Assembly (NCBI GenBank): GCA_016181005.1
Contig: JACPAE010000003.1
Coordinates: 62,001 to 126,000, forward strand
Reading direction: 5' to 3'
DNA: 64,000 nucleotides
Source of the DNA: Candidatus Aenigmatarchaeota archaeon
GTDB taxonomy: Archaea > Aenigmatarchaeota > Aenigmatarchaeia > CG10238-14 > SCSR01
Positions within the stretch are counted from its first letter, which is position 1. Every line of letters begins with the position of its first letter. The notes under the pieces are model-generated. The model ran no database searches. It had not been told where the DNA came from and was given only the letters and a program-made list of their open reading frames with translations. Positions 1-64,000 of this stretch are shown piece after piece. A program made the position numbers and the translations under genes.

Positions 1-1469
1 GGCTAAAAAAGAGAATTCCAGTCGACATCGAAGGATTGACATCGATAGAAGGCGTTGGCCCTAAGACGATTAAGATACTCTACAAGAAGCTGAAGATAAG
101 GACTGTAGGACAGCTGGAGAAGGTTGCAAAACAGGGAAGGATAAGTAAGTTGGAAGGTTTTGGGAATAAGAGTGAGCAGGATATCTTGCGTGGAATTGAA
201 TTTTTGAAGAGAGGGAAGGGAAGGTTCCTGCTTGGCTATGCAATGCCTCTTTTGAAGGAAATTGAAGGCAGGCTAGGTAAATTGCCCGAAGTTAAAAAGG
301 TGGACATTGGGGGCAGCACAAGGAGGATGAAGGAGACCATAGGCGACGCGGACTTTCTCGTTGTTTCAAGCAAGCCGCAGAAGGTGATGGACTTTTTCAC
401 GACTATGCCTGAAATAGCGCATGTTTCCAGCAAGGGGCTGACCAAGTCAATGGTGAAGCTGAAGAACGGTTTGGATGCAGATATTCGTGTCGTACCAGAG
501 GGAAGCTATGGCGCTGCGCTGCAATACTTCACCGGCAACAAGGACCATAACATTGCATTGAGAAAGATTGCCATTGAAAAGGGTTGGAAGTTGAGTGAGT
601 ATGGGATTTTTGACAAAAGTGATAGGCAAATAGCTGGAAAGAGTGAGGAAGAGGTGTATAAAAAATTAGGAATGGCGTGGATTCCGCCGGAGCTGAGGGA
701 GAATACAGGTGAGATAGAAGCTGCTATGAAAAACAAACTGCCTAAGCTGATTGATTATGGGTCATTAAAAGGGGATTTGCAAATACAGACTAAATGGACG
801 GACGGTACTAATTCCATAAAAGAAATGGCTGAAGAAGCTGAAAATTTGGGGTTGGAATATATAGCGATTACAGATCACACCAAAAGAAATGCGTTTGTTG
901 GCGGTCTTGATGAAAAGCAAATATTGAAACAAAAAAAAGAGATTGAGAAGACGAATAAAGAACTCGATGGTTTAAGAATTTTATCCGGAACGGAAGTCGA
1001 TATACTCAAAAACGGGGTATTAGACATATCCGACAAGGTTCTGTCACAATTGGATGTTGTGGGTGCGTCGGTGCACTCTAATTTTAACTTGTCAAAAGTG
1101 CAGCAAACTGAGAGAATAATAAAGGCTATGGAAAACGAGCATGTCGACATTTTGTTTCATCCAACTGGAAGGGTGATACAACAGCGGGAGCCTTATGATG
1201 TTGATATGGAAAGGATAATACAGACAGCAAAGGAGACGGGAACCATCCTTGAAATTAATGCTTTTCCCAGCAGGCTTGACTTGAAGGACGAGCACATAAA
1301 ACTTGCGGTGAAGCATGGTGCCAAGTTGATAATAAATTCTGACGCTCACAACAAGAACCAGATTCGTTTTCTTGAGTTTGGGGTTGCGCAGGCGAGAAGA
1401 GGGTGGGCTGAAAGCAAGGATGTTGTCAATACGAGGAAGTTGAAGGATTTTTTGAAACTTTTGAAATGA
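1..1469 (+). CDS. polX: DNA polymerase X family protein (PolX with PHP domain), 5' end outside window
   Basis: The reading frame is open from base 3, so the gene begins upstream of the window; 488 residues are present against about 570 for the family. Visible in order are a helix-hairpin-helix (IEGVGPKT), the Pol beta-like nucleotidyltransferase signature (GGSTRR followed by GDAD, third Asp in DADIRV) and a C-terminal PHP domain (ITDH, GTEVD, ASVH, LFHP, NSDAH). In this family the polymerase fills short gaps in base-excision repair and the PHP domain trims 3' ends. The first PHP motif, normally HxH, reads LQIQ here, so two metal ligands are Gln. The other ligands are kept. A TTG at 36 is only an internal codon. 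Confidence 0.93.
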   Translation, partial: LKKRIPVDIEGLTSIEGVGPKTIKILYKKLKIRTVGQLEKVAKQGRISKLEGFGNKSEQDILRGIEFLKRGKGRFLLGYAMPLLKEIEGRLGKLPEVKKVDIGGSTRRMKETIGDADFLVVSSKPQKVMDFFTTMPEIAHVSSKGLTKSMVKLKNGLDADIRVVPEGSYGAALQYFTGNKDHNIALRKIAIEKGWKLSEYGIFDKSDRQIAGKSEEEVYKKLGMAWIPPELRENTGEIEAAMKNKLPKLIDYGSLKGDLQIQTKWTDGTNSIKEMAEEAENLGLEYIAITDHTKRNAFVGGLDEKQILKQKKEIEKTNKELDGLRILSGTEVDILKNGVLDISDKVLSQLDVVGASVHSNFNLSKVQQTERIIKAMENEHVDILFHPTGRVIQQREPYDVDMERIIQTAKETGTILEINAFPSRLDLKDEHIKLAVKHGAKLIINSDAHNKNQIRFLEFGVAQARRGWAESKDVVNTRKLKDFLKLLK

Positions 1470-1510
1470 TCACGACAATTTTAGATAAATTTTATATAAC
1501 CGCCGTTAAG

Positions 1511-1619
1511 TAAGTCACGAAGTGACCAAATTCCGAAAGAATTTGAGTTGTCATGCCAATATAAAGTCAGGGATTGGCGAGCGACGGAAGTATATACTAC
1601 AGTATATGGGTTTATTTAA
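1511..1619. promoter_or_regulatory. Hairpin-repeat unit plus palindrome and TATA box before the DUF4258 gene
   Basis: Two back-to-back hairpins lie at 1514-1526 (GTCAC-GAA-GTGAC) and 1527-1545 (CAAATTC-loop-GAATTTG). A GCGAGCGACGGAAGTATAT string follows at 1577-1595, related to strings at 2128 and 15319. An inverted repeat ATATACT-AC-AGTATAT spans 1592-1607, and a TATA-like TTTATTTAA lies at 1610-1619, about 25 bases before the ATG at 1642. This suggests a leaderless mRNA with an operator next to the TATA box. The operator role is inference. Confidence 0.5.
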
Positions 1620-1641
1620 CCTTTCTGAATAAAGAAATTTT

Positions 1642-1875
1642 ATGGAATTTGATTATACCGACCACGCTGAAGAAAATATAAAAGAGAGAAAATTGAGCAA
1701 GAAGGTTATTGAAGATGTTATTATTAATCCCGAGAAAGTTATAGAAGGTAGATTTGACAGAAAAATAGCACAGAAAATTGTAGGCAACAAACTGCTAAGG
1801 GTTATTTATGAGCAAGAAGATAATATTTATGAGATTGTTACAGCATACTATACAAAGCGTGAAAGATACAAGTGA
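1642..1875 (+). CDS. DUF4258 family protein, putative toxin
   Basis: This 77-residue protein has the DUF4258 pattern: an N-terminal Asp-His-Ala, a helical ER..S..V..VI segment with a following Asn-Pro-Glu, a basic central strand (LLRVIYE), and a C-terminal TAYYTKRERY. Members are small RelE-like folds often placed next to DUF2283 or HTH partners, and are suspected RNase toxins. The stop codon overlaps an alternative GTG of the next gene and lies 5 bases before its ATG, so the two are co-transcribed. An inverted repeat next to the TATA box could serve autoregulation. Family membership is clear; toxicity is inferred. Confidence 0.75.
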   Translation: MEFDYTDHAEENIKERKLSKKVIEDVIINPEKVIEGRFDRKIAQKIVGNKLLRVIYEQEDNIYEIVTAYYTKRERYK

Positions 1876-1880
1876 GATAT

Positions 1881-2093
1881 ATGAAAATAACGTATGATCC
1901 GAGAGCAGATGCGATGAACATCAAGTTCCAAGAAGGGAAGTACGATATAAGCAAAGAGGTAGCAGAAGGCATAATTATTGATTACACCAAAACTGGCAAG
2001 GTAATAAGAATAGAGATTTTGGATGTTTCTAAGAGGATGCCGAAGGAAAGCATAAAAGATGTAACTGTTGGGATGCCTGTTAGAGCTGAATAA
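1881..2093 (+). CDS. DUF2283 family protein, putative antitoxin
   Basis: This 70-residue protein begins MKITYDPRADAMNIKF, the typical DUF2283 start (YDPEADALYI in most members), and continues with the usual IIIDYTKTGKVIRIEIL strand pair. ATG 1881 is preferred to GTG 1872, which overlaps the previous stop codon. DUF2283 proteins are short, often follow DUF4258 genes and are thought to be their antitoxins. The pair is tightly coupled here, and repeat-like DNA lies on both sides. Confidence 0.78.
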   Translation: MKITYDPRADAMNIKFQEGKYDISKEVAEGIIIDYTKTGKVIRIEILDVSKRMPKESIKDVTVGMPVRAE

Positions 2094-2127
2094 AATCATT
2101 GTTGAGCAGGGATTTAACGGTAGTGGG

Positions 2128-2286
2128 GCGAGCCGAAGGCGAAGAGTATGACGCAGGCGCCAGCCCGTTTTCTATTAATTTCCCAAATCGCAGATTTGAA
2201 CTATTGTTTAGCCCGAACCTCAAATTGCAACTAATCGCTGTTATACACCCGCGATAGTGGCTCGAATGAAGTGAGAGCAGAAGTAT
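2128..2286. repeat. Intergenic repeat region with hairpins
   Basis: This 230-base gap has no convincing gene. It holds the string GCGAGCCGAAGGCGAAGAGTAT (2128-2149, quoted in two parts: GCGAGCCGAAGG then CGAAGAGTAT), a hairpin CAAATC-GCA-GATTTG near 2187-2201, and a second related string ending GAGAGCAGAAGTAT at 2273-2286. The same module (hairpin, GCGAGC, then GAAG(AG)TAT) occurs at 1514-1595 and 15304-15340. This looks like a degenerate dispersed intergenic element. Function unknown. Confidence 0.45.
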
Positions 2287-2323
2287 GATCAAGATAAAAA
2301 GTCCTATCGACAATCTATAATCT

Positions 2324-3148
2324 ATGAAGGTTTTTCTCGGTCCAGCCGGTCTTCCCATGGCGTCTGAAGGAAATACAATCGATGGCATAAGAAAGGTAAA
2401 AGAGCTTGGGTTAAATGCGATGGAAATCGAATTCGTACGTCAGGTATACATGAATGAAAAAACTGCGGAAGAAGTTGGTGCAGTAGCCAGAGAAAACAAT
2501 GTGAGATTATCTGTGCACGCACCTTATTACATTAACCTATGTTCGAAAGACGCGAAAGTGATAAAAGAATCCAAAGAAAGAATCATTAAAAGCCTGATGA
2601 TGGGGGAAATTGCTGGAGCAGATGCAGTTGCTGTTCATGCAGCATATTATTCCGGTTTGACACCTGAACAGGCTTATGAAAAACTCAAGGAAAATGTCCT
2701 GGATATACTGGATAAAGCTGGATCAAATGGCATAAAGCACATCAAACTTGGACTGGAAACCATGGGAAGACCAAGTCAGTTCGGAAGTTTGGACGAGATA
2801 ATAAATTTGTGCAACGACACTAAAAGTAAGCAACTAGTTCCTTATATCGACTGGGGACATTTGTTTGTTAGAGGAAAAGGTAAGATAAATTATGGAGAAG
2901 TTTTTGACAAGCTTAAAGTTCTAAAGCTTGATCATGTTAATTCACATTTTGAAGGCGTGGCCAAAAATAAAAAGGGAGAATTTGTCGATGTCCATGAGCC
3001 TATGGGCAGCCATCCGCCATTCGAACCTTTGGCGAAGGAGATTTTGAAACGGGAGGCTGATATTACTATAATTTGCGAGAGCCCTATTTTGGAAGTCGAC
3101 AGCCTGAAAATGAGAAAGATATTTGAAAAAATAGGGCATAAATTCTGA
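2324..3148 (+). CDS. nfo: Endonuclease IV-like AP endonuclease (TIM barrel)
   Basis: The 274 residues match the endonuclease IV/xylose isomerase-like barrel. Visible motifs in order are GPAGLP at the N-terminus, LSVHAPYYINL (metal His), AVHAAYY (second His), LGLETMG (Glu), PYIDWGHLF (Asp/His), NSHFEG (His) and a C-terminal ICESPILE (Glu). In the family these bind three zinc ions and cut 5' of abasic sites. The DWGH segment differs from the classical DTCH, as in several archaeal homologues, so the exact substrate is less certain than the fold. It stands alone downstream of the repeat region. Confidence 0.83.
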   Translation: MKVFLGPAGLPMASEGNTIDGIRKVKELGLNAMEIEFVRQVYMNEKTAEEVGAVARENNVRLSVHAPYYINLCSKDAKVIKESKERIIKSLMMGEIAGADAVAVHAAYYSGLTPEQAYEKLKENVLDILDKAGSNGIKHIKLGLETMGRPSQFGSLDEIINLCNDTKSKQLVPYIDWGHLFVRGKGKINYGEVFDKLKVLKLDHVNSHFEGVAKNKKGEFVDVHEPMGSHPPFEPLAKEILKREADITIICESPILEVDSLKMRKIFEKIGHKF

Positions 3149-3251
3149 TTAGGATACAGAAGATAGTTAAACGTTTCTAATTTTTATGAACTTTCAGAAA
3201 AAGAGAAAGTTATGTATTTAAAGATGAGGAATAAATACGACTGTAGATTAA

Positions 3252-6200
3252 ATGGTGTACAACCTGAATTTTAGAAGCAGGAAAGGTGCGATACTCAAGA
3301 TTTCTTCGATTTTTGCGTTGCTCGCATTTGCAGTTTTTGTGGTTAAATTTGCCTTGCCTGTACTTGCAGTTCACACAGCATCTGTCTCGGTTGACCAAGA
3401 ATTTGTTGCAAGTAGTTCTACTGATCCCTACGAATTCACGATAGCCAACAACGGTCCTGATTCTGTTTTTAAGATAACCATCAATGCCCCTGCCGGTTTT
3501 TCTATTAACACTTCTTCAATTGTGTGCCCGACAGACTGGGCAAAGGATCCTAGCTCAAGCTCGTCAAAGGCCGTGTGCCTTACAGACGTGTTCGGTCCGA
3601 GCGTATTGACTTCAGGAAACTCCAAACAGGTTGTTTTTGATGCGACATCTCCTTCGCCTGCGGGAGATACGGAATATTCATGGAGCGTTGTAACAAAGGA
3701 CGCAAATGCTGGTGCCGAGTCGACTAGCACTGATGCTACGACGACGGTGGATGTAGAGGCGCCTGACAGCAGTGTTACATCGCCTGAGGGAAATGTCTGG
3801 CTAAATAGCAATTTTGAAACTACAATAACAGATGTTGACGCAAGCTCTGGAGTGGCTTCTTGCGAGTATAGAGTTTATAATGCAGGCGATGCGGTGCCTG
3901 GATTCTCTTCGAGAGATTGCAACACAGGACCGACCATAACAGTAGGTCCTGATGGGGTGTGTAATGTCGAGGGTGTCAACAAGTGCATATTGAACATAAG
4001 GGCTACAGACAATGTGGGCAAGATAGGCAGTGCGCTGCAAGGAAGAGAATTTGATATTGACTTTACGGCGCCGACGACAACAGACGATGCTCCTGGCGGA
4101 TGGTCTGCTGGCGATGTTACTGTCGCACTTTCGTGCAATGATTCGGGGTCAGATTGTGATGACACTTTATTCTGCGTAGACGAGACAAATTCGTGTGTTC
4201 CAAGCTCTTCAGGTACTTCAGTTATTGTGACTGACGAAGGCACGAACTATGTAAGATACTTTTCTGTTGACAATGCTGGAAACACTGAAAGCACAAAATC
4301 TGTTTCTGTCATGATAGACGAAACAAACCCTGTTGTGGGCACAGTCATTGTAACTCCGAATTCGGCAGGCTTTACAGGACCCACTCCAACAGTTTCTGCA
4401 GAGATAACAGATGTACCGAGCGGTGTTTTTGATTGCCAGTACACGATTGACGGTGGCACAAACTGGTTAGACGCGGACTGGGATGCCGATACAGGTATTT
4501 GTTCAAAACAGCTAGGGCCATTTTCAGAGGGCACCACACTTACATTCAATATAATGGGCATTGATTTCGCGGGGAACACTGATACAGGCGATGCTGTGCA
4601 AGGGACTGTTGATGCGTTGGCGCCTACGGTAACTGTTGCTGACCTTATAGATTCTAATGGAGACAGTGTTGATGAGTGGTTTGGAAATGGTGTCCTTACT
4701 GCAACTGCTGACGTGGAAGACGACACTTCTGGAGTATCTTCTGTGGTATTCACTATCGTAAACGGAGAGAATTCTGCATCGTGTGATGGTCTTTTTGAAC
4801 AGGGCGACGAATTTTTTGGCACATGGTCATGCGACATTGATACAATCGACAAAGCATTGCCAGACGGTAATTATGAATTTTTAGTAGGTGTGACAGACGA
4901 TGCAGAGAATTCTCAGGAAAATTCAGTCTTTTTCTTCGACCTTGACAACACAGCACCAACAACAACAAAATCTATAGGGGCTCCATCTTATTGTACAGAA
5001 TTTGACGAATTCGACGAGTGTGTGGGGAACAGCTATGTGACAACTGATACTACAGTAACTTTAAGCACATTTGATGATGGCATTGGTGATGAGGAGATGG
5101 TGGATGTATGTTACTCTATTTACTCTATTAATGGCGGTGAACCTGTTTGTCAGGGTGCATGGAGTGAAAGTTCTTTTGACATATTCTTTAACGAAGAGTC
5201 TGAGCATACGTTGGAGTTCTGGTCAGTTGACGCTTTAGGGAACGAAGAAGATCATCATGTACAAACTCACTTTGTTGATGATTCAGAACCTGTGACGACA
5301 AAGACATATGGAGAGCCTTATGTCTGCAGTGAATCAGATGGAGATGAATGCGTTGGAAGCGAGTACATAACCACTGCCACGGAAATTACACTTACTGCAG
5401 AGGATTGCGGAGATTCTACTACGCCTGAAAGTTGCGTAAACCATCCGGTCGGAGTTGACATGACTAATTATAGGGTTTATCTGTGTGATGATGTAGGAGG
5501 AGAGTTTTTGTCGTATGAAGGATCTTTCAAAATAAGCGAAGAATCCTGCCACATTATAGAATACTACAGCGTGGATAACCTTGGCAATGTAGAGGACGTA
5601 AATTGGCAACAGGTTTTTGTGGATGTTACGTCGCCTGTTGTTGCAAAAGCAATTGGGCAACCAAAGTTCGGGATACAGCTGACTACTTCGAATACAGATG
5701 GCACAAGCGAGTGGACAAATGAACTGTCACATAGCGGCGATTCATTGATCAAGATGACTACACCGACAACAACTGACCAGGGCAGAGGAATTCTGTCTTT
5801 TACTGGGACTTTGGATAATATAGAATCATTTTCTTACTGGAGTAACACTGCTAATGCAGGGATATATGACCAGTTATCAATTTGGACAGCTATTTATCTT
5901 GACGGGAATGACGATGGCGTATTTAATGTAGATGATGATTATTACTTGCAGTGTGAGCCTTACTACACTTATGGAAATCCAGAACTAAATGTGTGGGAAC
6001 AATATGATGTCATGAATACTAAATGCGTAGGGATGGAAAGTCCAGATCTACCGCATGAAGCTCCAACTCTGGCGGATTACATATCCGGAGATGCAGTAAG
6101 TTTTGAGACAACTGGTCACGGCCTGCAAAGTTTTGCTTCAAGGGAATATGGGAGTCTTGAAGTGTTGCACATAGACATGAGAGCAGGTTACGGTAGCCCT

Positions 6201-8147
6201 TGGGCGGGATTTGTCGGCTATATTGACGACATAGAAATAAATGGCAATACGTTCCCGGATGATTCGATATACGTAACTCAAGATACTTTGATTGGATTGT
6301 CCTGTTCAGATCAGGATCCGCACCCGGTAGGCGACGAAACAATTTATTACAGGTACAATGTTGATGGAGGAGAATTTACTGAATGGGTGGAATACGAAAA
6401 TTCGTTCAGCTTCCTAGAGGACTCTGCTCATGTCCTAGAATATTATTGCCTGGATGCGTTAGGCAACACGGGCGAAGTGCAATCAGAAACAGACATAGTC
6501 GAAACCGTAGCTCCGGTTACGACAAAGGCAGTCGGCCAACCTAGCTCTGCAGACGGATTCTGGGTGACCACTAACACTCCAATAACACTGACTGCAGAAG
6601 ACCAGGATCCGCACCCGGTAGGAGTAGATTACATTAATTATGAGATATGGTGGGACGCTAATGGGGATGGTGTTATTGATGCTGAAGAACTAGACGAATT
6701 AGATAATGTCGTTGCATCGAATCCTATATCTACAAATACTGTTGACTATTCAACTGTCACGTTCTCCTTTGGTGAAGAGAGTTTGCATGAACTGAGGTGG
6801 TATGCAGTTGATTTGCTTGGAAGTCAGGAAGTAATGCAGACGCAGCAGCATAATGTCGACAATACATTACCTGAAGCATCCATAAACACGGTCGAAGAAA
6901 CAGGAGCTGGCGTGACCTTTGACAGCTATTATTTCAGAGGAACTGTCAATGTCTTGGGAACTGCAGATGACAACAAGTGCTTTGTCGAATACACACTAGA
7001 TGCAACTGAATTAGACTTGAACGAATATGTATTTGTTCAGCAAATAGTGTCAAGTGTCGATGAAGTTAATGATGATATCCTTGCAACATGGGATACGACG
7101 ACAATCGATGACGGTCCATATACATTGGAATTGAATGCACAAGATTGTTCTTTGAATGATAATACAGCCTCCTCCTCTGAACTGTTCATAGACAACAGTG
7201 CCCCAACATCAACCATGACATCTGACGAAACTGTAGTAACGGGCGCAAACGATGTGCAGGCAGAATTTTCTGTGAGTTGGAGCAGTATTGACGAGGGTTC
7301 AGGTACAGCCAGTTATGCCTTGTATGTAAAGAATGGCGAAAACGCTTGGGTTGCATGGACACCGGATGAAGATCTGACTGTGGAAGGAAGCGCAAATTAT
7401 CTTGGCACCATAGGTCATACCTACTGTTTCAAATCAATCGCAACTGACAATCTTGGAAGTGTGGAAGCTGACAAGGAAGTTGGAGACGATGGAGTTAGCT
7501 GCACTAACGTCGTAGCTTACAGTTTCAACCTTGCACTTATACAGGGATGGAACCTAGTCTCACTGCCCGTAGTTCCTATTGATAAGGATGCAGAGGATGT
7601 GGTAAGCGATATAAGTGACAACCTCAAGAGTGTCTGGACATACGATCCTACAGACCCAGACGCAATCGACGGCTGGCTGACTTATAACCCAGACGAGCCA
7701 GAAGCTAGCAACTTGGAAAAGATGAGTGCTGGTTCTGGATTTTGGATTGAAATGGATAATGTAGATGATCTGACTGTGGAAGGAAGCATTATGGCACCTG
7801 GAGTAACACCTCCGCAAAGGACACTAATACCAGGCTGGAACTTGATAGGATATTATGGAGTTGATGATGAGATAGAATACCCTGCATGCGATCCAGACGA
7901 TCCACTCACTGTTAACAACCCTGTATGCGGCTACGGTAAGGAAGCAAATTGCGCATTATATTCATTGAAGAACACGCAGACAGACCTGCCTAGATGGACT
8001 TCGTTATGGACATATTACGGCGGAAGTTTCCACCAAGTGTTCAATTTCGAAAGGCTGGACCCAGGAGCGGGCTACTGGTTAGCCATGGGCTCAGATTTGC
8101 CAGAAGTAATGTACACGATGAGTGATTGTCCAGTAACAGTAACTTAA
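3252..8147 (+). CDS. Giant secreted surface protein with Ig-like repeats and GWNL domains
   Basis: The product is 1631 residues. An N-terminal signal peptide (hydrophobic stretch about residues 17-38, ending LPVLA) precedes a DUF11-like domain. It is followed by about ten Ig-like modules starting APTTT/APVTTK and carrying conserved Cys pairs and DNAGN or DALGN motifs; three modules share the tag HPVG. Calcium-loop-like Asp runs occur, for example DANGDGVIDAEE. The C-terminus has two GWNL repeats (GWNLVSLPV near 1435 and GWNLIGYYGV near 1535), known from archaeal surface proteins. No C-terminal membrane anchor is seen, so it is either released or held non-covalently. It is probably an adhesin or cell-wall protein. 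Confidence 0.8.
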   Translation: MVYNLNFRSRKGAILKISSIFALLAFAVFVVKFALPVLAVHTASVSVDQEFVASSSTDPYEFTIANNGPDSVFKITINAPAGFSINTSSIVCPTDWAKDPSSSSSKAVCLTDVFGPSVLTSGNSKQVVFDATSPSPAGDTEYSWSVVTKDANAGAESTSTDATTTVDVEAPDSSVTSPEGNVWLNSNFETTITDVDASSGVASCEYRVYNAGDAVPGFSSRDCNTGPTITVGPDGVCNVEGVNKCILNIRATDNVGKIGSALQGREFDIDFTAPTTTDDAPGGWSAGDVTVALSCNDSGSDCDDTLFCVDETNSCVPSSSGTSVIVTDEGTNYVRYFSVDNAGNTESTKSVSVMIDETNPVVGTVIVTPNSAGFTGPTPTVSAEITDVPSGVFDCQYTIDGGTNWLDADWDADTGICSKQLGPFSEGTTLTFNIMGIDFAGNTDTGDAVQGTVDALAPTVTVADLIDSNGDSVDEWFGNGVLTATADVEDDTSGVSSVVFTIVNGENSASCDGLFEQGDEFFGTWSCDIDTIDKALPDGNYEFLVGVTDDAENSQENSVFFFDLDNTAPTTTKSIGAPSYCTEFDEFDECVGNSYVTTDTTVTLSTFDDGIGDEEMVDVCYSIYSINGGEPVCQGAWSESSFDIFFNEESEHTLEFWSVDALGNEEDHHVQTHFVDDSEPVTTKTYGEPYVCSESDGDECVGSEYITTATEITLTAEDCGDSTTPESCVNHPVGVDMTNYRVYLCDDVGGEFLSYEGSFKISEESCHIIEYYSVDNLGNVEDVNWQQVFVDVTSPVVAKAIGQPKFGIQLTTSNTDGTSEWTNELSHSGDSLIKMTTPTTTDQGRGILSFTGTLDNIESFSYWSNTANAGIYDQLSIWTAIYLDGNDDGVFNVDDDYYLQCEPYYTYGNPELNVWEQYDVMNTKCVGMESPDLPHEAPTLADYISGDAVSFETTGHGLQSFASREYGSLEVLHIDMRAGYGSPWAGFVGYIDDIEINGNTFPDDSIYVTQDTLIGLSCSDQDPHPVGDETIYYRYNVDGGEFTEWVEYENSFSFLEDSAHVLEYYCLDALGNTGEVQSETDIVETVAPVTTKAVGQPSSADGFWVTTNTPITLTAEDQDPHPVGVDYINYEIWWDANGDGVIDAEELDELDNVVASNPISTNTVDYSTVTFSFGEESLHELRWYAVDLLGSQEVMQTQQHNVDNTLPEASINTVEETGAGVTFDSYYFRGTVNVLGTADDNKCFVEYTLDATELDLNEYVFVQQIVSSVDEVNDDILATWDTTTIDDGPYTLELNAQDCSLNDNTASSSELFIDNSAPTSTMTSDETVVTGANDVQAEFSVSWSSIDEGSGTASYALYVKNGENAWVAWTPDEDLTVEGSANYLGTIGHTYCFKSIATDNLGSVEADKEVGDDGVSCTNVVAYSFNLALIQGWNLVSLPVVPIDKDAEDVVSDISDNLKSVWTYDPTDPDAIDGWLTYNPDEPEASNLEKMSAGSGFWIEMDNVDDLTVEGSIMAPGVTPPQRTLIPGWNLIGYYGVDDEIEYPACDPDDPLTVNNPVCGYGKEANCALYSLKNTQTDLPRWTSLWTYYGGSFHQVFNFERLDPGAGYWLAMGSDLPEVMYTMSDCPVTVT

Positions 8148-8188
8148 GCTTTTAAATTCTCTTATTCTTATCTTTCAAATGGGGTAGT

Positions 8189-9622
8189 TTGGTGGCGAAA
8201 AAATCACAGTTCATCTATAGCTCGATTTTATTCTTATTTCTAGTCCAAATAGCATCTGCTCAAGTGTCGATACCGCATCAGCTTTATGGCAATGTCGACT
8301 TTTTGAACGGTCCTGCACCCGACGGCTTGCTGGTGGAGGCAAAGATTGACAATTCTGTTGTCGCCAGCACGACAACCCTAAACGGACGATATGGGTACAT
8401 GCCAAAAGTATTCTTTGTGACAGACCCGAATAGCGACAGAGCCGGGCAAACTATCTCATTGTTCATCCAGGGGATAGACACGAACAAAACTGCCATTTTT
8501 GAAAATGGGGAACATACGCAAATAAATATTTCCCTGAACACCAATATAGGCAAAATACAAGCCGAGCCTAACGAAACTATAACAGATACTCCGGTGACAA
8601 TTACCCCCGCGACGCCGGCTCTAGTCATCGTAGGCAACGACATGAACATAACGATATCATCCACAGGCACGACCAGTGCGACAATAGAAACCGTGGACAA
8701 GCTTGAATCCAACTTCTTCACAGGAGCATTCGCCATTCCAGGAGGCTTGCTGCTTTTGAACGCATATGAAATAAAGATAAGCGGGGATGTTGCCATCACC
8801 GTGACTATGGCATATAGTGATTTCGGGGTAGACGAATCGACAATCAAGCCCTACAAGTTCGATGGTATCAGCTGGGTTGCACTTCCAGACAGCAGCATCA
8901 TAAGCAGAGACACAACTGCAAACACTGTCACGTTCACGATTTTACCAGAAACACCTTATGCTCTTTTCGGATCGCCACCACCAAGTGGAGGCGGTGGAGC
9001 GCCTGGTGCAGGAAGTGGGGTAGGATCTACAGGAGGCTCGACAGGACCTGTTATAACATCTGAATCAAGATCCTTATCGGTCACAATTGTCGGCAACGGC
9101 ACGATGCGCGCGGGAAGCAGCAATTCCCTTGTGGTAAGGGTTTCCAATACAGGAAATTCACTTGAGACCAGTGTAGGGATTTCCTTAACCGGGGTGCCTA
9201 ACGAGTGGGTAGCAATGACTCCTTTGGCCACAAATATCCAATCAGGATCGTCTCAGGATTATCTCGCAACCATCACAATTCCTGCAGGCGAGCAAGGCAC
9301 AAGAACTTTACTTTTCACCGCCACATCACTGGAGAACACAGTAGGTTCAAGATCGGTTACTATTGAAATAAGTCCGCCCTCATCAATCACCGTCTGCGGC
9401 AATGGAATTTGTGAGGCAGGTGAAACGGCAGATAGCTGTCCTGCGGATTGTGAAATAGGTCCGGTTCCAACTACACCTTTCGCAGCTATAACCGGTTTCA
9501 TAGCCGGCGTTGCGACAAATCCTCTATACGCTACTCTTATTACTCTGATTTTAATTGGTGCGGGTTTCCTCATTTACAGGTATAGAATTGAGCCAAAATC
9601 CAGAAGGCATAGACGAAAATAG
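8189..9622 (+). CDS. Membrane-anchored secreted protein with CARDB-like domain
   Basis: The product is 477 residues with an N-terminal signal peptide (IYSSILFLFLVQIASAQ). A carboxypeptidase regulatory-like domain follows (DGLLVEAKIDNSVVAS..GRYGY), then a beta-rich middle, a Gly/Ser/Pro linker near residues 265-290, a CARDB-like domain, a cysteine motif CGNGICEAGE..CPADC common in archaeal surface proteins, and one C-terminal membrane helix (about 445-466) before a basic tail. The start is TTG 8189 or GTG 8192; no ATG fits. It lies 41 bases after the giant secreted protein and may be its cell-surface partner (inference). Confidence 0.75.
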   Translation: MVAKKSQFIYSSILFLFLVQIASAQVSIPHQLYGNVDFLNGPAPDGLLVEAKIDNSVVASTTTLNGRYGYMPKVFFVTDPNSDRAGQTISLFIQGIDTNKTAIFENGEHTQINISLNTNIGKIQAEPNETITDTPVTITPATPALVIVGNDMNITISSTGTTSATIETVDKLESNFFTGAFAIPGGLLLLNAYEIKISGDVAITVTMAYSDFGVDESTIKPYKFDGISWVALPDSSIISRDTTANTVTFTILPETPYALFGSPPPSGGGGAPGAGSGVGSTGGSTGPVITSESRSLSVTIVGNGTMRAGSSNSLVVRVSNTGNSLETSVGISLTGVPNEWVAMTPLATNIQSGSSQDYLATITIPAGEQGTRTLLFTATSLENTVGSRSVTIEISPPSSITVCGNGICEAGETADSCPADCEIGPVPTTPFAAITGFIAGVATNPLYATLITLILIGAGFLIYRYRIEPKSRRHRRK

Positions 9623-9671
9623 CCAACTATATCCAAATTTTAATTGTCCCAATGTTGCAGGGCAAGATGAA

Positions 9672-10547
9672 CTAATTCTCTAAAGCTTTCTTAATCTTGT
9701 CCAAAGAACTCGTAGCAGCCTGTCTTCCTACTTTAATCAGCTTCGCCCTCTGCTTCTTGCTGTCAGACTGCAAGATATCGCTCCTTTTTGTAGGATCCGA
9801 GAGCTCAAGCAAAAACGTCGGCGGATAGTTCTTCAATTTCTCTTTTTTTATCTTGTTGCCGATCAGCCGGAAAGCATCCCACACGCTATTTACCAGATAG
9901 TCCTTTTTGAACCACATGTAGAAATACATGTTCCTCGTGGACTCTACCAGTCGCTTCTGGAACCTGTTCATGCTTCTCCCCCTGAAGTCGATCTGCAAGG
10001 CGCTGCTGGCTTCTATGGCTATTGTCGTGCTGGCTCCCATGCTTAAGGCTACATCCACTGGCAGCGGGTTCAACAGCCCTCCGTCAACAAGGAATTTGCC
10101 GTCGAGTTCTACAGGAGGAAAGATGCCTGGTATGGACATTGTCGCCTGGACTGCCTTTAGCACAGGGCCTTTGTCCAGGACAACCTCGTCTCCTGTTATA
10201 ACATCGACTGCAACCACAGCGAACTTTTTCGGAAGATCCTCAAAATTCTTCTCCCCGCCCAGAAATTTCTTGAGTTTGCTTATCGCGTAAGAAGGGTCGA
10301 ACATTGCACCGTGTGAAATTGTTATTTTCTTGAAATCGCTTTCCTTCAGGCTCTGCGCTCTTTTAATTATATCCTTCACTGGGATTTCATTGGCCAATCC
10401 CAAACCAATCAGACCGCCGACGCTAACGCCTGTTATTATGTCGAAGCTTATTCCTTCTTCCTCCAAAACTTGCAATGCACCAAGTTGCATCCATCCTGCA
10501 TATGCCCCACCGCTAAGAACTAGACCAACTTTCTTAGACTCGGGCAT
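9672..10547 (-). CDS. Patatin-like phospholipase (RssA family)
   Basis: The 291 residues carry the patatin layout: an oxyanion loop GLVLSGGAYAGW at residues 7-18, the nucleophile elbow GVSVG near 40-44 and the catalytic Asp in VDGG near 151-154. The family hydrolyses acyl esters of lipids with a Ser-Asp dyad. There is no signal peptide or membrane helix, so the protein is cytosolic or membrane-peripheral. The gene converges with the upstream surface-protein gene across 49 bases. The substrate is not predictable. Confidence 0.9.
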   Translation of the reverse strand: MPESKKVGLVLSGGAYAGWMQLGALQVLEEEGISFDIITGVSVGGLIGLGLANEIPVKDIIKRAQSLKESDFKKITISHGAMFDPSYAISKLKKFLGGEKNFEDLPKKFAVVAVDVITGDEVVLDKGPVLKAVQATMSIPGIFPPVELDGKFLVDGGLLNPLPVDVALSMGASTTIAIEASSALQIDFRGRSMNRFQKRLVESTRNMYFYMWFKKDYLVNSVWDAFRLIGNKIKKEKLKNYPPTFLLELSDPTKRSDILQSDSKKQRAKLIKVGRQAATSSLDKIKKALEN

Positions 10548-10619
10548 AGAAACCTATTAAATACTAGTTAAGCTGTTTAGATAAAGTTTACAAATTTTAT
10601 TTGCTCTTTTTCGTCGGAA

Positions 10620-10946
10620 CTATTTATCATCGTATGCTCGAATTATCATCCCATAAGGAACTCCGTTGGTTTTCTCACCGAAAAGTTTTATTGGAACAAA
10701 GTCGCCCTCTAATATCCCTCTAATATTTCCAGGGTAGGCATAAACAGTTGTCCCGTCGTCAACTGTTTTTACTATATAAGGTGCTCTATGGTTGCGAATT
10801 ACACGTGCTATCACTTGTCCTTCCTCAGGTTTGTAAGTTGACCCCAAAGTAACTCTTAGTATTGTGTCTACATCACTCTCTCTGACATTTCCCTCACCAA
10901 AGAGAACCTTACTAGCTTCATTCAATTGGGTCCTGAATTGATTCAT
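10620..10946 (-). CDS. Hypothetical protein, 108 residues
   Basis: I do not recognise this protein. It is soluble and beta-rich at its C-terminus, with no Cys and no signal peptide. Gly and Pro turns (GSTYKPEEGQ, AYPGNIRG) suggest a small beta-barrel. It stands on the same strand as the patatin-like and archease genes, separated by 72 and 55 bases. Confidence 0.6.
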   Translation of the reverse strand: MNQFRTQLNEASKVLFGEGNVRESDVDTILRVTLGSTYKPEEGQVIARVIRNHRAPYIVKTVDDGTTVYAYPGNIRGILEGDFVPIKLFGEKTNGVPYGMIIRAYDDK

Positions 10947-11001
10947 TTCTATTACCTTTTGGCCTACGACAATTGGTCAGTAAGATTTAAAAGCCTTGCT
11001 G

Positions 11002-11433
11002 TTAGACATCAAGAATGACTTCTGCCTTCCATCCAGATTTTGTTTTTAGAACTTTGAAATTATGCAGACTAACTGCCTTTACATCTACCAGCAGTTCATG
11101 CTTTCTCATGTCTAGTTTTTCACCACTTGCCTCTGATTTCAGCTTGTATATTCCTTTCATTTGAGTAATCTCGATTTTGAACTTGCTAAACAAAAGCAGC
11201 TTCGCGTCTTTCAAGAAAATCAGCTCCTGCAGGAAATTGAACAAGAGCATCTCGCTGCTGTCACCGTCCACAGCTATTTTCCTTTTGACTCTTGACTTGA
11301 CCGACTTGAGGTCTTTTACTTGTGTGTTTGTTACTGCTAACGCTGAAGATTCGAACATTTCTTCCATGGTCTTGCCAGCGGCTTCAAAAGCCACGTCAGC
11401 TATTGCGACGTCTTCCAAGAATTTGTAGGGCAT
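11002..11433 (-). CDS. Archease, RtcB ligase cofactor
   Basis: The 143 residues show the archease signature: an N-terminal FLEDVAIADVAFEAAG (FLEHTAD.. in relatives, with the metal-binding Asp kept), EEMFESSA, a central LLFNFLQELIF, a C-terminal VDVKAVSLHNFKV and the terminal ILDV with the second acidic ligand. Archease speeds guanylylation of RtcB and makes it a multiple-turnover RNA ligase. The start ATG is 2 bases after the stop of the 328-residue gene, in the same operon as rtcB. The usual His of HTAD is absent. Confidence 0.88.
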   Translation of the reverse strand: MPYKFLEDVAIADVAFEAAGKTMEEMFESSALAVTNTQVKDLKSVKSRVKRKIAVDGDSSEMLLFNFLQELIFLKDAKLLLFSKFKIEITQMKGIYKLKSEASGEKLDMRKHELLVDVKAVSLHNFKVLKTKSGWKAEVILDV

Positions 11434-11435
11434 AA

Positions 11436-12422
11436 TTATATTTGCACATGTGGTACTAAATAATCTTCAACGCCACTATACGAGTCTGTAAATAATCGTT
11501 GGTAACTTCTTTGGCCTTCTTGAGCATGTACCACAGATGAAAACTTCCACAACAACAACTCCCTTTCAGCTTCTTGCAGATTTCTTTCTTCAGGTTTGTA
11601 AGAGCCTTTAGGAAAGTAGAGCTTTATTACTTGATTTCTCAATCTGTCGTCAAAAGTTGCCAACATCCTACCTGGTATAAGAAATGGGCTGCGGACTATA
11701 GTATCTGAGGTTTCTAACCTAGACAATTCAACTGCTGTAAAAGCTGCAACCACGTGGTCGTCAGCGAAATAGCCTTCTGCTCGAAGTTTATATTCTCTAT
11801 CTTCGCAAGCATGATGTGGCTCTATTCTATGCCAAGGTTCGCCAGAGCCTTGTGTGGATAAATTATTGAATCTTATTGTATACCTCTTTACTTCTTCCAT
11901 TGACCGTGATGGTAATCTTACAACAGCTTCCGGGCCATAGTTCCGTACTTCTATCCTATCTCCTATACCAAGTTGAGGGAATAATTTTGTAACGGCATAG
12001 TATAGTCGACGTCCGTCTAATATAGCTGTCAAAGGAACATAGATGCGAGGAATATCTGCAGATTTCCAACTATATGCTCTTGTGTAATCGTCTGGTAAAA
12101 TATATTGCATACGACTTCTGAAATTTGCTTGTGGATCTGTTGCCCTTGTATTTAGCGATATTATATTAGCATACCTCCAGAATTTTTTGAAATCTCTATC
12201 CAATCTTCTTCTACCAAATCGTGTAGTTATTTCGCCTGGGATTAAATCATGTTCTGGGGGAATGAAAAACAAATCTTCCTCAGTGGAAATAGCGATTCGC
12301 CGAGGCAAACCAGCATTAGTAAGTTCACTGCCAGATAAGACCACATGATTAGTATATGTTCTCTTCTTTTCTGCTGTAGATGGATTTTCGAATATTGATA
12401 CTCTGATATTGGAATCGGCCAT
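11436..12422 (-). CDS. Hypothetical protein between rtcB and archease, 328 residues
   Basis: I recognise no family. The protein is soluble, rich in Arg and aromatic residues, without membrane segments or a signal peptide. It has beta-strand-like stretches and conserved-looking charged patches (RFGRRRLDRDFKKFWRY, HRIEPHHACEDREYKL). It lies 31 bases after rtcB and 2 bases before archease, so it is probably co-transcribed with the RNA-ligation genes. A role in RNA repair or splicing is only suggested by position. Confidence 0.65.
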   Translation of the reverse strand: MADSNIRVSIFENPSTAEKKRTYTNHVVLSGSELTNAGLPRRIAISTEEDLFFIPPEHDLIPGEITTRFGRRRLDRDFKKFWRYANIISLNTRATDPQANFRSRMQYILPDDYTRAYSWKSADIPRIYVPLTAILDGRRLYYAVTKLFPQLGIGDRIEVRNYGPEAVVRLPSRSMEEVKRYTIRFNNLSTQGSGEPWHRIEPHHACEDREYKLRAEGYFADDHVVAAFTAVELSRLETSDTIVRSPFLIPGRMLATFDDRLRNQVIKLYFPKGSYKPEERNLQEAERELLLWKFSSVVHAQEGQRSYQRLFTDSYSGVEDYLVPHVQI

Positions 12423-12453
12423 GTAAAGAAGTTATTATACAATTATTTAAAAT

Positions 12454-14001
12454 CTAGCCCTTGACATTTCCTATAGGAACGAACTTGACAACCTTTTTGG
12501 AGATACCAGACATATGTGTCGCTTCAATGACATCGTCTATATCCTTATAAGCACCACCTGCTTCTTCGGCCAAGCCGGAAAATGAAACTGACTTGATGTA
12601 AATTCCTCTTTGCATCATTTCCTTCTGTAGCTTGTCGCCACTGTAAATATTCCTTGCTTTCGTCCTACTCATAGTCCTTCCACTGCCATGTGCCGTCGAC
12701 ATGAAGGTTTCGTGTGCTTTTTCGCCACCAACCAAAAGGTAAGAGCCGGTTTCCATACTACCGCCAATTATGACTGGACTTCCATCATCACGATATAATT
12801 TTGGAATTTCTACTCTTCCAGCAGGATAAGAGCCGGTTGAGCCTTTTCGATGCACGATCAACTTCTTTTTCTTTCCGTCAACTTCATGCTCCTCCAAGCT
12901 TGCACGGTTGTGGGAGACGTCGAAAACCATTTTCAATCCCAATGATTCTGCATCCTGCTTGAAAACATCTGAAAAAACTTCCCTTATGCGGTGAAGAATA
13001 ACTTGACGGTTGGCAAAGCTCATGTTAACACCCCCAGCCATTGCCTTGAAGTAATCCTGTCCTTCAGGTGAATTGAAGGGTGCACACGCTAGTTCCTGGT
13101 CCAAAATTTTAATCCCATACTTCCTTTCCATCACTGACAGAAATAGCTGCAAGTAATCTGTGCCTATTTGATGGCCGAAACCGCGCGAGCCGCAATGAAA
13201 CATTATTACAACTTGATTTGGAAACAGTCCCCATTTTTTAGCTAGTTCTTGGTCAAAAATATTCTCTGGCTTTACAACTTGTATCTCAAGATAATGATTG
13301 CCTGAACCTAAAGTGCCAATTTGCTTAAAGCCTCGCTCAATGGCTTTTGAGGAAACTTTTGAAACATCTGCCCAATCAGCTTTTCCATTCAGCTCAGTTC
13401 TTTCTAAATCTTCTTCCCATCCATAACCTTTCTTAATACACCATTCTGCACCCTCGACAACAACTTTTCTGAATTCATCCTTTGTCAATTTCACAAAACC
13501 AGTGGAGCCGACACCAGCAGGCACCCTGTCGAATAATTTATCGACCAAAGTCTTCAAATGAGGTTTAACATCATTATAAGTAAGGCTAGTTAAGACCAAA
13601 CGCATACCGCAATTAAACGACTTGATTAAGAAATTACTTAACCAAAATATCGAATCCGATACCGCCTGGTGATATCACACCGTTCTCTTCCGGATCGAAT
13701 GCTGCTACACCGCCTATCGGAAATCCGTACCCGGAATTGCCTCCTTCTAGGATTAACTAGAAAGGATATGACCGTCGGGCATGCAGAATGCAAATTTTTG
13801 GATTCCTGGCAAGTTGGCAACATTTGTTATCTGGTCGTATACCTGCAAGTCCATTTGATCTACAATTTTCTTTGAGGCATATATTCTAGACGGGACTCTC
13901 ATTCCTTCTTTGAAGGATTTAGGTATTTCCCAGACTACGTCTGATATCTTCTTAATTTCTGGTTTCTTGAATATTTGATTACCGAATGGTATTTTCTTCA
14001 C
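12454..14001 (-). CDS. rtcB: RtcB RNA-splicing ligase, split by two BHB mini-introns
   Basis: RtcB joins RNA 2',3'-cyclic phosphate and 5'-OH ends with GTP and Mn2+, completing archaeal tRNA splicing. The gene is in three exons (14001-13768, 13735-13647, 13615-12454). Joined, they give 494 residues, the family's usual length. Exon 1 ends MPDGH, exon 2 reads [21 protein letters not shown], and exon 3 opens NCGMR. The catalytic residues D76, D107, C110, H215, H248, H343 and H417 are all present, with the spacing of the Pyrococcus enzyme. Without splicing, each insertion stops and shifts the frame. The GTG start at 14001 lies inside an AGGAGGTGA Shine-Dalgarno sequence. The gene follows a 177-residue orphan by 4 bases and precedes an orphan and archease. 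Confidence 0.93.
13616..13646 (-). other. Candidate BHB intron 2 of rtcB, 31 bases
   Basis: The insertion lies inside the Ile codon of FDINCG, between the metal Asp and the catalytic Cys. The fold is a canonical bulge-helix-bulge: outer helix GAUU/AAUU (13656-13653 with 13614-13611), four-pair central helix CGAU/GUCG (13652-13649 with 13621-13618), 5' bulge AU|U (13648-13646), 3' bulge UU|U (13617-13615), and a nine-pair inner stem UUGGUUAAG/CUUAAUCAA with loop UAAUUU. Standard endonuclease cuts between bulge bases 2 and 3 give GAU-AUU-AAU-UGC (Asp-Ile-Asn-Cys). Unspliced RNA meets a TAA. Confidence 0.88.
13736..13767 (-). other. Candidate BHB intron 1 of rtcB, 32 bases
   Basis: The insertion separates MPDGH from SGYGFPIGG and contains in-frame TAA. 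RNA folding by eye gives: outer helix GCCCG/CGGGU (13780-13776 with 13733-13729), a 2x1 loop, a four-position central helix GGUC/GGCA with three pairs and one G-A mismatch, 5' bulge AU|A (13769-13767), 3' bulge AU|U (13737-13735), and an inner stem UCCUUUCUAG/CUAGAAGGA with one bulged U and a six-base loop. Cutting after the second base of each bulge yields exactly the frame-restoring junction CAU-UCC. The motif is slightly relaxed from the canonical BHB. Confidence 0.8.
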
Positions 14002-14005
14002 CTCC

Positions 14006-14539
14006 TTAAAGGTCTAAATTGATTCCTTCCAACAATCTATCAAAGTCTTCCCTCTCGCTCTTTTTCCTAGGCTCCATACCTAGCACATCAGCCATATTCT
14101 CTAGCAGTCCGATGTGCTCGGCACCTATATCTGGCATCAATCCGATTATTGCTTCGCTTCCGCTATATCCCCAAACTACAATAGGCAAGGACCTTGCATC
14201 CCGGTCTAGGAGGCCAACAGCTCCTCTTTCTTCATAACGCTTTTTGACTATTTTAAAATATCCTGTTATATCCCCTATCCTATAAACATCTGTTGCTTGA
14301 TAATTTTCCGAGTTTAACCTTTCGACTAGACGCTGCATTGCTTCTTTACTATAAGAGCTCTTTCTCCCAAAAAACACTATGTTCAATCTGTCCGCGCCTA
14401 AGAACTCTTCGGTACCCGTGCCTACAAATCTATATCCATAGTCCGCTGCAATTCTGTCTAGTATGTCATGCCTGCCTCCAGCGTGTTCGTCCTCGATGTA
14501 TAACTTGTATTTTCTCAACTCTTCCAGAACTTCTTGCAT
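14006..14539 (-). CDS. Hypothetical protein upstream of rtcB, 177 residues
   Basis: I recognise no family. The protein is mixed alpha/beta and soluble, with an N-terminal helix, a basic-aromatic centre and a Gly-rich stretch VVWGYSGSEAIIGLMPDIGAE. Its stop codon TAA at 14008-14006 directly abuts the Shine-Dalgarno sequence of rtcB, so it is the probable first gene of the rtcB-orphan-archease operon. A TATA-like TTTTAATA lies about 28 bases before its ATG, suggesting leaderless translation of this first gene. Confidence 0.6.
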   Translation of the reverse strand: MQEVLEELRKYKLYIEDEHAGGRHDILDRIAADYGYRFVGTGTEEFLGADRLNIVFFGRKSSYSKEAMQRLVERLNSENYQATDVYRIGDITGYFKIVKKRYEERGAVGLLDRDARSLPIVVWGYSGSEAIIGLMPDIGAEHIGLLENMADVLGMEPRKKSEREDFDRLLEGINLDL

Positions 14540-14587
14540 ATTCTATTTCTGAAACCAAAGCTATTAAAAGTTACGCCAGCTGAGTGT

Positions 14588-15247
14588 TCACTTAAATTCA
14601 TCCAGAAGCAGTACTTGCCCTTTAACGCCTGCGACGAACTTGTCCTCGGCCTCTTTGGCTTTTGAACCCAGCAGTCTTTTGTAGTGTATAGGGATGGTAG
14701 TTTTCGCCTGTATCGCATTCGCCGCGTCAATTGCCTCCTTCACGTCCATGACATAAGTGCCTCCAATCGGCAAGAGCGCTACATCTATATCTGTCAAGTT
14801 CCTCATCTCAGGAATAAAATCAGTGTCGCCCGCATGATAAATCTTCCTTCCATCAATAGTGAATACATATCCTACCCACTTGTTCTGCTTCGGATGGTAG
14901 CTCAGCCTTTCATGCTTGACATTATACGCAGGAACTGTCTTTACGTCGACGCCTGAAAGCTTCATCTCCTTGTTCGGCTCTGTTATGATGAACCTGTTTT
15001 TTGGAAAGCTTCTGGTGTCGCAGCCATTGACGGCAACTATCAATGTCTTGTCTGTGATAATCGTCCTTAAGTCGGTAGTGCTCCAGTGGTCATAGTGCGC
15101 ATGCGTTATGAAGACAATGTCGGCCTTGTTCTTAGGCGTTGACTTTAAATCAAAAGGGTCGACAAAATAGAAATTCTGGTTGTTCCTTGTCGTGAGCAGG
15201 AAGCTGGAGTGACCGAACCAAACTAGATTGTCAAGACTGTCTGCCAT
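14588..15247 (-). CDS. MBL-fold metal-dependent hydrolase (UlaG-like)
   Basis: The 219 residues have the metallo-beta-lactamase pattern: WFGHSSFLL near the N-terminus, the metal motif THAHYDHW near 49-56, a GDTD loop (HAGDTDF) near 139 and a C-terminal IPIHY His. This arrangement is typical of the UlaG/UPF0173 group, which acts on phosphodiester or lactone bonds in varied substrates. There is no signal peptide. It lies 48 bases upstream of the orphan that heads the rtcB operon, with its own gap, so it is probably a separate unit. Confidence 0.88.
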   Translation of the reverse strand: MADSLDNLVWFGHSSFLLTTRNNQNFYFVDPFDLKSTPKNKADIVFITHAHYDHWSTTDLRTIITDKTLIVAVNGCDTRSFPKNRFIITEPNKEMKLSGVDVKTVPAYNVKHERLSYHPKQNKWVGYVFTIDGRKIYHAGDTDFIPEMRNLTDIDVALLPIGGTYVMDVKEAIDAANAIQAKTTIPIHYKRLLGSKAKEAEDKFVAGVKGQVLLLDEFK

Positions 15248-15303
15248 AATCCTAATTTGGATATTTAGAATTTAAATCATATCTGCATAACGATTGTTAG
15301 ATG

Positions 15304-15340
15304 CCTCACGAATGTGAGGCGAGCGATAACGAAGAGTATT
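15304..15340. repeat. Hairpin plus GCGAGCGA..GAAGAGTAT repeat unit
   Basis: A perfect 6-bp hairpin CCTCAC-GAAT-GTGAGG (15304-15319) is followed directly by GCGAGCGATAACGAAGAGTA (from 15319). It is the third copy of the module seen at 1514-1595 and 2128-2286. It lies in the 187-base gap between divergent genes, which otherwise holds only an A/T-rich promoter-like segment before 15435. Confidence 0.5.
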
Positions 15341-15434
15341 TTTACTGAGTCAATATGAAAATACAGGGAGGTGGGCGCAGGTTTTTAGAAAGCTTAAATA
15401 ATTTACTGTCAAGTAATAAATAAGGAGATTAGAA

Positions 15435-15806
15435 ATGGTTCAAAGATACGAAAGAAGATTAGCTATAGCCGAATCTGAGTTAATACAATTCTGTCAAGAT
15501 GGATTAAGAGCTTTAATAAGAAAAGATTATAGCAAGGAATTTTTAGTGGGTGGCGATGCAACTAGACAAAAAACTTATTATTTTAAGGATGGCGGGGTAT
15601 ACCTAATGGGTTCACAATACCCTGGAGACACTACTCCTGATGCGAGAGTTAAACCAAGCAGGGTACCATTCCATAGATTTAATGAGTTCAGAGAGGGAAG
15701 AACATACGAACATGAGCCCAGTCTGAAAGGAGTTGCAAGACGCATAGAAGATGCATTAAGGGATGCAAGTCTAGAACATACTCTCCCGTTCTCCATATAC
15801 ATATAA
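15435..15806 (+). CDS. Hypothetical protein, 123 residues
   Basis: I do not recognise this protein. It is soluble and strongly charged, with an N-terminal helix (RRLAIAESELIQFCQDGLRALIRK) and an aromatic, Gly-rich middle (TYYFKDGGVYLMGSQYPG). A Shine-Dalgarno-like AAGGAG at 15422-15427 lies about 7 bases before ATG 15435 and supports the start. Confidence 0.6.
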   Translation: MVQRYERRLAIAESELIQFCQDGLRALIRKDYSKEFLVGGDATRQKTYYFKDGGVYLMGSQYPGDTTPDARVKPSRVPFHRFNEFREGRTYEHEPSLKGVARRIEDALRDASLEHTLPFSIYI

Positions 15807-15815
15807 ACTAAATGA

Positions 15816-15929
15816 GAAATAAAAAATCATGATTTAACAGTGTTGACAAGCGACGAAGTTCTGAAGAATAGATTCAAGGTTTATTACACTAACGTCATGA
15901 CTTACGATGAGCTTAGGAGGATTTCTTAG
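15816..15929 (+). pseudogene. Short coding remnant, possibly the C-terminus of a PIN-domain protein
   Basis: An open stretch between stop codons reads KNHDLTVLTSDEV followed by KVYYTNVMTYDELRRIS. The DLTVLTSDEVL segment resembles the VTxD strand-loop near the end of PIN nucleases. No start codon with context and no N-terminal part are present. It overlaps the end of the minus-strand 49-residue gene by 17 bases. Assignment is weak. Confidence 0.3.
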
Positions 15930-16062
15930 CATATTTACTAAGGATTTTTCTTTGTATAGCTGTAGCTTCTTCTAATGTAATCGTCTTTTTAGGTGCTCTT
16001 ACCTTTACATTATGACCATTAAGCCTGATTGTCTTTATTTCAAAATCTTTGTCATGTCTCAT
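15913..16062 (-). CDS. Small hypothetical protein, 49 residues
   Basis: The most likely start is ATG 16062, giving a 49-residue basic protein with a beta hairpin (IKTIRLNGHNVKVRAPKK) and a C-terminal helix (LEEATAIQRKILSKYAKKSS). A TATA-like TTATAAATA sits about 25 bases upstream on the minus strand, fitting leaderless translation. It is divergent from the RHH antitoxin gene. The longer open frame to 16158 would run through the opposing promoter and is less likely. Function unknown. Confidence 0.5.
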   Translation of the reverse strand: MRHDKDFEIKTIRLNGHNVKVRAPKKTITLEEATAIQRKILSKYAKKSS

Positions 16063-16117
16063 AAAGAGTATATTGTCGATGACGTATTTATAAGTATTAT
16101 TAGGCGGAGTGATGAGT

Positions 16118-16146
16118 TTATATACTATAGATACCAATTGGTATCT
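16118..16146 (+). promoter_or_regulatory. TATA box and 18-bp palindromic operator of the toxin-antitoxin operon
   Basis: TTTATATA at 16118-16125 is followed by the perfect palindrome AGATACCAATTGGTATCT at 16129-16146, which ends directly before ATG 16147. The TATA-to-ATG distance of about 27 bases implies a leaderless transcript that starts inside or at the palindrome. A dimeric ribbon-helix-helix protein, encoded just downstream, is the natural ligand. This would be classical conditional autoregulation (inferred). Confidence 0.65.
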
Positions 16147-16395
16147 ATGAAACCTCAAATTAATCTGAGATTACCTGGCGAATTGAAAAGAGTTGCCGAG
16201 AGGTATGCAAGAATACATAAATACAGGAATCTGCAAGAACTAGCCACAGAAGCCATAAGAGAGAAGGTTATGGAAAAGGGTTACGACGAAAGTTTTACTG
16301 AGAAGGAGATTGAACTAATAGACAGATTAATAGATGCTAGTATAAAAAAGGGGGATTTGGTAAGTGAAAAAGAGTTGAGAAAGGCTTTGAGATGA
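16147..16395 (+). CDS. Ribbon-helix-helix antitoxin
   Basis: This 82-residue protein starts MKPQINLRLPGELKRVAERYA, a CopG/RHH DNA-binding start: an N-terminal strand INLRLP and two helices ending in LATEAIREKV. The C-terminal half is a charged helix (ESFTEKEIELIDRLIDASIKKG), typical of toxin-binding tails. ATG 16147 is chosen because the palindrome and TATA box end right before it; the longer frame from 16012 would contain the promoter. It overlaps the toxin gene by 4 bases. Confidence 0.8.
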   Translation: MKPQINLRLPGELKRVAERYARIHKYRNLQELATEAIREKVMEKGYDESFTEKEIELIDRLIDASIKKGDLVSEKELRKALR

Positions 16396-16688
16396 CCTAT
16401 GAAATAGTAGCGAGTGGAACATTTCTCAAGCAGGTAGAAAATTTACTACCCAAATATAAAGAACAAATTGACAAGAAAATTGATTTGATAAAACAAAATC
16501 CGTTCAGATTCAAGGCACTACATGCCAAGCTATATTCAAGAGTATTTAGAGTAAGACTGGATATAGGAGGCAAGGGGACTAGATTAATTTATGTTGTATT
16601 AGGCTCGAAAATAATTTTGGCTTGTCTTCTTGATAGAAGTAAAGAGTATAAAGATTTGGAGAATTACTTGGTTAAGATTGAAGGTTAA
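16392..16688 (+). CDS. RelE/ParE family toxin
   Basis: The 98-residue product has RelE-superfamily layout: an N-terminal strand and helix (YEIVASGTFLKQVENLLPKYK), a proline-turn segment NPFRFKAL, a central basic hairpin (YSRVFRVRL, RLIYVVL) and a C-terminal strand with a Tyr-Lys end (DRSKEYKDLENYL). RelE toxins cut mRNA at the ribosome. ATGA overlap (16392-16395) with the antitoxin gene shows translational coupling. Confidence 0.82.
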   Translation: MTYEIVASGTFLKQVENLLPKYKEQIDKKIDLIKQNPFRFKALHAKLYSRVFRVRLDIGGKGTRLIYVVLGSKIILACLLDRSKEYKDLENYLVKIEG

Positions 16689-16791
16689 TTTGAGGCGGGC
16701 GGGTTTTCGAATTGAATATAATCAGTGGTTTTGCCACGAATACTTGGAGGAGTTGGATTTTAGCGCAACGTTCCGAAAGAAAAAATCAAAG

Positions 16792-17508
16792 TTAGCTCCC
16801 GAAATAGGTTTCTATTTTCCTTAATTTTTCTTCAAACCTGTCTCTCGTTGCAACTCGTATGTAAGCACGTCCGAGGAAATTATAAACTTTATAGAGTGGA
16901 TATATCATTGCGCTAGAAGCTGTCAAACCAGCGAGAATCCATGACCAAGAAGTATCACCTAATGTCATCTTTTTAGCCGAAACCCTTCTCCGCATATTTT
17001 CAGCTGCTTCAAAGAAATTTTTAATTTCCTTCGCATATGTTCCTGGAGGTCTGCGAGAGTCACCGCCGTATAGATACGCATACCAATCAGCTGCACCTTT
17101 CGGCCATTCAGGTACAAATCCTTGAACATTTTCAATAGCCAGATTTAACTGGTCCTCAGGTAAAGTTTGTAAATAATCTTTTTCAGTTAAGATTTCCCTA
17201 TGTTTGTCAAGAGCTTGTTTTGTCTCAATAAGACGTGCTAGAGCTTCTTCAGGTCTGTTTTCATAAAAACGTACATTGTGCTCATTACGAAACTTTTTCG
17301 GATCGTAATATAGATAGGCTAATTCTTCAAAAATAGGAGCGAATGGTGCATTAGCTTCAACTTGAACATTATGGGGTTTGACAAAACTTTCGTCTACATA
17401 ATTCCGTACACCATAGCAACTACCTGCACCGACCATTAAAGTAATTCCTGCTCCATATAAAAGTCCCTGTCGTCGCAAATGATTTAATATTTTTTTAGCA
17501 TACCTCAT
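16792..17508 (-). CDS. Hypothetical membrane protein, 238 residues
   Basis: I recognise no family. There is an N-terminal hydrophobic segment (LLYGAGITLMVGAGSCYGV, about 16-34) and a second helix near 190-207 (SWILAGLTASSAMIYPLY), with a roughly 150-residue soluble stretch between them. Both ends are basic, so the middle domain probably faces outside. It overlaps the next gene upstream by 4 bases (17505-17508), indicating co-transcription with the two orphan genes behind it. Confidence 0.6.
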   Translation of the reverse strand: MRYAKKILNHLRRQGLLYGAGITLMVGAGSCYGVRNYVDESFVKPHNVQVEANAPFAPIFEELAYLYYDPKKFRNEHNVRFYENRPEEALARLIETKQALDKHREILTEKDYLQTLPEDQLNLAIENVQGFVPEWPKGAADWYAYLYGGDSRRPPGTYAKEIKNFFEAAENMRRRVSAKKMTLGDTSWSWILAGLTASSAMIYPLYKVYNFLGRAYIRVATRDRFEEKLRKIETYFGS

Positions 17509-18251
17509 ATTACCAATTCACCTTCGGCAGAAATTTTTACAAAAGAAGGAGTGATATTATTGTCGTTGAAATATGTGGATAGTGAGCCCATCTCACAAGC
17601 TACATGACCTTCTATAACAAACTCTTGATCGCCCCTTAATTTATATGGTTTACCACCATCTCTTTTAGCCACACCTTTTCTTGGTTTCAATTTAAACCTA
17701 CCATCTAATTCCATGAGTTCTCCCGATATTCCACGTGAAGCATGAACAATTCCACTAAAATGCATGTGACACTCATAAAAATCGGTACGTACCTCATCAA
17801 AAGTTGGAGTCTGTCCTTTGTAGTCTAAGACTTTTTTTGCTTGAAATTCTCCACTAGCATCTAAGAAAATCACTGGCTCAAACTTGGAAGCATGAAGAAC
17901 TAGAACATTATCTAAGAGTGTTATCTGCTCAGATTCTAAAAAGTTTATACGCACTTTATCAGAAAATTTGGTTTTATATAAACCAGCGTTTTTCGAAACA
18001 GTTCCAGATGTGCTAAAATACAAAGGTCCGAGTCCATGATCTTCTACCGATTCGCACCTAATACGGATTATATACCCAGTTGGTATTTGAATTGCGGAGC
18101 CGTCGTAATCACGATTATCGGCTCTACCAGAAACATGACCTTTAAATGAATAACCTTGCTTGTCAGTACCCAAATAATTAGTTATAGAAATTTTGTCCAA
18201 ACGCGTTACTATAAAACTTTCTCCTACACCATCTAATTCAATTAAAGGCAT
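17505..18251 (-). CDS. Hypothetical protein, 248 residues
   Basis: I recognise no family. The protein is soluble and rich in beta-strand-like alternation (GYIIRIRCESVEDHGLG, KFEPVIFLDASGEFQAKK, EFVIEGHVACEMG), which suggests a beta-helix or stacked beta-sandwich. There is no signal peptide. Its short phrase LDKI.. near the start recurs in the 310-residue neighbour (ELDKITRLII), hinting at distant relationship. It is in the middle of a three-gene orphan operon. Confidence 0.6.
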   Translation of the reverse strand: MPLIELDGVGESFIVTRLDKISITNYLGTDKQGYSFKGHVSGRADNRDYDGSAIQIPTGYIIRIRCESVEDHGLGPLYFSTSGTVSKNAGLYKTKFSDKVRINFLESEQITLLDNVLVLHASKFEPVIFLDASGEFQAKKVLDYKGQTPTFDEVRTDFYECHMHFSGIVHASRGISGELMELDGRFKLKPRKGVAKRDGGKPYKLRGDQEFVIEGHVACEMGSLSTYFNDNNITPSFVKISAEGELVI

Positions 18252-18275
18252 ATCTTTATAATATCGATAAAATTT

Positions 18276-19208
18276 TTAAGCTTGCATGTTGCCCACAAGA
18301 TAGCCTCTGCCGTTATTGAAATCTAGCCTACCGCTGACTTTTCCACCATAAACGTGAGCTGTATGTTGTGGCAATGACCATCTACCTAACCCTTCTACAA
18401 AGAAATCGCCATCTACGGTGAAGAGGGGTGGTAAAAATAATATTTCTTCACCATAATGATTTGTTTCTATTCTTGGATTGTCTCCAGCAGAAAGTATTTT
18501 TCCATTATACTTGCGTACCTGAGCTCCAGTAGTTTCATCTACACGTCCGTCAGGAAAAACTAGCTTTACGTTAGGAGACATTGATGGTATGTAAACAATT
18601 CCTGATGATACGGGAGAACTTACTATATACCCAAGAAGAGCAGTTACACTAGCAGCAAGCCCTATAGCCATTCCTGGAATTACTAGATCCACAACTTTCC
18701 CCATTAGTCTGCCAACTCCAATCTTTCTCTCAGGTTTTTTATCGACAAGCTTACTTTTCAACAAAGCCATTTCTTCCTCCGAAATATATTCTGCCCATAT
18801 AGAAAAAGTCGTAGGGGATATGGCATTTAAAATGGAACCATCCACCATCCCTTCAGCAGTATAACTATTAAAATCAACTTTCATATTTCGAACATTGTAA
18901 CGAGGTTCAACAACACCGCTTAAGACTAAATTTTGTGGATGTTCTTCTACGCTCACGGATTCTATCGGTCTTTCACCAGGTCTGTAAAGTCTCACGCCCT
19001 CTCTGGGAAATGTTGCTTCATGGTCACCATAAACTCTCATTTCTTTAACATTCGAATAACTAAGTCCATTTACAGGAGTGGTAGCAATTACGCCTTTACG
19101 AATTATCAGTCTAGTAATTTTGTCTAATTCTCCAATAGCAAAATGCTCGCCTTGTTCAGATACTCCAGGATTAACTAGCAGTTCTTTTTCCAATTCCTGA
19201 ACTGGCAT
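18276..19208 (-). CDS. Hypothetical protein with internal membrane segment, 310 residues
   Basis: I recognise no family. The N-terminal 155 residues are beta-rich and soluble. A hydrophobic stretch about 160-195 (VIPGMAIGLAASVTALLGYIV) probably makes one membrane pass, followed by another beta-rich half with Gly turns (FVEGLGRWSLPQHTAHVYGGK). It is the first gene of the orphan block and lies 24 bases before the 248-residue gene. A TATA-like segment lies upstream near 19225-19240. Confidence 0.6.
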   Translation of the reverse strand: MPVQELEKELLVNPGVSEQGEHFAIGELDKITRLIIRKGVIATTPVNGLSYSNVKEMRVYGDHEATFPREGVRLYRPGERPIESVSVEEHPQNLVLSGVVEPRYNVRNMKVDFNSYTAEGMVDGSILNAISPTTFSIWAEYISEEEMALLKSKLVDKKPERKIGVGRLMGKVVDLVIPGMAIGLAASVTALLGYIVSSPVSSGIVYIPSMSPNVKLVFPDGRVDETTGAQVRKYNGKILSAGDNPRIETNHYGEEILFLPPLFTVDGDFFVEGLGRWSLPQHTAHVYGGKVSGRLDFNNGRGYLVGNMQA

Positions 19209-19298
19209 AAAATATATTAACCATAAAAGTATTTAAAAGGCTTTAATTCTTTTTTTTAAATCTTTATTACATTACTTGTCCAACTTTATTTAGATAGC

Positions 19299-19580
19299 AT
19301 GCCAATCAGCACAGCGCCGTACAAAAGGTCCTACAAGCACGGCATATCCAGGGGAAGGGAGGCGCTGGCTGTATGCGACGGCTGCGGCAGGCAGGTGCCG
19401 AGATACAAGACATTTCCGGTAAGGCGCGGCATGAGGATAAACGATCCCGTGATTATGCAGCAGATAGACAGAAGGATGATTCATATGATGTCAAGGGTCA
19501 TGAGATACTGCCCAAGCTGCGCGAGATTCAGGAGAATTTCGCAGCCCGGCAAAAGCGTTAGGAAGAAGGGCATGAGGTAA
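19299..19580 (+). CDS. rps26e: Small ribosomal subunit protein eS26-like
   Basis: The 93 residues resemble eS26: a Gly/Arg-rich start, the first zinc knuckle CDGCGRQVPRYK, and a second pair YCPSCARFRR, followed by a basic tail. The CxxC..CxxC set binds one zinc in the family. It is shorter and more divergent than euryarchaeal homologues. It lies 4 bases before the pilus ATPase gene and may share its transcript. Confidence 0.7.
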   Translation: MPISTAPYKRSYKHGISRGREALAVCDGCGRQVPRYKTFPVRRGMRINDPVIMQQIDRRMIHMMSRVMRYCPSCARFRRISQPGKSVRKKGMR

Positions 19581-19584
19581 GCCC

Positions 19585-21342
19585 ATGTTGGACAAGATAA
19601 AGAACTTGAGGGGAATTTTCCACAGGCGCCTGTCGCAGGAAGAGAAACCGGAGGAGCCGCTGCCGGGCTTTAGAATCAACCTGTCGACAAGGATCGTCGA
19701 GCTGCCAAGCTTTCCCGACGTAACAAAGGCCAATGTCATCTACCCGATAATGGAGCCTTTCTCCTACGTGCAAATCAAGTGGGACGATGAGGGCAAGTCC
19801 CTGCTCTACAACCTGATCGAGCCTGTGCTGACTGAAAACGAGAAGAAGCTTTTGGACAAACTCTCCGAGGCGCTGATCCAGATGGTTGAAGTAGAAATGG
19901 GCTCCTTGAAAGAGCCTGACAAAGCTATCGCCTATCTCCAAAAGCAGATGAACAAGATTCTGAAGGATTTTGGCATGCAGCTAACGCCCAACGAGTATGT
20001 CAAGATGATGTATTTTGTCTACAGGAACTTTTTGGGATACAACGAGATAAATTCATTGATGCACGATGCCAATATAGAGGACATAAGCTGCGACGGCGTC
20101 GACACTCCTGTGTATGTCGTCCACAGAAAGTACGGCTCTGTCAGGACAAATATTGTTTTTGCGAATGTGGACAGGCTGAGGGAATTCGTAGTGAAGCTAG
20201 CTGAAAGGTCTGGGAGGTATGTAAGCTATGCCGAGCCCATACTTGACGGAACTTTGTCGGACGGCTCCAGAGTTTCGGCAACCTTGGCCGGCGACGTTGC
20301 CACAAGAGGGCCGACGTTTACAATAAGAAAGTTCGGTGACAAGCCACTCTCGCCCACCGAGCAGATTGCGCTGAACACTGCAACCCCGGAAATGTTTGCG
20401 TATTTTTGGTACTTGGTGGAGCACGGCGCGAACATGCTGCTTGTGGGCGGCACTGCAACCGGCAAGACGACCTTCCTGAACAGCATCTGCATGTTCATTC
20501 CGCCTGAGAAGAAGATAGTGAGCATAGAAGACACCAAGGAGATTCGGGTTCCGCACGAGCACTGGGTCTCGGGCTTGACAAGGACAGGATTTGGCATCCC
20601 ATTGCCGACGGGTGAGAAGTATGGCGAGATTACGATGTACGACCTGCTAAAGGAGAGCTTCAGGCAGAACCCTGATTATGTCATTGTTGGGGAGACAAGG
20701 GGCAAGGAGGCCTATGTCATGTTCCAAGGAATGGCGTCCGGCCACACTTCTTTGAGCACATTCCACGCCGGCTCTGTCGACGCGGTCATCAAAAGGCTGA
20801 CGTCACCTCCAATAGAGCTTTCGCCGATATTGGTAGAGAGTCTGAATGTGATTGCTATAATGTCGCACTCGAAGGAGAAGGGCGGCGATGCGAGAAGGGT
20901 AAGGGAAATTGTCGAGATTATTTCCGTAGATTCGAAGACTGAAGAGGTTAAGACCAACCTTGTTTTCCTGTGGAACCCAGCGACAGATACTTTTGAAAAA
21001 GTCAACGACAGCCAGATCATACCGAAGCTGCTGGAGGCCAGGGGAGGAAACATTGAGGAAGCGAAGAGAGAGCTGGAAAAAAGAAAGGTTGTTCTGGAAT
21101 GGCTGCTTGATAGGGAAGTGAAGGACTATACAGAGCTTGTCAAGTACGTCAACATGTACTACAAGGAGCCTGAAAAACTTTTCCAGATGATAGGGAAGCT
21201 GGAGGAGTGGAAAAAGAAAGAACCCCCTGTGGAAAGGCCTGTTGAGAAAAAGGTGGAAATTAAGCAAGTCGAGGAGATGCCAAGGCGAGAATCTATCCTG
21301 TCTTTACTGGGATTCAAAGTAGTGAAAGAACGTGCACACTAA
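19585..21342 (+). CDS. Type IV pilus/secretion ATPase (GspE/TadA-ArlI family)
   Basis: The 585 residues contain an N-terminal linker domain and a RecA-like motor domain: Walker A GGTATGKTT (near 291-299), the Asp box VSIEDTKE, the Walker B region YVIVGETRG and the His box FHAGS. These ATPases hexamerise under the membrane and power pilus or archaellum assembly. A charged C-terminal extension of about 100 residues (KEPEKLFQMIGKLEEWKKK...) follows the motor. The two downstream genes encode the matching membrane platform. No archaellin genes are seen, so a pilus rather than an archaellum is favoured. Confidence 0.92.
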   Translation: MLDKIKNLRGIFHRRLSQEEKPEEPLPGFRINLSTRIVELPSFPDVTKANVIYPIMEPFSYVQIKWDDEGKSLLYNLIEPVLTENEKKLLDKLSEALIQMVEVEMGSLKEPDKAIAYLQKQMNKILKDFGMQLTPNEYVKMMYFVYRNFLGYNEINSLMHDANIEDISCDGVDTPVYVVHRKYGSVRTNIVFANVDRLREFVVKLAERSGRYVSYAEPILDGTLSDGSRVSATLAGDVATRGPTFTIRKFGDKPLSPTEQIALNTATPEMFAYFWYLVEHGANMLLVGGTATGKTTFLNSICMFIPPEKKIVSIEDTKEIRVPHEHWVSGLTRTGFGIPLPTGEKYGEITMYDLLKESFRQNPDYVIVGETRGKEAYVMFQGMASGHTSLSTFHAGSVDAVIKRLTSPPIELSPILVESLNVIAIMSHSKEKGGDARRVREIVEIISVDSKTEEVKTNLVFLWNPATDTFEKVNDSQIIPKLLEARGGNIEEAKRELEKRKVVLEWLLDREVKDYTELVKYVNMYYKEPEKLFQMIGKLEEWKKKEPPVERPVEKKVEIKQVEEMPRRESILSLLGFKVVKERAH

Positions 21343-21379
21343 TCTTTAGGTTAGGAAAACCAATATTATTTTAGGTAAA

Positions 21380-22252
21380 ATGGTAAGCTACACCACTATA
21401 GCCACTGTCCTGTTCGGCGGGTTTGTTGACAGGTACGGGAGATACTTCGGCTTCCTGAGGGACAGCTTGCCGAGAGCCGACATCAAAATTCCGTTCAGGA
21501 GCTATGTCAGCTTCGCTGTTCTTACCGCTGTTATAATGTTCTTGGCTTCGCTTGTCGGTGTAACGATAGCGACTGCCTATCTCGACCTCCAAATGCTGAA
21601 CAAGGCAGTACTGATAATCACGTTGCCAATTTCCATCTCCCTGATAATCTTTGTCTTATTGATTTTGTACCCTTACCAAAAAACCTCGGGCAGGAGGAAG
21701 GACATTGACATCAACCTGCCGTTTGCGTTGACCCACATGGGCGCCATAGCAGAGTCTGGTGTGCCACCCTACATGGTCTTCAAGCTTATCAGCGGTTTTG
21801 AGGAGTACGGGGAAATCGCAAGGGAGTCGAGAATTCTTGTCAGGAACATGGACGCCTTCGGCGTCGACCCGCTTACTGCAATAAGGGAGCTTGCAGAAAG
21901 GACTCCCAGCAACGAGTTCCGGCAGATTCTCCTTGGCATCATAAGCACTACGGAAAGCGGCGGGGATGTCAAGACCTACATCAAGAATGCGGGCGAGCAG
22001 GCGCTGTTCAACTGGAAGCTCAAAAGGGAAAAGTTCATGCAGCAACTGTCAGCGTACGCGGAATTCTACACAGGAATCTTGATTGCGGCTCCGCTTTTCA
22101 TCATATCCCTTTTCGCTGTCATGAACATGATCCAGCCCAACATAGGAGGCTATGACATTCTGACACTGACCAAGCTCAGCATTTACGGCTTGGTGCCCAT
22201 GCTTAACATCGGGTTCATCCTTTTCCTCAAAGGCGTGGAGGTTGAGATGTGA
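21380..22252 (+). CDS. Type IV pilus platform membrane protein 1 (TadC/FlaJ-like)
   Basis: The 290 residues have the T2SSF domain pattern: two N-terminal membrane helices (about 35-55 and 72-95), a cytoplasmic helical bundle (NLPFALTHMGAIAESGVPPY..FKLIS) and two C-terminal helices (about 228-250 and 263-283). The LxxGGxxxxxI-type signature ISTTESGGDVKTYI is typical. It lies 37 bases after the ATPase gene and overlaps the next gene by the TGATG junction. Confidence 0.88.
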   Translation: MVSYTTIATVLFGGFVDRYGRYFGFLRDSLPRADIKIPFRSYVSFAVLTAVIMFLASLVGVTIATAYLDLQMLNKAVLIITLPISISLIIFVLLILYPYQKTSGRRKDIDINLPFALTHMGAIAESGVPPYMVFKLISGFEEYGEIARESRILVRNMDAFGVDPLTAIRELAERTPSNEFRQILLGIISTTESGGDVKTYIKNAGEQALFNWKLKREKFMQQLSAYAEFYTGILIAAPLFIISLFAVMNMIQPNIGGYDILTLTKLSIYGLVPMLNIGFILFLKGVEVEM

Positions 22253-23079
22253 TGGTTAGATTCAGGACGCTGATCTTTGTCGCGCTCTCGCTTTACATAG
22301 CATCGGCCTTGGTGAACTACTTTTACCTGACGAAAGTAACCGACTTTGCCTCGTCGCTCTACATAGCATTCGCTGTCGTAATTGCGTCGCCGCTTGTTGC
22401 GATAAAGTATTTTGAAAACAGGAAGATAAAGCAGATTGAGCAGAATTTCCCTGTATTTCTCCAGGATTTCGTGGAGACGATAAGAGGAGGCATGACCGTC
22501 CCCCAGGCGTTCAAGGCAATCTCAAACAACGAGTACGGCTCGCTGACTCCGCTGGTCAAGAAGATGAGCGCACAGCTAGACTGGGGCATACCAGTTGAGA
22601 TAGTGCTGAGAAATTTCGCCAAAGCTACAAGCTCCAAAATAATTTCCAGGGTTGTGTCGACTGTAATGGAAAGCCACAAATTCGGCGGCAAGCTTACAGA
22701 CACCTTCGAGGCGCTGAGCAAGACCGCGATAGAAGTGGAGAGGCTGAGGGCTGAGAGAAGGCTCTTCCTAAACTCGCAGATAGTGACCGGCTACATAATT
22801 TACTTTGTCTTCCTTGCTGTCATCATAGGCCTGGAGAAGTATCTTGTGCCCAGCTTGGGCCAGGTTCCGCAGACGACCTTGACTGCGGTTGGGAACACAG
22901 TAAACCAGGCGAACATTGCGCAAGAGTACAAGGAATTGTTTAGAAACTTGATTGTTATGCAGGGCCTTTTTGCAGGACTGACTGTCGGGAAGATGGCAGA
23001 AGGTGCTCTAGTGTCCGGTGTGAAGCACAGCATTTTCATGACAGTTGTCGGCATAACAGTTTTCTTGATACTTGGCTAG
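22252..23079 (+). CDS. Type IV pilus platform membrane protein 2 (TadC/FlaJ-like)
   Basis: This 275-residue T2SSF-like protein is paralogous to its upstream neighbour: two N-terminal helices, a cytoplasmic domain with FLQDFVETIRGGMTVPQAFKAI, FGGKLTDTFEAL, and two or three C-terminal helices. ATG 22252 is chosen over GTG 22249 because it forms a TGATG stop-start overlap. In archaea the two platform halves can be split in two genes, as seen here. It converges with the pilin genes and overlaps the first by 4 bases. Confidence 0.87.
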   Translation: MVRFRTLIFVALSLYIASALVNYFYLTKVTDFASSLYIAFAVVIASPLVAIKYFENRKIKQIEQNFPVFLQDFVETIRGGMTVPQAFKAISNNEYGSLTPLVKKMSAQLDWGIPVEIVLRNFAKATSSKIISRVVSTVMESHKFGGKLTDTFEALSKTAIEVERLRAERRLFLNSQIVTGYIIYFVFLAVIIGLEKYLVPSLGQVPQTTLTAVGNTVNQANIAQEYKELFRNLIVMQGLFAGLTVGKMAEGALVSGVKHSIFMTVVGITVFLILG

Positions 23080-23522
23080 CATGCAGCGACGTCGGACGAC
23101 TCTGCCTGGTCGGTTACTGCGCTGCAGTTTGAATATATCCAGATCTTGTCGTAATTGGTTCCACCAATGGTTTGGTTGAACGTACCTAGCTGGCTTGGCT
23201 TTAATACCAGATAATTGCCGCTTGTATCATTCAACGCGAAGGACACTTGGCTCGAATTCAGAAAAACGATTTGGACTGTGATGTTGCCTAGGGTTATTCT
23301 GCCGTTGTTTTTTATTATTCCGGAGATATTGTTGTTGCAGTATCTAAGGTTTGATATGTCCAAGGCCCCGTTGCTGCAGATGACTTGGTGCTCGCCTTCT
23401 TTTCTGACAATGCCTGTGGACGTCTGGGTAAAGCCGGATAGCCAGACGCTTATCAAGCCGCCTATGCCGACAGTGAATGCTATCAGCAGAACAGTTGCAA
23501 CAAGGGGAGACAAACCTTTCAT
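23076..23522 (-). CDS. Type IV pilin-like protein with class III signal peptide (1)
   Basis: The 148 residues start MKGLSPLVATVLLIAFTVGIGGLISVWLSG, an archaeal pilin N-terminus: a Lys-Gly cleavage site for the PibD-like peptidase directly before the hydrophobic helix that packs in the fibre core. The C-terminal domain is polar and Asn-rich and has several Cys residues. It is convergent with, and touches, the platform gene. It directly follows the second pilin gene (stop and start adjacent). Confidence 0.85.
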   Translation of the reverse strand: MKGLSPLVATVLLIAFTVGIGGLISVWLSGFTQTSTGIVRKEGEHQVICSNGALDISNLRYCNNNISGIIKNNGRITLGNITVQIVFLNSSQVSFALNDTSGNYLVLKPSQLGTFNQTIGGTNYDKIWIYSNCSAVTDQAESSDVAAC

Positions 23523-23933
23523 TTACCCACCGCAAACACTTGCCCTACTTAATTCAGGGCAGTTTGTCTTTATAAGCAATCTTGAAAAGTCCGATGACAC
23601 GCCGGTTACTGTATAGCTTCTTATCGAGTTGCCAACCAGCGTGGTATTAAGAGGGTTTTCGGAAATTGTGCCGTTGCTGTATTCGACATAGGCTGTAATG
23701 TTCAGGGAAGCGCTTCGTATGTTGTTCAAGGAGAAGAGAAGGGTTCCCCCGGTTGAATTGAGCCTGCAGCTTAAAAATTCGAACTGCGCAACCCTGCAGT
23801 CGGCCGTCGTCCTGTTTTCAACAGGCAAGGATTTTTCCACGAACGTCGAACTCCAGTAGGCGAGGACGCCCGCAATGGTCATTGTTATAGCTATCAAGAG
23901 AACCGAAGCTACAATAGGGGAAATTCCTTTCAT
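23523..23933 (-). CDS. Type IV pilin-like protein with class III signal peptide (2)
   Basis: ATG 23933 gives a 136-residue pilin starting MKGISPIVASVLLIAITMTIAGVLAYW, with the same Lys-Gly cleavage site and fibre helix as its neighbour. The longer frame from 24008 would bury the signal in the middle and is rejected. The C-terminal domain is Asn/Thr-rich with paired Cys (ADCRVAQFEFLSC). It is the upstream pilin of a two-gene unit, probably the filament subunits moved by the 19.6-23.1 kb motor. Confidence 0.85.
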   Translation of the reverse strand: MKGISPIVASVLLIAITMTIAGVLAYWSSTFVEKSLPVENRTTADCRVAQFEFLSCRLNSTGGTLLFSLNNIRSASLNITAYVEYSNGTISENPLNTTLVGNSIRSYTVTGVSSDFSRLLIKTNCPELSRASVCGG

Positions 23934-24016
23934 GGCTTTCTGAATAAACTTGTGATTCTGACCGTATAAATATTGTTTATCATCAGTTTTATTACCTCGG
24001 ACTGCCAAAGAGATTT

Positions 24017-24559
24017 ATGGCAAAGGCCAGGAAAAAAGATTCCGTCGTTGTTTACAAGATTGTCACTCTCATTGCGATCGGAGTTGCACTTGTTGCTCTT
24101 GCCCAGCTTTGGCTGAACCCTGGATTCATACCGACGTCTTTGTTGCCAATTTCTGAATTGTCGACGCAGGGCTACACCCAGGTTGCCGCTCAGGCGTCTG
24201 CAAGCGGAGATGTTGGACTGGTCACGATAACCGGAAACTGCTATGAGATTGTTGCCAACACTGAACCGGCGCAGGCAGAGTCTATAGCTAACGGATTGGA
24301 AGGTGTAGTTGGCGCAAGGCCGAACACGCACGACTTGATGAAGGATGAGCTTGACGCTCTCGGGATTGGGGTCGTGATGGTGAAGATAGTCGACATGAGA
24401 GACAATACTTTTATCGGCAGGCTGATTCTTAGGCAGGGCCAGAATATTGTCAGCCTTGACTCAAGGCCAAGCGACGGCATTGCCATTGCTGTCAGAGTTG
24501 GTGCGCCTATCTATATAGAGGACAATTTGCTTAAAGCACAGGGGAAGTATGTTTGCTGA
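24017..24559 (+). CDS. Membrane-anchored bifunctional nuclease (DUF151) domain protein
   Basis: The 180 residues have a basic N-terminus, one membrane helix (about 13-33), then a DUF151 bifunctional-nuclease domain at about 80-175 with the typical FIGRLIL and SRPSDGIAIAVRVGAPIYI. In characterised members the domain has DNase and RNase activity. The positive-inside rule places the domain outside the cytoplasm. It is divergent from the pilin pair and overlaps the next gene by 11 bases. A DNA-uptake or scavenging role is inference from location. Confidence 0.8.
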   Translation: MAKARKKDSVVVYKIVTLIAIGVALVALAQLWLNPGFIPTSLLPISELSTQGYTQVAAQASASGDVGLVTITGNCYEIVANTEPAQAESIANGLEGVVGARPNTHDLMKDELDALGIGVVMVKIVDMRDNTFIGRLILRQGQNIVSLDSRPSDGIAIAVRVGAPIYIEDNLLKAQGKYVC

Positions 24560-24869
24560 TCTTGTTGATATTCCCATCGACTCATTAATTTTAGCGCATC
24601 CTGAAGTAAGAAAGAATAAAGTAGGTAGATATGTAATGAGCTTTGTATCTCAGAAGAATATCGAACCCGTATCTGTAACAAAGTGCGTTACTAATGGAAA
24701 TTACTATTTGACAGACGGTCATCATAGAGTAGTTGCAGCTTATTTCTTAGGAAATCGGCATATTAGAGCACAGACTTTGCCATGTACATATGATGTCCCG
24801 GAATGTAATGGAAAGTGTAGCGAAGGTGATGGAGCGTATTCTATACAGAATATTGTGCTTGTAGGGTGA
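24549..24869 (+). CDS. ParB/sulfiredoxin-like domain protein
   Basis: The 106 residues hold a ParB/Srx-like fold: an N-terminal VDIPIDSLIL strand, then the signature YYLTDGHHRVVAAYFLG, in which the GHHR segment forms the nucleotide-binding loop. Such domains occur in ParB CTPases, nucleases and phosphotransferases; this short version has no HTH domain. A C-terminal Cys cluster (CTYDVPECNGKC) is unusual. Translation is probably coupled to the membrane nuclease gene it overlaps. Confidence 0.68.
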   Translation: MFADLVDIPIDSLILAHPEVRKNKVGRYVMSFVSQKNIEPVSVTKCVTNGNYYLTDGHHRVVAAYFLGNRHIRAQTLPCTYDVPECNGKCSEGDGAYSIQNIVLVG

Positions 24870-25145
24870 TTATTTTTTAGCGGCTTTAAATTTCTCCCCG
24901 AAATCTTCCGCCTCTTCAAGAAGCTTCTTCCCTGCCTTCTCCAGGGCAGTTCTAGGCGAGCCGCGTGAAGTTTCCACAAGCACCTTGGGCTTGGACAAAT
25001 AAGGATGCTCTCTTATAGTTGCGGCCTCTTTCACGGACGAATCCTCCCATAATTTATCCTTGACCATGTTGGCAAAACCTATAGTCTCGTCCTCAAATTC
25101 AACAATCATTCTCTTGTCGCTTTCTTCAATTTTCTTTAGCTCCAT
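24870..25145 (-). CDS. rpoL: DNA-directed RNA polymerase subunit L (Rpo11)
   Basis: The 91 residues match the archaeal Rpb11-like subunit that dimerises with Rpo3: an FANMVKDKLWED helix in place of the usual TxxN..R..L, the strand following V..AA, HPYLSKPKVLVET and a C-terminal helix (ALEKAGKKLLEEAEDF). It converges on the ParB-like gene with no gap (24869/24870). It is a housekeeping marker for archaeal origin. Confidence 0.88.
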   Translation of the reverse strand: MELKKIEESDKRMIVEFEDETIGFANMVKDKLWEDSSVKEAATIREHPYLSKPKVLVETSRGSPRTALEKAGKKLLEEAEDFGEKFKAAKK

Positions 25146-25380
25146 GATGCCACCATTAAAGTTTGTATTGAAGAGTATTTAAAATCTAGGTATGCCGGTT
25201 CTGTCGCAGATACGGATGAGAGGGTAGAAATGTCGAATACGGGTGATAAAGTAATTGATCTAAATTATTGGTTCTTTGGGATCTAAACATGTTGTTTCTA
25301 GTTATAAGACATATTAAAAGACTAAAAATGCAAAACTGTTAGAGATTTAAAGTTTAACACCAAATATTTAAACTGATAGA

Positions 25381-25866
25381 ATGAAGAAATTATTTACTGT
25401 TTTAACAGGTTTTCTAATGGTTCTTACAGCATTTTCAGTTATAGGCATTGCTCATATCAATCCACAAGGCAAACAAACACACCCAGTAGGAATTGAAACT
25501 GAGAGCTGTCAGGATGCATATGCAGGAGCAGAAGAGCAATTCCAAGACAGGGGTGAAGTGAATCTCCGTTTGCTCGCTAATATAGAAGACAAATGCGGAT
25601 TTGAGTTTGATGAAAATTGCAACATTGAATTTGATGCAGCTAACGAACCTGTTTTAGTTTGTGAAGAAACACCACAATGCGTAGAAGTTTCCCCAGAGGA
25701 AATCCATTTTGGCGCGTGTACGGATCTTTCATTTATCCAAGAAACAAACCTTCCGCAGTGTTGCGCTCTTGAAGGGCAACCAAGCGGAGATATCCTGTGC
25801 GGAGCAGACCAAGAATGGGTAGTGGGTATTGCGGCTTTCCCTACTTGCTACATTTCAAATTCTTAA
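25381..25866 (+). CDS. Secreted cysteine-rich hypothetical protein, 161 residues
   Basis: A signal peptide (KLFTVLTGFLMVLTAFSVIGIA) is followed by an acidic domain with about ten Cys, including adjacent CC (QCCALEG). No family is recognised. A promoter-like ATATTTAAA lies about 20 bases before the ATG. The preceding 235-base gap (25146-25380) holds no convincing gene, only an 18-codon open stretch ending at 25285. Confidence 0.6.
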   Translation: MKKLFTVLTGFLMVLTAFSVIGIAHINPQGKQTHPVGIETESCQDAYAGAEEQFQDRGEVNLRLLANIEDKCGFEFDENCNIEFDAANEPVLVCEETPQCVEVSPEEIHFGACTDLSFIQETNLPQCCALEGQPSGDILCGADQEWVVGIAAFPTCYISNS

Positions 25867-25901
25867 ATCGCCACCCGAATGCGACAACCTAAAAAATCAC
25901 C

Positions 25902-26168
25902 CTAATTTGTTGACAATGTCGGTATGCCGAATACCCAGATTGCTATTATGCTGTGCAGCGCTACTGAGATGAAGAAGAACCTCCACCACCAGCAGTGTGT
26001 CGTGTAGAATCTCTGGTACCACTGGCGCTTCCAGAGGAATTCTGTTATTTGTTTGCCCATAAGGCAGCGGCAGGAGAAGAATACCAAGAAAAGGAAGATT
26101 AAATTAGTTATACCTAGGACGAAGGTTATGTTTGGTCCGTAAGTTAAAAGAAATTCAGGCACTGCCAT
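25902..26168 (-). CDS. Small membrane protein, 88 residues
   Basis: Two membrane helices (about 11-33 FVLGITNLIFLFLVFFSC and 62-82) flank an aromatic, basic cytoplasmic loop (WKRQWYQRFYTTHCWWWRF). I recognise no family. It ends 35 bases past the convergent secreted-protein gene and begins 34 bases before the tRNA gene on the other strand. Confidence 0.55.
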   Translation of the reverse strand: MAVPEFLLTYGPNITFVLGITNLIFLFLVFFSCRCLMGKQITEFLWKRQWYQRFYTTHCWWWRFFFISVALHSIIAIWVFGIPTLSTN

Positions 26169-26202
26169 ATAATTCTTATCTATTAAGGCTTAATATTAAT
26201 TT

Positions 26203-26275
26203 GGCCCCGTGTGGAAATTGGATATCCGACGGCGCTTCGGACGCTGGGTTGAGGGTTCGAATCCCTTCGGGGCCA
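26203..26275 (+). tRNA. tRNA-Arg (anticodon TCG), integration target of the adjacent element
   Basis: A full cloverleaf is visible: acceptor GGCCCCG/CGGGGCC, D stem TGGA/TCCG, anticodon stem CGGCG/CGCTG with loop CTTCGGA (anticodon TCG at 26237-26239), T stem GAGGG/CCCTT with loop TTCGAAT and discriminator A. CCA is not encoded in full and there is no intron. Its 3' end (26262-26276) is the left attachment core of the integrated element, so the downstream half of the gene was supplied by the element. Confidence 0.95.
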
Positions 26276-26276
26276 C
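26262..26276 (+). repeat. attL core
   Basis: TCCCTTCGGGGCCAC covers the T-arm 3' strand and acceptor 3' strand of tRNA-Arg. An identical copy lies at 34861-34875, 8599 bases away. Confidence 0.88.
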
Positions 26277-26320
26277 CTTTAAAGGGTAAAGCTTAAGACC
26301 ACCGAAATTTAATAGAATAT

Positions 26321-27463
26321 ATGGAAAACGCCAGAGACATTTATGGAGATGACGGGAAAGCTAAAAGGTTGCTGGAAAGGATTATTGCAAGTTCGGAGAT
26401 ACATTCCAATAACAAGAAACTGTTGTCTGGCTTTATAGATAATTGCAAAGCCAGAGGACTAAAGCCTACATCGTTACGCAAGGACTTGCACGCATTGAAA
26501 TTCATTCTGGAAGAACTTGGCGATAAAAACATAGACAATGCTAAGAGACAGGACTTTGAAAGGATATTAGCAAAACTTTCCAGTAAGGACTGGACAGAAT
26601 GGACTAAGAGAAACCATAGGCTGGCTGTAAGGAAGTTTGTCAAATGGGTCAAAGGATATATCAAGCCGCATGTTTATCCTGAAGAAGTTGACTGGATACC
26701 AGTTGGAAAAGGCGAAGACAACAAACTGCTCCATAACGACTTGATAACTAAGGAAGAGTTCGACCGAATGATGACAATGTGTAACAACCCACGAGACAAG
26801 GCAATGCTTTCTATTTTATTCGAGACTGGCATGCGTATCGGGGAATTGCTGAGCATAAAGATTGGGGACATCTCTGCAAATGGAAATGGTAAGACTTTGG
26901 CCAGGATAACTGGCAAGACTGGCGTCCATGTCGTGCCTATTGTTGTAAGCAAGCCGGCATTACAAGATTGGTTGGATCAGCACCCATTGAAAGACAAGAG
27001 GGACGCATATTTGTTTGTCACAAGATTTAGCGCGTATCGTGAGAACCCGAATGAATTGTATGTACCAATAGAATACAATGGGATAAGGAAAACCTTGAAG
27101 ACTCTTGTTAAAAGAGCCGGCTTGAACAAGCGAGTTTACTTCCATCTGTTCAGGCATTCATCGGCCAGCGACAAATCCAACTGGATGAGCGACAGGCAAT
27201 TGATGAAGCTGCATGGCTGGAAAACTCCTAAGATGCTTGAAAGGTATTCGCACATGAATGTAGACGACTTGATACAAGTAATGGAGAAGCATTACAAGAC
27301 AAAGGATACTGAAAGGAAAAGGAAACTGACGGGCGAGGCCACTGTAAGGTTATTGCAAGTGATGTACGATGTCATTAGGAATAATCCCAACATGCAAAAC
27401 AAAGTGAGCAAGGCCTCGAAGGAAATAATCAAAGACTTGAAGATGGAAGACTTGGTGAAATAA
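26321..27463 (+). CDS. Tyrosine recombinase/integrase
   Basis: The 380 residues show an N-terminal SAM-like core-binding domain (about 20-105) and a catalytic domain with the tyrosine-recombinase residues: Arg in TGMRIGELL, Lys in ITGKTG, HLFRH (His-x-x-Arg), HGWKT, and the nucleophile Tyr in LERYSHM. It integrates the element at tRNA-Arg. The length is longer than XerC/D, with a C-terminal helical tail of about 60 residues. The start lies 45 bases after the tRNA. The stop TAA overlaps the next gene's ATG by one base. Confidence 0.93.
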   Translation: MENARDIYGDDGKAKRLLERIIASSEIHSNNKKLLSGFIDNCKARGLKPTSLRKDLHALKFILEELGDKNIDNAKRQDFERILAKLSSKDWTEWTKRNHRLAVRKFVKWVKGYIKPHVYPEEVDWIPVGKGEDNKLLHNDLITKEEFDRMMTMCNNPRDKAMLSILFETGMRIGELLSIKIGDISANGNGKTLARITGKTGVHVVPIVVSKPALQDWLDQHPLKDKRDAYLFVTRFSAYRENPNELYVPIEYNGIRKTLKTLVKRAGLNKRVYFHLFRHSSASDKSNWMSDRQLMKLHGWKTPKMLERYSHMNVDDLIQVMEKHYKTKDTERKRKLTGEATVRLLQVMYDVIRNNPNMQNKVSKASKEIIKDLKMEDLVK

Positions 27464-27630
27464 TGACATCACCACAGACAAAAAGCAGAGAAAACAAGGT
27501 CAGGATGTTTAAGGAAGCGATAACGGTTTTAGCTGACTTGCTGACCATGAACAAGTCGCAACTTGATAAAATAGACTCTAGGAACATCAAGAAGATTGTG
27601 GATGAGTTCAAATCTTGGAGAGTTGTGTAA
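27463..27630 (+). CDS. Small helical protein, 55 residues
   Basis: The ATG overlaps the integrase stop codon (TAATG) and the stop codon directly abuts the next ATG at 27631. The product is basic and helical (KVRMFKEAITVLADLLTMNKSQLDKIDSRNIKKIVDEF). No family is recognised. The gapless arrangement suggests a three-gene operon with the integrase. It may be an excisionase or regulator, but the sequence does not show this. Confidence 0.6.
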   Translation: MTSPQTKSRENKVRMFKEAITVLADLLTMNKSQLDKIDSRNIKKIVDEFKSWRVV

Positions 27631-28413
27631 ATGGATATATATGAAAATACTTTGAAAGACTTTCCCAAGCTTGTATCTGGAGTTGAAAAAGGACATCAAA
27701 GTCTTTTAATTGTTGCGGAAAAACTGGCAGAATATAACAAAGTGGGGGCATCAAAAAAACTAGGAATGATACATATCATATATTCTGATATTGTAGAGAC
27801 CATAGAATGTGCAACTATATTGTGCATGAGGGGACACTATGAGTGTGTAGCAAAACTATTAAGAAGTTGTTTTGAAGCCACTTATTTGATACTAAAATTC
27901 AACTCATATCCAGAGGAGTCTTTTAATGTTGATAACCAAATCTTAGACATATTCAATCAAAACAAAAATTATGGCGTGATTGAGAAAACTTACGAAGGAA
28001 TGAAGTCACCTGAGAAGGAAAAGTTCGAATATAATCTATGGCTGGACTCTAACAATGAACTGAATAGCCACAAGGTACGGCTGGTAGGTAGGATTTTTAG
28101 TTCAACAAAACTTATAAGAGAATTCACGAAATTTGATATTCCTGAAAAATATAGAGAAGCTTACCACAAACTAAGCAAATTTGTCCACCCACGGTTTTAT
28201 GGAATAATGTCTAGGTTACAATTAGGAGAAGGTAAAGTAAAGTTTCGGGGTGTATATAAAGCGGACTTTGCAGAAGCCGTTTTGAAAGACATTATAAAAG
28301 CGGTTGTTTTATGTACAGTTCCTCTCAAAGATTATATGGAAGGTTTAGACTTTACTCAGGAAGAAATTCAACTAGCAAAAGAAATAGATGAGATATATGA
28401 AAAGTTTGTCTAA
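27631..28413 (+). CDS. Hypothetical helical protein (DUF5677-like), 260 residues
   Basis: The protein is almost entirely helical, with the phrases LLRSCFEATYLILKF and EAYHKLSKFVHP. This R..E..(Y)..LS..VHP arrangement is seen in DUF5677 and related HEPN-like proteins of unknown or defence-linked function. No membrane helix or signal peptide is seen. It is the last gene of the integrase unit, followed by a long inverted repeat. The assignment is by pattern only. Confidence 0.55.
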   Translation: MDIYENTLKDFPKLVSGVEKGHQSLLIVAEKLAEYNKVGASKKLGMIHIIYSDIVETIECATILCMRGHYECVAKLLRSCFEATYLILKFNSYPEESFNVDNQILDIFNQNKNYGVIEKTYEGMKSPEKEKFEYNLWLDSNNELNSHKVRLVGRIFSSTKLIREFTKFDIPEKYREAYHKLSKFVHPRFYGIMSRLQLGEGKVKFRGVYKADFAEAVLKDIIKAVVLCTVPLKDYMEGLDFTQEEIQLAKEIDEIYEKFV

Positions 28414-28485
28414 ATCTCAACAACCATCAAGAAAATCGTAGGTATTCTCAAGGAGTGGTCAAAACGGCCCTAGTTGGTTTTCATA

Positions 28486-28585
28486 CTACTACATTTTTAA
28501 TGGTTATTGCCATACCATCCCGTCTATTTGTTAAGTCGTTTGAAAAGAATCAACCAGAATAAAACCATTAAGAAAAGTGTAGTAG
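28486..28585. repeat. Long imperfect inverted repeat
   Basis: CTACTACATTTTTAATGGTT (28486-28505) is mirrored by the complement of 28563-28585 (AACCATTA..GTGTAGTAG), with 57 bases between the arms. It lies between convergent genes and reaches 18 bases into the end of the minus-strand gene. A bidirectional terminator is the simplest reading; a replication or resolution site is possible. Confidence 0.5.
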
Positions 28586-29434
28586 CTTTGCATACTTTAA
28601 ATTTATCTTTTTTCTCTCAAGTTCTGCCCACGCCTTTATCCCTTTCTTTTTAAGTATAGTTTGGTTTCGTGCCATCCCTAAAAGTAATTCATGTTTATTG
28701 TTTGCTGTTTCTTCTTGCATTAGAAATGAAAGAAAGAATCTGTTATAGTCATCACTTGTAAGCGAATATCTGATGGCTTTAATAAAAGCAGTTGACTTTA
28801 TTTTCGAATAGATTTCTCTACCGATTTTGACAGCATTGCTTCTATAAAATGGGTGATTCCAATTTAACCGAATTTCAAGGAGAGATAAATAAAGGTCATG
28901 AATGAAAAAGCAAGTTTGGATAATGTTTTCTAAAAATGCTTCTAGTCCATTTTCCTCAGAGTAAAGGCTGACAAAAGAGTTTCTTATTTTCTCGTCCTCA
29001 AACAGCCTTTTAAGCTCGCTCCTGCCTTTAGCTTTGAATTCTTCAGTCCACTTACTTTCTATTTTTCTTAAAAGCTTCTCTTTGGTTTTTGTGTGTCTGA
29101 TAAGATATGTGGAATTCTTCTTTCTTTCAAGCCGATGAAGAATATACTCATAAACAATGTCTTCCAATCTTATCCTATACCTCATTAACGATTTCTTGTA
29201 AGAATCGATTCTCTTATTGGCATAAATGTTTGGGTAATTTTTAGCTATTTTCTTCTTATCTACAAATTGTTTAAAGAAATCACTTTTCCTAAATCTTACG
29301 ATTGTTGGTTGATTCTGCCCACTTCTTTTGTATTTTTTATTGTATAATGCAGAAGCTTCTTTTATATTATTCCAATCCCTCAGAAAGAGGCCATGAACCT
29401 TATTTGCTGGTGTTATTGCCGTTATGTATTTCAT
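28568..29434 (-). CDS. Hypothetical basic protein, 288 residues
   Basis: I recognise no family. It is very rich in Lys and Arg with aromatic residues, helical throughout and soluble (KKKIAKNYPNIYANKRIDSYKKS, LIRHTKTKEKLLRKIESKW). The charge suggests nucleic-acid binding. It is the only leftward gene in the left half of the element, divergent from the replication operon across a 63-base region with an inverted repeat. Confidence 0.55.
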   Translation of the reverse strand: MKYITAITPANKVHGLFLRDWNNIKEASALYNKKYKRSGQNQPTIVRFRKSDFFKQFVDKKKIAKNYPNIYANKRIDSYKKSLMRYRIRLEDIVYEYILHRLERKKNSTYLIRHTKTKEKLLRKIESKWTEEFKAKGRSELKRLFEDEKIRNSFVSLYSEENGLEAFLENIIQTCFFIHDLYLSLLEIRLNWNHPFYRSNAVKIGREIYSKIKSTAFIKAIRYSLTSDDYNRFFLSFLMQEETANNKHELLLGMARNQTILKKKGIKAWAELERKKINLKYAKLLHFS

Positions 29435-29447
29435 GCAAACACTTAGG

Positions 29448-29474
29448 GTATCATTTTGATACTATATTATAAAT
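29448..29474 (+). promoter_or_regulatory. Inverted repeat and TATA box at the head of the replication operon
   Basis: GTATCA-TTT-TGATAC (29448-29462) lies next to TATTATAAAT (29465-29474). The TATA box is about 26 bases before ATG 29498, fitting a leaderless start. The inverted repeat is a plausible operator for the RHH protein encoded first in the operon, and could also act on the divergent gene. Confidence 0.55.
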
Positions 29475-29497
29475 ACTCCTATTTAAATAGTTTTCTT

Positions 29498-29626
29498 ATG
29501 CGAACGACTGTGACAATCAGCCTGGATGCAAAGACTATTGAAAGGCTTAGGAAAGATAAACAGAAAACTGGATTGCCGATTTCAATCCAGATTGAAAAGG
29601 CCTTAGAGGTTGTTGGACATGACTGA
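29498..29626 (+). CDS. Small ribbon-helix-helix regulator, 42 residues
   Basis: The product starts RTTVTISLDAKTIERLRKDK and ends ISIQIEKALEVVGHD, a minimal RHH fold: a strand followed by two helices, as in CopG-type copy-number regulators of plasmids. Its stop codon overlaps the next gene (ATGACTGA). As first gene behind an inverted repeat, it probably represses its own operon. Confidence 0.7.
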   Translation: MRTTVTISLDAKTIERLRKDKQKTGLPISIQIEKALEVVGHD

Positions 29627-29720
29627 CTACCACGATCGACTGCTTGAAATTTTAAAGCAAGTTTCAAAAGATGAACGAAAGGAAAAGGATGTGAACCTAT
29701 ATGGAAAATCTAAAGTTTAA
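29619..29720 (+). CDS. Small ORF, 33 residues
   Basis: ATG 29619 overlaps the RHH stop codon by 8 bases, and the frame ends inside the next ORF. The product is charged and helical (YHDRLLEILKQVSKDERKEKD). It is supported only by the chain of overlaps in the operon. Confidence 0.4.
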   Translation: MTDYHDRLLEILKQVSKDERKEKDVNLYGKSKV

Positions 29721-29853
29721 GAAAATCTATGCAGTAATCCCTTTGGAACTTTGGATTCAATTAGCCAATTCTGGTAAATTCAATAATGATTTCGATAGCT
29801 GGATTGCTCAGCTTATTTCTGACGCTCTGGAGGATGAAAATGAAAATCGATGA
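29701..29853 (+). CDS. Small protein, 50 residues
   Basis: The product reads LKFKKIYAVIPLELWIQLANS followed by a helix DSWIAQLISDALEDENE. The strand-helix-helix outline resembles another RHH-like protein (inference). It overlaps the preceding ORF by 20 bases and the following one by 20 bases. Confidence 0.5.
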   Translation: MENLKFKKIYAVIPLELWIQLANSGKFNNDFDSWIAQLISDALEDENENR

Positions 29854-30019
29854 AAATTATTTACCAATCCGTCCTGGCTTAGGTTTGAAGGTTAAAGTCA
29901 TTCGTGGCACGCAGCCAGGATTGCAGTTGTGTTTTTGGCGAAGGATCGATGGAAAGTGGCAGCAGGGAATATGTCGATTTTTCGTGCCACGAGAGTTGGA
30001 GGGGCTGGTGAAAGCATGA
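29834..30019 (+). CDS. Small protein, 61 residues
   Basis: ATG 29834 (MKMKIDENYLPIRPG) is preceded by GGAGG at 29829-29833 in the upstream gene's coding region. The product is short and beta-like with a basic-aromatic centre (LQLCFWRRIDGKWQQG). Its stop codon overlaps the ATG of the replication ATPase (ATGA). No family is recognised. Confidence 0.5.
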   Translation: MKMKIDENYLPIRPGLGLKVKVIRGTQPGLQLCFWRRIDGKWQQGICRFFVPRELEGLVKA

Positions 30020-31656
30020 ACCCAAGATGCGACCAATGTGGGTCGAAGACGAAAGAAATTGAGAAAGGTGCCAATTTCATCATGTATGAATGCACCAACG
30101 AGAATTGCAAAGAGATTTTGCAGCAGGAAAGGACAAAAAGTAAGCGGGTAAAAGAGGAGGAGCCGAAGGGTATTGAGACGACATTCATTGAAGACAAGGA
30201 CACGTTAGTACAGCAGGTATATTCCAATTCTCCGAAGTTTGTTATTTACAAAAATGGCAGTTATAGCTATGCGGATGAATACACTTCAGGCGATGGCCTT
30301 CTTTACATCCCGTTAAATCTCGTTGGCCTTATGCTGCGTGGCCGACCGATTGTGAACTTTGCTTCATATCCGATAAGCTACGAGTCGTTTGAAATGTTAT
30401 CAAATAAAATCAATTCGTTCATTGACAAGTATTTTGACATAGGCCCTAGCGACAGAAAGCTATGCACGTATTTTATTATCTTTACATGGTTATACGACAA
30501 GGTAAGTGTCACACCCTATTTGAGATTCATTGCGGATTTTGGCTCTGGGAAGACACGGGGGCTGTTTACAATCGGCCATCTTTGTTACAACAGTTTCATG
30601 GCAGCGGGGTCAAGCACGGTCAGTGGGGCAATGCGACTGCAGAACAGGATACATGGCACACCTCTGTTCAATGAAAGCGATTTCAGGAATTCAGACGATA
30701 CAGTGGCGTTTATCAAATGGACGAACAACGGCTTTGAGTCGGGACTGCCTGTCATAATGAGTAATAAGGAGAACCCGTCAACACAAGACGTATTTGATCC
30801 GTTCGGACCGAAGCTCTTTGTGATGAAGAGACCGTTTGTGGATACGGCGGCCGAGAGCAGACTGATATCGATAGCACCTAAAGAAACTCGAAGAAAAGAT
30901 ATACCAGTTCTATTGCCAGATGAGTTCTATGCCGAAGCATTGGAAATCAGAAACATGCTCCTTGATTATCGGATGAAAAACTGGCACAGCATTGATCAAA
31001 AACAATCGCTCAATATAGACGAGTTAAACATCGAAGCCAGACTCAAGCAGATATGCTACCCATTATCCTACATCATACCTGAAAATGCAATAGACGACTT
31101 TAAGAAATACATGGAATTGAGACAACAGGAGATAAAAAAACAAAGGGCGGACAGCTGGCAGGGCGTGATTTTCAATACACTGCTTTCAATTATCGAAGAC
31201 GACGAAGAACGTAAATTGAAGTATGTAACTTCAAAGATGATAGCCGAAGAACTAAAGTCCTCACCTCAAAAAATAACAAGCACACTTAAGGAAATAGGCC
31301 TTCGAGTCACTATTTCTAGATTTTCAGACAAAACAGCACGCCACATAGTCGTTGATTCTTTGGAGGCGTGGGAACGAGTATGCAGTCGATACTTTGTCGA
31401 TATAAATAGCAGTATGCCAGCCTGTCCAGATATTATCAAGTCGCCTGAGTTCGTAACGGGTGTAACAGGCGTAACACCTGTAACGATAGACGGCTTTGTT
31501 ACGCCTGTTACGGATGTTACAGATGTTACGAGGACAGCATGCCATGACTGCAGCTCCACTTCCAACCTGACCTCTCTAGCCGACACTTACGATCCCAAAG
31601 CCACGCTATACTTGTGCAAGTCATGCATACAGAACAAGGAGGGCGGTCTGGCGTGA
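30016..31656 (+). CDS. Replication-type P-loop ATPase with zinc ribbons
   Basis: ATG 30016 gives 546 residues: an N-terminal zinc ribbon (CDQCG..CTNENC), a beta-rich middle, then an ATPase core with a Walker A-like DFGSGKTRG near 201-209 and an acidic FNESDF as candidate Walker B. A winged-helix-like segment follows (TSKMIAEELKSSPQKITSTLKEIGL, cited as two parts: TSKMIAEEL and SPQKITSTLKEIGL), and a second zinc ribbon (CHDC..CKSC) lies at the C-terminus. Between the wHTH and the last ribbon is a Val-Thr repeat encoded by 9-bp DNA repeats. The layout fits a helicase/initiator of an archaeal plasmid or virus; the exact family is uncertain. Confidence 0.65.
   Translation: MNPRCDQCGSKTKEIEKGANFIMYECTNENCKEILQQERTKSKRVKEEEPKGIETTFIEDKDTLVQQVYSNSPKFVIYKNGSYSYADEYTSGDGLLYIPLNLVGLMLRGRPIVNFASYPISYESFEMLSNKINSFIDKYFDIGPSDRKLCTYFIIFTWLYDKVSVTPYLRFIADFGSGKTRGLFTIGHLCYNSFMAAGSSTVSGAMRLQNRIHGTPLFNESDFRNSDDTVAFIKWTNNGFESGLPVIMSNKENPSTQDVFDPFGPKLFVMKRPFVDTAAESRLISIAPKETRRKDIPVLLPDEFYAEALEIRNMLLDYRMKNWHSIDQKQSLNIDELNIEARLKQICYPLSYIIPENAIDDFKKYMELRQQEIKKQRADSWQGVIFNTLLSIIEDDEERKLKYVTSKMIAEELKSSPQKITSTLKEIGLRVTISRFSDKTARHIVVDSLEAWERVCSRYFVDINSSMPACPDIIKSPEFVTGVTGVTPVTIDGFVTPVTDVTDVTRTACHDCSSTSNLTSLADTYDPKATLYLCKSCIQNKEGGLA
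31453..31529. repeat. Iteron-like array of GTAAC/GTTAC with 9-bp period
   Basis: GTAAC starts at 31453, 31462, 31471 and 31480. The reverse complement GTTAC starts at 31498, 31507, 31516 and 31525. All are on a 9-bp grid. GTAACAGGCGTAAC (31462-31475) is a perfect inverse of GTTACGCCTGTTAC (31498-31511), so the array is an inverted pair of tandem repeats. It encodes the Val-Thr run of the replication ATPase. Initiator-gene-embedded iterons are known from plasmids, so this is a candidate origin. Confidence 0.65.
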
Positions 31657-31796
31657 GATACTGTAAGACATGTAAGAAATGGTTGGAACATAAAAAATCA
31701 GATATCATTAGTGGAAACTCAAAAAAGGAATGGAGAATACGCTACCATGTCGAAAGAGGGCATGCAATAGACTGGAATAGAAAGGTGAAGGAATGA
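31653..31796 (+). CDS. Small C2H2 zinc-finger protein, 47 residues
   Basis: GTG 31653 overlaps the ATPase stop codon (GTGA). The product carries CKTCKKWLEH with a downstream HVERGH, a single zinc-finger layout common in archaeal viruses and plasmids. It is probably a DNA-binding regulator. Its stop codon overlaps the ATG of the next gene. Confidence 0.6.
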   Translation: MRYCKTCKKWLEHKKSDIISGNSKKEWRIRYHVERGHAIDWNRKVKE

Positions 31797-31960
31797 AACA
31801 AAACCGACAGCCGATACCAGAAATTGTTTATATATACCGACCTGTGCGAAGACGAAAGCGTAAGGGCATGGAAGAAGTCAAGGATTATTTTTATCAGCGA
31901 TTGAGGATGCAGGTGAGAGTGGAGAAAGAAAACGCAAGAAACGTGAGGTATATCAGATGA
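31793..31960 (+). CDS. Small basic protein, 55 residues
   Basis: ATG 31793 overlaps the zinc-finger stop codon by ATGA. The product is highly basic (RPVRRRKRKG and an Arg-rich helix to the end). No family is recognised. The stop codon is followed by an eight-codon ORF ending in GGAGGG, which forms the ribosome site of the next gene. Confidence 0.5.
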   Translation: MKQNRQPIPEIVYIYRPVRRRKRKGMEEVKDYFYQRLRMQVRVEKENARNVRYIR

Positions 31961-31985
31961 AACTTATCAATTTAGGAGGGTAATA

Positions 31986-32258
31986 ATGTCGAAAAAGGAT
32001 GAAGAAAAACCACTATACATAAAGGATTGGGAGGAAGCTGAATATTTTTATTATTTAATTGGACCAAAAAACACCTCGAAAAATAAACGACTTGCAATGA
32101 AATTTATGGATTTATTAGACAAACTTGATAGGGAACATTTCTTTTCCCAACCGTTGGTTTGGAAGATTCGTTTTCACATGTCTAAGATTATTTCAAAAAT
32201 GGTTGGTAACTCACTCAATATTCAGCAGAATAAGAAAAATTCCGAGAAACAGAGTTGA
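31986..32258 (+). CDS. Hypothetical protein, 90 residues
   Basis: A strong GGAGGG site at 31975-31980 lies 5 bases before the ATG at 31986. The product is helical and charged, with an aromatic patch (WEEAEYFYYLIG). No family is recognised. It is spaced 5 bases from the next gene. Confidence 0.55.
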   Translation: MSKKDEEKPLYIKDWEEAEYFYYLIGPKNTSKNKRLAMKFMDLLDKLDREHFFSQPLVWKIRFHMSKIISKMVGNSLNIQQNKKNSEKQS

Positions 32259-32263
32259 TATAA

Positions 32264-32698
32264 ATGGATAAAGATGATAGAGAAGAAGCCAAAGGTTTGC
32301 CCGAAGCAATTACGCACAAGCAGAAAATACTGAAATTTTACTATGATGCTATATCATGGTTAGAAAACTACCTTTTGGTATCTTCTCACATAAAGAAAAC
32401 AAACTTCCGTCAAAATCCTATTGGAGAAAGAGACGCAAGAGCAATGAAAAACATCTCCTTTGACACGTTTCAATACATGATTCATGGGCTTTACATTTCA
32501 TTATCAGTCTATAAATTGAAACAAAAAGAGATCGATTTCTTTCAGAAATTGGATGATGCGGTTATAAAAGAACAGAGCATGGATTTTCCATACCTATACG
32601 AAGCATTGAAAGTTCTGGGCGAGATCATAAGAAGGCTTGGAATAACAGATTTTCCGATAGTGCCTACACCTAGAGATAAAACATTTCTAGAGGAATGA
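32264..32698 (+). CDS. Hypothetical helical protein, 144 residues
   Basis: The product is soluble and helical without recognisable motifs (HKQKILKFYYDAISWLENYLL, cited in part: FYYDAISWLENYLL). Its TGA overlaps the context of the next ATG (ATGAAATG at 32695-32702), so it is coupled with the NTPase gene. Confidence 0.55.
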   Translation: MDKDDREEAKGLPEAITHKQKILKFYYDAISWLENYLLVSSHIKKTNFRQNPIGERDARAMKNISFDTFQYMIHGLYISLSVYKLKQKEIDFFQKLDDAVIKEQSMDFPYLYEALKVLGEIIRRLGITDFPIVPTPRDKTFLEE

Positions 32699-32699
32699 A

Positions 32700-33659
32700 A
32701 TGAAATTAAAACAAAAATTAGAATCATTAGAGCAATACAAAAAGTTTGGAAAATATCTGCAAGAAAACCTAGACGGCATAAAGAAGCTGATCAGAACCGA
32801 CAGGGATTGGCTGATGCTTAATGTCGGTTATGAAGGCATGGGCAAATCGAATCTTGGAATGCAGATTTGCAAATATGTAGACCCTGATTTTGATGTTGAC
32901 AGGATAGTTTTCACACCGGCAGAATTTAGGATATCATTGGAGAAAGTAAAGAGATATCAGGCTATCCTTGTTGACGAAGGCGTAGAAGCATTGTTCTCAC
33001 GCAAGGCAATGTCCAGGGAATCTGTAGATATAACACAAATACTTACACAGATTCGACATAAGAACCTCTTTATAGTAATCAACACTCCCGACCCATTCTT
33101 GATTGACAAGTATATCCTAAGCCATCGTGCCAAATTCATGACTAGGATTATTAACAGAGGATTGTATGCGGTTTATTCTAAAAAGAAAATGATGTTGATA
33201 GATAAAAATCCTATAACCAAAGCTACCAAATACCCGCAAGCCAACTTCATGGAATCGTTTGACAAGATAGAAGGCACTAAATTATGGGAAGACTATCTGC
33301 AGAAGAAGACGGCTTTCATCAATGCCAACAGAAGCCACAAGGTCTGGAAACTCAGGCTTAAGCAAGAGGCCAAAATGAAGAAAAGCTACACGCTTCAGGA
33401 CTTAGCCGTCATAAACAATACAAGTATGTCAACTGTCAAAAGATGGGTGTACGACCATAAGATATTTGCCAAGAGACATGCCTTTATTGACATATTTGGC
33501 CGTGTTAGGATAACAGAACAAGGCTATAGGACTGGCATGAAGAGGTTACAATCACTTAGAGAAAGACTAGCCAATGAAAAGCTCAAGGCCAGTAGAAGAT
33601 ACCATAAGAAGACTAAACGTACTAGGGGCAGACGTAGGAGACGATATAAGACGATGTGA
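32700..33659 (+). CDS. P-loop NTPase with C-terminal HTH and basic tail
   Basis: The 319 residues begin with a coiled helix, then Walker A GYEGMGKSN near 41-49, Walker B AILVDEG near 95-101, and a sensor-like FIVINTPD near 130. After the core comes an HTH (LQDLAVINNTSMSTVKRWV, about 233-251) and a very basic end (KKTKRTRGRRRRRYK). The core resembles Zot/FtsK-like or DNA-mobilising ATPases of archaeal viruses and plasmids. The HTH and tail suggest that it acts on the element's DNA. The family is uncertain. Confidence 0.65.
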   Translation: MKLKQKLESLEQYKKFGKYLQENLDGIKKLIRTDRDWLMLNVGYEGMGKSNLGMQICKYVDPDFDVDRIVFTPAEFRISLEKVKRYQAILVDEGVEALFSRKAMSRESVDITQILTQIRHKNLFIVINTPDPFLIDKYILSHRAKFMTRIINRGLYAVYSKKKMMLIDKNPITKATKYPQANFMESFDKIEGTKLWEDYLQKKTAFINANRSHKVWKLRLKQEAKMKKSYTLQDLAVINNTSMSTVKRWVYDHKIFAKRHAFIDIFGRVRITEQGYRTGMKRLQSLRERLANEKLKASRRYHKKTKRTRGRRRRRYKTM

Positions 33660-33706
33660 CATCACCTGTACGCACGTGTGTCTATAGTAGGAAAAATAGT
33701 AATGTA

Positions 33707-34825
33707 CTATAACGGCATAGAAGTAAGGGAATTAAGGCCTGACCCTATTGAAAGACTGTTAGGAACAGTTGGGAACTCCTCTGGCCTATTAACATTTTTA
33801 TGCAAGTCCTTTATATAACTTAGTATAAGTTCTATGAGTATTATTACTAAGCCAAGTAAGATACCCCATACAAGATTGGAGAAAATAGTGGACCCTGTAT
33901 CTTCGACGTTGACATGGAAAAATATCCTATCGACTTGAACATCTTTATTATCGAGTGTCCTGCTCTCACCACCAATACTAGTTTCCGAACTCTCTAAACC
34001 CAATGGGTTTATCCAACTATATGGAGCATTTCTACATTCTATAACATAATTGCTTCTTTGCACGGATGTATGGACAAGGTTTGATATATCACAATCTCGA
34101 TCACATGAATAACCAACTGTATTGAAGCGTTCTCTAAATGATACAAAATCGAACGTGTCATGTGGTATAGGATTAACATCTAAGGAAAAGAAGGTTTTAG
34201 GTTTGACTGTGTCTTTTAACTTAAAATACAATTCTAGCATATAATATCCAACGTCCAAATCTGTGTTATTAAAAAGTGAAATTCTTGTTGAATTCAATAA
34301 ATTGCTCTCATTCTTTACTACAATTGTTTCTGACGGGTATGACCGATTAACTCTTAAATAATATGCCTCAATGCCATCAGGTAAATCCATCCCCATCCAA
34401 GATTTTATACTTTCGTTGTTTCTAAAATCCAATTTAATATGGCCTCTAGAGTAATCCCCACATACCTTACGAAAATCAAGTAAAACATCTGTATACCCCA
34501 AATCCTGAGTCTTATCCCAATTCCAGAGTGTGAACTGAAGAAAAGTTTTTTCTGGGACAGCTTGAACCGAAAAAACAAAGTATACAGCTATAAATCCAAT
34601 TATAACATAAATTATTCCTAATCCAAACATTTTTTTACTAAAAAAGAAAAAGCCGAGAGCCAAGCTCAAACCAAAGAAAACATAAAGAAGGCTTGGCACA
34701 TAAGCGGGTAAAATTATAAGCCAAATTATAGACAGTGTCATCAACCATGTAAAAAAGAGAATAAACAAAATTACACTTTCTAGTTTTGATAATGTATCCA
34801 TTGTGGCTCTTCTCATGGTATTCAA
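33707..34825 (-). CDS. Membrane protein with large outer domain, 372 residues
   Basis: Three N-terminal membrane helices (about 12-75) are followed by an extracellular-looking domain of about 230 residues with four Cys (SCDRDCD and others) and several N-x-S/T sequons. A final helix near 325-345 precedes a short tail. I recognise no family. It is the last gene of the element, on the opposite strand, 35 bases inside the right att site. It could be a virion spike, an entry-exclusion protein or a cargo gene; the sequence does not decide. Confidence 0.6.
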   Translation of the reverse strand: MNTMRRATMDTLSKLESVILFILFFTWLMTLSIIWLIILPAYVPSLLYVFFGLSLALGFFFFSKKMFGLGIIYVIIGFIAVYFVFSVQAVPEKTFLQFTLWNWDKTQDLGYTDVLLDFRKVCGDYSRGHIKLDFRNNESIKSWMGMDLPDGIEAYYLRVNRSYPSETIVVKNESNLLNSTRISLFNNTDLDVGYYMLELYFKLKDTVKPKTFFSLDVNPIPHDTFDFVSFRERFNTVGYSCDRDCDISNLVHTSVQRSNYVIECRNAPYSWINPLGLESSETSIGGESRTLDNKDVQVDRIFFHVNVEDTGSTIFSNLVWGILLGLVIILIELILSYIKDLHKNVNRPEEFPTVPNSLSIGSGLNSLTSMPL

Positions 34826-34860
34826 ATATAAGTGGCTCTAAATTAATACCAAAAATCAGT

Positions 34861-34875
34861 TCCCTTCGGGGCCAC
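34861..34875 (+). repeat. attR core
   Basis: TCCCTTCGGGGCCAC is an exact copy of the tRNA-Arg 3' end (26262-26276). Sequence to its left does not form a tRNA, so it is the displaced original 3' end. Confidence 0.88.
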
Positions 34876-34917
34876 AACTTTATATTCCAAAACCGATAAT
34901 TCTGGTTCTGTGGTTTA

Positions 34918-35811
34918 ATGGACAATCATTTGAAGGGTTACATCTATGTCATCACGTCCTTGCTTCTGACCGGCGTGGCTTTCATCGCGATGACAGTTGC
35001 TCTAAGAACTGCTGAAATACAAACCGCTTTATTCTTCATGTTCGCCACTGGCTTTGTGCTGTCCAGCATCATGCTTGTCGCTACAAGGAAGATTGACGAG
35101 GCAAAGACCATAGCCAAAAAGTACTGGAAGCCTCTGCTTGTCATAGGAGCCTTAAATGCTGTAACGGCATTTCTCTGGCTGCTTTCATTAAATCTGGTCG
35201 GGCCTTCTGTGACTGCATTCGTCGGGAGGTTCGGCACGATATTCACGATTTTGATGAGCGTGATATTCCTGAAGGAGAGGTTCAACAGGCTGGAGCTTGT
35301 CGGGGCATTGATCATGATTGCCGGCGCATTTGTGCTCAGCTACAACGGCGGTAATTTCATCATCTTCGGCGTCCTTGTCGTTATCACAATGTCCTTTCTG
35401 TTCTCGAACTGGCAGTTCATGTCAAAGCGCTATATCAAGCACATAAGCCCTCTGGTTATGAACCACGCAAGATTTACAATCACTTTCGTCATAGTCGGAA
35501 CGTACGTGCTGTTAACCGGCAACCTTTCTGTCCCTTCGTTAACTCCCATTGCTTTGATCATGCTGAGCTCTGTCTGCGGAGGCATCATTGGATTTATCCT
35601 TATCTATAAAGCTATGGAGATAGCCGACCTATCAAAGATTTCCACCATCCAGTCTCTGGAGCCGTTTGTTATTATGGTATATTCTGCGCTCATATTAGGT
35701 AGCATACCCACAGGCTATCAGCTGATGGGCGGCATTGTCATAGTTGGCGGTGCACTGTTGATGATACTGGCCAGATACAGGCCGAAGTTCATCGAAGCGA
35801 TAGTTGGGTAA
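34918..35811 (+). CDS. EamA-family (DMT) transporter
   Basis: The 297 residues form ten membrane helices in two EamA repeats; each repeat ends in the typical FLKERFNRLELVGALIMIAGAF or LGSIPTGYQLMGGIVIVGGALL (cited in part). These carriers export or import metabolites. The substrate cannot be told. The start is 42 bases beyond the right att site, so it is chromosomal. Confidence 0.88.
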   Translation: MDNHLKGYIYVITSLLLTGVAFIAMTVALRTAEIQTALFFMFATGFVLSSIMLVATRKIDEAKTIAKKYWKPLLVIGALNAVTAFLWLLSLNLVGPSVTAFVGRFGTIFTILMSVIFLKERFNRLELVGALIMIAGAFVLSYNGGNFIIFGVLVVITMSFLFSNWQFMSKRYIKHISPLVMNHARFTITFVIVGTYVLLTGNLSVPSLTPIALIMLSSVCGGIIGFILIYKAMEIADLSKISTIQSLEPFVIMVYSALILGSIPTGYQLMGGIVIVGGALLMILARYRPKFIEAIVG

Positions 35812-35812
35812 C

Positions 35813-36070
35813 ATGCTTGAAAAAGAAGCCAAGAAAGAGATAGAAAGGATTGAGAAGATAATGAAAAATCTTAAAGTTATGGATTCTAAAGCTGACGGGT
35901 TAGTGAAAGTTCTTAATTCCTACCATGAAGACGCCAATTCATTTTACAAGAAGAAGCAGTATCTGCAAGCTTTGGAAGCTACGTTCATTGTCTGGGCTTA
36001 TGTAGATGCTGGATTGCATTTAGGCGTTTTCCAAGTTCCCGAAAGCTTGAGAAAAATGTTCACAGTTTAG
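35813..36070 (+). CDS. DUF357 family protein
   Basis: ATG 35813 gives 85 residues of two long helices ending in a conserved TFIVWAYVDAGLHLGVF patch, the hallmark of archaeal DUF357. The function is unknown; the family is common in archaea. It starts 1 base after the transporter's stop codon. Confidence 0.82.
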   Translation: MLEKEAKKEIERIEKIMKNLKVMDSKADGLVKVLNSYHEDANSFYKKKQYLQALEATFIVWAYVDAGLHLGVFQVPESLRKMFTV

Positions 36071-36114
36071 GAAGTTTCACGAATTTTTAAATATATTCCG
36101 CACTATATGCTCTT

Positions 36115-36219
36115 ATGAGAGAAGAAGTAAAATTCAGAGAGCCTGACTTGGAAAAGATATATCAGAGAATGTTACGTAGAATGAGAGTTACAGGTACTAG
36201 AATTCGTAAGGGGCTTTGA
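36115..36219 (+). CDS. Small ORF, 34 residues
   Basis: The product is strongly basic (EKIYQRMLRRMRVTGTRIRKG). A TATA-like TTTTTAAATATATT at 36084-36097 lies about 20-30 bases before the ATG, supporting expression. The end overlaps a minus-strand PIN remnant, so it could also be part of a decayed toxin-antitoxin locus. Confidence 0.4.
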   Translation: MREEVKFREPDLEKIYQRMLRRMRVTGTRIRKGL

Positions 36220-36337
36220 TTTCAATACCGAATTCGTTTTCAAGTTGTTTGTTATGTAGCATATCGGCATCTAAAGTGACAAAAATCTATTTATTCTTGA
36301 CTAAATCGCAAACGTAAATTAACTGAAATATAAAATA
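36197..36337 (-). pseudogene. Remnant of a PIN-domain nuclease C-terminus
   Basis: One frame reads LIYVCDLVKNK, a TAG, then IFVTLDADMLHNK and FGIEIKAPYEF. This is the usual end of PIN/VapC proteins (a helix, the VTxDxD metal strand and a final P.EF). There is a single in-frame stop, and the N-terminal half is missing where the SMC gene begins on the other strand. It is most likely a decayed toxin. Confidence 0.5.
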
Positions 36338-36362
36338 GTATATACTGAGCATTTTGATTGCC

Positions 36363-38864
36363 ATGGCAGTGATAACAAAGCTTGCAATGCAGGGATTCAA
36401 GAGCTTCAACAGGCGTGTTGCCATCCCCTTCCTTGCAGGTGTGAATGCTATAGCCGGTCCGAATGGATCAGGAAAAAGCAATGTGCTTGATGCGATTGCG
36501 TTTGTTTTGGGAAGGACGTCTGCCAAATCCATGCGTGCTGATAGACTTCACGAGCTAATCTTTCACGGCGGTACAGGAAAGAACCCTGCCGACCTAGCTT
36601 CTGTCACCTTGACGTTCGACAATTCCAAGAAGGAGTTTCCGGTTGACAGCGACGAGCTGTCGATAAACAGGAAGGTGAACAGGAAGGGCGCGGTTGTCTA
36701 CAAGATCAACGAAAGGACCGTGACAAGGGACAAGATTATCCAGACATTAGCCCCTGCTAGGATCCAGCCGGACGGGCACAACATTATACTGCAAGGCGAC
36801 GTCACTGAGATTATAGAGATGAGTCCGGTTGAAAGAAGGGGGATTATAGACGAGATTTCCGGCATTGCCGAGTACAACGACAAGAGGGAGAAGGCGCAGA
36901 AGGATCTGGATGCGGTCGACCAGAAGCTAAAGGAGGCCGAGATAATCATCAGCCAGAGGTACAGCATCTTCAAGAAGATGGAGGATGAAAGGAATGCCGC
37001 GATAAAATACCAGAATCTCCAGCAGCAATCCAAAGTCCTCAAGGCGTCGGTCGCCAACAAGAAAGTGCAGACATTCCAAGAAGAGATTGCAAAGTTTGAC
37101 GAGAAGCTTGCGGAGAAGAAGGAATTGAGCGGGAAGGTAAATGCCGAACTGGAAAAGGTCGAGGAAGACCTTGGCGCCAAGGAGAGCGGAATAAGGGAGG
37201 TCGCAAGCAAAATAATTGATTTGTCGAAGCGATTCCAGATAGAGAAAGAGATATCTGACTTGAGGTCCGAGCTGATTGTGAAGAGAAGCAAGATTGATTC
37301 AAACACGCGGGAGATTGAACGGCTGAATAGCCTGATAGAAAAATTGCAGGCGTTGGAGTCGAGGAAGGCTGAACTTGTGGGCGAGCTGCCTAGGTCTGTA
37401 CAGAGCATTCTGAGGCTTAACCTTAGGGGAGTTCACGGCACTGTTGCGAGCCTGGTTTCCGTGCCTGAAAAGTACCAGATTGCAGTTGAGGTTGCGGCGG
37501 GTCCGCATTTCAATGACATTATAGTTTCTGACGAGGATGTTGCCGCGTATTGCATAGAATACCTGAGAAGAGAACGTATTGGGCGCGCGACTTTTCTTCC
37601 CCTGACAAAAATAAAGCCGAACCTGTTCCGGGAGAATGAACTGCTGCACAAGCACGGAGTTGTCGGCGTGGCCAGCAAGCTGATAAAGTACGACACAAGG
37701 TACATGACAGCTGTCGAGTTTGTCTTCGGCAATACTTTGATTATCGAGAACCTTGATGCGGGAAGGGCGATAGGAGTTGGAAGGGCAAGGATGGTCACGC
37801 TGGACGGCGACTTGCTCGAAAGGAGCGGAGCGATGATTGGCGGCCATTATATAAGATCCCACGCCAAATCGATCGAAGCGTCGACATCGAGGGACATTGA
37901 CAGCTATATTGACCTGAGGAAACGGCTACGTGAGGAGGCTGGAAAATTGCAGGACCAGGTCGAGGAGCTTGAAAGCAGGTTGAAGAAGATGGCCGTCTCG
38001 GAGCAGACGAAACAGTTTATTGATCTGGAGAAGGTCAGAATCGCGTCCGAGCAGGATGTCGACAAACTCAGAGACAGGAGAAAGTCCCTGAACGAGAGGA
38101 AATTGAATCTTGAAATCGAACTCAACAGAATAAGCATAGAAAGGGCCAGGATGGAGACCGACCTGCAGAATGCAAAGGCAGAACTGCAACAATACGGCCA
38201 GATTGCGTTTGTCGACGAGAAACTGGCAAAGCTTGAAGACATGCTCATGAAGACAGACAAGGAGCTCGCGACGCTGGGGCCTGTGAATTTCAAGGCCATA
38301 GAAGAGTTTGAAAAACTGAAGACGGAATTCGAAGGATACAAGCAAAAGTACGAGAAGATATTGGGCGAGAAAAAGGCCGTATTGGACATGATTGCGCAGA
38401 TTGAGGAAAGAAGGAAGGAAGTTTTCTACGGGACGCTGAACGAGATTAAGAAGGCGTTCAACAACATTTTTGTAAAGATGCTTAACGGGACTTCCAGCCT
38501 GGATTTGGAGGATCCGAACAACATAGAAAGCGGATTGCTGATAAAGGCGAGCCCAAGGGCGAAAACGCTCATTAACATAGATGCAATGTCTGGCGGCGAA
38601 AAATCCCTTACAGCACTTGCGTTTTTGTTTGCAATACAAAGCCACAAGCCCGCGCCTTTCTACATCCTCGACGAGATTGATGCCGCGCTGGACAAGGCCA
38701 ACAGCAAAATAGTTGCGGACATGATAAAAGAATTTTCAAAGGGAGCGCAGTTCATAATCATTACCCACAATGATACTACGGTCAAGTCTGCAGACCATCT
38801 GTATGGTGTGAGCATGATTGAAGGGGAGAGCAAGATAGTGTCGGTGGAGATGCCGAAGCAGTGA
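36363..38864 (+). CDS. smc: Chromosome segregation protein SMC, short-armed
   Basis: ATG 36363 (MAVITKLAMQGFKSF) gives 833 residues. Walker A GPNGSGKSN lies near 32-40. N-terminal coiled coil covers about 170-345. A hinge domain about 350-500 (RGVHGTVASLV ... GAMIGGHY) is followed by returning coil about 505-640, then signature MSGGEKSL and Walker B YILDEIDAALD. SMC dimers with ScpA and ScpB load on DNA and extrude loops. Typical prokaryotic SMC is about 1150-1200 residues; here both coils are about half length while head and hinge are complete. It is followed 4 bases later by scpA. Confidence 0.94.
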   Translation: MAVITKLAMQGFKSFNRRVAIPFLAGVNAIAGPNGSGKSNVLDAIAFVLGRTSAKSMRADRLHELIFHGGTGKNPADLASVTLTFDNSKKEFPVDSDELSINRKVNRKGAVVYKINERTVTRDKIIQTLAPARIQPDGHNIILQGDVTEIIEMSPVERRGIIDEISGIAEYNDKREKAQKDLDAVDQKLKEAEIIISQRYSIFKKMEDERNAAIKYQNLQQQSKVLKASVANKKVQTFQEEIAKFDEKLAEKKELSGKVNAELEKVEEDLGAKESGIREVASKIIDLSKRFQIEKEISDLRSELIVKRSKIDSNTREIERLNSLIEKLQALESRKAELVGELPRSVQSILRLNLRGVHGTVASLVSVPEKYQIAVEVAAGPHFNDIIVSDEDVAAYCIEYLRRERIGRATFLPLTKIKPNLFRENELLHKHGVVGVASKLIKYDTRYMTAVEFVFGNTLIIENLDAGRAIGVGRARMVTLDGDLLERSGAMIGGHYIRSHAKSIEASTSRDIDSYIDLRKRLREEAGKLQDQVEELESRLKKMAVSEQTKQFIDLEKVRIASEQDVDKLRDRRKSLNERKLNLEIELNRISIERARMETDLQNAKAELQQYGQIAFVDEKLAKLEDMLMKTDKELATLGPVNFKAIEEFEKLKTEFEGYKQKYEKILGEKKAVLDMIAQIEERRKEVFYGTLNEIKKAFNNIFVKMLNGTSSLDLEDPNNIESGLLIKASPRAKTLINIDAMSGGEKSLTALAFLFAIQSHKPAPFYILDEIDAALDKANSKIVADMIKEFSKGAQFIIITHNDTTVKSADHLYGVSMIEGESKIVSVEMPKQ

Positions 38865-38868
38865 TTTA

Positions 38869-39609
38869 ATGAAAGCCAAGCAAGTGGAGCAGCCGAAAGC
38901 GGAGGAGGACATCCTTAAGACGATCATAGAAAAGGAAAGCTGGGAGGACGTGATTTACTACATTGTAGGCTTGGAGCAGCTGAATCCTTGGGATGTGGAT
39001 TTGACAAGGCTGACGGAAAGCTTCCTCAAGTTTGCCCAGAGTGTGAAGGATCTTGACTTTAGAATTCCCGCGAAGGTTGTTTTTGTGGCGGCAATACTGC
39101 TGAGGTTGAAGGCTGACTACCTCTCCATCTTCGAGGAGGAAGAGGATGACGAAGTCGAGAAGATGCTCAAGGAGGAAAAGCCTTTTGCGGAGCTGGGAAT
39201 AGACCCGAATCTTGTTCAGCTCGGCTACCCGATGAGGAGGGTACCGAAGAGGCAGGTCACTTTGGAGGAGTTGATATCGGCGTTGAGGAGTGCGCTGGAA
39301 GTCAGGGAAAGGAAGGAGGAGAGGGTGAAGGTTTTGAGAGGGCAGTTGAATGTGAACTTGCCGCATGAGGAGGAGGATATGACAATTAGGACTGAGAAGA
39401 TGCTCAAGGAGATTGACGGCCTGATGCAGAAGCTCCACCAGGACAAGATAGAATTTGGCCAGATAGTGAAGGAGTGGAAGAGGGACAAAGTCATAGAAAA
39501 GTTCATACCAATGCTACACTTGGAGCATGACGGGAAAATCTCTAGCGAGCAGGAAGACTTCTTCAAGAAGATATTGATAAGCAAGAAGACTTTGCAGTCT
39601 AAAAATTAA
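38869..39609 (+). CDS. scpA: Segregation and condensation protein A
   Basis: The 246 residues show the kleisin pattern: an N-terminal NPWDVDLTRLTESFLKF helix (binding the SMC neck), a KADYLS segment, a charged linker, and a C-terminal winged-helix part (SSEQEDFFKKILISKK). It bridges SMC heads and carries ScpB. It sits between smc and scpB with 4- and 25-base gaps. Confidence 0.92.
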   Translation: MKAKQVEQPKAEEDILKTIIEKESWEDVIYYIVGLEQLNPWDVDLTRLTESFLKFAQSVKDLDFRIPAKVVFVAAILLRLKADYLSIFEEEEDDEVEKMLKEEKPFAELGIDPNLVQLGYPMRRVPKRQVTLEELISALRSALEVRERKEERVKVLRGQLNVNLPHEEEDMTIRTEKMLKEIDGLMQKLHQDKIEFGQIVKEWKRDKVIEKFIPMLHLEHDGKISSEQEDFFKKILISKKTLQSKN

Positions 39610-39634
39610 TAACGGTGAAACACGAAATTAAGGT

Positions 39635-40123
39635 ATGAACAAAAAGGCGCTTCTCGAGTCTGCATTGTTTGTTTCCGACAAGCCGTTGAGTCTTGCCAAA
39701 CTTGCGGATATTACCGGATTGCCTCAGGACGAGATAAAACCATTATTGGAGAAAATCAAGGTTGAGCATGAGAAGGATGAGAAAGGAATGGATCTTGTTG
39801 AAACTCCTGAAGGCTATGAGTTCAGGATAAAGCCACAGTACCGCGACAAGATAGTCAAGCTCGCACCGATGGCAGACCTGAGTGAAGGCCTGTTGAGAAC
39901 ATTGGCATTGGCAGTTGCATTAAAGCCGCCTGTAAAGCAGTCATCAATTGTCCGCTACCAAGGGAACAAAGCTTACAGCTACATAGAGCAGTTGGAAAAG
40001 AAAGGGTTGATCAAAACGGAAAAATTTTCAAGAACCAAAGTCATCAAGCTCACAGAGGAATTTGAAAAGTATTTTGGAAAGAGTGTTGACGAACTGAAAA
40101 GGATACTGGAAGTGAAAGCGTAA
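39635..40123 (+). CDS. scpB: Segregation and condensation protein B
   Basis: The 162 residues contain two winged-helix domains: ALLESALFVSDKPLSLAKLA at the start, the typical beta wing GYEFRIKPQY, and KPPVKQSSIVRYQGNKAYSY with the second wing. ScpB dimerises and binds the ScpA linker. It completes the smc-scpA-scpB operon. Confidence 0.92.
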   Translation: MNKKALLESALFVSDKPLSLAKLADITGLPQDEIKPLLEKIKVEHEKDEKGMDLVETPEGYEFRIKPQYRDKIVKLAPMADLSEGLLRTLALAVALKPPVKQSSIVRYQGNKAYSYIEQLEKKGLIKTEKFSRTKVIKLTEEFEKYFGKSVDELKRILEVKA

Positions 40124-40156
40124 AGAATTTAATTCCATAGTTCGAATTTCACTTTT

Positions 40157-40681
40157 ATGTATAGAGCACAAAGAAGTAGAATAGTCCTACCCTTAGCAAG
40201 TGCAGTCACTCTGACAACTGGGATATTTGCATATCATGATGTTAATGGGTTGTTACAAAGAGATGAAATATTATCCCAGGTTTTTCATAATGCATATACT
40301 TCATTGACGCGAGTCGACATCAAAGACCCTTCGACCTATCGGGAGGTTGGCAACTCTATAGAATATTTGGAAGCTGCGGATAAATATAGGCCTGAAACTC
40401 TAGCAGGATCTTACATAAACAAACTCAAGTCATTCGAACGGCACCTTAATCATAATCCTTCAAGCCTTAGTTTAATCCGGGAACAAGATCTATTGAAAAT
40501 TGGTCTGGCTGACCAAGCAAATGCTTATGACGGCAGCATGAATCCGCTGAGCTTGCTTCTGTTTGTTGGATGTTCTTTGTGGCTGTTTAGTCAGCTAAAG
40601 CCAAAGATAGCTGACTTGTATAATCGCTGGAAAAGAAGAACGAGGTATATACCACCGGACGACTATGGCCTATACACTTAA
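40157..40681 (+). CDS. Hypothetical membrane protein, 174 residues
   Basis: An N-terminal helix (RIVLPLASAVTLTTGIFAY) and a C-terminal helix (NPLSLLLFVGCSLWLFSQL) flank about 100 residues of helical outer domain. It is architecturally like the 238-residue orphan at 16792-17508 (hydrophobic ends, helical middle, DK...YL phrases) and may be a distant relative. It overlaps the convergent KaiC-like gene by 12 bases. Confidence 0.55.
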   Translation: MYRAQRSRIVLPLASAVTLTTGIFAYHDVNGLLQRDEILSQVFHNAYTSLTRVDIKDPSTYREVGNSIEYLEAADKYRPETLAGSYINKLKSFERHLNHNPSSLSLIREQDLLKIGLADQANAYDGSMNPLSLLLFVGCSLWLFSQLKPKIADLYNRWKRRTRYIPPDDYGLYT

Positions 40682-41359
40682 GCTCTTCACAACAATGCCC
40701 TTGTCGGTTATGTCGAAAGGATAAATCTTCTTCCCATGGTCCGTCCTTCTCATCTTAAGTATCTGCAGGTTCCTTGAGGCTCCCCCCACCATCATGTAAT
40801 TCAGCAGGACAACGGAATCGGCCACGAACTCCTCGAACCCGAACTTGCTTATCGTCGGCCTTTCAGCCCTCTCGACCTCGGAAATTATCATGCTTGTCAC
40901 GCCCAGCGATTTCAGCGTGTTCAGCATGTCGAATGCCTTCGACCTTATCTTGAAGCTTTCCTCCGGCCTTTCCTTCCAGCCCATTGATGCAATTGTCATG
41001 CTGTCGAGCGCGAACCTGACCGCCTTGATCCTTTTCACACTCTCGACTATTTTCGTGGTTATGGTTGTTATGTCGCTTGCAACCAGGCTTTCCATCCTGA
41101 ACCTCCCGGCATCCTCGTACTTGGAAAAGTCCCAGCCGAATCTGGCGACGTCCGCAAGAATCTCGTCCGGCCTCTGCTCTAACGTGACATAAACTCCATT
41201 CTCACCCCTTTGAAGGCCGCTCCACAAGTAATGCATGCAGAATATCGTCTTTCCGGTTCCCGAATTTCCTGCTATCAAGTTCGTGGAGCCCTTGATAAAC
41301 CCTCCTTCTATCAGCTTGTCGAAACCAGGTACGCCAGTTTCCACTCGTTCGGACGGCAT
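40670..41359 (-). CDS. KaiC-like RecA-superfamily ATPase
   Basis: The 229 residues carry ETGVPGFDKLIEGGF, Walker A GNSGTGKT (near 30-37), the catalytic Glu in YVTLEQRP and Walker B VRFALDSMT. This is the single-domain KaiC/RadA-like ATPase group frequent in archaea, linked to signalling and motility regulation, though the role of single-domain members is mostly unknown. It starts 4 bases from the surface-protein gene on the same strand. Confidence 0.88.
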   Translation of the reverse strand: MPSERVETGVPGFDKLIEGGFIKGSTNLIAGNSGTGKTIFCMHYLWSGLQRGENGVYVTLEQRPDEILADVARFGWDFSKYEDAGRFRMESLVASDITTITTKIVESVKRIKAVRFALDSMTIASMGWKERPEESFKIRSKAFDMLNTLKSLGVTSMIISEVERAERPTISKFGFEEFVADSVVLLNYMMVGGASRNLQILKMRRTDHGKKIYPFDITDKGIVVKSLSV

Positions 41360-41363
41360 GGAA

Positions 41364-42440
41364 TCATTTCTTCATGAAGACTTTGTAGATGATGAAAATT
41401 ACTATTGCTGCGACAATCAAGCCGATTATGTAAAGCGAACTAATTTCGGGTGCAGGGGTCGGGGCTGGCGCAGGTGCCTCAACTGCTTCGGCAACCGCTA
41501 TCGTCTTTGTCTCCACGGTCTCAACCTTCTTAGGCAACTCATAAGAAAGATACCTCAGTTCCCCTTCTTTCATTGTCGGGAATATCCATTGCACGATTGG
41601 GTCGGCCTGTAGAACCTCTGGCTGCTCGCCCTTGAAAACAACCTGCACCACATTTGAAGCAAGCGATTTGGGAATAACTTCGACTATCTTAACATTCTTC
41701 GCATCCGACTTTGCCTCGACCGCCAGGGTGAACTTGGACACGAATGCTGTCTTGTTGGTCGTCTTTTCCTTTATTTCGAACACTTCCACATTCACATTGA
41801 CAGCTATCGGGCTTGCTGCCCCCGTAGAAACAGACTGCTTTATCTCGGTCAGGACTTGCTGGGCAGTCGACTCGGTGGCTGTTGGCAGGACAGTGTCGAT
41901 AGTGTTTGCTAAAATTGGTGCCTGCGTTGTGGTCGTCAACTCTGCTACTCCTATCTTTGTAACCTCGACGTTTTCAACCTTTATCTCTGTGACGTTCAAT
42001 GCAGTTGGGCTGACCGATGTTATAACTTCTTGGATTGCTGCGGTTTCCGTAACAGGCTCTGATACCGTCGTGACATTTACAACCGTGACCGGTGTTGGTC
42101 CGGGCGTAGGCTCTGCAGGTGTTGTGGGTGTCGTCACGTTGGTGGTTGTGGTTGTGGCTGCAGAAGTGCCTCCTCCACCAGACGTTCCTCCGCCTCCGCT
42201 TGGAGCAGAGCTAGCACATGACCCAGAATTGCAAAAGCCGCCTGTACATTGTGCAGCTATATCGCACGTTTCGCCATTTGCCCTTAGTGTGGTATTATGT
42301 ACAGCACTAGGCACGGTCGTGGTGTCTCCCCCGCTAGTGTCAATAGTGGTTGAGCTCTCGCCTAGTGGCGGAGCAATAGCGATCTGGGAAAAAAGAATAA
42401 CAGATACCAAAATCGTTGGGAGAATTTTGTAGTCATTCAC
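41364..42440 (-). CDS. Membrane-anchored surface protein, Thr/Pro-rich
   Basis: The 358 residues have a signal peptide (ILPTILVSVILFSQIAIA), a Cys motif CDIAAQCTGGFCNSGSC, a long Thr/Pro/Val region likely glycosylated, a beta domain, an Ala/Pro linker (PAPAPTPAPE) and a C-terminal membrane helix (about 334-354) with a basic end. It lies 14 bases behind the 1614-residue protein, which lacks an anchor; the two may be a surface pair. Confidence 0.72.
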   Translation of the reverse strand: MNDYKILPTILVSVILFSQIAIAPPLGESSTTIDTSGGDTTTVPSAVHNTTLRANGETCDIAAQCTGGFCNSGSCASSAPSGGGGTSGGGGTSAATTTTTNVTTPTTPAEPTPGPTPVTVVNVTTVSEPVTETAAIQEVITSVSPTALNVTEIKVENVEVTKIGVAELTTTTQAPILANTIDTVLPTATESTAQQVLTEIKQSVSTGAASPIAVNVNVEVFEIKEKTTNKTAFVSKFTLAVEAKSDAKNVKIVEVIPKSLASNVVQVVFKGEQPEVLQADPIVQWIFPTMKEGELRYLSYELPKKVETVETKTIAVAEAVEAPAPAPTPAPEISSLYIIGLIVAAIVIFIIYKVFMKK

Positions 42441-42454
42441 TACTTAACCCCCAC

Positions 42455-45400
42455 TTAAGTCGGGTTACCACCCGTTAATGCAACACTCCAAGAGCCGAAT
42501 GTGAATGTAGTCGAATAAGTGCCTACTGCTGTCGGCGGCAACTTGACGTATATTGTCACTGTACCGTTGATCGCGGCTGTCTGTTCATGCAAGTCTTGCA
42601 GTGGGTATATCGTATCTGTCGTGTTGTAATTATGGGAGACATAGTATGTCGCTGCAGTCCCGTTTGATATGGTATAGTTCATAATTGTGTTGTTCGCCGT
42701 AGGTATTGTTGCTGCACCGGGTCCGCCTATTTTTGTCCAGTTTGCTATCCTGACTGCTGTAGCATTCACGCCTGTGGCATTTGTAGTTGTACTACCCAAG
42801 GTAATGTTGAATGTGAACGACCAACCGTTTCCATAAGTATTGTCATTTGTCGCGTTGATGTCTGACGAATATAGAGTTGCTGTCACACCGTCAAGTGTAT
42901 CAACACCGAACGCTCTTGTAATTGTAGTCGCATTATTTCCTGCATTGTCCTGTGCGGTTATCTGTATCGTTTGGTTGGCCTGGTCTGTCAACGCACTTGC
43001 GGTATATGAACAGCTAACATTTCTTGCATTGTACTGCGTGCAGTCTCTTGTAAAGTTGAAACCTGATATGTTTACAGTGATGCTGTTCACATCGATTCCG
43101 GCTCCTCCATCATTATCTATCAAAGTGAATGATATCGTTGGTGTTGTTGTGGTGACATTAGAGCCCGCTGTTGGTGACGTCAAATTCAATACCGGGATAT
43201 TTGTATCGTCTGCATTGCTTCTGACCATCGTTGGGCTGACCGTCAACTGCGATGAATAGTTCAAGTTCATGCTTACGAATGTAAAGTCCACATAGTTTGC
43301 CTTGCTCAATTGCAACAATACATTTCCACCAGTAACACCTCCAACTACATTGGATTGGTTAAGTGCCCAATAAATAACACCGTCCGCGGTGGAATTCGTA
43401 TCTGAGCTAGCGTTTCCGTCTATGGCTGCGAATGTCGAAGACCCAGATGTGACAATTGCCGTGACTGCTGTTACCGACCCTGTATTTACTTTAACCGAGA
43501 ATGGCATGTTCAAAGTTACATTCGCCTGCAACGATGAATTAACTGGGAAGTTGGCAGATGTTGTGTTGATGTAACCGTCTTTCCTCACAGTCATGTTAGC
43601 TCCCCCATTCCAGCTAGTATTAAGTGTGGAAACGTTTGCATAAAATACATTGGAATTCAATGAGCTTCGGAATACAGAGTTGTTTTCAACAAGTATCGTT
43701 CCTGCGCCTGCGGAGAAGTTCCTTGCAACTGTAACCCCTGAGTTCATGTTGTTGCTTTGGCTAAGCTCGTCTAATACGTTTATCCTCACAGAATAATTAA
43801 GCCCGTATATCGTGCTGTTCCAGTTGACCGTTACTTGGTTGCCTCCGGGAGTCGGTGTTGTAGACTGTGTGGAATTGATGAATCCTACTGAATTTGCGAC
43901 AAGATTTACTGCGCTTGTCCCTGGGACTGGTATGTATGCTATACCGCTACTATATCTTGTAGAGTTGACTGATGCGGATGCGGCAGTGCCTGAAACATTA
44001 ACTGCGGCCGCGCCCACAAAATCTGTCGACCCATTCAACAAGAAGCATGTATAGTTCAATTGGTCACATATGCTCAATACTCTAATGGTGAAATTAAGCG
44101 CGGAACCGTTTACATTCGAAAGTGCGTCTGCCGGGTTTGTCACATTAAAGACAACGCTACCATTCCTTGTAGTGGCACTTACGCTGGCCGCAACCGAAGT
44201 GTTCGTATAACCTCGGGCCGAAATCGTGATAGTCGATCTTGTATCATTGGATGCTGGTATAAATGCCACACCGCCGCTGTAGTTGCTGGCAAGTCCCGAC
44301 ACTTCAGCCACAGCTGCACCATCTGTAAGCGGAGCAATTCCACTAATATTGAAGCATGTAAAGTTCTGCTCGCTGCACGCATAGAATACACGGATTGTGT
44401 AAAGCATGTTCTGTGTCGCCTGTGCCTGTGCTGAAGTGTTTATTGGAAATACAGAAGTGCCATTGTCAACATACCCTCTCTTCGAGACATTGACATAAGT
44501 CGTTCCAGATATTACAAGGCTTGGCGTTGGAAGCGCGAAATATGCGAATGTGGCATCTGATGCATTTTGTGAAAACCCACCCGTGGCGTTTACGCTGTAA
44601 TTAATCGGAATAGCGCCCAATGCTACTCCTAATTCGTCATTGGCCTGCACTCTAAAGTTGAATGGCATCTGCAGAGTTATTTGCGACTGGTTGCTTGCGT
44701 TAATCGGGAAGTTTGCCGCAGAGCTAGTGTTGATGTAGCCATTCTTGGCTATCGTGACGTTAGTGCCGAAGAATGAAGCGTTTGTCAAGCTCGCGTTGGA
44801 GAAATAATAGACATTGTTGCTTTGCTTATCTGCTGTGACTAGGAATGCTGCGGCGAAAGTGTTGGCTCCAGGCGCGCCACCAGATGAGTTGAATCCGAAT
44901 GTGACACCGCTGTTCATGTAGCTTGAATTGCCTATGCCCAATTCATCGGTGACATTGATTCTTATGGTATAGTTCAGTCCCTTTCCTGTCGCATAAGCAC
45001 TGACTGCGTTGTCTGTAGTGTTAATTCCAGTACCGTTGAAAATTATTGTCCTTTGAGCGTCTGCGGTAGGAGTGACTGCTACTGTTCCGTTTACAAGGCT
45101 CAAGTTCCCTAGGAACGCGTTGACTGTAATCACAGATGTTCCTGTTGCATTTACATAAGCGTATGTGCTGTTGGTGTTGACCAAAAGTTCGTAAAAGACA
45201 TTGTTGGCCTGTTCAAATACATCGACACCTACCATTGTGGTACCGGCTTGGTTGTAAGTCGCGGTATTGTTCAATGTAAAGTTCCTCGTTCCCAATTCAT
45301 CGAATACAGACAAGACTCTGAGTGTAAATGGCAATGCATTGGCACGATCCGTAGCAACACCAGTTCCATCAGTAGTGTTGAACACTAGTCGAGTTTGAGC

Positions 45401-47299
45401 TGACTGATTTACAAATACTACCTTGGATATATTGACAAACCCGTCCTTCACAGCCGTTATAGTTATAGGCGTCGATGAGTTTGGATTAGTCGCATTGATA
45501 TAACCGTCAGAGCTATAAGTGGTATTCACAGCCCCGCCTATAGCCAAGCCTGATATCTGCACTGTAGATGCTGTTCCGTCTATCAGATAGCAATGACCTG
45601 ATGTCACCAATTCGTTGCATATGTCAGTGACCCTTACGGAAAAGTTCATTCCTGTGAATACAGCTGCCTGGGAAGTAGCGTTAATCAAGACCAAAGTGTT
45701 GTTCGTAGAATTGATATAACCAAGTTTTCCTACTGAAATGTTCGCAGACACGTTAGTCGTGTTGAAGTAATATGAGTTGGTCGACTGGGAACTGGCGGAT
45801 GTTATCGTATTGTTTAGCATTATAGTCACGCCATTGTCGAATACCGCCCCTGAGTCCAATTCATCTTCTGCAGTTATTTTCAAGCGGAATAACAACTGTG
45901 GCTGCATTGTTGCCTGTGTTGTTGCATTCACCGGCATGTCGACTACTGTGTTGTTGACATAACCTGACTTGGCTGTAGTCAGATTAATGGCAGTCCATGT
46001 TGTCGGGATGCTGAAATAATAGAGACTTCCGGATGATTGGTTGGCTGTTGATGCAGTGCCGTTTATCGAAAATCCAACGCCGTTATCGAATTGTGCCGTT
46101 GCTAAAAGTTCATCCGAGACATTCACTCTCACTACGAATATCAACGCGTATGTCGAATTTCCTGTAACTTGTGCAAGCGACGTATTTCCGAATCTAGGAC
46201 TGGTATCATTGTTGAATGTGGCATTGTTCAAGAAACCTGATCGTGACACCAAGATTGTAAAATTGTTCGAGCCTACAGCAACATCTGGGAGTGCATAGTA
46301 CTGTATATTGAACGCTGTGGCATTTGGCGCTGCCGTTGACTGCGTGATCGGAGTCGTTGGCGCTGTAAAGTATGTTATGTTTACAGTTGCTCCCGTGAGT
46401 GTATTTCCCAGCTGATCCTGTACTGTGACTTTGATGCCATACGGCAATCCTCCTGCTAATTCATAGCCGTTACCAGACTGTCCTGACGGTGAGTTGGTAT
46501 AACTGACGCTTGTTCTGTTTACATCTGTATACCCCAGCGATGTGACATTGTAAAGGAAAGTATCAGCCTGTTGATTGCTTATATTCCCGCTTTCGATAAC
46601 AACCAGACCAGCGCTGTTATCCGAATCATTGAATATGTGATCTACAGCCAGAGGGAATGTTATCTGGCTGCCGTTGTAAGGGTTTACAAATACACGAGCG
46701 CCTGTGGTATTGCCCAGTTCATTCAATATGTCAAAAGCTATGTCGGCGCTATCAATCGCTGCTGTGTAAACGGTACTTTGTGCCGAAGAGTCTCCTGTAC
46801 TGTTGGAAGTGTTGACTAGCCATGACCTTGCGCCGCTCACCCCGCCACTGGGCATCGTTACCGTGACGTTGATCAGCCTGTTGCTTCCTACAGGAATGCT
46901 GAACCCAGCGCCAGTGCAGTTGACGGCGGTTCTGAAAATTGTACATGCGTCGGTTGCATTTCCGGTTGCGTTTACTGCAGTTACTATGTATCCTGTGGCG
47001 TTAGATATGTTGACAAGCGATACGACACCATTATCAGAAGATGAACCAGGCTGGTTGGTTACATTGAATCTCCATATTATGCTGCCCACACCTGTCCTGT
47101 TGATTCTGTCGCTGTCTGAACTGTCGTCCACCGATACAACCACCGCAGCGAATGCAGTTGAAACCACCACCAAACTGACCAAAATAAAGCTGAATATGAA
47201 TGCGAAACTCGAAAAGTTTATATTATTCTGTGAATTCGAGCTTTTTAGTCCTTTTACCATAGATTTATATAAATCAGGGTGAATGGTTCCTAAAGACAT
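42455..47299 (-). CDS. Giant Asn/Thr-rich surface protein with DELG repeats
   Basis: The product is up to 1614 residues; the start could be ATG 47299 or ATG 47257 (MVKGLKSS), the latter giving a standard signal peptide (FAFIFSFILVSLVVVSTAFA). About ten modules of roughly 90-110 residues follow, each opening like a carboxypeptidase-regulatory domain with a DELG/DQLG tag and containing KNGYINT or KLGYINS. N-x-S/T sequons are extremely frequent, pointing to dense N-glycosylation. There is no C-terminal anchor. It is probably an S-layer-like or fibrous surface protein. Confidence 0.75.
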   Translation of the reverse strand: MSLGTIHPDLYKSMVKGLKSSNSQNNINFSSFAFIFSFILVSLVVVSTAFAAVVVSVDDSSDSDRINRTGVGSIIWRFNVTNQPGSSSDNGVVSLVNISNATGYIVTAVNATGNATDACTIFRTAVNCTGAGFSIPVGSNRLINVTVTMPSGGVSGARSWLVNTSNSTGDSSAQSTVYTAAIDSADIAFDILNELGNTTGARVFVNPYNGSQITFPLAVDHIFNDSDNSAGLVVIESGNISNQQADTFLYNVTSLGYTDVNRTSVSYTNSPSGQSGNGYELAGGLPYGIKVTVQDQLGNTLTGATVNITYFTAPTTPITQSTAAPNATAFNIQYYALPDVAVGSNNFTILVSRSGFLNNATFNNDTSPRFGNTSLAQVTGNSTYALIFVVRVNVSDELLATAQFDNGVGFSINGTASTANQSSGSLYYFSIPTTWTAINLTTAKSGYVNNTVVDMPVNATTQATMQPQLLFRLKITAEDELDSGAVFDNGVTIMLNNTITSASSQSTNSYYFNTTNVSANISVGKLGYINSTNNTLVLINATSQAAVFTGMNFSVRVTDICNELVTSGHCYLIDGTASTVQISGLAIGGAVNTTYSSDGYINATNPNSSTPITITAVKDGFVNISKVVFVNQSAQTRLVFNTTDGTGVATDRANALPFTLRVLSVFDELGTRNFTLNNTATYNQAGTTMVGVDVFEQANNVFYELLVNTNSTYAYVNATGTSVITVNAFLGNLSLVNGTVAVTPTADAQRTIIFNGTGINTTDNAVSAYATGKGLNYTIRINVTDELGIGNSSYMNSGVTFGFNSSGGAPGANTFAAAFLVTADKQSNNVYYFSNASLTNASFFGTNVTIAKNGYINTSSAANFPINASNQSQITLQMPFNFRVQANDELGVALGAIPINYSVNATGGFSQNASDATFAYFALPTPSLVISGTTYVNVSKRGYVDNGTSVFPINTSAQAQATQNMLYTIRVFYACSEQNFTCFNISGIAPLTDGAAVAEVSGLASNYSGGVAFIPASNDTRSTITISARGYTNTSVAASVSATTRNGSVVFNVTNPADALSNVNGSALNFTIRVLSICDQLNYTCFLLNGSTDFVGAAAVNVSGTAASASVNSTRYSSGIAYIPVPGTSAVNLVANSVGFINSTQSTTPTPGGNQVTVNWNSTIYGLNYSVRINVLDELSQSNNMNSGVTVARNFSAGAGTILVENNSVFRSSLNSNVFYANVSTLNTSWNGGANMTVRKDGYINTTSANFPVNSSLQANVTLNMPFSVKVNTGSVTAVTAIVTSGSSTFAAIDGNASSDTNSTADGVIYWALNQSNVVGGVTGGNVLLQLSKANYVDFTFVSMNLNYSSQLTVSPTMVRSNADDTNIPVLNLTSPTAGSNVTTTTPTISFTLIDNDGGAGIDVNSITVNISGFNFTRDCTQYNARNVSCSYTASALTDQANQTIQITAQDNAGNNATTITRAFGVDTLDGVTATLYSSDINATNDNTYGNGWSFTFNITLGSTTTNATGVNATAVRIANWTKIGGPGAATIPTANNTIMNYTISNGTAATYYVSHNYNTTDTIYPLQDLHEQTAAINGTVTIYVKLPPTAVGTYSTTFTFGSWSVALTGGNPT

Positions 47300-47420
47300 T
47301 TAAAAGTATTTGGGAAACCTTATATATAAACCTTTTTCCGGGAAAATTTTGCATAATTTTTATTTTTCCAAGCTTTTTCAAGCAGTTAATCTTATATACT
47401 GCGATTTACGGGGTATAATA

Positions 47421-48065
47421 ATGCTGGTTGTAAGGCATCGTGTCAACAAAATTGCCGATTTGAGGCAGGTAGAGCCTAAATACGGCGTGGAAATCGACGT
47501 AAGGCACGACAACAGGACCGGAAGGCTTTATTTGAACCATGATCCGGGCACTGGTGACGACTTTGAGGATTATATGGAGGTTTTTGCAAGCCAGGGGAAC
47601 AGGTTTGTTATATTTAACATCAAGGAGGCTGGTATTGAGGCCAGGGTTATAGAGGTCGCAAAGAGGCTTGGCATTGAGGATTACTTTCTTTTGGACGTGG
47701 AATTTCCGTTTATTTACCGTGCGGCTTTTGGTGATGGTGTTTCTGGACTTGATGGCAGGATTGCGATAAGATATTCCGAAGCAGAGCCGATAGAGCAGGC
47801 GCTGATGCTTGCCGGTAGATTAAAGTGGGTTTGGGTGGACACGAACACTAGATTGCCTTTAGATAAGGAAAACTACAGGAAATTAAAGGAGGCTGGTTTT
47901 AAACTTGCACTAGTCTGCCCTGAGAGATGGGGCAGGCCGCAGAACATACCGAAATTCATAGAGCAGATGAAGGGGGACGGGGTAATGGTTGATGCTGTTA
48001 TGACTGCCAAGGATTATGTAAAGCAGTGGGAAGAGAGTGGTATCCTAACTAGCTCTGGTAATTAA
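47421..48065 (+). CDS. Glycerophosphodiester phosphodiesterase-like protein
   Basis: ATG 47421 gives 214 residues of a GDPD-type TIM barrel: VEIDVRHD near the start, LNHDPGTG (catalytic His), FVIFNIKEAG (where Lys is typical) and WVDTNTR late. A TTATATACT promoter lies about 27 bases before the ATG, so the mRNA is probably leaderless; the longer frame to 47310 includes the promoter. As first gene of a glycan cluster it may act on glycerol-phosphate parts of a surface polymer. Confidence 0.72.
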   Translation: MLVVRHRVNKIADLRQVEPKYGVEIDVRHDNRTGRLYLNHDPGTGDDFEDYMEVFASQGNRFVIFNIKEAGIEARVIEVAKRLGIEDYFLLDVEFPFIYRAAFGDGVSGLDGRIAIRYSEAEPIEQALMLAGRLKWVWVDTNTRLPLDKENYRKLKEAGFKLALVCPERWGRPQNIPKFIEQMKGDGVMVDAVMTAKDYVKQWEESGILTSSGN

Positions 48066-48066
48066 A

Positions 48067-48864
48067 ATGACAAACCTAGTCCCTATGGCAGGTGAAGGCA
48101 AGAGGTTCAAGGATGCAGGCTATACAATGCCCAAACCTCTAATTCCAGTCTCCAGCAAGCCTATGATAGTCCAGGCGATAAAAGGCATGCCACCATCAGA
48201 CAAATGGATTTTTATCTGCAGGAAGGAGCATGTTGAAAATTATAAAGTCGACGAAATCCTAAGGAAAGAAATTCCTGATGCCCAGATAATCACGGTTGAT
48301 AAAACTACAGAAGGGCAGGTATCCACATGCCTGCTCGCAAAGGATTTGATAGACAAGAATGAGCCTTTGTACATAGGCACATGCGATGCCACGAAAGTAT
48401 GGGATCTGGAAAAATGGAGTGCATTAATTGCAGACAAGAGCGTCGATGGAATCATCTGGGCGTTCACAAGGCAATTCAATCTTGTAGCCAATCCTAAAGC
48501 ATGGGGATGGGTAGATGTTGATGAAAGTAATGTTGTGAAAAGGATTTCTGTCAAAGTCCCCATAAGCGACAATCCTTACAACGACCAGGCAATCATCGGC
48601 GCGTTCTGGTTCAGGACAGGGCAGCTATTCATAGACATGGCCGAAGAATTAATCAAAAGAAACATTAGAGTCAATAACGAGTTCTATGTAGATTCGATTC
48701 CTAATGTTATGCTAGAGCACGGCATGAAGGTCAAGACTTTTGTCGTCGACAAGTACATCGGCTGGGGTACGCCTGTGGATTTGCAGACTTACGAGTACTG
48801 GGAAGACTACTTCAACAAGAATCCTGGCCATCCTTATAAGAAGCCAGCTGCCGAACAGGGTTAA
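48067..48864 (+). CDS. Sugar-phosphate nucleotidyltransferase (1)
   Basis: The 265 residues have the NTP-transferase start LVPMAGEGKRFKDAGYTMPKPLIPV (cited in part: MAGEGKRF and PKPLIPV) and the acidic metal site in IGTCDATKVWD. The end WGTPVDLQTYEYWEDYF is shared with the paralogue at 52795. These enzymes make NDP-sugars or NDP-polyols for surface glycans. The sugar is unknown. It starts 1 base after the GDPD gene. Confidence 0.8.
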   Translation: MTNLVPMAGEGKRFKDAGYTMPKPLIPVSSKPMIVQAIKGMPPSDKWIFICRKEHVENYKVDEILRKEIPDAQIITVDKTTEGQVSTCLLAKDLIDKNEPLYIGTCDATKVWDLEKWSALIADKSVDGIIWAFTRQFNLVANPKAWGWVDVDESNVVKRISVKVPISDNPYNDQAIIGAFWFRTGQLFIDMAEELIKRNIRVNNEFYVDSIPNVMLEHGMKVKTFVVDKYIGWGTPVDLQTYEYWEDYFNKNPGHPYKKPAAEQG

Positions 48865-48911
48865 ATAGCTCGCCAAACAACACTTTAAAAAGCTAAATAA
48901 GTGAGTTCTTA

Positions 48912-51026
48912 GTGAGCAGGATGAGCAAGGTTCCGTCTGTATTCAGATCAAAGCTATTTGTCGGTATACTTATTTTGAAAGTAGTAGCCGCATTTATTTT
49001 CGGCTCCGACTTTATCGTGAATGGCTTTATTCCTTTTGTGAAATATTTTGTAGAATCGGGCTTTCAGGACCCTTACCAGCACTTTGCCGACATAGGAGAG
49101 ACTAAAGCGTTTCCCTATCCGACAATAATGCTCCTGATGGTGACATTGCCGTACGCATTCCTTGCAAAGATTTCCACTTTATGGACTAGTGACGCTTTCC
49201 TGAATCTTTTCGTCCTTAGGCTGCCCATACTGGCTACGGACCTGTTCATCTTCTACGTCCTGATAAGATGGCTAAGAACACGTGAGGATAAAGTTCTGAA
49301 ATACTACTGGGCATCTCCAATCCTTTTCTATATCAGCTACATCCACGGCCAGCTAGATGTCATACCAATAGCCATCCTTTTCATGTCCTTGGTTTTCCTT
49401 TTCAGGAACAAACTGGCGCTGTCGTCGCTTACTTTAGGTATGGGAATTGCAACCAAGACCAACATCCTCCTCACTCTGCCTTTCATGGCAGTCTACATCT
49501 GGAAGAACAGGTCATTCAATGATGCGGTAAGGTTTGCAGTGCTGTCTTCAGTAACTTATGCGATACTGATAGCTCCATTCCTCACATCGCAAGGATTTGT
49601 GCACATGGTCTTCGGCGCATCCGAGCAATTCCGCGTGCTAGATCTCGCGATTCCACTCGGCTACCAGAACATAGTCCTCCTTGCGGCGCCTGCGGCATAC
49701 TTGCTGCTTCTGTTCAACTTTTCATCCTACGAGAAGCTGAACAAGGACGCGCTGATGATGATGCTTGCTCTAGTCTTCACAGTTGTCGTCACTTTGGTTC
49801 CGCCTGCGCAAGGATGGTATTACTGGGCTGTGCCATTCCTGATTTATTTTTTCGTCAAGCAGGAGAAGGTGCCGATGATAAGCTTCTGGGCGATCAACAT
49901 TCTTTACCTTGGATATTTCCTGTTCAGCCAGAGCTCAGACATATTCCAAGTTTTCCAAGTAATATCGCCGCAGATAGCAAGCCTGCCAACCCCTTACCAT
50001 ATTGTGGAAGGCTACGGCGTAAATCCTTTGACAATCTCCAACATCCTTTTCACAGGGTTGGCCGCGTCAATGATAATGACTGCATTCTGGACATACACCA
50101 TAGGAGTCAAGTCCAATCTCGAATACAAGCTCAGGGAAAGGCCCACAATTGTGGGAATAGGCGGCGATTCTGGGGCAGGAAAGAGCACCAACGCTGACTT
50201 GCTTTCAGGGATTTTCGGCGAGAATGGCTCTCTAATAGTGAACGGCGACGACATGCACAAATGGGAGAGAGGAAACGAGAACTGGCAGGTGTTCACGCAC
50301 TTGAATCCTTTTGCAAGTCGGCTGCATGAAGACTTGGAGCAATCAGTCGCATTGACCGAAGGCAACAGAATCACCAGGGTGATGTACAACCACGAAACAG
50401 GCAAGTTCACGGAGCCTGTCGAGATAGAGCCTAACAAGTTCATAGTATTCGTCGGGCTGCATCCTTTCTATTTGAAAAAGATGAGGGATCTTTATGACGT
50501 GAAGGTTTACATGCATCCTTCCGAGGAATTGAAGCTGCACTGGAAACTGTTGCGCGACATGTCTGAAAGGGGGTATACTAAGAAGCAGGTTCTGCAACAG
50601 CTGAGGAAAAGGCAGAGGGACAGGGCAAAGTTCATAGATCCGCAGAAGCAGTTCGCGGACATTGTAGTGAGCTATTTATTGAAGAAGAAAATTGACAAGA
50701 TCGGCTTGCCGAAAGCCAAGGTAGACATGATGCTGAAGATATGGCTGGACAACAGCATAAACATGGAGCCATTTGTGAAAGTCCTCTCCTCTGTAAAGGC
50801 GCTGAAGGCGAGCAATTACCAGAAGGACGACTTGAAGACACAGTGCTGCGAGTTTTACGGTACAGTAACAGAGAGGGAGCTTGAAGATTGTCTGTACAAG
50901 CTTGTGCCGAACTTCGAAGAATTAATTCACAACCAATCGCCGCAGTTTGAAGACGGGTACAACGGCATCTACCAGCTCTTCTTTATTTACTATCTGAGCG
51001 AGATATCTAAATTCAGAGGGAAATGA
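48912..51026 (+). CDS. GT-C-like membrane glycosyltransferase fused to uridine kinase-like domain
   Basis: The N-terminal 400 residues hold about eleven membrane helices with an early outer loop (DPYQHFADIGETKAFPYP) like polyprenyl-phosphate-sugar-dependent GT-C enzymes. From about 410 comes a P-loop kinase domain: GGDSGAGKST, VNGDDMHKW and a following helical lid, as in uridine kinase/phosphoribulokinase. The C-terminal 130 residues are helical. Both parts are in one uninterrupted frame. Start is GTG 48912 or ATG 48921. The kinase may phosphorylate a lipid-linked sugar; this is inference. Confidence 0.72.
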   Translation: MSRMSKVPSVFRSKLFVGILILKVVAAFIFGSDFIVNGFIPFVKYFVESGFQDPYQHFADIGETKAFPYPTIMLLMVTLPYAFLAKISTLWTSDAFLNLFVLRLPILATDLFIFYVLIRWLRTREDKVLKYYWASPILFYISYIHGQLDVIPIAILFMSLVFLFRNKLALSSLTLGMGIATKTNILLTLPFMAVYIWKNRSFNDAVRFAVLSSVTYAILIAPFLTSQGFVHMVFGASEQFRVLDLAIPLGYQNIVLLAAPAAYLLLLFNFSSYEKLNKDALMMMLALVFTVVVTLVPPAQGWYYWAVPFLIYFFVKQEKVPMISFWAINILYLGYFLFSQSSDIFQVFQVISPQIASLPTPYHIVEGYGVNPLTISNILFTGLAASMIMTAFWTYTIGVKSNLEYKLRERPTIVGIGGDSGAGKSTNADLLSGIFGENGSLIVNGDDMHKWERGNENWQVFTHLNPFASRLHEDLEQSVALTEGNRITRVMYNHETGKFTEPVEIEPNKFIVFVGLHPFYLKKMRDLYDVKVYMHPSEELKLHWKLLRDMSERGYTKKQVLQQLRKRQRDRAKFIDPQKQFADIVVSYLLKKKIDKIGLPKAKVDMMLKIWLDNSINMEPFVKVLSSVKALKASNYQKDDLKTQCCEFYGTVTERELEDCLYKLVPNFEELIHNQSPQFEDGYNGIYQLFFIYYLSEISKFRGK

Positions 51027-51067
51027 CATGTATAGAATTTATTCCAGTGTTGTATTTAGGTGAATGT

Positions 51068-51745
51068 ATGGAGCAAAGCGGACCAATTTATGTATTTGAT
51101 GCTGACGGCGTCATTTTCGATGGCACTATGAAGATTATGGGAAATGTTTTTTCAGAATCTCTTGTAGCATATGGTATTCCACCAGAAGACGCATTGTCTT
51201 TTTACTTAAGCACCGCCGGCCAGCCGATAGAAAAGCAGTACGGAGACGCTTTATTGAGGTTTGGTGCCACGGTTGAAGATGGCCGAACTGTAAGAAAACT
51301 CACAGAGTATTTTCAATCTAATGCCTATAGAGAAATGCCACAGCTATATCCAGACGTAATACCTGCCGTGGAAGCTCTAAGAAATCGTAGAATGGTTGTT
51401 TCTACTAATACACCACAAGATGTATTGACCAGAAGGATTAATTATTATGGTTTAAATAATTATTTTAAGAGATGGTTTGGCCGAGGATACAGTGGAATTA
51501 CAGATAAGGCACATCATAAAGGTTCTATAATTGGCTACCTTGGTGTTAGCGAGGAAGAGTTTCAGAGATATGGGTTACTAATCGGGGATGGTCTGCATGA
51601 TATGGAGATTGCTACGGAATGGGGCATAAAGGGAATCGGTAGGCCGACTGAAGGCACTACAGCCGAAGCTTTAATGCAAGCTGGGGCGGTAGAAACTGTT
51701 GAGAACTTGGCATACTTGGTAGAACTTGAGAAAAAATTATTTTGA
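51068..51745 (+). CDS. HAD-superfamily phosphatase
   Basis: ATG 51068 (MEQSGPIYVFDADGVIFDG) gives 225 residues with motif I DADGVIFDG, motif II VVSTNT, motif III Lys (DKAHHKG) and motif IV LIGDGLHD. This is a small phosphate-monoester hydrolase of the beta-phosphoglucomutase/phosphoglycolate type. The frame is open to ATG 51023, which overlaps the previous stop codon (ATGA), so a coupled earlier start is possible. It lies between the kinase fusion and the aldolase in the glycan cluster. Confidence 0.85.
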   Translation: MEQSGPIYVFDADGVIFDGTMKIMGNVFSESLVAYGIPPEDALSFYLSTAGQPIEKQYGDALLRFGATVEDGRTVRKLTEYFQSNAYREMPQLYPDVIPAVEALRNRRMVVSTNTPQDVLTRRINYYGLNNYFKRWFGRGYSGITDKAHHKGSIIGYLGVSEEEFQRYGLLIGDGLHDMEIATEWGIKGIGRPTEGTTAEALMQAGAVETVENLAYLVELEKKLF

Positions 51746-52794
51746 TGATTATTATGGAAGAAATAAGCGAGCTTGTAAGAATCTCGAATGAAATAGGAGA
51801 ATTAAAAGCTCTGGTGCAGGCCGGTGGTGGCAATTCATCAGTAAAAACTAGTGGCGGAGAGATGGTCATCAAAGCGTCAGGATTTACCTTCGCTGAAATG
51901 ACGGAGATTTCTGGATTTACAAAACTGGACCATGAACAAATAAATGATTTTTTTGAAAATTACAAAGCTGTTGTCGATGCAAATGAAAATGAGGCTGCCT
52001 ACAACCGAGTGCTTAAACAGGCGATGCTCAACCACACAATGCCCAAGCCGTCAATGGAAGCCGGCATGCATGTCTTTCTAGACAGAGTAGTAGTCCACAC
52101 TCACCCTGTGATGGCGAACATATTGAACTGCATGAAAGGTGGTGAAAAAATTGCCAGAGATTTGTTTTCTCACATGTCCCCGGAGTTGATGTGGGTTGAT
52201 TATGTAAATCCTGGTTTTTCACTGGCAAAAGAAATAAATAGCTCTGTTAACTCGTACGTGAGGAAGAATGGCGTGAAACCGGAAGTTATTTTTCTGAAAA
52301 ACCACGGCATTATAGTTTCCGGTAAAGATTCCAAAAGATGCGTCCAGCTCACGATTTCAATCAACCAGAAAATTTTCGAATATTTAAAAGGCAATTTTGG
52401 TTTGGAAGAATTTCCAGAGCCGCAGCTTGAACTCAAGGACGGGCTATTTCTCAACAACAATGGTGTTGCAAAACAATTTGTGCAGAAGCTGGAGGGGAAC
52501 AAACATTTGCTTTCAAAGTTCCTGATACCGGACGATGCTATTTACTGCTCCAAGTTTTTAATAGCGGACAGCCTGTCTGATGCGGAGGACAAGATTGCAT
52601 TCAGCAGACAAGGTGTGGCATTTCCGTGGGGTGAGAAGAAATCAATAAAGGTGAACGAGATGCTGGTCGCCAAGCTCTACATCTTAGATGCATTGAAGAA
52701 GATTGGTGATGTGGAATTCCTCAAAGAGGAGGACGTCAATTATATTCTTAATATGGAAAGCGAGAAATACAGACAAAATTTGGATAGTGGTTAG
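51742..52794 (+). CDS. Class II aldolase/adducin-like protein
   Basis: The 350 residues have the class II aldolase layout: QAGGGNSSVK (phosphate site), KASGF, PSMEAGMH, zinc ligands HTHP and the later FLKNHGIIVSG. A further C-terminal domain of about 120 residues follows. Relatives cleave or form sugar phosphates. Next to two nucleotidyltransferases and a HAD phosphatase, it probably makes the polyol or sugar precursor of the surface glycan. The ATG overlaps the HAD stop codon. Confidence 0.83.
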   Translation: MMIIMEEISELVRISNEIGELKALVQAGGGNSSVKTSGGEMVIKASGFTFAEMTEISGFTKLDHEQINDFFENYKAVVDANENEAAYNRVLKQAMLNHTMPKPSMEAGMHVFLDRVVVHTHPVMANILNCMKGGEKIARDLFSHMSPELMWVDYVNPGFSLAKEINSSVNSYVRKNGVKPEVIFLKNHGIIVSGKDSKRCVQLTISINQKIFEYLKGNFGLEEFPEPQLELKDGLFLNNNGVAKQFVQKLEGNKHLLSKFLIPDDAIYCSKFLIADSLSDAEDKIAFSRQGVAFPWGEKKSIKVNEMLVAKLYILDALKKIGDVEFLKEEDVNYILNMESEKYRQNLDSG

Positions 52795-53571
52795 ATGAAA
52801 GTTGTAGTGCTGATGGCGGGAGTAGGTGAAAGGTTTGAAAAGGCTGGGTATAAAGAGCCAAAGCCGCTGGTGAAAGTAGACGGCAAACCGATGATAGAGC
52901 GTGTCGTAAACATGTTTCCAGGTGAAGAAGATTTTGTCTTTGTATGCGACAACGAGCATCTGAGGAAGACTGAAATGAAAAGGGTGCTTACATCTCTAAA
53001 ACCTAATGGTTTGATAGTAGGCATAAATCATCAGCAGCTGGGAGCTGTGTGGAGCATGCTTGAAGCTTTAAAGAAAATCGATTTCCTGAAGGATGATGAG
53101 CCGGTGATAGTCACCTATTGCGACTTTGACGTGTGGTGGAGCTATGATGATTTTAAAAGGAAAATGGTGGAGACAAAATGCGATGCTGCAGCAACGGCGT
53201 ACAAGGGATTCCATCCTCACTTGATAGGGCCGCAATTGTATGCCGGGATGAGAACAGACGAAAACAATTGGATGTTGGAATGCAGGGAAAAGTTCAGCTT
53301 CACTGAGAACAAGATGGACTCATACCAGCAGGCAGGCTCGTTCTATTTTTCGTCAGGGGCTCTGCTGAAAAAATACTTGCTGGAAGTAATCAAACGTGGC
53401 ATGATTGTTAATGGTGAATACTACATCAGCGTTGTCACCGAAGCAGTGAGGCAGGACGGCCACAAAGTCTACGTCTATCCTCTTGAGCATTTCCTCCAAT
53501 GGGGAGCGCCTCAGGATCTGCAAACTTATCAGTTCTGGTCCGACTATTTCAAATTAAAATCGAATGAATAA
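52795..53571 (+). CDS. Sugar-phosphate nucleotidyltransferase (2)
   Basis: The 258 residues are a paralogue of the enzyme at 48067: MAGVGERFEKAGYKEPKPL, catalytic DFDVWW and the end QWGAPQDLQTYQFWSDYF. The glycine loop is intact. The ATG immediately follows the aldolase stop codon. Two copies in one cluster point to two different activated building blocks. Confidence 0.8.
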   Translation: MKVVVLMAGVGERFEKAGYKEPKPLVKVDGKPMIERVVNMFPGEEDFVFVCDNEHLRKTEMKRVLTSLKPNGLIVGINHQQLGAVWSMLEALKKIDFLKDDEPVIVTYCDFDVWWSYDDFKRKMVETKCDAAATAYKGFHPHLIGPQLYAGMRTDENNWMLECREKFSFTENKMDSYQQAGSFYFSSGALLKKYLLEVIKRGMIVNGEYYISVVTEAVRQDGHKVYVYPLEHFLQWGAPQDLQTYQFWSDYFKLKSNE

Positions 53572-53573
53572 TT

Positions 53574-54296
53574 ATGAAGAGTGTTGATCTCTCGATTGTT
53601 CTGCCGTGCTACAACGAGGCCAAGAGCATACCATTCCTTCTGAAAAGATTTGCTGAAGTTATTGGTAAAATGAATGTGGAGCTTGTCATCGTAAACAACG
53701 GCTCGTACGACAACACCGTGGAGGTTCTGGAAAAGGAGTTGAAGAATCCCAAATACAAGTTTGCGCGGGTTGTTACTGTTAAGAGGAACAAGGGCTACGG
53801 CTATGGCATACTGTTCGGTTTGAAAAGCTGCAAAGGAGACGTGCTTGCCTACACGCATGCAGACCAGCAGTGCGACCCTCTTGATGTCATACGGGCATAT
53901 GATGAACTGGTGAAATATCCAGACATGAAAAGAGTCCTTGTAAAGGGCAAAAGAATTACCAGAGTGCTCAGGGAGCTAATCATCACAAAAGGCCTCCACA
54001 TGATTGCAACAATTCTGTTTTTCAGGAAATTTGACGACATAAACTGCCAGCCCAAAGTTTTCTACAAGTCCTTCTTTGAGAAATTGGCGCAAGCGCCGCA
54101 CGATTTCAAGTTCGACTTTTACGTGCAATACATGGCTATGAAAAGTGAGATGAAAATCAAAAGTATACCAGTGAAGTGGGGCCAAAGGAAACACGGCGAG
54201 TCCCATTGGGCATACAGCACAATTTCAAAAATTAAGACTTATTGGGACTTTTTCAAATATCTAGCAAAATTAAGCATTATGGACCTTTTCAAGTGA
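53574..54296 (+). CDS. GT2 family glycosyltransferase (DPM1-like)
   Basis: The 240 residues have DLSIVLPCYNEAKSI, VIVNNGSYDNT, GYGYGILFGL and HADQQCDP (DxD-like, here ADQ), then QRKHGESHW. This pattern is that of dolichol/undecaprenyl-phosphate sugar transferases of GT2. No membrane helix is seen except a possible C-terminal amphipathic segment. It likely loads a sugar on the lipid carrier used by the GT-C enzyme at 55020. Confidence 0.85.
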   Translation: MKSVDLSIVLPCYNEAKSIPFLLKRFAEVIGKMNVELVIVNNGSYDNTVEVLEKELKNPKYKFARVVTVKRNKGYGYGILFGLKSCKGDVLAYTHADQQCDPLDVIRAYDELVKYPDMKRVLVKGKRITRVLRELIITKGLHMIATILFFRKFDDINCQPKVFYKSFFEKLAQAPHDFKFDFYVQYMAMKSEMKIKSIPVKWGQRKHGESHWAYSTISKIKTYWDFFKYLAKLSIMDLFK

Positions 54297-54300
54297 TAAG

Positions 54301-54657
54301 ATGCATTCGAATTTTAAAGGAATGTTAATAATTGGCGTGTGCACAATATTGACAACTATAGCCCAGCTTTTCTTCAAATCCGGCTCGCAGTACTTGAGTT
54401 TCTCACTGACTTTTCTGACAAATCCTTACATAATTTTAGGATTCTTGGCATATGGCATTACCTCGCTCCTGTTTGTTTTTGCGCTGAAGTTTGGCGACTT
54501 GTCGCTTCTCTATCCTGTGTGGTCTCTTAGTTTCGTGTGGATAACTATGAGCTCAATATTTTTTCTTAATGAGAGTGTAACTGTCATGAACTGGATTGGA
54601 ATTGGATTAGTTATCACCGGGATTTCGCTAATAGGATTGGGTGCTAAAAATGGTTGA
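54301..54657 (+). CDS. Small four-helix DMT/SMR-type transporter (1)
   Basis: The 118 residues form four membrane helices with SMR/EamA-like features (LTTIAQLFFKSGSQYL, PVWSLSFVWITMSSIFFLNE, WIGIGLVITGISLIGLG). Paired half-size members such as ArnE/ArnF flip lipid-linked sugars. The next gene overlaps by 8 bases and encodes the partner. Confidence 0.75.
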   Translation: MHSNFKGMLIIGVCTILTTIAQLFFKSGSQYLSFSLTFLTNPYIILGFLAYGITSLLFVFALKFGDLSLLYPVWSLSFVWITMSSIFFLNESVTVMNWIGIGLVITGISLIGLGAKNG

Positions 54658-54988
54658 CATATTGCCCGTATCGTTGGCTGTCATTGCAACTGTATTGGGA
54701 GCGACTGCTTCGATTTTTTTCAAACTTGCATCAAAGAAAGTTCATGGTATTAAAGAATTCCTACACAACAAGGAATTTTTTGCTGGAGGTTTTCTTTTTG
54801 CAATCTCAACGTTATTCATGATATCCGCACTAAAGTTTGGAGAACTATCCGAAATATTCCCATTGACAGCACTTACATACATATGGGTGGCTATATTATC
54901 GGTCAGAATTCTGAAGGAAAATATGTCAGCTGTAAAAATTGCCGGCTTCATGCTGATTATACTTGGGATACTTTTTGTAGCAATGTAG
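54650..54988 (+). CDS. Small four-helix DMT/SMR-type transporter (2)
   Basis: ATG 54650 gives 112 residues in four helices, similar to the upstream protein (GATASIFFKLASKK, FPLTALTYIWVAILSVRILKE, KIAGFMLIILGILFVAM). The overlap with gene 1 and the flanking GT2 and GT-C genes suggest a heterodimeric flippase for a lipid-phosphate sugar. GTG 54641 is an alternative start. Confidence 0.74.
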   Translation: MVDILPVSLAVIATVLGATASIFFKLASKKVHGIKEFLHNKEFFAGGFLFAISTLFMISALKFGELSEIFPLTALTYIWVAILSVRILKENMSAVKIAGFMLIILGILFVAM

Positions 54989-55019
54989 TGTATTTATAAG
55001 AAAAACACTTTTATTATAA

Positions 55020-56522
55020 GTGAGTCTGTTGAAGCAGGGCTTGATTAAAAAACTTTTTAGCATAGAAACTGTTCTGATAATTTTCATATTTGCAGGGATA
55101 TTCTTCCGATTTTACAACCTAGCCATTCCGCTACAGGGCGATGAAGTGATATACGGGATAGCGTCGATGAAATTCCATCAGGAAAGTTACGAGGCTGGCA
55201 AGGATTATGTGCTGGAACACCCTCCGCTGGGTAAATGGCTTGTTGGTCTGCCATCTAAGTTTATTGATGCCAACTATGACACGTTCAAGCTTCTGGGAAA
55301 GGACATGTTTGTTTGGGCATATATGGGGTATGATGCGCTTGGCAAAAATTATGTTGCACTGAGAACAATGGTGGCTGTTGGCGGTGTTCTATCCCTTATC
55401 CTTATATTTCTAATCGCAAGAAAACTTTTCGGAACTACAGCTGCCCTATGGAGCACTGCACTCGCATCTTTGTCTTTCGAGCTTGTAGGGTTTAGCAGGA
55501 TGATTTTCATGGAAACTCCGATGATCCTGTTCTCTCTCCTGACTCTGTACGTCTATCTACACTATCTCGATTCGTCAAATAAGAAGAGGATTTTATATCT
55601 TGGACTGTTCTTTATCTCGCTTGTCGCAACTCTTTTGACGCGCCACATACAGCCTCTGTTTCTATTGCCAATATTCGCTGTGTGCCAGTTTGCACTTAAC
55701 AAAAACCTGAAAGAAAATTTGTACGTATTGCTCTTTCTTGGCCTTTCATACTATCTCGTGTTCCACATCATATTTCCGCAGGATATTATAGGCTATGGCG
55801 GAAGCAGGTTTGGCTATTCTAGCATTTTTGGCTTTTTCTCGTTCAAGCTTTTTGATGTTGTCATGAGCTTGCTTGTAAGAAATTCTCTCTTGTTCCTAGC
55901 ATCGCTGTGCTCCTTAGGCTACATCGGCTATAAGATAGTCAACAAAAAACAAAAGATGGAACTGAATCCTGTGCTAATATTTTTCATCATGTCGGCCGCC
56001 ATGTTCTCAATCCTAAGCTTCCCGCTCCCACGGCATTATATTTTCATGTTTATCCCGCTGTACATATTGGGCGGTTATGCGCTCCACTACGCTTCCAAGA
56101 ACAGGATTTTGAAATTAGGTCTTGTTGCATTGGCTATTGTCAATGTAGGCATGTTGGCATTTTATTCCCCACAATTCCTGACTTACACAAATTTCGGCAT
56201 CAGCGGATTTGAGAGTGTTCCGAATGCATATGACCAGTTCTCTAATCTTCGAAATAGACTAAACGCACTTAATGACACAGAACGTCTAGTGACAAACGAC
56301 CCTAACTTACTAATATTTTTCGAGAGCCAAAAGATGCCGATTCCGCCTGCGGTAGAGCCAGTCTGTAATAATGCAACAATCAGCACACTGGACTTGGACA
56401 ATATCACTGTGCTGTACGCACCTCATTCTTCAAAGTTAGATTTTGAAAATGATCCTTATATTTGCCCTCTGTTCAAGTCAAAGTTGCTTGAATCGTCCAA
56501 CGTAAGAATTATTGAACTATAG
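55020..56522 (+). CDS. GT39/GT83-like membrane glycosyltransferase (ArnT/PMT family)
   Basis: The 500 residues contain about ten to twelve membrane helices. The outer loop after helix 1 has GDEVIYGIASMKF and HPPLGKW, the motifs of ArnT and protein-mannosyltransferase-type enzymes (Asp-Glu catalytic base). They transfer sugar from a polyprenyl-phosphate donor to surface targets. Start is GTG 55020, with TATTTATAA about 25 bases upstream. It converges with the surface-protein gene 4 bases away. Confidence 0.82.
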   Translation: MSLLKQGLIKKLFSIETVLIIFIFAGIFFRFYNLAIPLQGDEVIYGIASMKFHQESYEAGKDYVLEHPPLGKWLVGLPSKFIDANYDTFKLLGKDMFVWAYMGYDALGKNYVALRTMVAVGGVLSLILIFLIARKLFGTTAALWSTALASLSFELVGFSRMIFMETPMILFSLLTLYVYLHYLDSSNKKRILYLGLFFISLVATLLTRHIQPLFLLPIFAVCQFALNKNLKENLYVLLFLGLSYYLVFHIIFPQDIIGYGGSRFGYSSIFGFFSFKLFDVVMSLLVRNSLLFLASLCSLGYIGYKIVNKKQKMELNPVLIFFIMSAAMFSILSFPLPRHYIFMFIPLYILGGYALHYASKNRILKLGLVALAIVNVGMLAFYSPQFLTYTNFGISGFESVPNAYDQFSNLRNRLNALNDTERLVTNDPNLLIFFESQKMPIPPAVEPVCNNATISTLDLDNITVLYAPHSSKLDFENDPYICPLFKSKLLESSNVRIIEL

Positions 56523-56526
56523 TTGT

Positions 56527-57951
56527 TTATTTGTATTTACTTTTCACTTGATCCCAAGGAGTCCCTTTATTGAACAGCTTGGAGAATACGCCTTTCTTGT
56601 ATAGTACAAATCCTGCAACACCCAGCAAAACCAGGCCGCCAAGTATCAAAATGTTTCCTCCTTTGGTTAACTCGGTAAGTTCCGGCGGTATACCCGCCTC
56701 AGGCTCTGGTGCAGGTGTCGGCGTCACGACTGCTCCTGTCGCACTTTCTCCGGCTATTGCAAACACGGAAAGGCCGGGAGATGTGGCTTCGTAATAAATA
56801 ACGTCAGTCTCCCCTCCAAGCTCGCCCATCTTTGTCGTCACTAACTTTGTCCAAGCATTGCTCTCATATCTGTACAAGGCGACTGTCGACTCGTTCACGC
56901 TGTTGGAGCTTAGCCAGCTTTTTTCGACTTTGAACCTTATCACCGACTGGTTGACTGCTGTGTCAACAGCTGTGCTGTTTTTGTCGATCTGTATATAATG
57001 GTAAACTTTTCCGGAAATTTCCTGCGTCACGCTTGCAGGCATGCTTGCCAGTTTTGTGACTGTGACCTGAATGTTATTGACAGAATTCTTGACACTGATT
57101 ATAATCAAGCTAATGGCAACGTCTTCAGTTTTGTTTATGTTGACGTTTGCTGATTTGCCAGCTGATATTGACGGGATGGTTATGGTTGCCAGCCCTTTCT
57201 GCGTAGTGACTTTAACTCCTGGTGTGGTAGTTACTGAAGTAGTTGTTGTTGTTGTTTCTGTTGTTGTTGGTGACGCTGGAACAGTCAAAGCCTGCGTGAC
57301 CGTCAGTGTCTGACCGTTCGACGCCGTAATTGTTGCTGTGCCTGTATAGGATCCAGCGGCGCCCGTAACAGTAACTTCATGATTATTAACCGAACTTCCA
57401 CTTACTGTCTGTGTACCAGATGGGGCTGTACATGTGGCAGCACCGCAACTTGTACTAACTGTATAAGTTGTAGATGCGTCTCCTGCATTGTTAACCCCTA
57501 TTGTGAAGATCACGCTTCCGCTCTTCTGTGTCGAAGACGCTGTCAAGGAGGCTGGTGATAGCACTTTCAAACCGGTCTGCTCGCTGTCAGATAAGGAACC
57601 ACCAGTACCAGAGTCTGTTCCTGAAACACTTACGGTTATTTTATTGCTGTAATCACCCGCTGCACTTCCGCTGCACGACCAGCTGGATGTGCCGCTTCCA
57701 GCCGAGTCAAGCGAAACAGACTGGGAGCCAGTTGGTGTACAACTTATGCCAGTAGGCAGGTCCAAAGTTCCGGAAACACTAGATGCACTCGAGCCAGAAA
57801 TAGAAGCTGAGAGCGTAAAGCTGTCGCCTTGGTTTGCACTTGACGGTATTGTTACACTTGCTATCGATAAAGATCCCGCAATAGCCAAATTAACGCTATA
57901 GAAAATGGTGAAGATTGCTGCGGCCAATACCAATATTGCTCTTCTATTCAT
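56527..57951 (-). CDS. Surface protein with PGF-pre-PGF domain and membrane anchor
   Basis: The 474 residues have a signal peptide (AILVLAAAIFTIFYSVNLAIA), Ser/Thr-rich Ig-like domains, a Thr linker (TTTETTTTTTSVTTT), a PGF-pre-PGF domain (VNNIQVTVTKLA ... YHYIQIDKNST ... RFKVEKSWL) and a C-terminal membrane helix (about 428-448) with a basic tail. The ATG shares one base with the stop codon of the 1804-residue gene (TGATG), so the two are co-translated. It is probably the membrane stalk for the larger secreted partner. Confidence 0.8.
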   Translation of the reverse strand: MNRRAILVLAAAIFTIFYSVNLAIAGSLSIASVTIPSSANQGDSFTLSASISGSSASSVSGTLDLPTGISCTPTGSQSVSLDSAGSGTSSWSCSGSAAGDYSNKITVSVSGTDSGTGGSLSDSEQTGLKVLSPASLTASSTQKSGSVIFTIGVNNAGDASTTYTVSTSCGAATCTAPSGTQTVSGSSVNNHEVTVTGAAGSYTGTATITASNGQTLTVTQALTVPASPTTTETTTTTTSVTTTPGVKVTTQKGLATITIPSISAGKSANVNINKTEDVAISLIIISVKNSVNNIQVTVTKLASMPASVTQEISGKVYHYIQIDKNSTAVDTAVNQSVIRFKVEKSWLSSNSVNESTVALYRYESNAWTKLVTTKMGELGGETDVIYYEATSPGLSVFAIAGESATGAVVTPTPAPEPEAGIPPELTELTKGGNILILGGLVLLGVAGFVLYKKGVFSKLFNKGTPWDQVKSKYK

Positions 57952-60900
57952 CAGCTCACCACAAACATGGCAGATGCCACTCCCGACGAAGTCGATTTAT
58001 CCAATCTCACGTAATATGTACCCGCTACCGATGGCGTGAATGTGTTGTAGAACCTGGAGCCAGATGTTTGGGTTAAAGGTAATGATACTGTTGTTGTGAT
58101 GTTGTTGGACGTTGTAAGTACTCTGGCCGTTGAATTTGCAGTATTACTTATGATGAAGACTGTGCCACCAGTTGAGAATGCGCTGCTATTGGTTGTCAAG
58201 CTTGATCCCGACCATACAGCCGGTGCTGTAGTTCCCGACGCAACACTTGTTACGGATCTTACAGTAGAATTGCCGCCTACATTGTTTACCCTCAGCATAA
58301 AGACATAAATTCCCGTGTCTGTTATGTTCACAGTCACATTCTGCGGCGTATTCGCAGTCATTGCTATGCTGGAATTATCGTAGACCACTGAAGTGGCCAC
58401 TGGAGAGAATACTCCTAAGCGGGCTGTTGATGTTGCTGAAGAGAAGATTGTCACGCTGAATGCCTCGCCTGCTGTAATACTTGTAGGGATGCTTATGTTG
58501 ACGATTTCAGAACTATTTGCCACACTTATCAAAGCAAAGTCGAATCCTTTTGAACCGTTAAAAGTAAATTCAACGCCAGCGCCAAAAGTGCCTATAGAGG
58601 AAGAATCGTTTGGAATCGACAAACTCGCCGTATACGGCTGGCTGTTGCCTACAGTTAATGGCGTTGTTATTATTCCCCTGTCTTCATCGAAGATAGATAT
58701 GAATCCTGTTCCACCGCTAGCGTTAACCGAAGTTCCGCTGCTGGAATTTGTGACTGTAACGTTGAATCCAATTGCTTCGCCGACATTGTAGGTTGTCTTG
58801 TTTGTTGAAAGCCTAACTACCAGCCCGTTGACTATGTAACCGGAATATGCTGTGAGTGAGGTATCATTTGTTATGAATGCGTGTACAAAATATTCGCCGT
58901 CTGTCGAGCCCATATTGGAAACTGATAGCGTAGATATGCCTCCCGCATTAGTGTTTGCTGATCCAAGTGAGCTTGGCGGCCTGCCCGGCGCTCCCCTCTC
59001 GAAGCTTATGTTGTACCCGACAGCTCCTGTTCCATTTTCATAAGTAAGTGTTGCTACAAGCGATCCGCTTGAGCTTGGCGAATAAGATCTTTTGTTAGGC
59101 TCTACCGAAAGCCTCAGTGCGTTACTTCCTGTAACAGTTAATGAAGCCGGTGGAGCGAATCCTGCACTCCCGTCTGAAGTAGAAACGCTAACATCAAGTC
59201 CGTATGTTAATTTTGGTGCGAAAGAAGGAATCTCAATTGAGAGTGTGGCATTGCCTTTGGTTGTTGTATTGGTTATTTCTGTCGGTCGCCCGAATGCCCA
59301 CAATCGTAAAGTAACAATTGAACCATCCGCTACGTCAAAGCCTCCTCCTGATGAGGCATTAACATAAATATTAACAGTAGTTCCAGGTGTGCCTGTAAAG
59401 CTATTGACTATCGCCGCGCCTGCTGTACCAGGAGTTGCATTCATCAAACTTACGCTAAGTGAAGAAACCATTATACCTGCATACTGTACTTGATTGTCAA
59501 CCAACACCTTCGCATAATGAGGACCACTTCTATTGCCAACGTTTAGGAACAATTGTGCAATCCCTTGCGTGCTTGTATTTGTGTAATTATACGTATTATT
59601 ATGTGACACGTTTATGTCGTTGGGTGGGCTTACCTTGTATAGAGTTACAACTACTTGTTTGCTACTTACAGGCTGACCTGTTGACGAGTTTATGACTTTG
59701 ACACTAAGATTAAGGAGTTCGTTTGCATTGAACTTGAATTCGAGTGTTGCTCCTCTGCGAGTTTCCACTTGAATATTTGTTGAAATAACTTCAAACCCTG
59801 TAAATATATCCTGGCTCCCGCCGGAAGTGGAAACCGTAACTTTTACACTATGTCTGCCAACTTGACGTGTACCTAAATCAAATTGATAAAAGCCAGGACC
59901 TGATTGATTTGCTGTATAAGTAACATTGCTCAAGCCATCTAATACTGCTGTTGGATTTGATGATAAGGTAGTGCTGGGTGGAACAAAGACGTTGACCTTT
60001 ACAGTGTCGGTTGTTGAATAGGATGGTTTCTCCGTCTCTACAAAAGCTTCAATTCCCCTTACTTCAAATCCGTAAAATGACTCCAAATTGATTACTTGTG
60101 TCGCCGTGTCTTTAGAAATCTTGACTTTTATGCTATGGAAACCAAAGCTCCAGGTGCTTCCAGTTATCTGACTTGGATTTAATGTCAGCGTTGCTTTGCC
60201 ATTGCTATCGGTAATGCCTGTTATTGGATTTCTATTGCTGTCGACAGTTACTTCCACATTGGCATTGGCTATTCCCGCGCTAGAGCTTGCATTTCTTACT
60301 TCTACTGAAACAATGACATTGTCTGAAGGCTGATAGGAAAACCTGTCTGTAGATAGTTTGATCGCAAGGTTGCTGACTTGGAGCCAAGTTTCTGCAGTAC
60401 CTGACTTGCCACTTCCGTTGACAGTTGCAGCCAAATTATAAAATCCTACTGTGCTTGGAGCCAGAAGCGAAAAGCTACCTTCGCCATCTACAATGCCGCT
60501 GCTCGCATTGGTCGAATTAACTGGTGCGCCTGTAGAGTCCTGAATTTCAATCCTTAGTTGACCCGATGCCACTCCAGTTGGAGGATTGGTTGTTGTATCA
60601 AATGCATAAACTTTACCATTGATTAATTGGCCTGTGCCAAATGTGAAACCTCCGAGATTGATTCCTACGGAAAAGTCTGATAGGGAAACTGGCATTGTGA
60701 AGGTTGAAGTGTATGAACTAGATCCGCTGACATTAGTTGCATTAACCAAAAGTAGATATTTACCTGCTGTCATCCCTCCATAGGCAGCGGCCGAGAAATT
60801 AGCAGTCCTGTTGTAGAAAATCTGCGCAGTTGGGTCGTAGGCTAAATTCAATACAGCTGAAGTTCCTGCTGCGCTTCTATTAGGATAGAGCAATTGTGCT

Positions 60901-63365
60901 GTTACGTTGACGTGTGTGGTGTTGAGGGGTGTTCCTGTGCCATCTCTCACGCTTATATTGACGTTATTGTTAGCCGACAGTACTAAAGATTGGAATCGTG
61001 GCTCTATCTGGAATCTTTCTGTTCTGTTTATATCCCGCGGGAGCGTTTGTCCTGCTGTTATCGCAAAAGCAGTTGTATTCTTAACAGATGCAAACCTTGA
61101 AAAGTCTAACCTCGGTTCAATTCGTAGCTGGTATGATCCATCTGGTAAAGGTATGCTCAAGTTCTGATAAGACGTACCTCCTCTCAGGATGTTTTCAAGC
61201 AAAAAGCTCGCACCATCTATGTAAGTTAGAGAGTTACCGCTTGAATTTGTGACAACAAGTCTATTTTCAAACCAAAAGTGGAAGTTACCGAGGGTTTCTT
61301 TTACATTGCAGCTTACAGAGTTGAATATACTCTGGCAATTAGTGACGTTTAGATTTAGGAAACCGGGTTGTGTGAGATTGCAGTTAACGTTTGATATTTG
61401 ACCTTGAGTGACAGTTGTTGTGTTAATGCATATGCCTACCGGCGGCGTGTCAGAAAATCCAAAGGACTGATTCTGGCCAAGAACTAAGAGCTGTACATTT
61501 CCACTCGGAGCTGTAAGAGGAACTGTTATGCTCTTCGGTAGAGTAACTTGGTCAAATATTTTGAGCATTGTCATTTTTGACGTGAATGCGTCTCTTGTCT
61601 CGCCTGTGACTTTGCTTGATTCAAATCTGCTTAATTCACTTAGCAAACCTGTAGCATTGTTAAGAGTGACATTTACATTGACTTGCCCGCCTGCGCCTAA
61701 CTTTATAGGCTTTAGAATTGTATTAGCTCCTTGGGCGAAGTAACCCATTTCCCCGTTCTTGTCTATAGTGGGGAAGTATACTGGAGCACCAGTTGTTGGG
61801 TTGGTTATGTTTGAGACAATAAACAAGTCATAAGCAGGGAAGGGCATTACGCCACTACCGAATGGCTCTGAAATAAACGAAGTGCTAGGAACTCGCAATG
61901 AAAAGATTCCATTTTGGTCTGCTACAGTTGAATTGATGAAAACTATGCCCATAGGCGGGGAGAAGTAGTCATGTAGTTTAGCGTAAACAACTGCACCAGC
62001 AACACCTTGTGTCGGGTTGCTCGCATTGACTATCTGTCCTTTGATTATTGTAAAAGAGGGATTTGCAACTCCAGTTGTGTCCGCCACTTGGATAATTGCG
62101 CCGTAAATTCCGTTAGATGTGGAGATGAATGAATAGTTGCGCGGAGTGCCACTTATGTTTAATTCAATTGTGTATACTGCATTCACGTCCAAGAAGGCAG
62201 GTGGTACAAACCTATCGACGCCGCCGAATGTTTGGGCTAGGACAACGCCTGTAGAATTGTAAACTTTTATTGAAGATAGGTTTAGAAAGCCTTCTGAACC
62301 GAACCCGCCGAAGGGATTGGCCAAACTGACTTTGAAGGTATCCACAAATGAGATGACAGTTGAAGTGTTCATTGTTATTGTAGCTGTCTGGTTAAAGAGC
62401 ACTCTTCCCCTGCTTGAGTTTGACGAAACAAAGTCATAACCGACAAACACCGAATTGTTCAACTGCAAACAATTATTGGAACCCCCTTCCATTCCAAAAG
62501 CACCTACCTGACTGCCTGCAAAGAAGGGAAGACCATGCCATATACATTGATTGCTAGGGTGAAATTGAGTTTGTCCAATGCAACTACCGTCTGCTGCGAC
62601 TGTACCGCGACAGTGTTGAATCCAATAGCCTGTAGAATCAGATACTGCTGGTCCCTGGCTGAAGTTTGCATAGTCATTTACAGTATCATTGAAACCCATC
62701 AATACAACATTTCCCAACCCAGAAGAAGACTGCGGACTCTGCGTTTTCACAATGTATTGATTTATAGTCACTACACTTGCATTAAGGCTTGATTGGTTGT
62801 AAGTTTCGTTGAATGAAGTAACGTTAATGACTGCTCCTGTATCGGCCCAAGTTACATTCAAGGCAAAATCAGCGCATTGTGGGAACGGTGGTTGAACTAA
62901 AGGCTCGAGTTGTTGGCTCGCATCGCACGTAGCTTTGGACACTAGTGAAAGATTACCTGTATAATTAGTAGTATTGTAATAATAACGATGAAGATTGCCT
63001 CCACATTGTGTGATTGTTGCATTTACGACACTTACATTAGCAAAGCCGCCAGATAAACTCGTGCTAAAGTTAAAGCTATTGACAGCAGTTGTATTGGTAT
63101 TCGAGCATATTCTTACTGTGACATTATTGGAACCGCTTGCATTATAGGGGTATACGTCGTCGATTAGAAAAGTGGGAGTTTGTGCTAGGACAGTTGGCGT
63201 TAGAAGGATAGAAAAGAATAGAAAAAGCGATATAATTGTATGGTTAAACCTATTATTCCCCACGCGTACCTTTAAGAAATTTGCATTTTTCACCAAATAA
63301 ACCTTTCTTTTTGTAAAATTCACCACTTCAAGATAGAAATTACGCCAACTGTCTCTTTTGGTCAT
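57951..63365 (-). CDS. Giant secreted protein with macroglobulin-like (MG2) modules
   Basis: The product is up to 1804 residues. A hydrophobic signal (TIISLFLFFSILLTPTVLAQ) lies about 42-62 residues in, so the true start may be a downstream GTG/TTG; ATG 63365 overlaps the previous gene by 26 bases. Several repeats in the second half look like macroglobulin MG2 domains (DRFSYQPSDNVIVSVEV, KPSYSTTDTVKVNVFV, NKTTYNVGEAIGFNVTV). Sequons are frequent. There is no C-terminal anchor. It may be part of an S-layer or a protease-trap-like surface protein; the thioester motif of true alpha-2-macroglobulin is not seen. Confidence 0.73.
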   Translation of the reverse strand: MTKRDSWRNFYLEVVNFTKRKVYLVKNANFLKVRVGNNRFNHTIISLFLFFSILLTPTVLAQTPTFLIDDVYPYNASGSNNVTVRICSNTNTTAVNSFNFSTSLSGGFANVSVVNATITQCGGNLHRYYYNTTNYTGNLSLVSKATCDASQQLEPLVQPPFPQCADFALNVTWADTGAVINVTSFNETYNQSSLNASVVTINQYIVKTQSPQSSSGLGNVVLMGFNDTVNDYANFSQGPAVSDSTGYWIQHCRGTVAADGSCIGQTQFHPSNQCIWHGLPFFAGSQVGAFGMEGGSNNCLQLNNSVFVGYDFVSSNSSRGRVLFNQTATITMNTSTVISFVDTFKVSLANPFGGFGSEGFLNLSSIKVYNSTGVVLAQTFGGVDRFVPPAFLDVNAVYTIELNISGTPRNYSFISTSNGIYGAIIQVADTTGVANPSFTIIKGQIVNASNPTQGVAGAVVYAKLHDYFSPPMGIVFINSTVADQNGIFSLRVPSTSFISEPFGSGVMPFPAYDLFIVSNITNPTTGAPVYFPTIDKNGEMGYFAQGANTILKPIKLGAGGQVNVNVTLNNATGLLSELSRFESSKVTGETRDAFTSKMTMLKIFDQVTLPKSITVPLTAPSGNVQLLVLGQNQSFGFSDTPPVGICINTTTVTQGQISNVNCNLTQPGFLNLNVTNCQSIFNSVSCNVKETLGNFHFWFENRLVVTNSSGNSLTYIDGASFLLENILRGGTSYQNLSIPLPDGSYQLRIEPRLDFSRFASVKNTTAFAITAGQTLPRDINRTERFQIEPRFQSLVLSANNNVNISVRDGTGTPLNTTHVNVTAQLLYPNRSAAGTSAVLNLAYDPTAQIFYNRTANFSAAAYGGMTAGKYLLLVNATNVSGSSSYTSTFTMPVSLSDFSVGINLGGFTFGTGQLINGKVYAFDTTTNPPTGVASGQLRIEIQDSTGAPVNSTNASSGIVDGEGSFSLLAPSTVGFYNLAATVNGSGKSGTAETWLQVSNLAIKLSTDRFSYQPSDNVIVSVEVRNASSSAGIANANVEVTVDSNRNPITGITDSNGKATLTLNPSQITGSTWSFGFHSIKVKISKDTATQVINLESFYGFEVRGIEAFVETEKPSYSTTDTVKVNVFVPPSTTLSSNPTAVLDGLSNVTYTANQSGPGFYQFDLGTRQVGRHSVKVTVSTSGGSQDIFTGFEVISTNIQVETRRGATLEFKFNANELLNLSVKVINSSTGQPVSSKQVVVTLYKVSPPNDINVSHNNTYNYTNTSTQGIAQLFLNVGNRSGPHYAKVLVDNQVQYAGIMVSSLSVSLMNATPGTAGAAIVNSFTGTPGTTVNIYVNASSGGGFDVADGSIVTLRLWAFGRPTEITNTTTKGNATLSIEIPSFAPKLTYGLDVSVSTSDGSAGFAPPASLTVTGSNALRLSVEPNKRSYSPSSSGSLVATLTYENGTGAVGYNISFERGAPGRPPSSLGSANTNAGGISTLSVSNMGSTDGEYFVHAFITNDTSLTAYSGYIVNGLVVRLSTNKTTYNVGEAIGFNVTVTNSSSGTSVNASGGTGFISIFDEDRGIITTPLTVGNSQPYTASLSIPNDSSSIGTFGAGVEFTFNGSKGFDFALISVANSSEIVNISIPTSITAGEAFSVTIFSSATSTARLGVFSPVATSVVYDNSSIAMTANTPQNVTVNITDTGIYVFMLRVNNVGGNSTVRSVTSVASGTTAPAVWSGSSLTTNSSAFSTGGTVFIISNTANSTARVLTTSNNITTTVSLPLTQTSGSRFYNTFTPSVAGTYYVRLDKSTSSGVASAMFVVS

Positions 63366-64000
63366 AGGCTCCTAGTGCGAAAAAGCCGAAAGCTATCAGA
63401 TACAGGAAATGCTGGGGTGAGCCTACATACAAGAACTGGTAAATGCCTAAGATGACGAAAAGGTAGTAGGACGCCTCTGCCAGTATCAGAAGAACAAAGC
63501 CAAAGATGAACAATGCAAAAGGCCGCTGGATGGATAATTTGCTCAAGCTCATGAGAGGGAAGAGCATGGAACCGGCGATTATCATGTCGGCAAGCAAGTA
63601 GATTGTAAACAAATAGTCGCTTGTTCCCAGCCTAAAGTAAAGATATGTCAAGGTGCCTCCGAGTAGGATTAGAGACGCTAGCGTTGCCAGTAGAAATAGC
63701 CTGGCAAGAGGCACTTTAGCGTTGCTGGTTTTAATCAAGTCTACAAAGTGCAACAGCTGTATGCTGGCGTAAGCAAAGACCAAGTAACCTATTATGTCGA
63801 TTATAACCAGGCTCCAGAAATAGGGGAAGACTGTATTAGTTGCTGTAACGTAGATTGTTGATACACCATTGGTGAATGTCCAAATCGCAAGAGCTATTGC
63901 AAAAGACTTCCAAACCCTACCCAAAGAGTTTTTTGTTCTGAATGCCTGCGCGTTTAGGTAGGAAATTGAAGCCGCCATTGCCATGAAAAAGATTGCGAAA
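63340..64000 (-). CDS. Multi-pass membrane protein, 5' end outside window
   Basis: The frame is open to the window edge (codons before ATG 63984 read FAIFF), so the gene is partial. At least six membrane helices are visible (for example FPYFWSLVIIDIIGYLVFAYA, RLFLLATLASLILLGGTLTYL cited in part). I recognise no family. The organisation, with the end overlapping the next gene's start, suggests one unit with the two surface proteins. Confidence 0.65.
   Translation of the reverse strand, partial: FAIFFMAMAASISYLNAQAFRTKNSLGRVWKSFAIALAIWTFTNGVSTIYVTATNTVFPYFWSLVIIDIIGYLVFAYASIQLLHFVDLIKTSNAKVPLARLFLLATLASLILLGGTLTYLYFRLGTSDYLFTIYLLADMIIAGSMLFPLMSLSKLSIQRPFALFIFGFVLLILAEASYYLFVILGIYQFLYVGSPQHFLYLIAFGFFALGAYDQKRQLA

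Follow-up and report, generated by a model that had tools for sequence, protein, structure and literature searches.

The window, a 64,000-nucleotide stretch of DNA from an Aenigmatarchaeota genome of 0.74 Mb, carries on its forward strand an open reading frame (48912-51026, +) that begins with GTG, has no internal stop and encodes a protein of 704 amino acids. Residues 1-404 (48912-50123, +) make up a GT-C glycosyltransferase half with approximately 10-13 membrane helices, and residues 405-704 (50124-51026, +) make up a phosphoribulokinase (PRK)-type kinase half that includes a PRK-like C-terminal domain. The AlphaFold model of the whole 704-residue fusion has a pLDDT of 83.5.

The fusion gene and its neighbors

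The genes between 47.3 and 55.0 kb are all encoded on the forward strand and spaced by -17 to 47 bases, an operon-like arrangement. Their order is GDPD-like phosphodiesterase, nucleotidyltransferase NTPa, fusion, HAD phosphatase, class II aldolase, nucleotidyltransferase NTPb, GT2, and two small EamA/SMR proteins. The GDPD/PI-PLC-like phosphodiesterase (47379-48065, +) is 41% identical to the product of an E. coli plasmid gene annotated as PI-PLC/GDPD; its start lies inside the open reading frame 47310-48065, probably at the ATG giving MLVVRHR. Residues H20, R21, E38, D40, H54 and K82 (slice numbering) are conserved in the alignment, and a profile of the protein had no match in the PDB. NTPa (48067-48864, +; Pfam NTP_transferase, 7e-7) and NTPb (52795-53571, +; NTP_transf_3, 1.7e-10) correspond to the C-terminal half (41-42% identity) and the N-terminal half (41-43%), respectively, of fused bacterial NTPb-NTPa proteins. 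The HAD phosphatase gene (51023-51745, +; HAD_2, 2.6e-8) overlaps the fusion gene by 4 bases, and its product is 47% identical to the second HAD protein of a related Aenigmatarchaeota locus, L002. The other cassette HAD, which matches the bacterial cassettes (L002:7328-8008), is without a close copy in the window genome, where the best match is 34% over part of the protein. The class II aldolase/adducin-family protein (51742-52794, +; Aldolase_II, 2.6e-18) is divergent, with 23-26% identity to the bacterial cassette aldolases; E106, H119, H121 and H188 are conserved in the alignment. These four residues, and H20, R21, E38, D40 and H54 of the GDPD-like protein, are presumed to be catalytic, as in the fuculose aldolase and GDPD families.

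The GT2 (53574-54296, +; Glycos_transf_2, 1.3e-21) is of the polyprenyl-phosphate sugar synthase type (GtrB/ArnC-like). Its best NCBIfam model is ArnC (PRK10714), below the cut-off, and it is 39-44% identical to the GT2 of bacterial cassettes. The two small EamA/SMR proteins (54301-54657, +, EamA 2.2e-6; and 54641-54988, +, EamA 5e-9) are 31% identical to each other and are proposed to be the subunits of a lipid-sugar flippase, encoded as an ArnE/F-like tandem. After this pair lies a second GT-C (55020-56522, +; PMT family, 8.5e-15), so that either of two transferases in the cluster could make use of the flippase.

Eight additional full-length relatives, 27-74% identical to the window protein, have the same GT-C plus kinase layout. 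They include L002 from Aenigmatarchaeota (74% identity), L003 from Armatimonadota (35%), proteins encoded on plasmids of E. coli, Azospirillum brasilense and Hirschia baltica (27-29% in the alignment), L011 from another Aenigmatarchaeota family, and L018 and L019 on IMG/VR contigs. The recurrence of one layout in relatives this distant excludes chance and rules out a frameshift or assembly artefact. The sequence-only reading had placed a membrane half resembling GT-C and a cytoplasmic kinase half with a P-loop in one frame, as the open reading frame and profiles bear out, and had named homologues that are always two genes as the sign of an artefact; every relative bearing the GT-C half has the fused form. 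A stand-alone GT-C half was not found among 156 genomes of the phylum and 72,556 plasmids, and scans of the viral collection with the window fusion protein or with its N-terminal half gave no match. The fusion of a GT-C with a PRK-type kinase is real, conserved across archaea and bacteria, and misannotated. In the kinase-domain tree the fusions are not resolved as one clade, which accommodates both a single origin and spread of the fused gene. The first reading knew of no established enzyme with this layout, which agrees with the openly accessible full-text literature, in which no description of the fusion or the cassette was found and the only relevant report was that on three-component systems discussed below.

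The neighbors of the fusion are likewise shared, among Aenigmatarchaeota as well as with bacteria. On the E. coli and Azospirillum plasmids the fusion has the same neighbors, except that NTPb and NTPa are a single protein and GtrA replaces the SMR pair. On the Hirschia plasmid the same cassette genes are scattered across 15 kb, and most of the set is also present on the Armatimonadota contig. The L011 protein begins with an additional GtrA flippase domain and is a GtrA-GT-C-PRK triple fusion. In every lineage the partners of the fusion are glycan genes. The cassette, of seven to eight genes, occurs in DPANN archaea and several bacterial phyla, on plasmids and, partially, in phages.

Identity of the two halves

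The membrane half, scanned alone, matches Pfam ALG3 at 24.2 bits, just above the cut-off of 23.6 bits. ALG3 was also matched by the membrane halves of four of five relatives, and Alg6_Alg8 by one of the five (8e-9). A profile match to GPI mannosyltransferase 1 was obtained with an E value of 3.6e-5. The AlphaFold model of the N-terminal half alone has a pLDDT of 70, and its best Foldseek matches are ALG6, PimE, ArnT, GPI mannosyltransferase I and ALG12 (E 2e-3 to 7e-2, probability 1.00). All of these enzymes use polyprenyl-phosphate sugars. Residues invariant in this half of the fusion alignment include D53, D110 and G146xxD149, with D53 and G146xxD149 as the two highest invariant acidic motifs. 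The modeled fold, the multiple membrane helices and the acidic residues in putative outer loops, whose side of the membrane is itself predicted, place this half in the GT-C superfamily. A polyprenyl-phosphate sugar is its putative donor, as supported by the neighboring GT2 and flippase genes.

The kinase half matches Pfam PRK (PF00485) over residues 413-593 (E 9e-36), a family that includes both PRK and uridine kinases, and NCBIfam phosphoribulokinase PRK07429 over residues 408-639 (E 7e-61), at 206 bits, below the 236-bit cut-off of that model. In profile searches it matched solved PRKs at approximately 1e-60 and uridine kinases at approximately 1e-26. For the model of the whole fusion protein, the best Foldseek match is the cyanobacterial PRK 9qkp, with a target TM of 0.77-0.81 and approximately 316 aligned columns on 9qkp chains of 299-309 residues; the C-terminal half therefore corresponds to a whole PRK, including the C-terminal domain. 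Uridine-cytidine kinases align with no more than the first ~185 residues and score far lower than solved PRKs in this fold search as well.

The kinase half has the P-loop GDSGAGK and D446, H449, R453, Y492, H494, K545, R548, D549, R553 and R567. In a comparison of nine fusions, 11 viral kinases, three PRKs and three uridine kinases, H449, H494, K545, R567 and Q578 are kept in all fusions, viral kinases and PRKs and altered in the uridine kinases. No change is seen in the P-loop, the catalytic Asp-His dyad or any phosphate-binding residue across 20 sequences, down to 31% identity, and the equivalents of the ribulose-5-phosphate site and catalytic residues (the Asp-His dyad, H45, R49, Y98, H100 and K165) are all present in the window protein and 19 relatives. 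In solved PRKs, the equivalents of H449, R453, Y492, H494 and K545 bind ribulose-5-phosphate (PMC5241800), and the Asp-His dyad is catalytic (PMC9978339). Of the features that mark a class II PRK, the kinase half has the family profile, the ribulose-5-phosphate and catalytic residues and the C-terminal domain, and lacks the Walker-B glutamate. The window protein has V514 at this position, many relatives have Q, S, T or C (most fusions Q or S), and E occurs in L002 (the sister domain, 73% identical), in L011 and in several phage kinases. Replacement of the glutamate means that kinase activity may be weak or metal binding changed. By sequence, modeled fold and diagnostic residues, the kinase half is a complete PRK module, and it may act, as PRK does, on C1 of ribulose-5-phosphate.

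The acceptor-site Tyr, Phe and Arg that in uridine-cytidine kinases replace the His, His and Lys of PRK are absent, and the kinase-domain tree sets the three uridine kinases apart with full support. Residues, fold and tree all speak against a uridine kinase, and the uridine kinase-like domain of the earlier reading is better described as phosphoribulokinase.

A candidate sugar-donor pathway

The kinase domain also occurs without the GT-C half, in 19 further IMG/VR loci (L020-L038; approximately 11 are distinct, since near-identical copies are included). In 17 of the 19, the kinase has aldolase, HAD, GDPD-like and NTP genes no more than 9 kb away; the remaining two, L027 and L037, are cut by contig ends. 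The resulting module of five activities (PRK-type kinase, class II aldolase, GDPD-like enzyme, HAD and nucleotidyltransferase) is found, for example, at L025:3600-8106, L022:7983-11217 and L028:7359-13070. In L025 the five activities form a tight run on a contig that is also phage-like, with a terminase-like open reading frame. Kinase-aldolase and HAD-NTP gene fusions occur in L020-L024, and in L022, where the kinase is joined to the aldolase and the HAD to the nucleotidyltransferase, the NTP part is closer to NTPa. Cyanophage S-SM2 encodes NTP, aldolase, HAD and GDPD-like genes and a nearby PfkB-type kinase, without PRK. A role in anti-phage defence was rejected, PADLOC giving no match. Since phage contigs pair the kinase with these partners where the GT-C half is missing, the kinase most likely helps to make an activated sugar, and the fusion to GT-C appears to be one way of using it.

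Four related archaeal genomes contain the NTP pair and lack the fusion. The three such loci that were examined, L070, L071 and L072 from related Aenigmatarchaeota without the PRK fusion, have the NTP pair, GT2, SMR and Zn-dependent (polyol) dehydrogenase-like genes. L070 also encodes a ribulose-phosphate 3-epimerase (TIGR01163) and L071 a 6-phospho-3-hexuloisomerase (TIGR03127), both above the NCBIfam cut-offs. These two genes are consistent with a ketose-phosphate context for the pathway proposed here.

The occurrence of the same fused gene in the same small cluster in distant bacteria and archaea suggests that the fusion is probably part of an undescribed route to an unusual surface sugar. 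The explanation favored here, with somewhat more confidence than doubt, is that the fusion contributes two separate stations to a pathway of extracytoplasmic surface glycosylation, in which the kinase would aid synthesis of a donor from a ketose phosphate and the GT-C half would attach the sugar. The cytoplasmic kinase half would phosphorylate a primary hydroxyl on a ketose phosphate such as ribulose-5-phosphate, which the class II aldolase would supply or consume. The HAD phosphatase would then take off one phosphate, and one or both nucleotidyltransferases would convert the product to an NDP-activated unit, following the kinase, phosphatase and nucleotidyltransferase logic of NDP-heptose synthesis; the GDPD-like enzyme would handle a phosphodiester intermediate. 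GT2 would load the unit onto polyprenyl phosphate, the SMR pair (GtrA in bacteria) would flip the lipid-linked unit, and the GT-C half would add it to an extracellular glycan or glycoprotein. Fusion would hold donor synthesis beside its only consumer. A ketose phosphate is the most likely starting point because the kinase has a ribulose-5-phosphate site and the aldolase is of the ketose type.

Several observations weigh against this explanation: the valine at the Walker-B position, the missing copy of the bacterial-cassette HAD in the window genome and the divergence of the aldolase. PRK-family enzymes phosphorylate primary hydroxyls, whereas in GT-C donors it is normally the anomeric carbon that is activated. 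For the scheme to work, the phosphate would have to be shifted or the unit linked by a different chemistry, and it may be speculated that the GDPD-like enzyme is a candidate for this extra step. A more specific version can be offered tentatively. The cassette could encode a new pathway for the production and export of an activated ketose, such as ribulo- or xylulofuranose, or of a unit derived from a ketose. Its PRK-type kinase would be tethered to the dedicated transferase, and its GDPD-like enzyme would move or cleave the phosphate via a cyclic phosphodiester; phages would use the genes for donor synthesis to decorate phage particles or the host.

Other roles for the kinase half have to be weighed. 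It could have lost enzymatic activity and serve as a sensor: with a ketose phosphate or ATP as ligand, it would gate the GT-C half and so match surface glycosylation to sugar supply. Loss of the Walker-B glutamate in the window and most fusions would fit such a role, as would fusion of the kinase to the consumer rather than to the donor-making enzymes, but a sensor is unlikely given the invariance, noted above, of the P-loop, dyad and phosphate-binding residues and the existence of free kinases with no GT-C to regulate. The physical joining of kinase and GT-C at the membrane is what recommends phosphorylation of polyprenol, or of a lipid-linked sugar beside the GT-C site, as a means of recharging the lipid carrier. 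Recharging would be expected with any GT-C, yet the kinase is seen only with this cassette, the ribulose-5-phosphate site residues are kept, and the same kinase occurs in phage clusters without a membrane partner; a role on polyprenol is highly improbable. The first reading had suggested that phosphorylation of a sugar or polyprenol could be coupled to membrane transfer; against polyprenol, the GT-C-less phage kinases with the same partners point to sugar-donor synthesis.

Hardly any weight can be given to a true uridine kinase feeding UTP to the nucleotidyltransferases. The E. coli plasmid gene is annotated "uridine kinase" and PF00485 spans both families, but H449, H494, K545 and R567 are the PRK residues in place of those of uridine kinases, the model shows the PRK C-terminal domain, and the uridine kinases group apart in the tree. 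It is barely conceivable, despite the similarity to class II PRK, that the kinase half is a Calvin-type enzyme that makes RuBP for RuBisCO and was accidentally fused: no RuBisCO gene was found in the three fusion-bearing archaeal genomes, in which controls matched, and the partner genes are those of glycan synthesis throughout.

Relation to known glycosylation systems

The favored two-station pathway has clear parallels. As in GtrA/GtrB/Gtr* and in ArnC, ArnE/F and ArnT, a GT2 lipid-sugar synthase, a small flippase (GtrA or SMR) and a GT-C are clustered; the three genes are linked in the window at 48912-54988, and GtrA, GT2 and the fusion are linked on the E. coli, Azospirillum and Hirschia plasmids. 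The joining of GtrA to GT-C in L011 recalls the Gtr systems and may be counted in support of three-component logic. In known Gtr systems the donor is housekeeping UDP-Glc. Unlike Gtr and Arn, the cassette GT-C bears a PRK-type kinase and the cluster carries its own five-enzyme donor route.

Dedicated donor synthesis, flippase, GT-C and HAD phosphatase are also combined in the three-component GT136 pentofuranose systems (Kelly et al. 2024, PMC11127046) and in mycobacterial arabinan synthesis. Both add an unusual furanose outside the cell; their starting compound is PRPP, and they employ a polyprenyl phosphoribose synthase together with a flippase of the MATE or SMR type. A synthase of this UbiA type was not found by Pfam or annotation among the cassette genes of the window or of the E. 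coli, Azospirillum and Hirschia plasmids; unlike GT136 systems, the cassette has NTP transferases, GT2, aldolase and PRK. None of the Gtr, Arn or GT136 systems is known to have a kinase attached to its GT-C. The cassette is best read as a variant of three-component extracytoplasmic glycosylation, behind which a new sugar-donor pathway is plausible.

The kinase half resembles class II PRK (cyanobacterial 9qkp/9qko and Methanospirillum 5b3f) in its fold across the whole 300-residue module and in its ribulose-5-phosphate site residues, and differs in its fusion to a membrane enzyme, its RuBisCO-less genome, its variable Walker-B glutamate and its glycan gene context. It appears that surface glycan synthesis has taken over a kinase fold of the Calvin-cycle type and joined it to the transferase, and a PRK annotation in RuBisCO-less genomes need not imply carbon fixation. 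The inferred order of kinase, HAD phosphatase and nucleotidyltransferase is like that of the ADP/GDP-heptose route (heptose-7-phosphate kinase, HAD phosphatase, nucleotidyltransferase), but the cassette also has an aldolase and a GDPD-like enzyme. Its kinase is of the PRK type, whereas HldE belongs to the PfkB family and works at the anomeric carbon of an aldose. Members of the cassette are misleadingly annotated as uridine kinase, phosphoribulokinase and PI-PLC, and the cassette is a compact, testable candidate for the source of an uncharacterised activated sugar.

Two very large open reading frames flank the cassette in the window, at 42455-47299 (-; 1614 aa) and 57951-63365 (-; 1804 aa). 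The product of the former looks like a surface protein and a possible target of glycosylation, because it has an N-terminal hydrophobic segment and many N-x-S/T sites. The cassette is present in two of 5426 complete E. coli genomes, those of a stool isolate and a bullfrog isolate. In the stool isolate the whole cassette lies on a 33-kb IncR plasmid (L006; NZ_CP145712.1, p5-S1-CAM-01-A, 6022-14984), with an IS26 transposase downstream.
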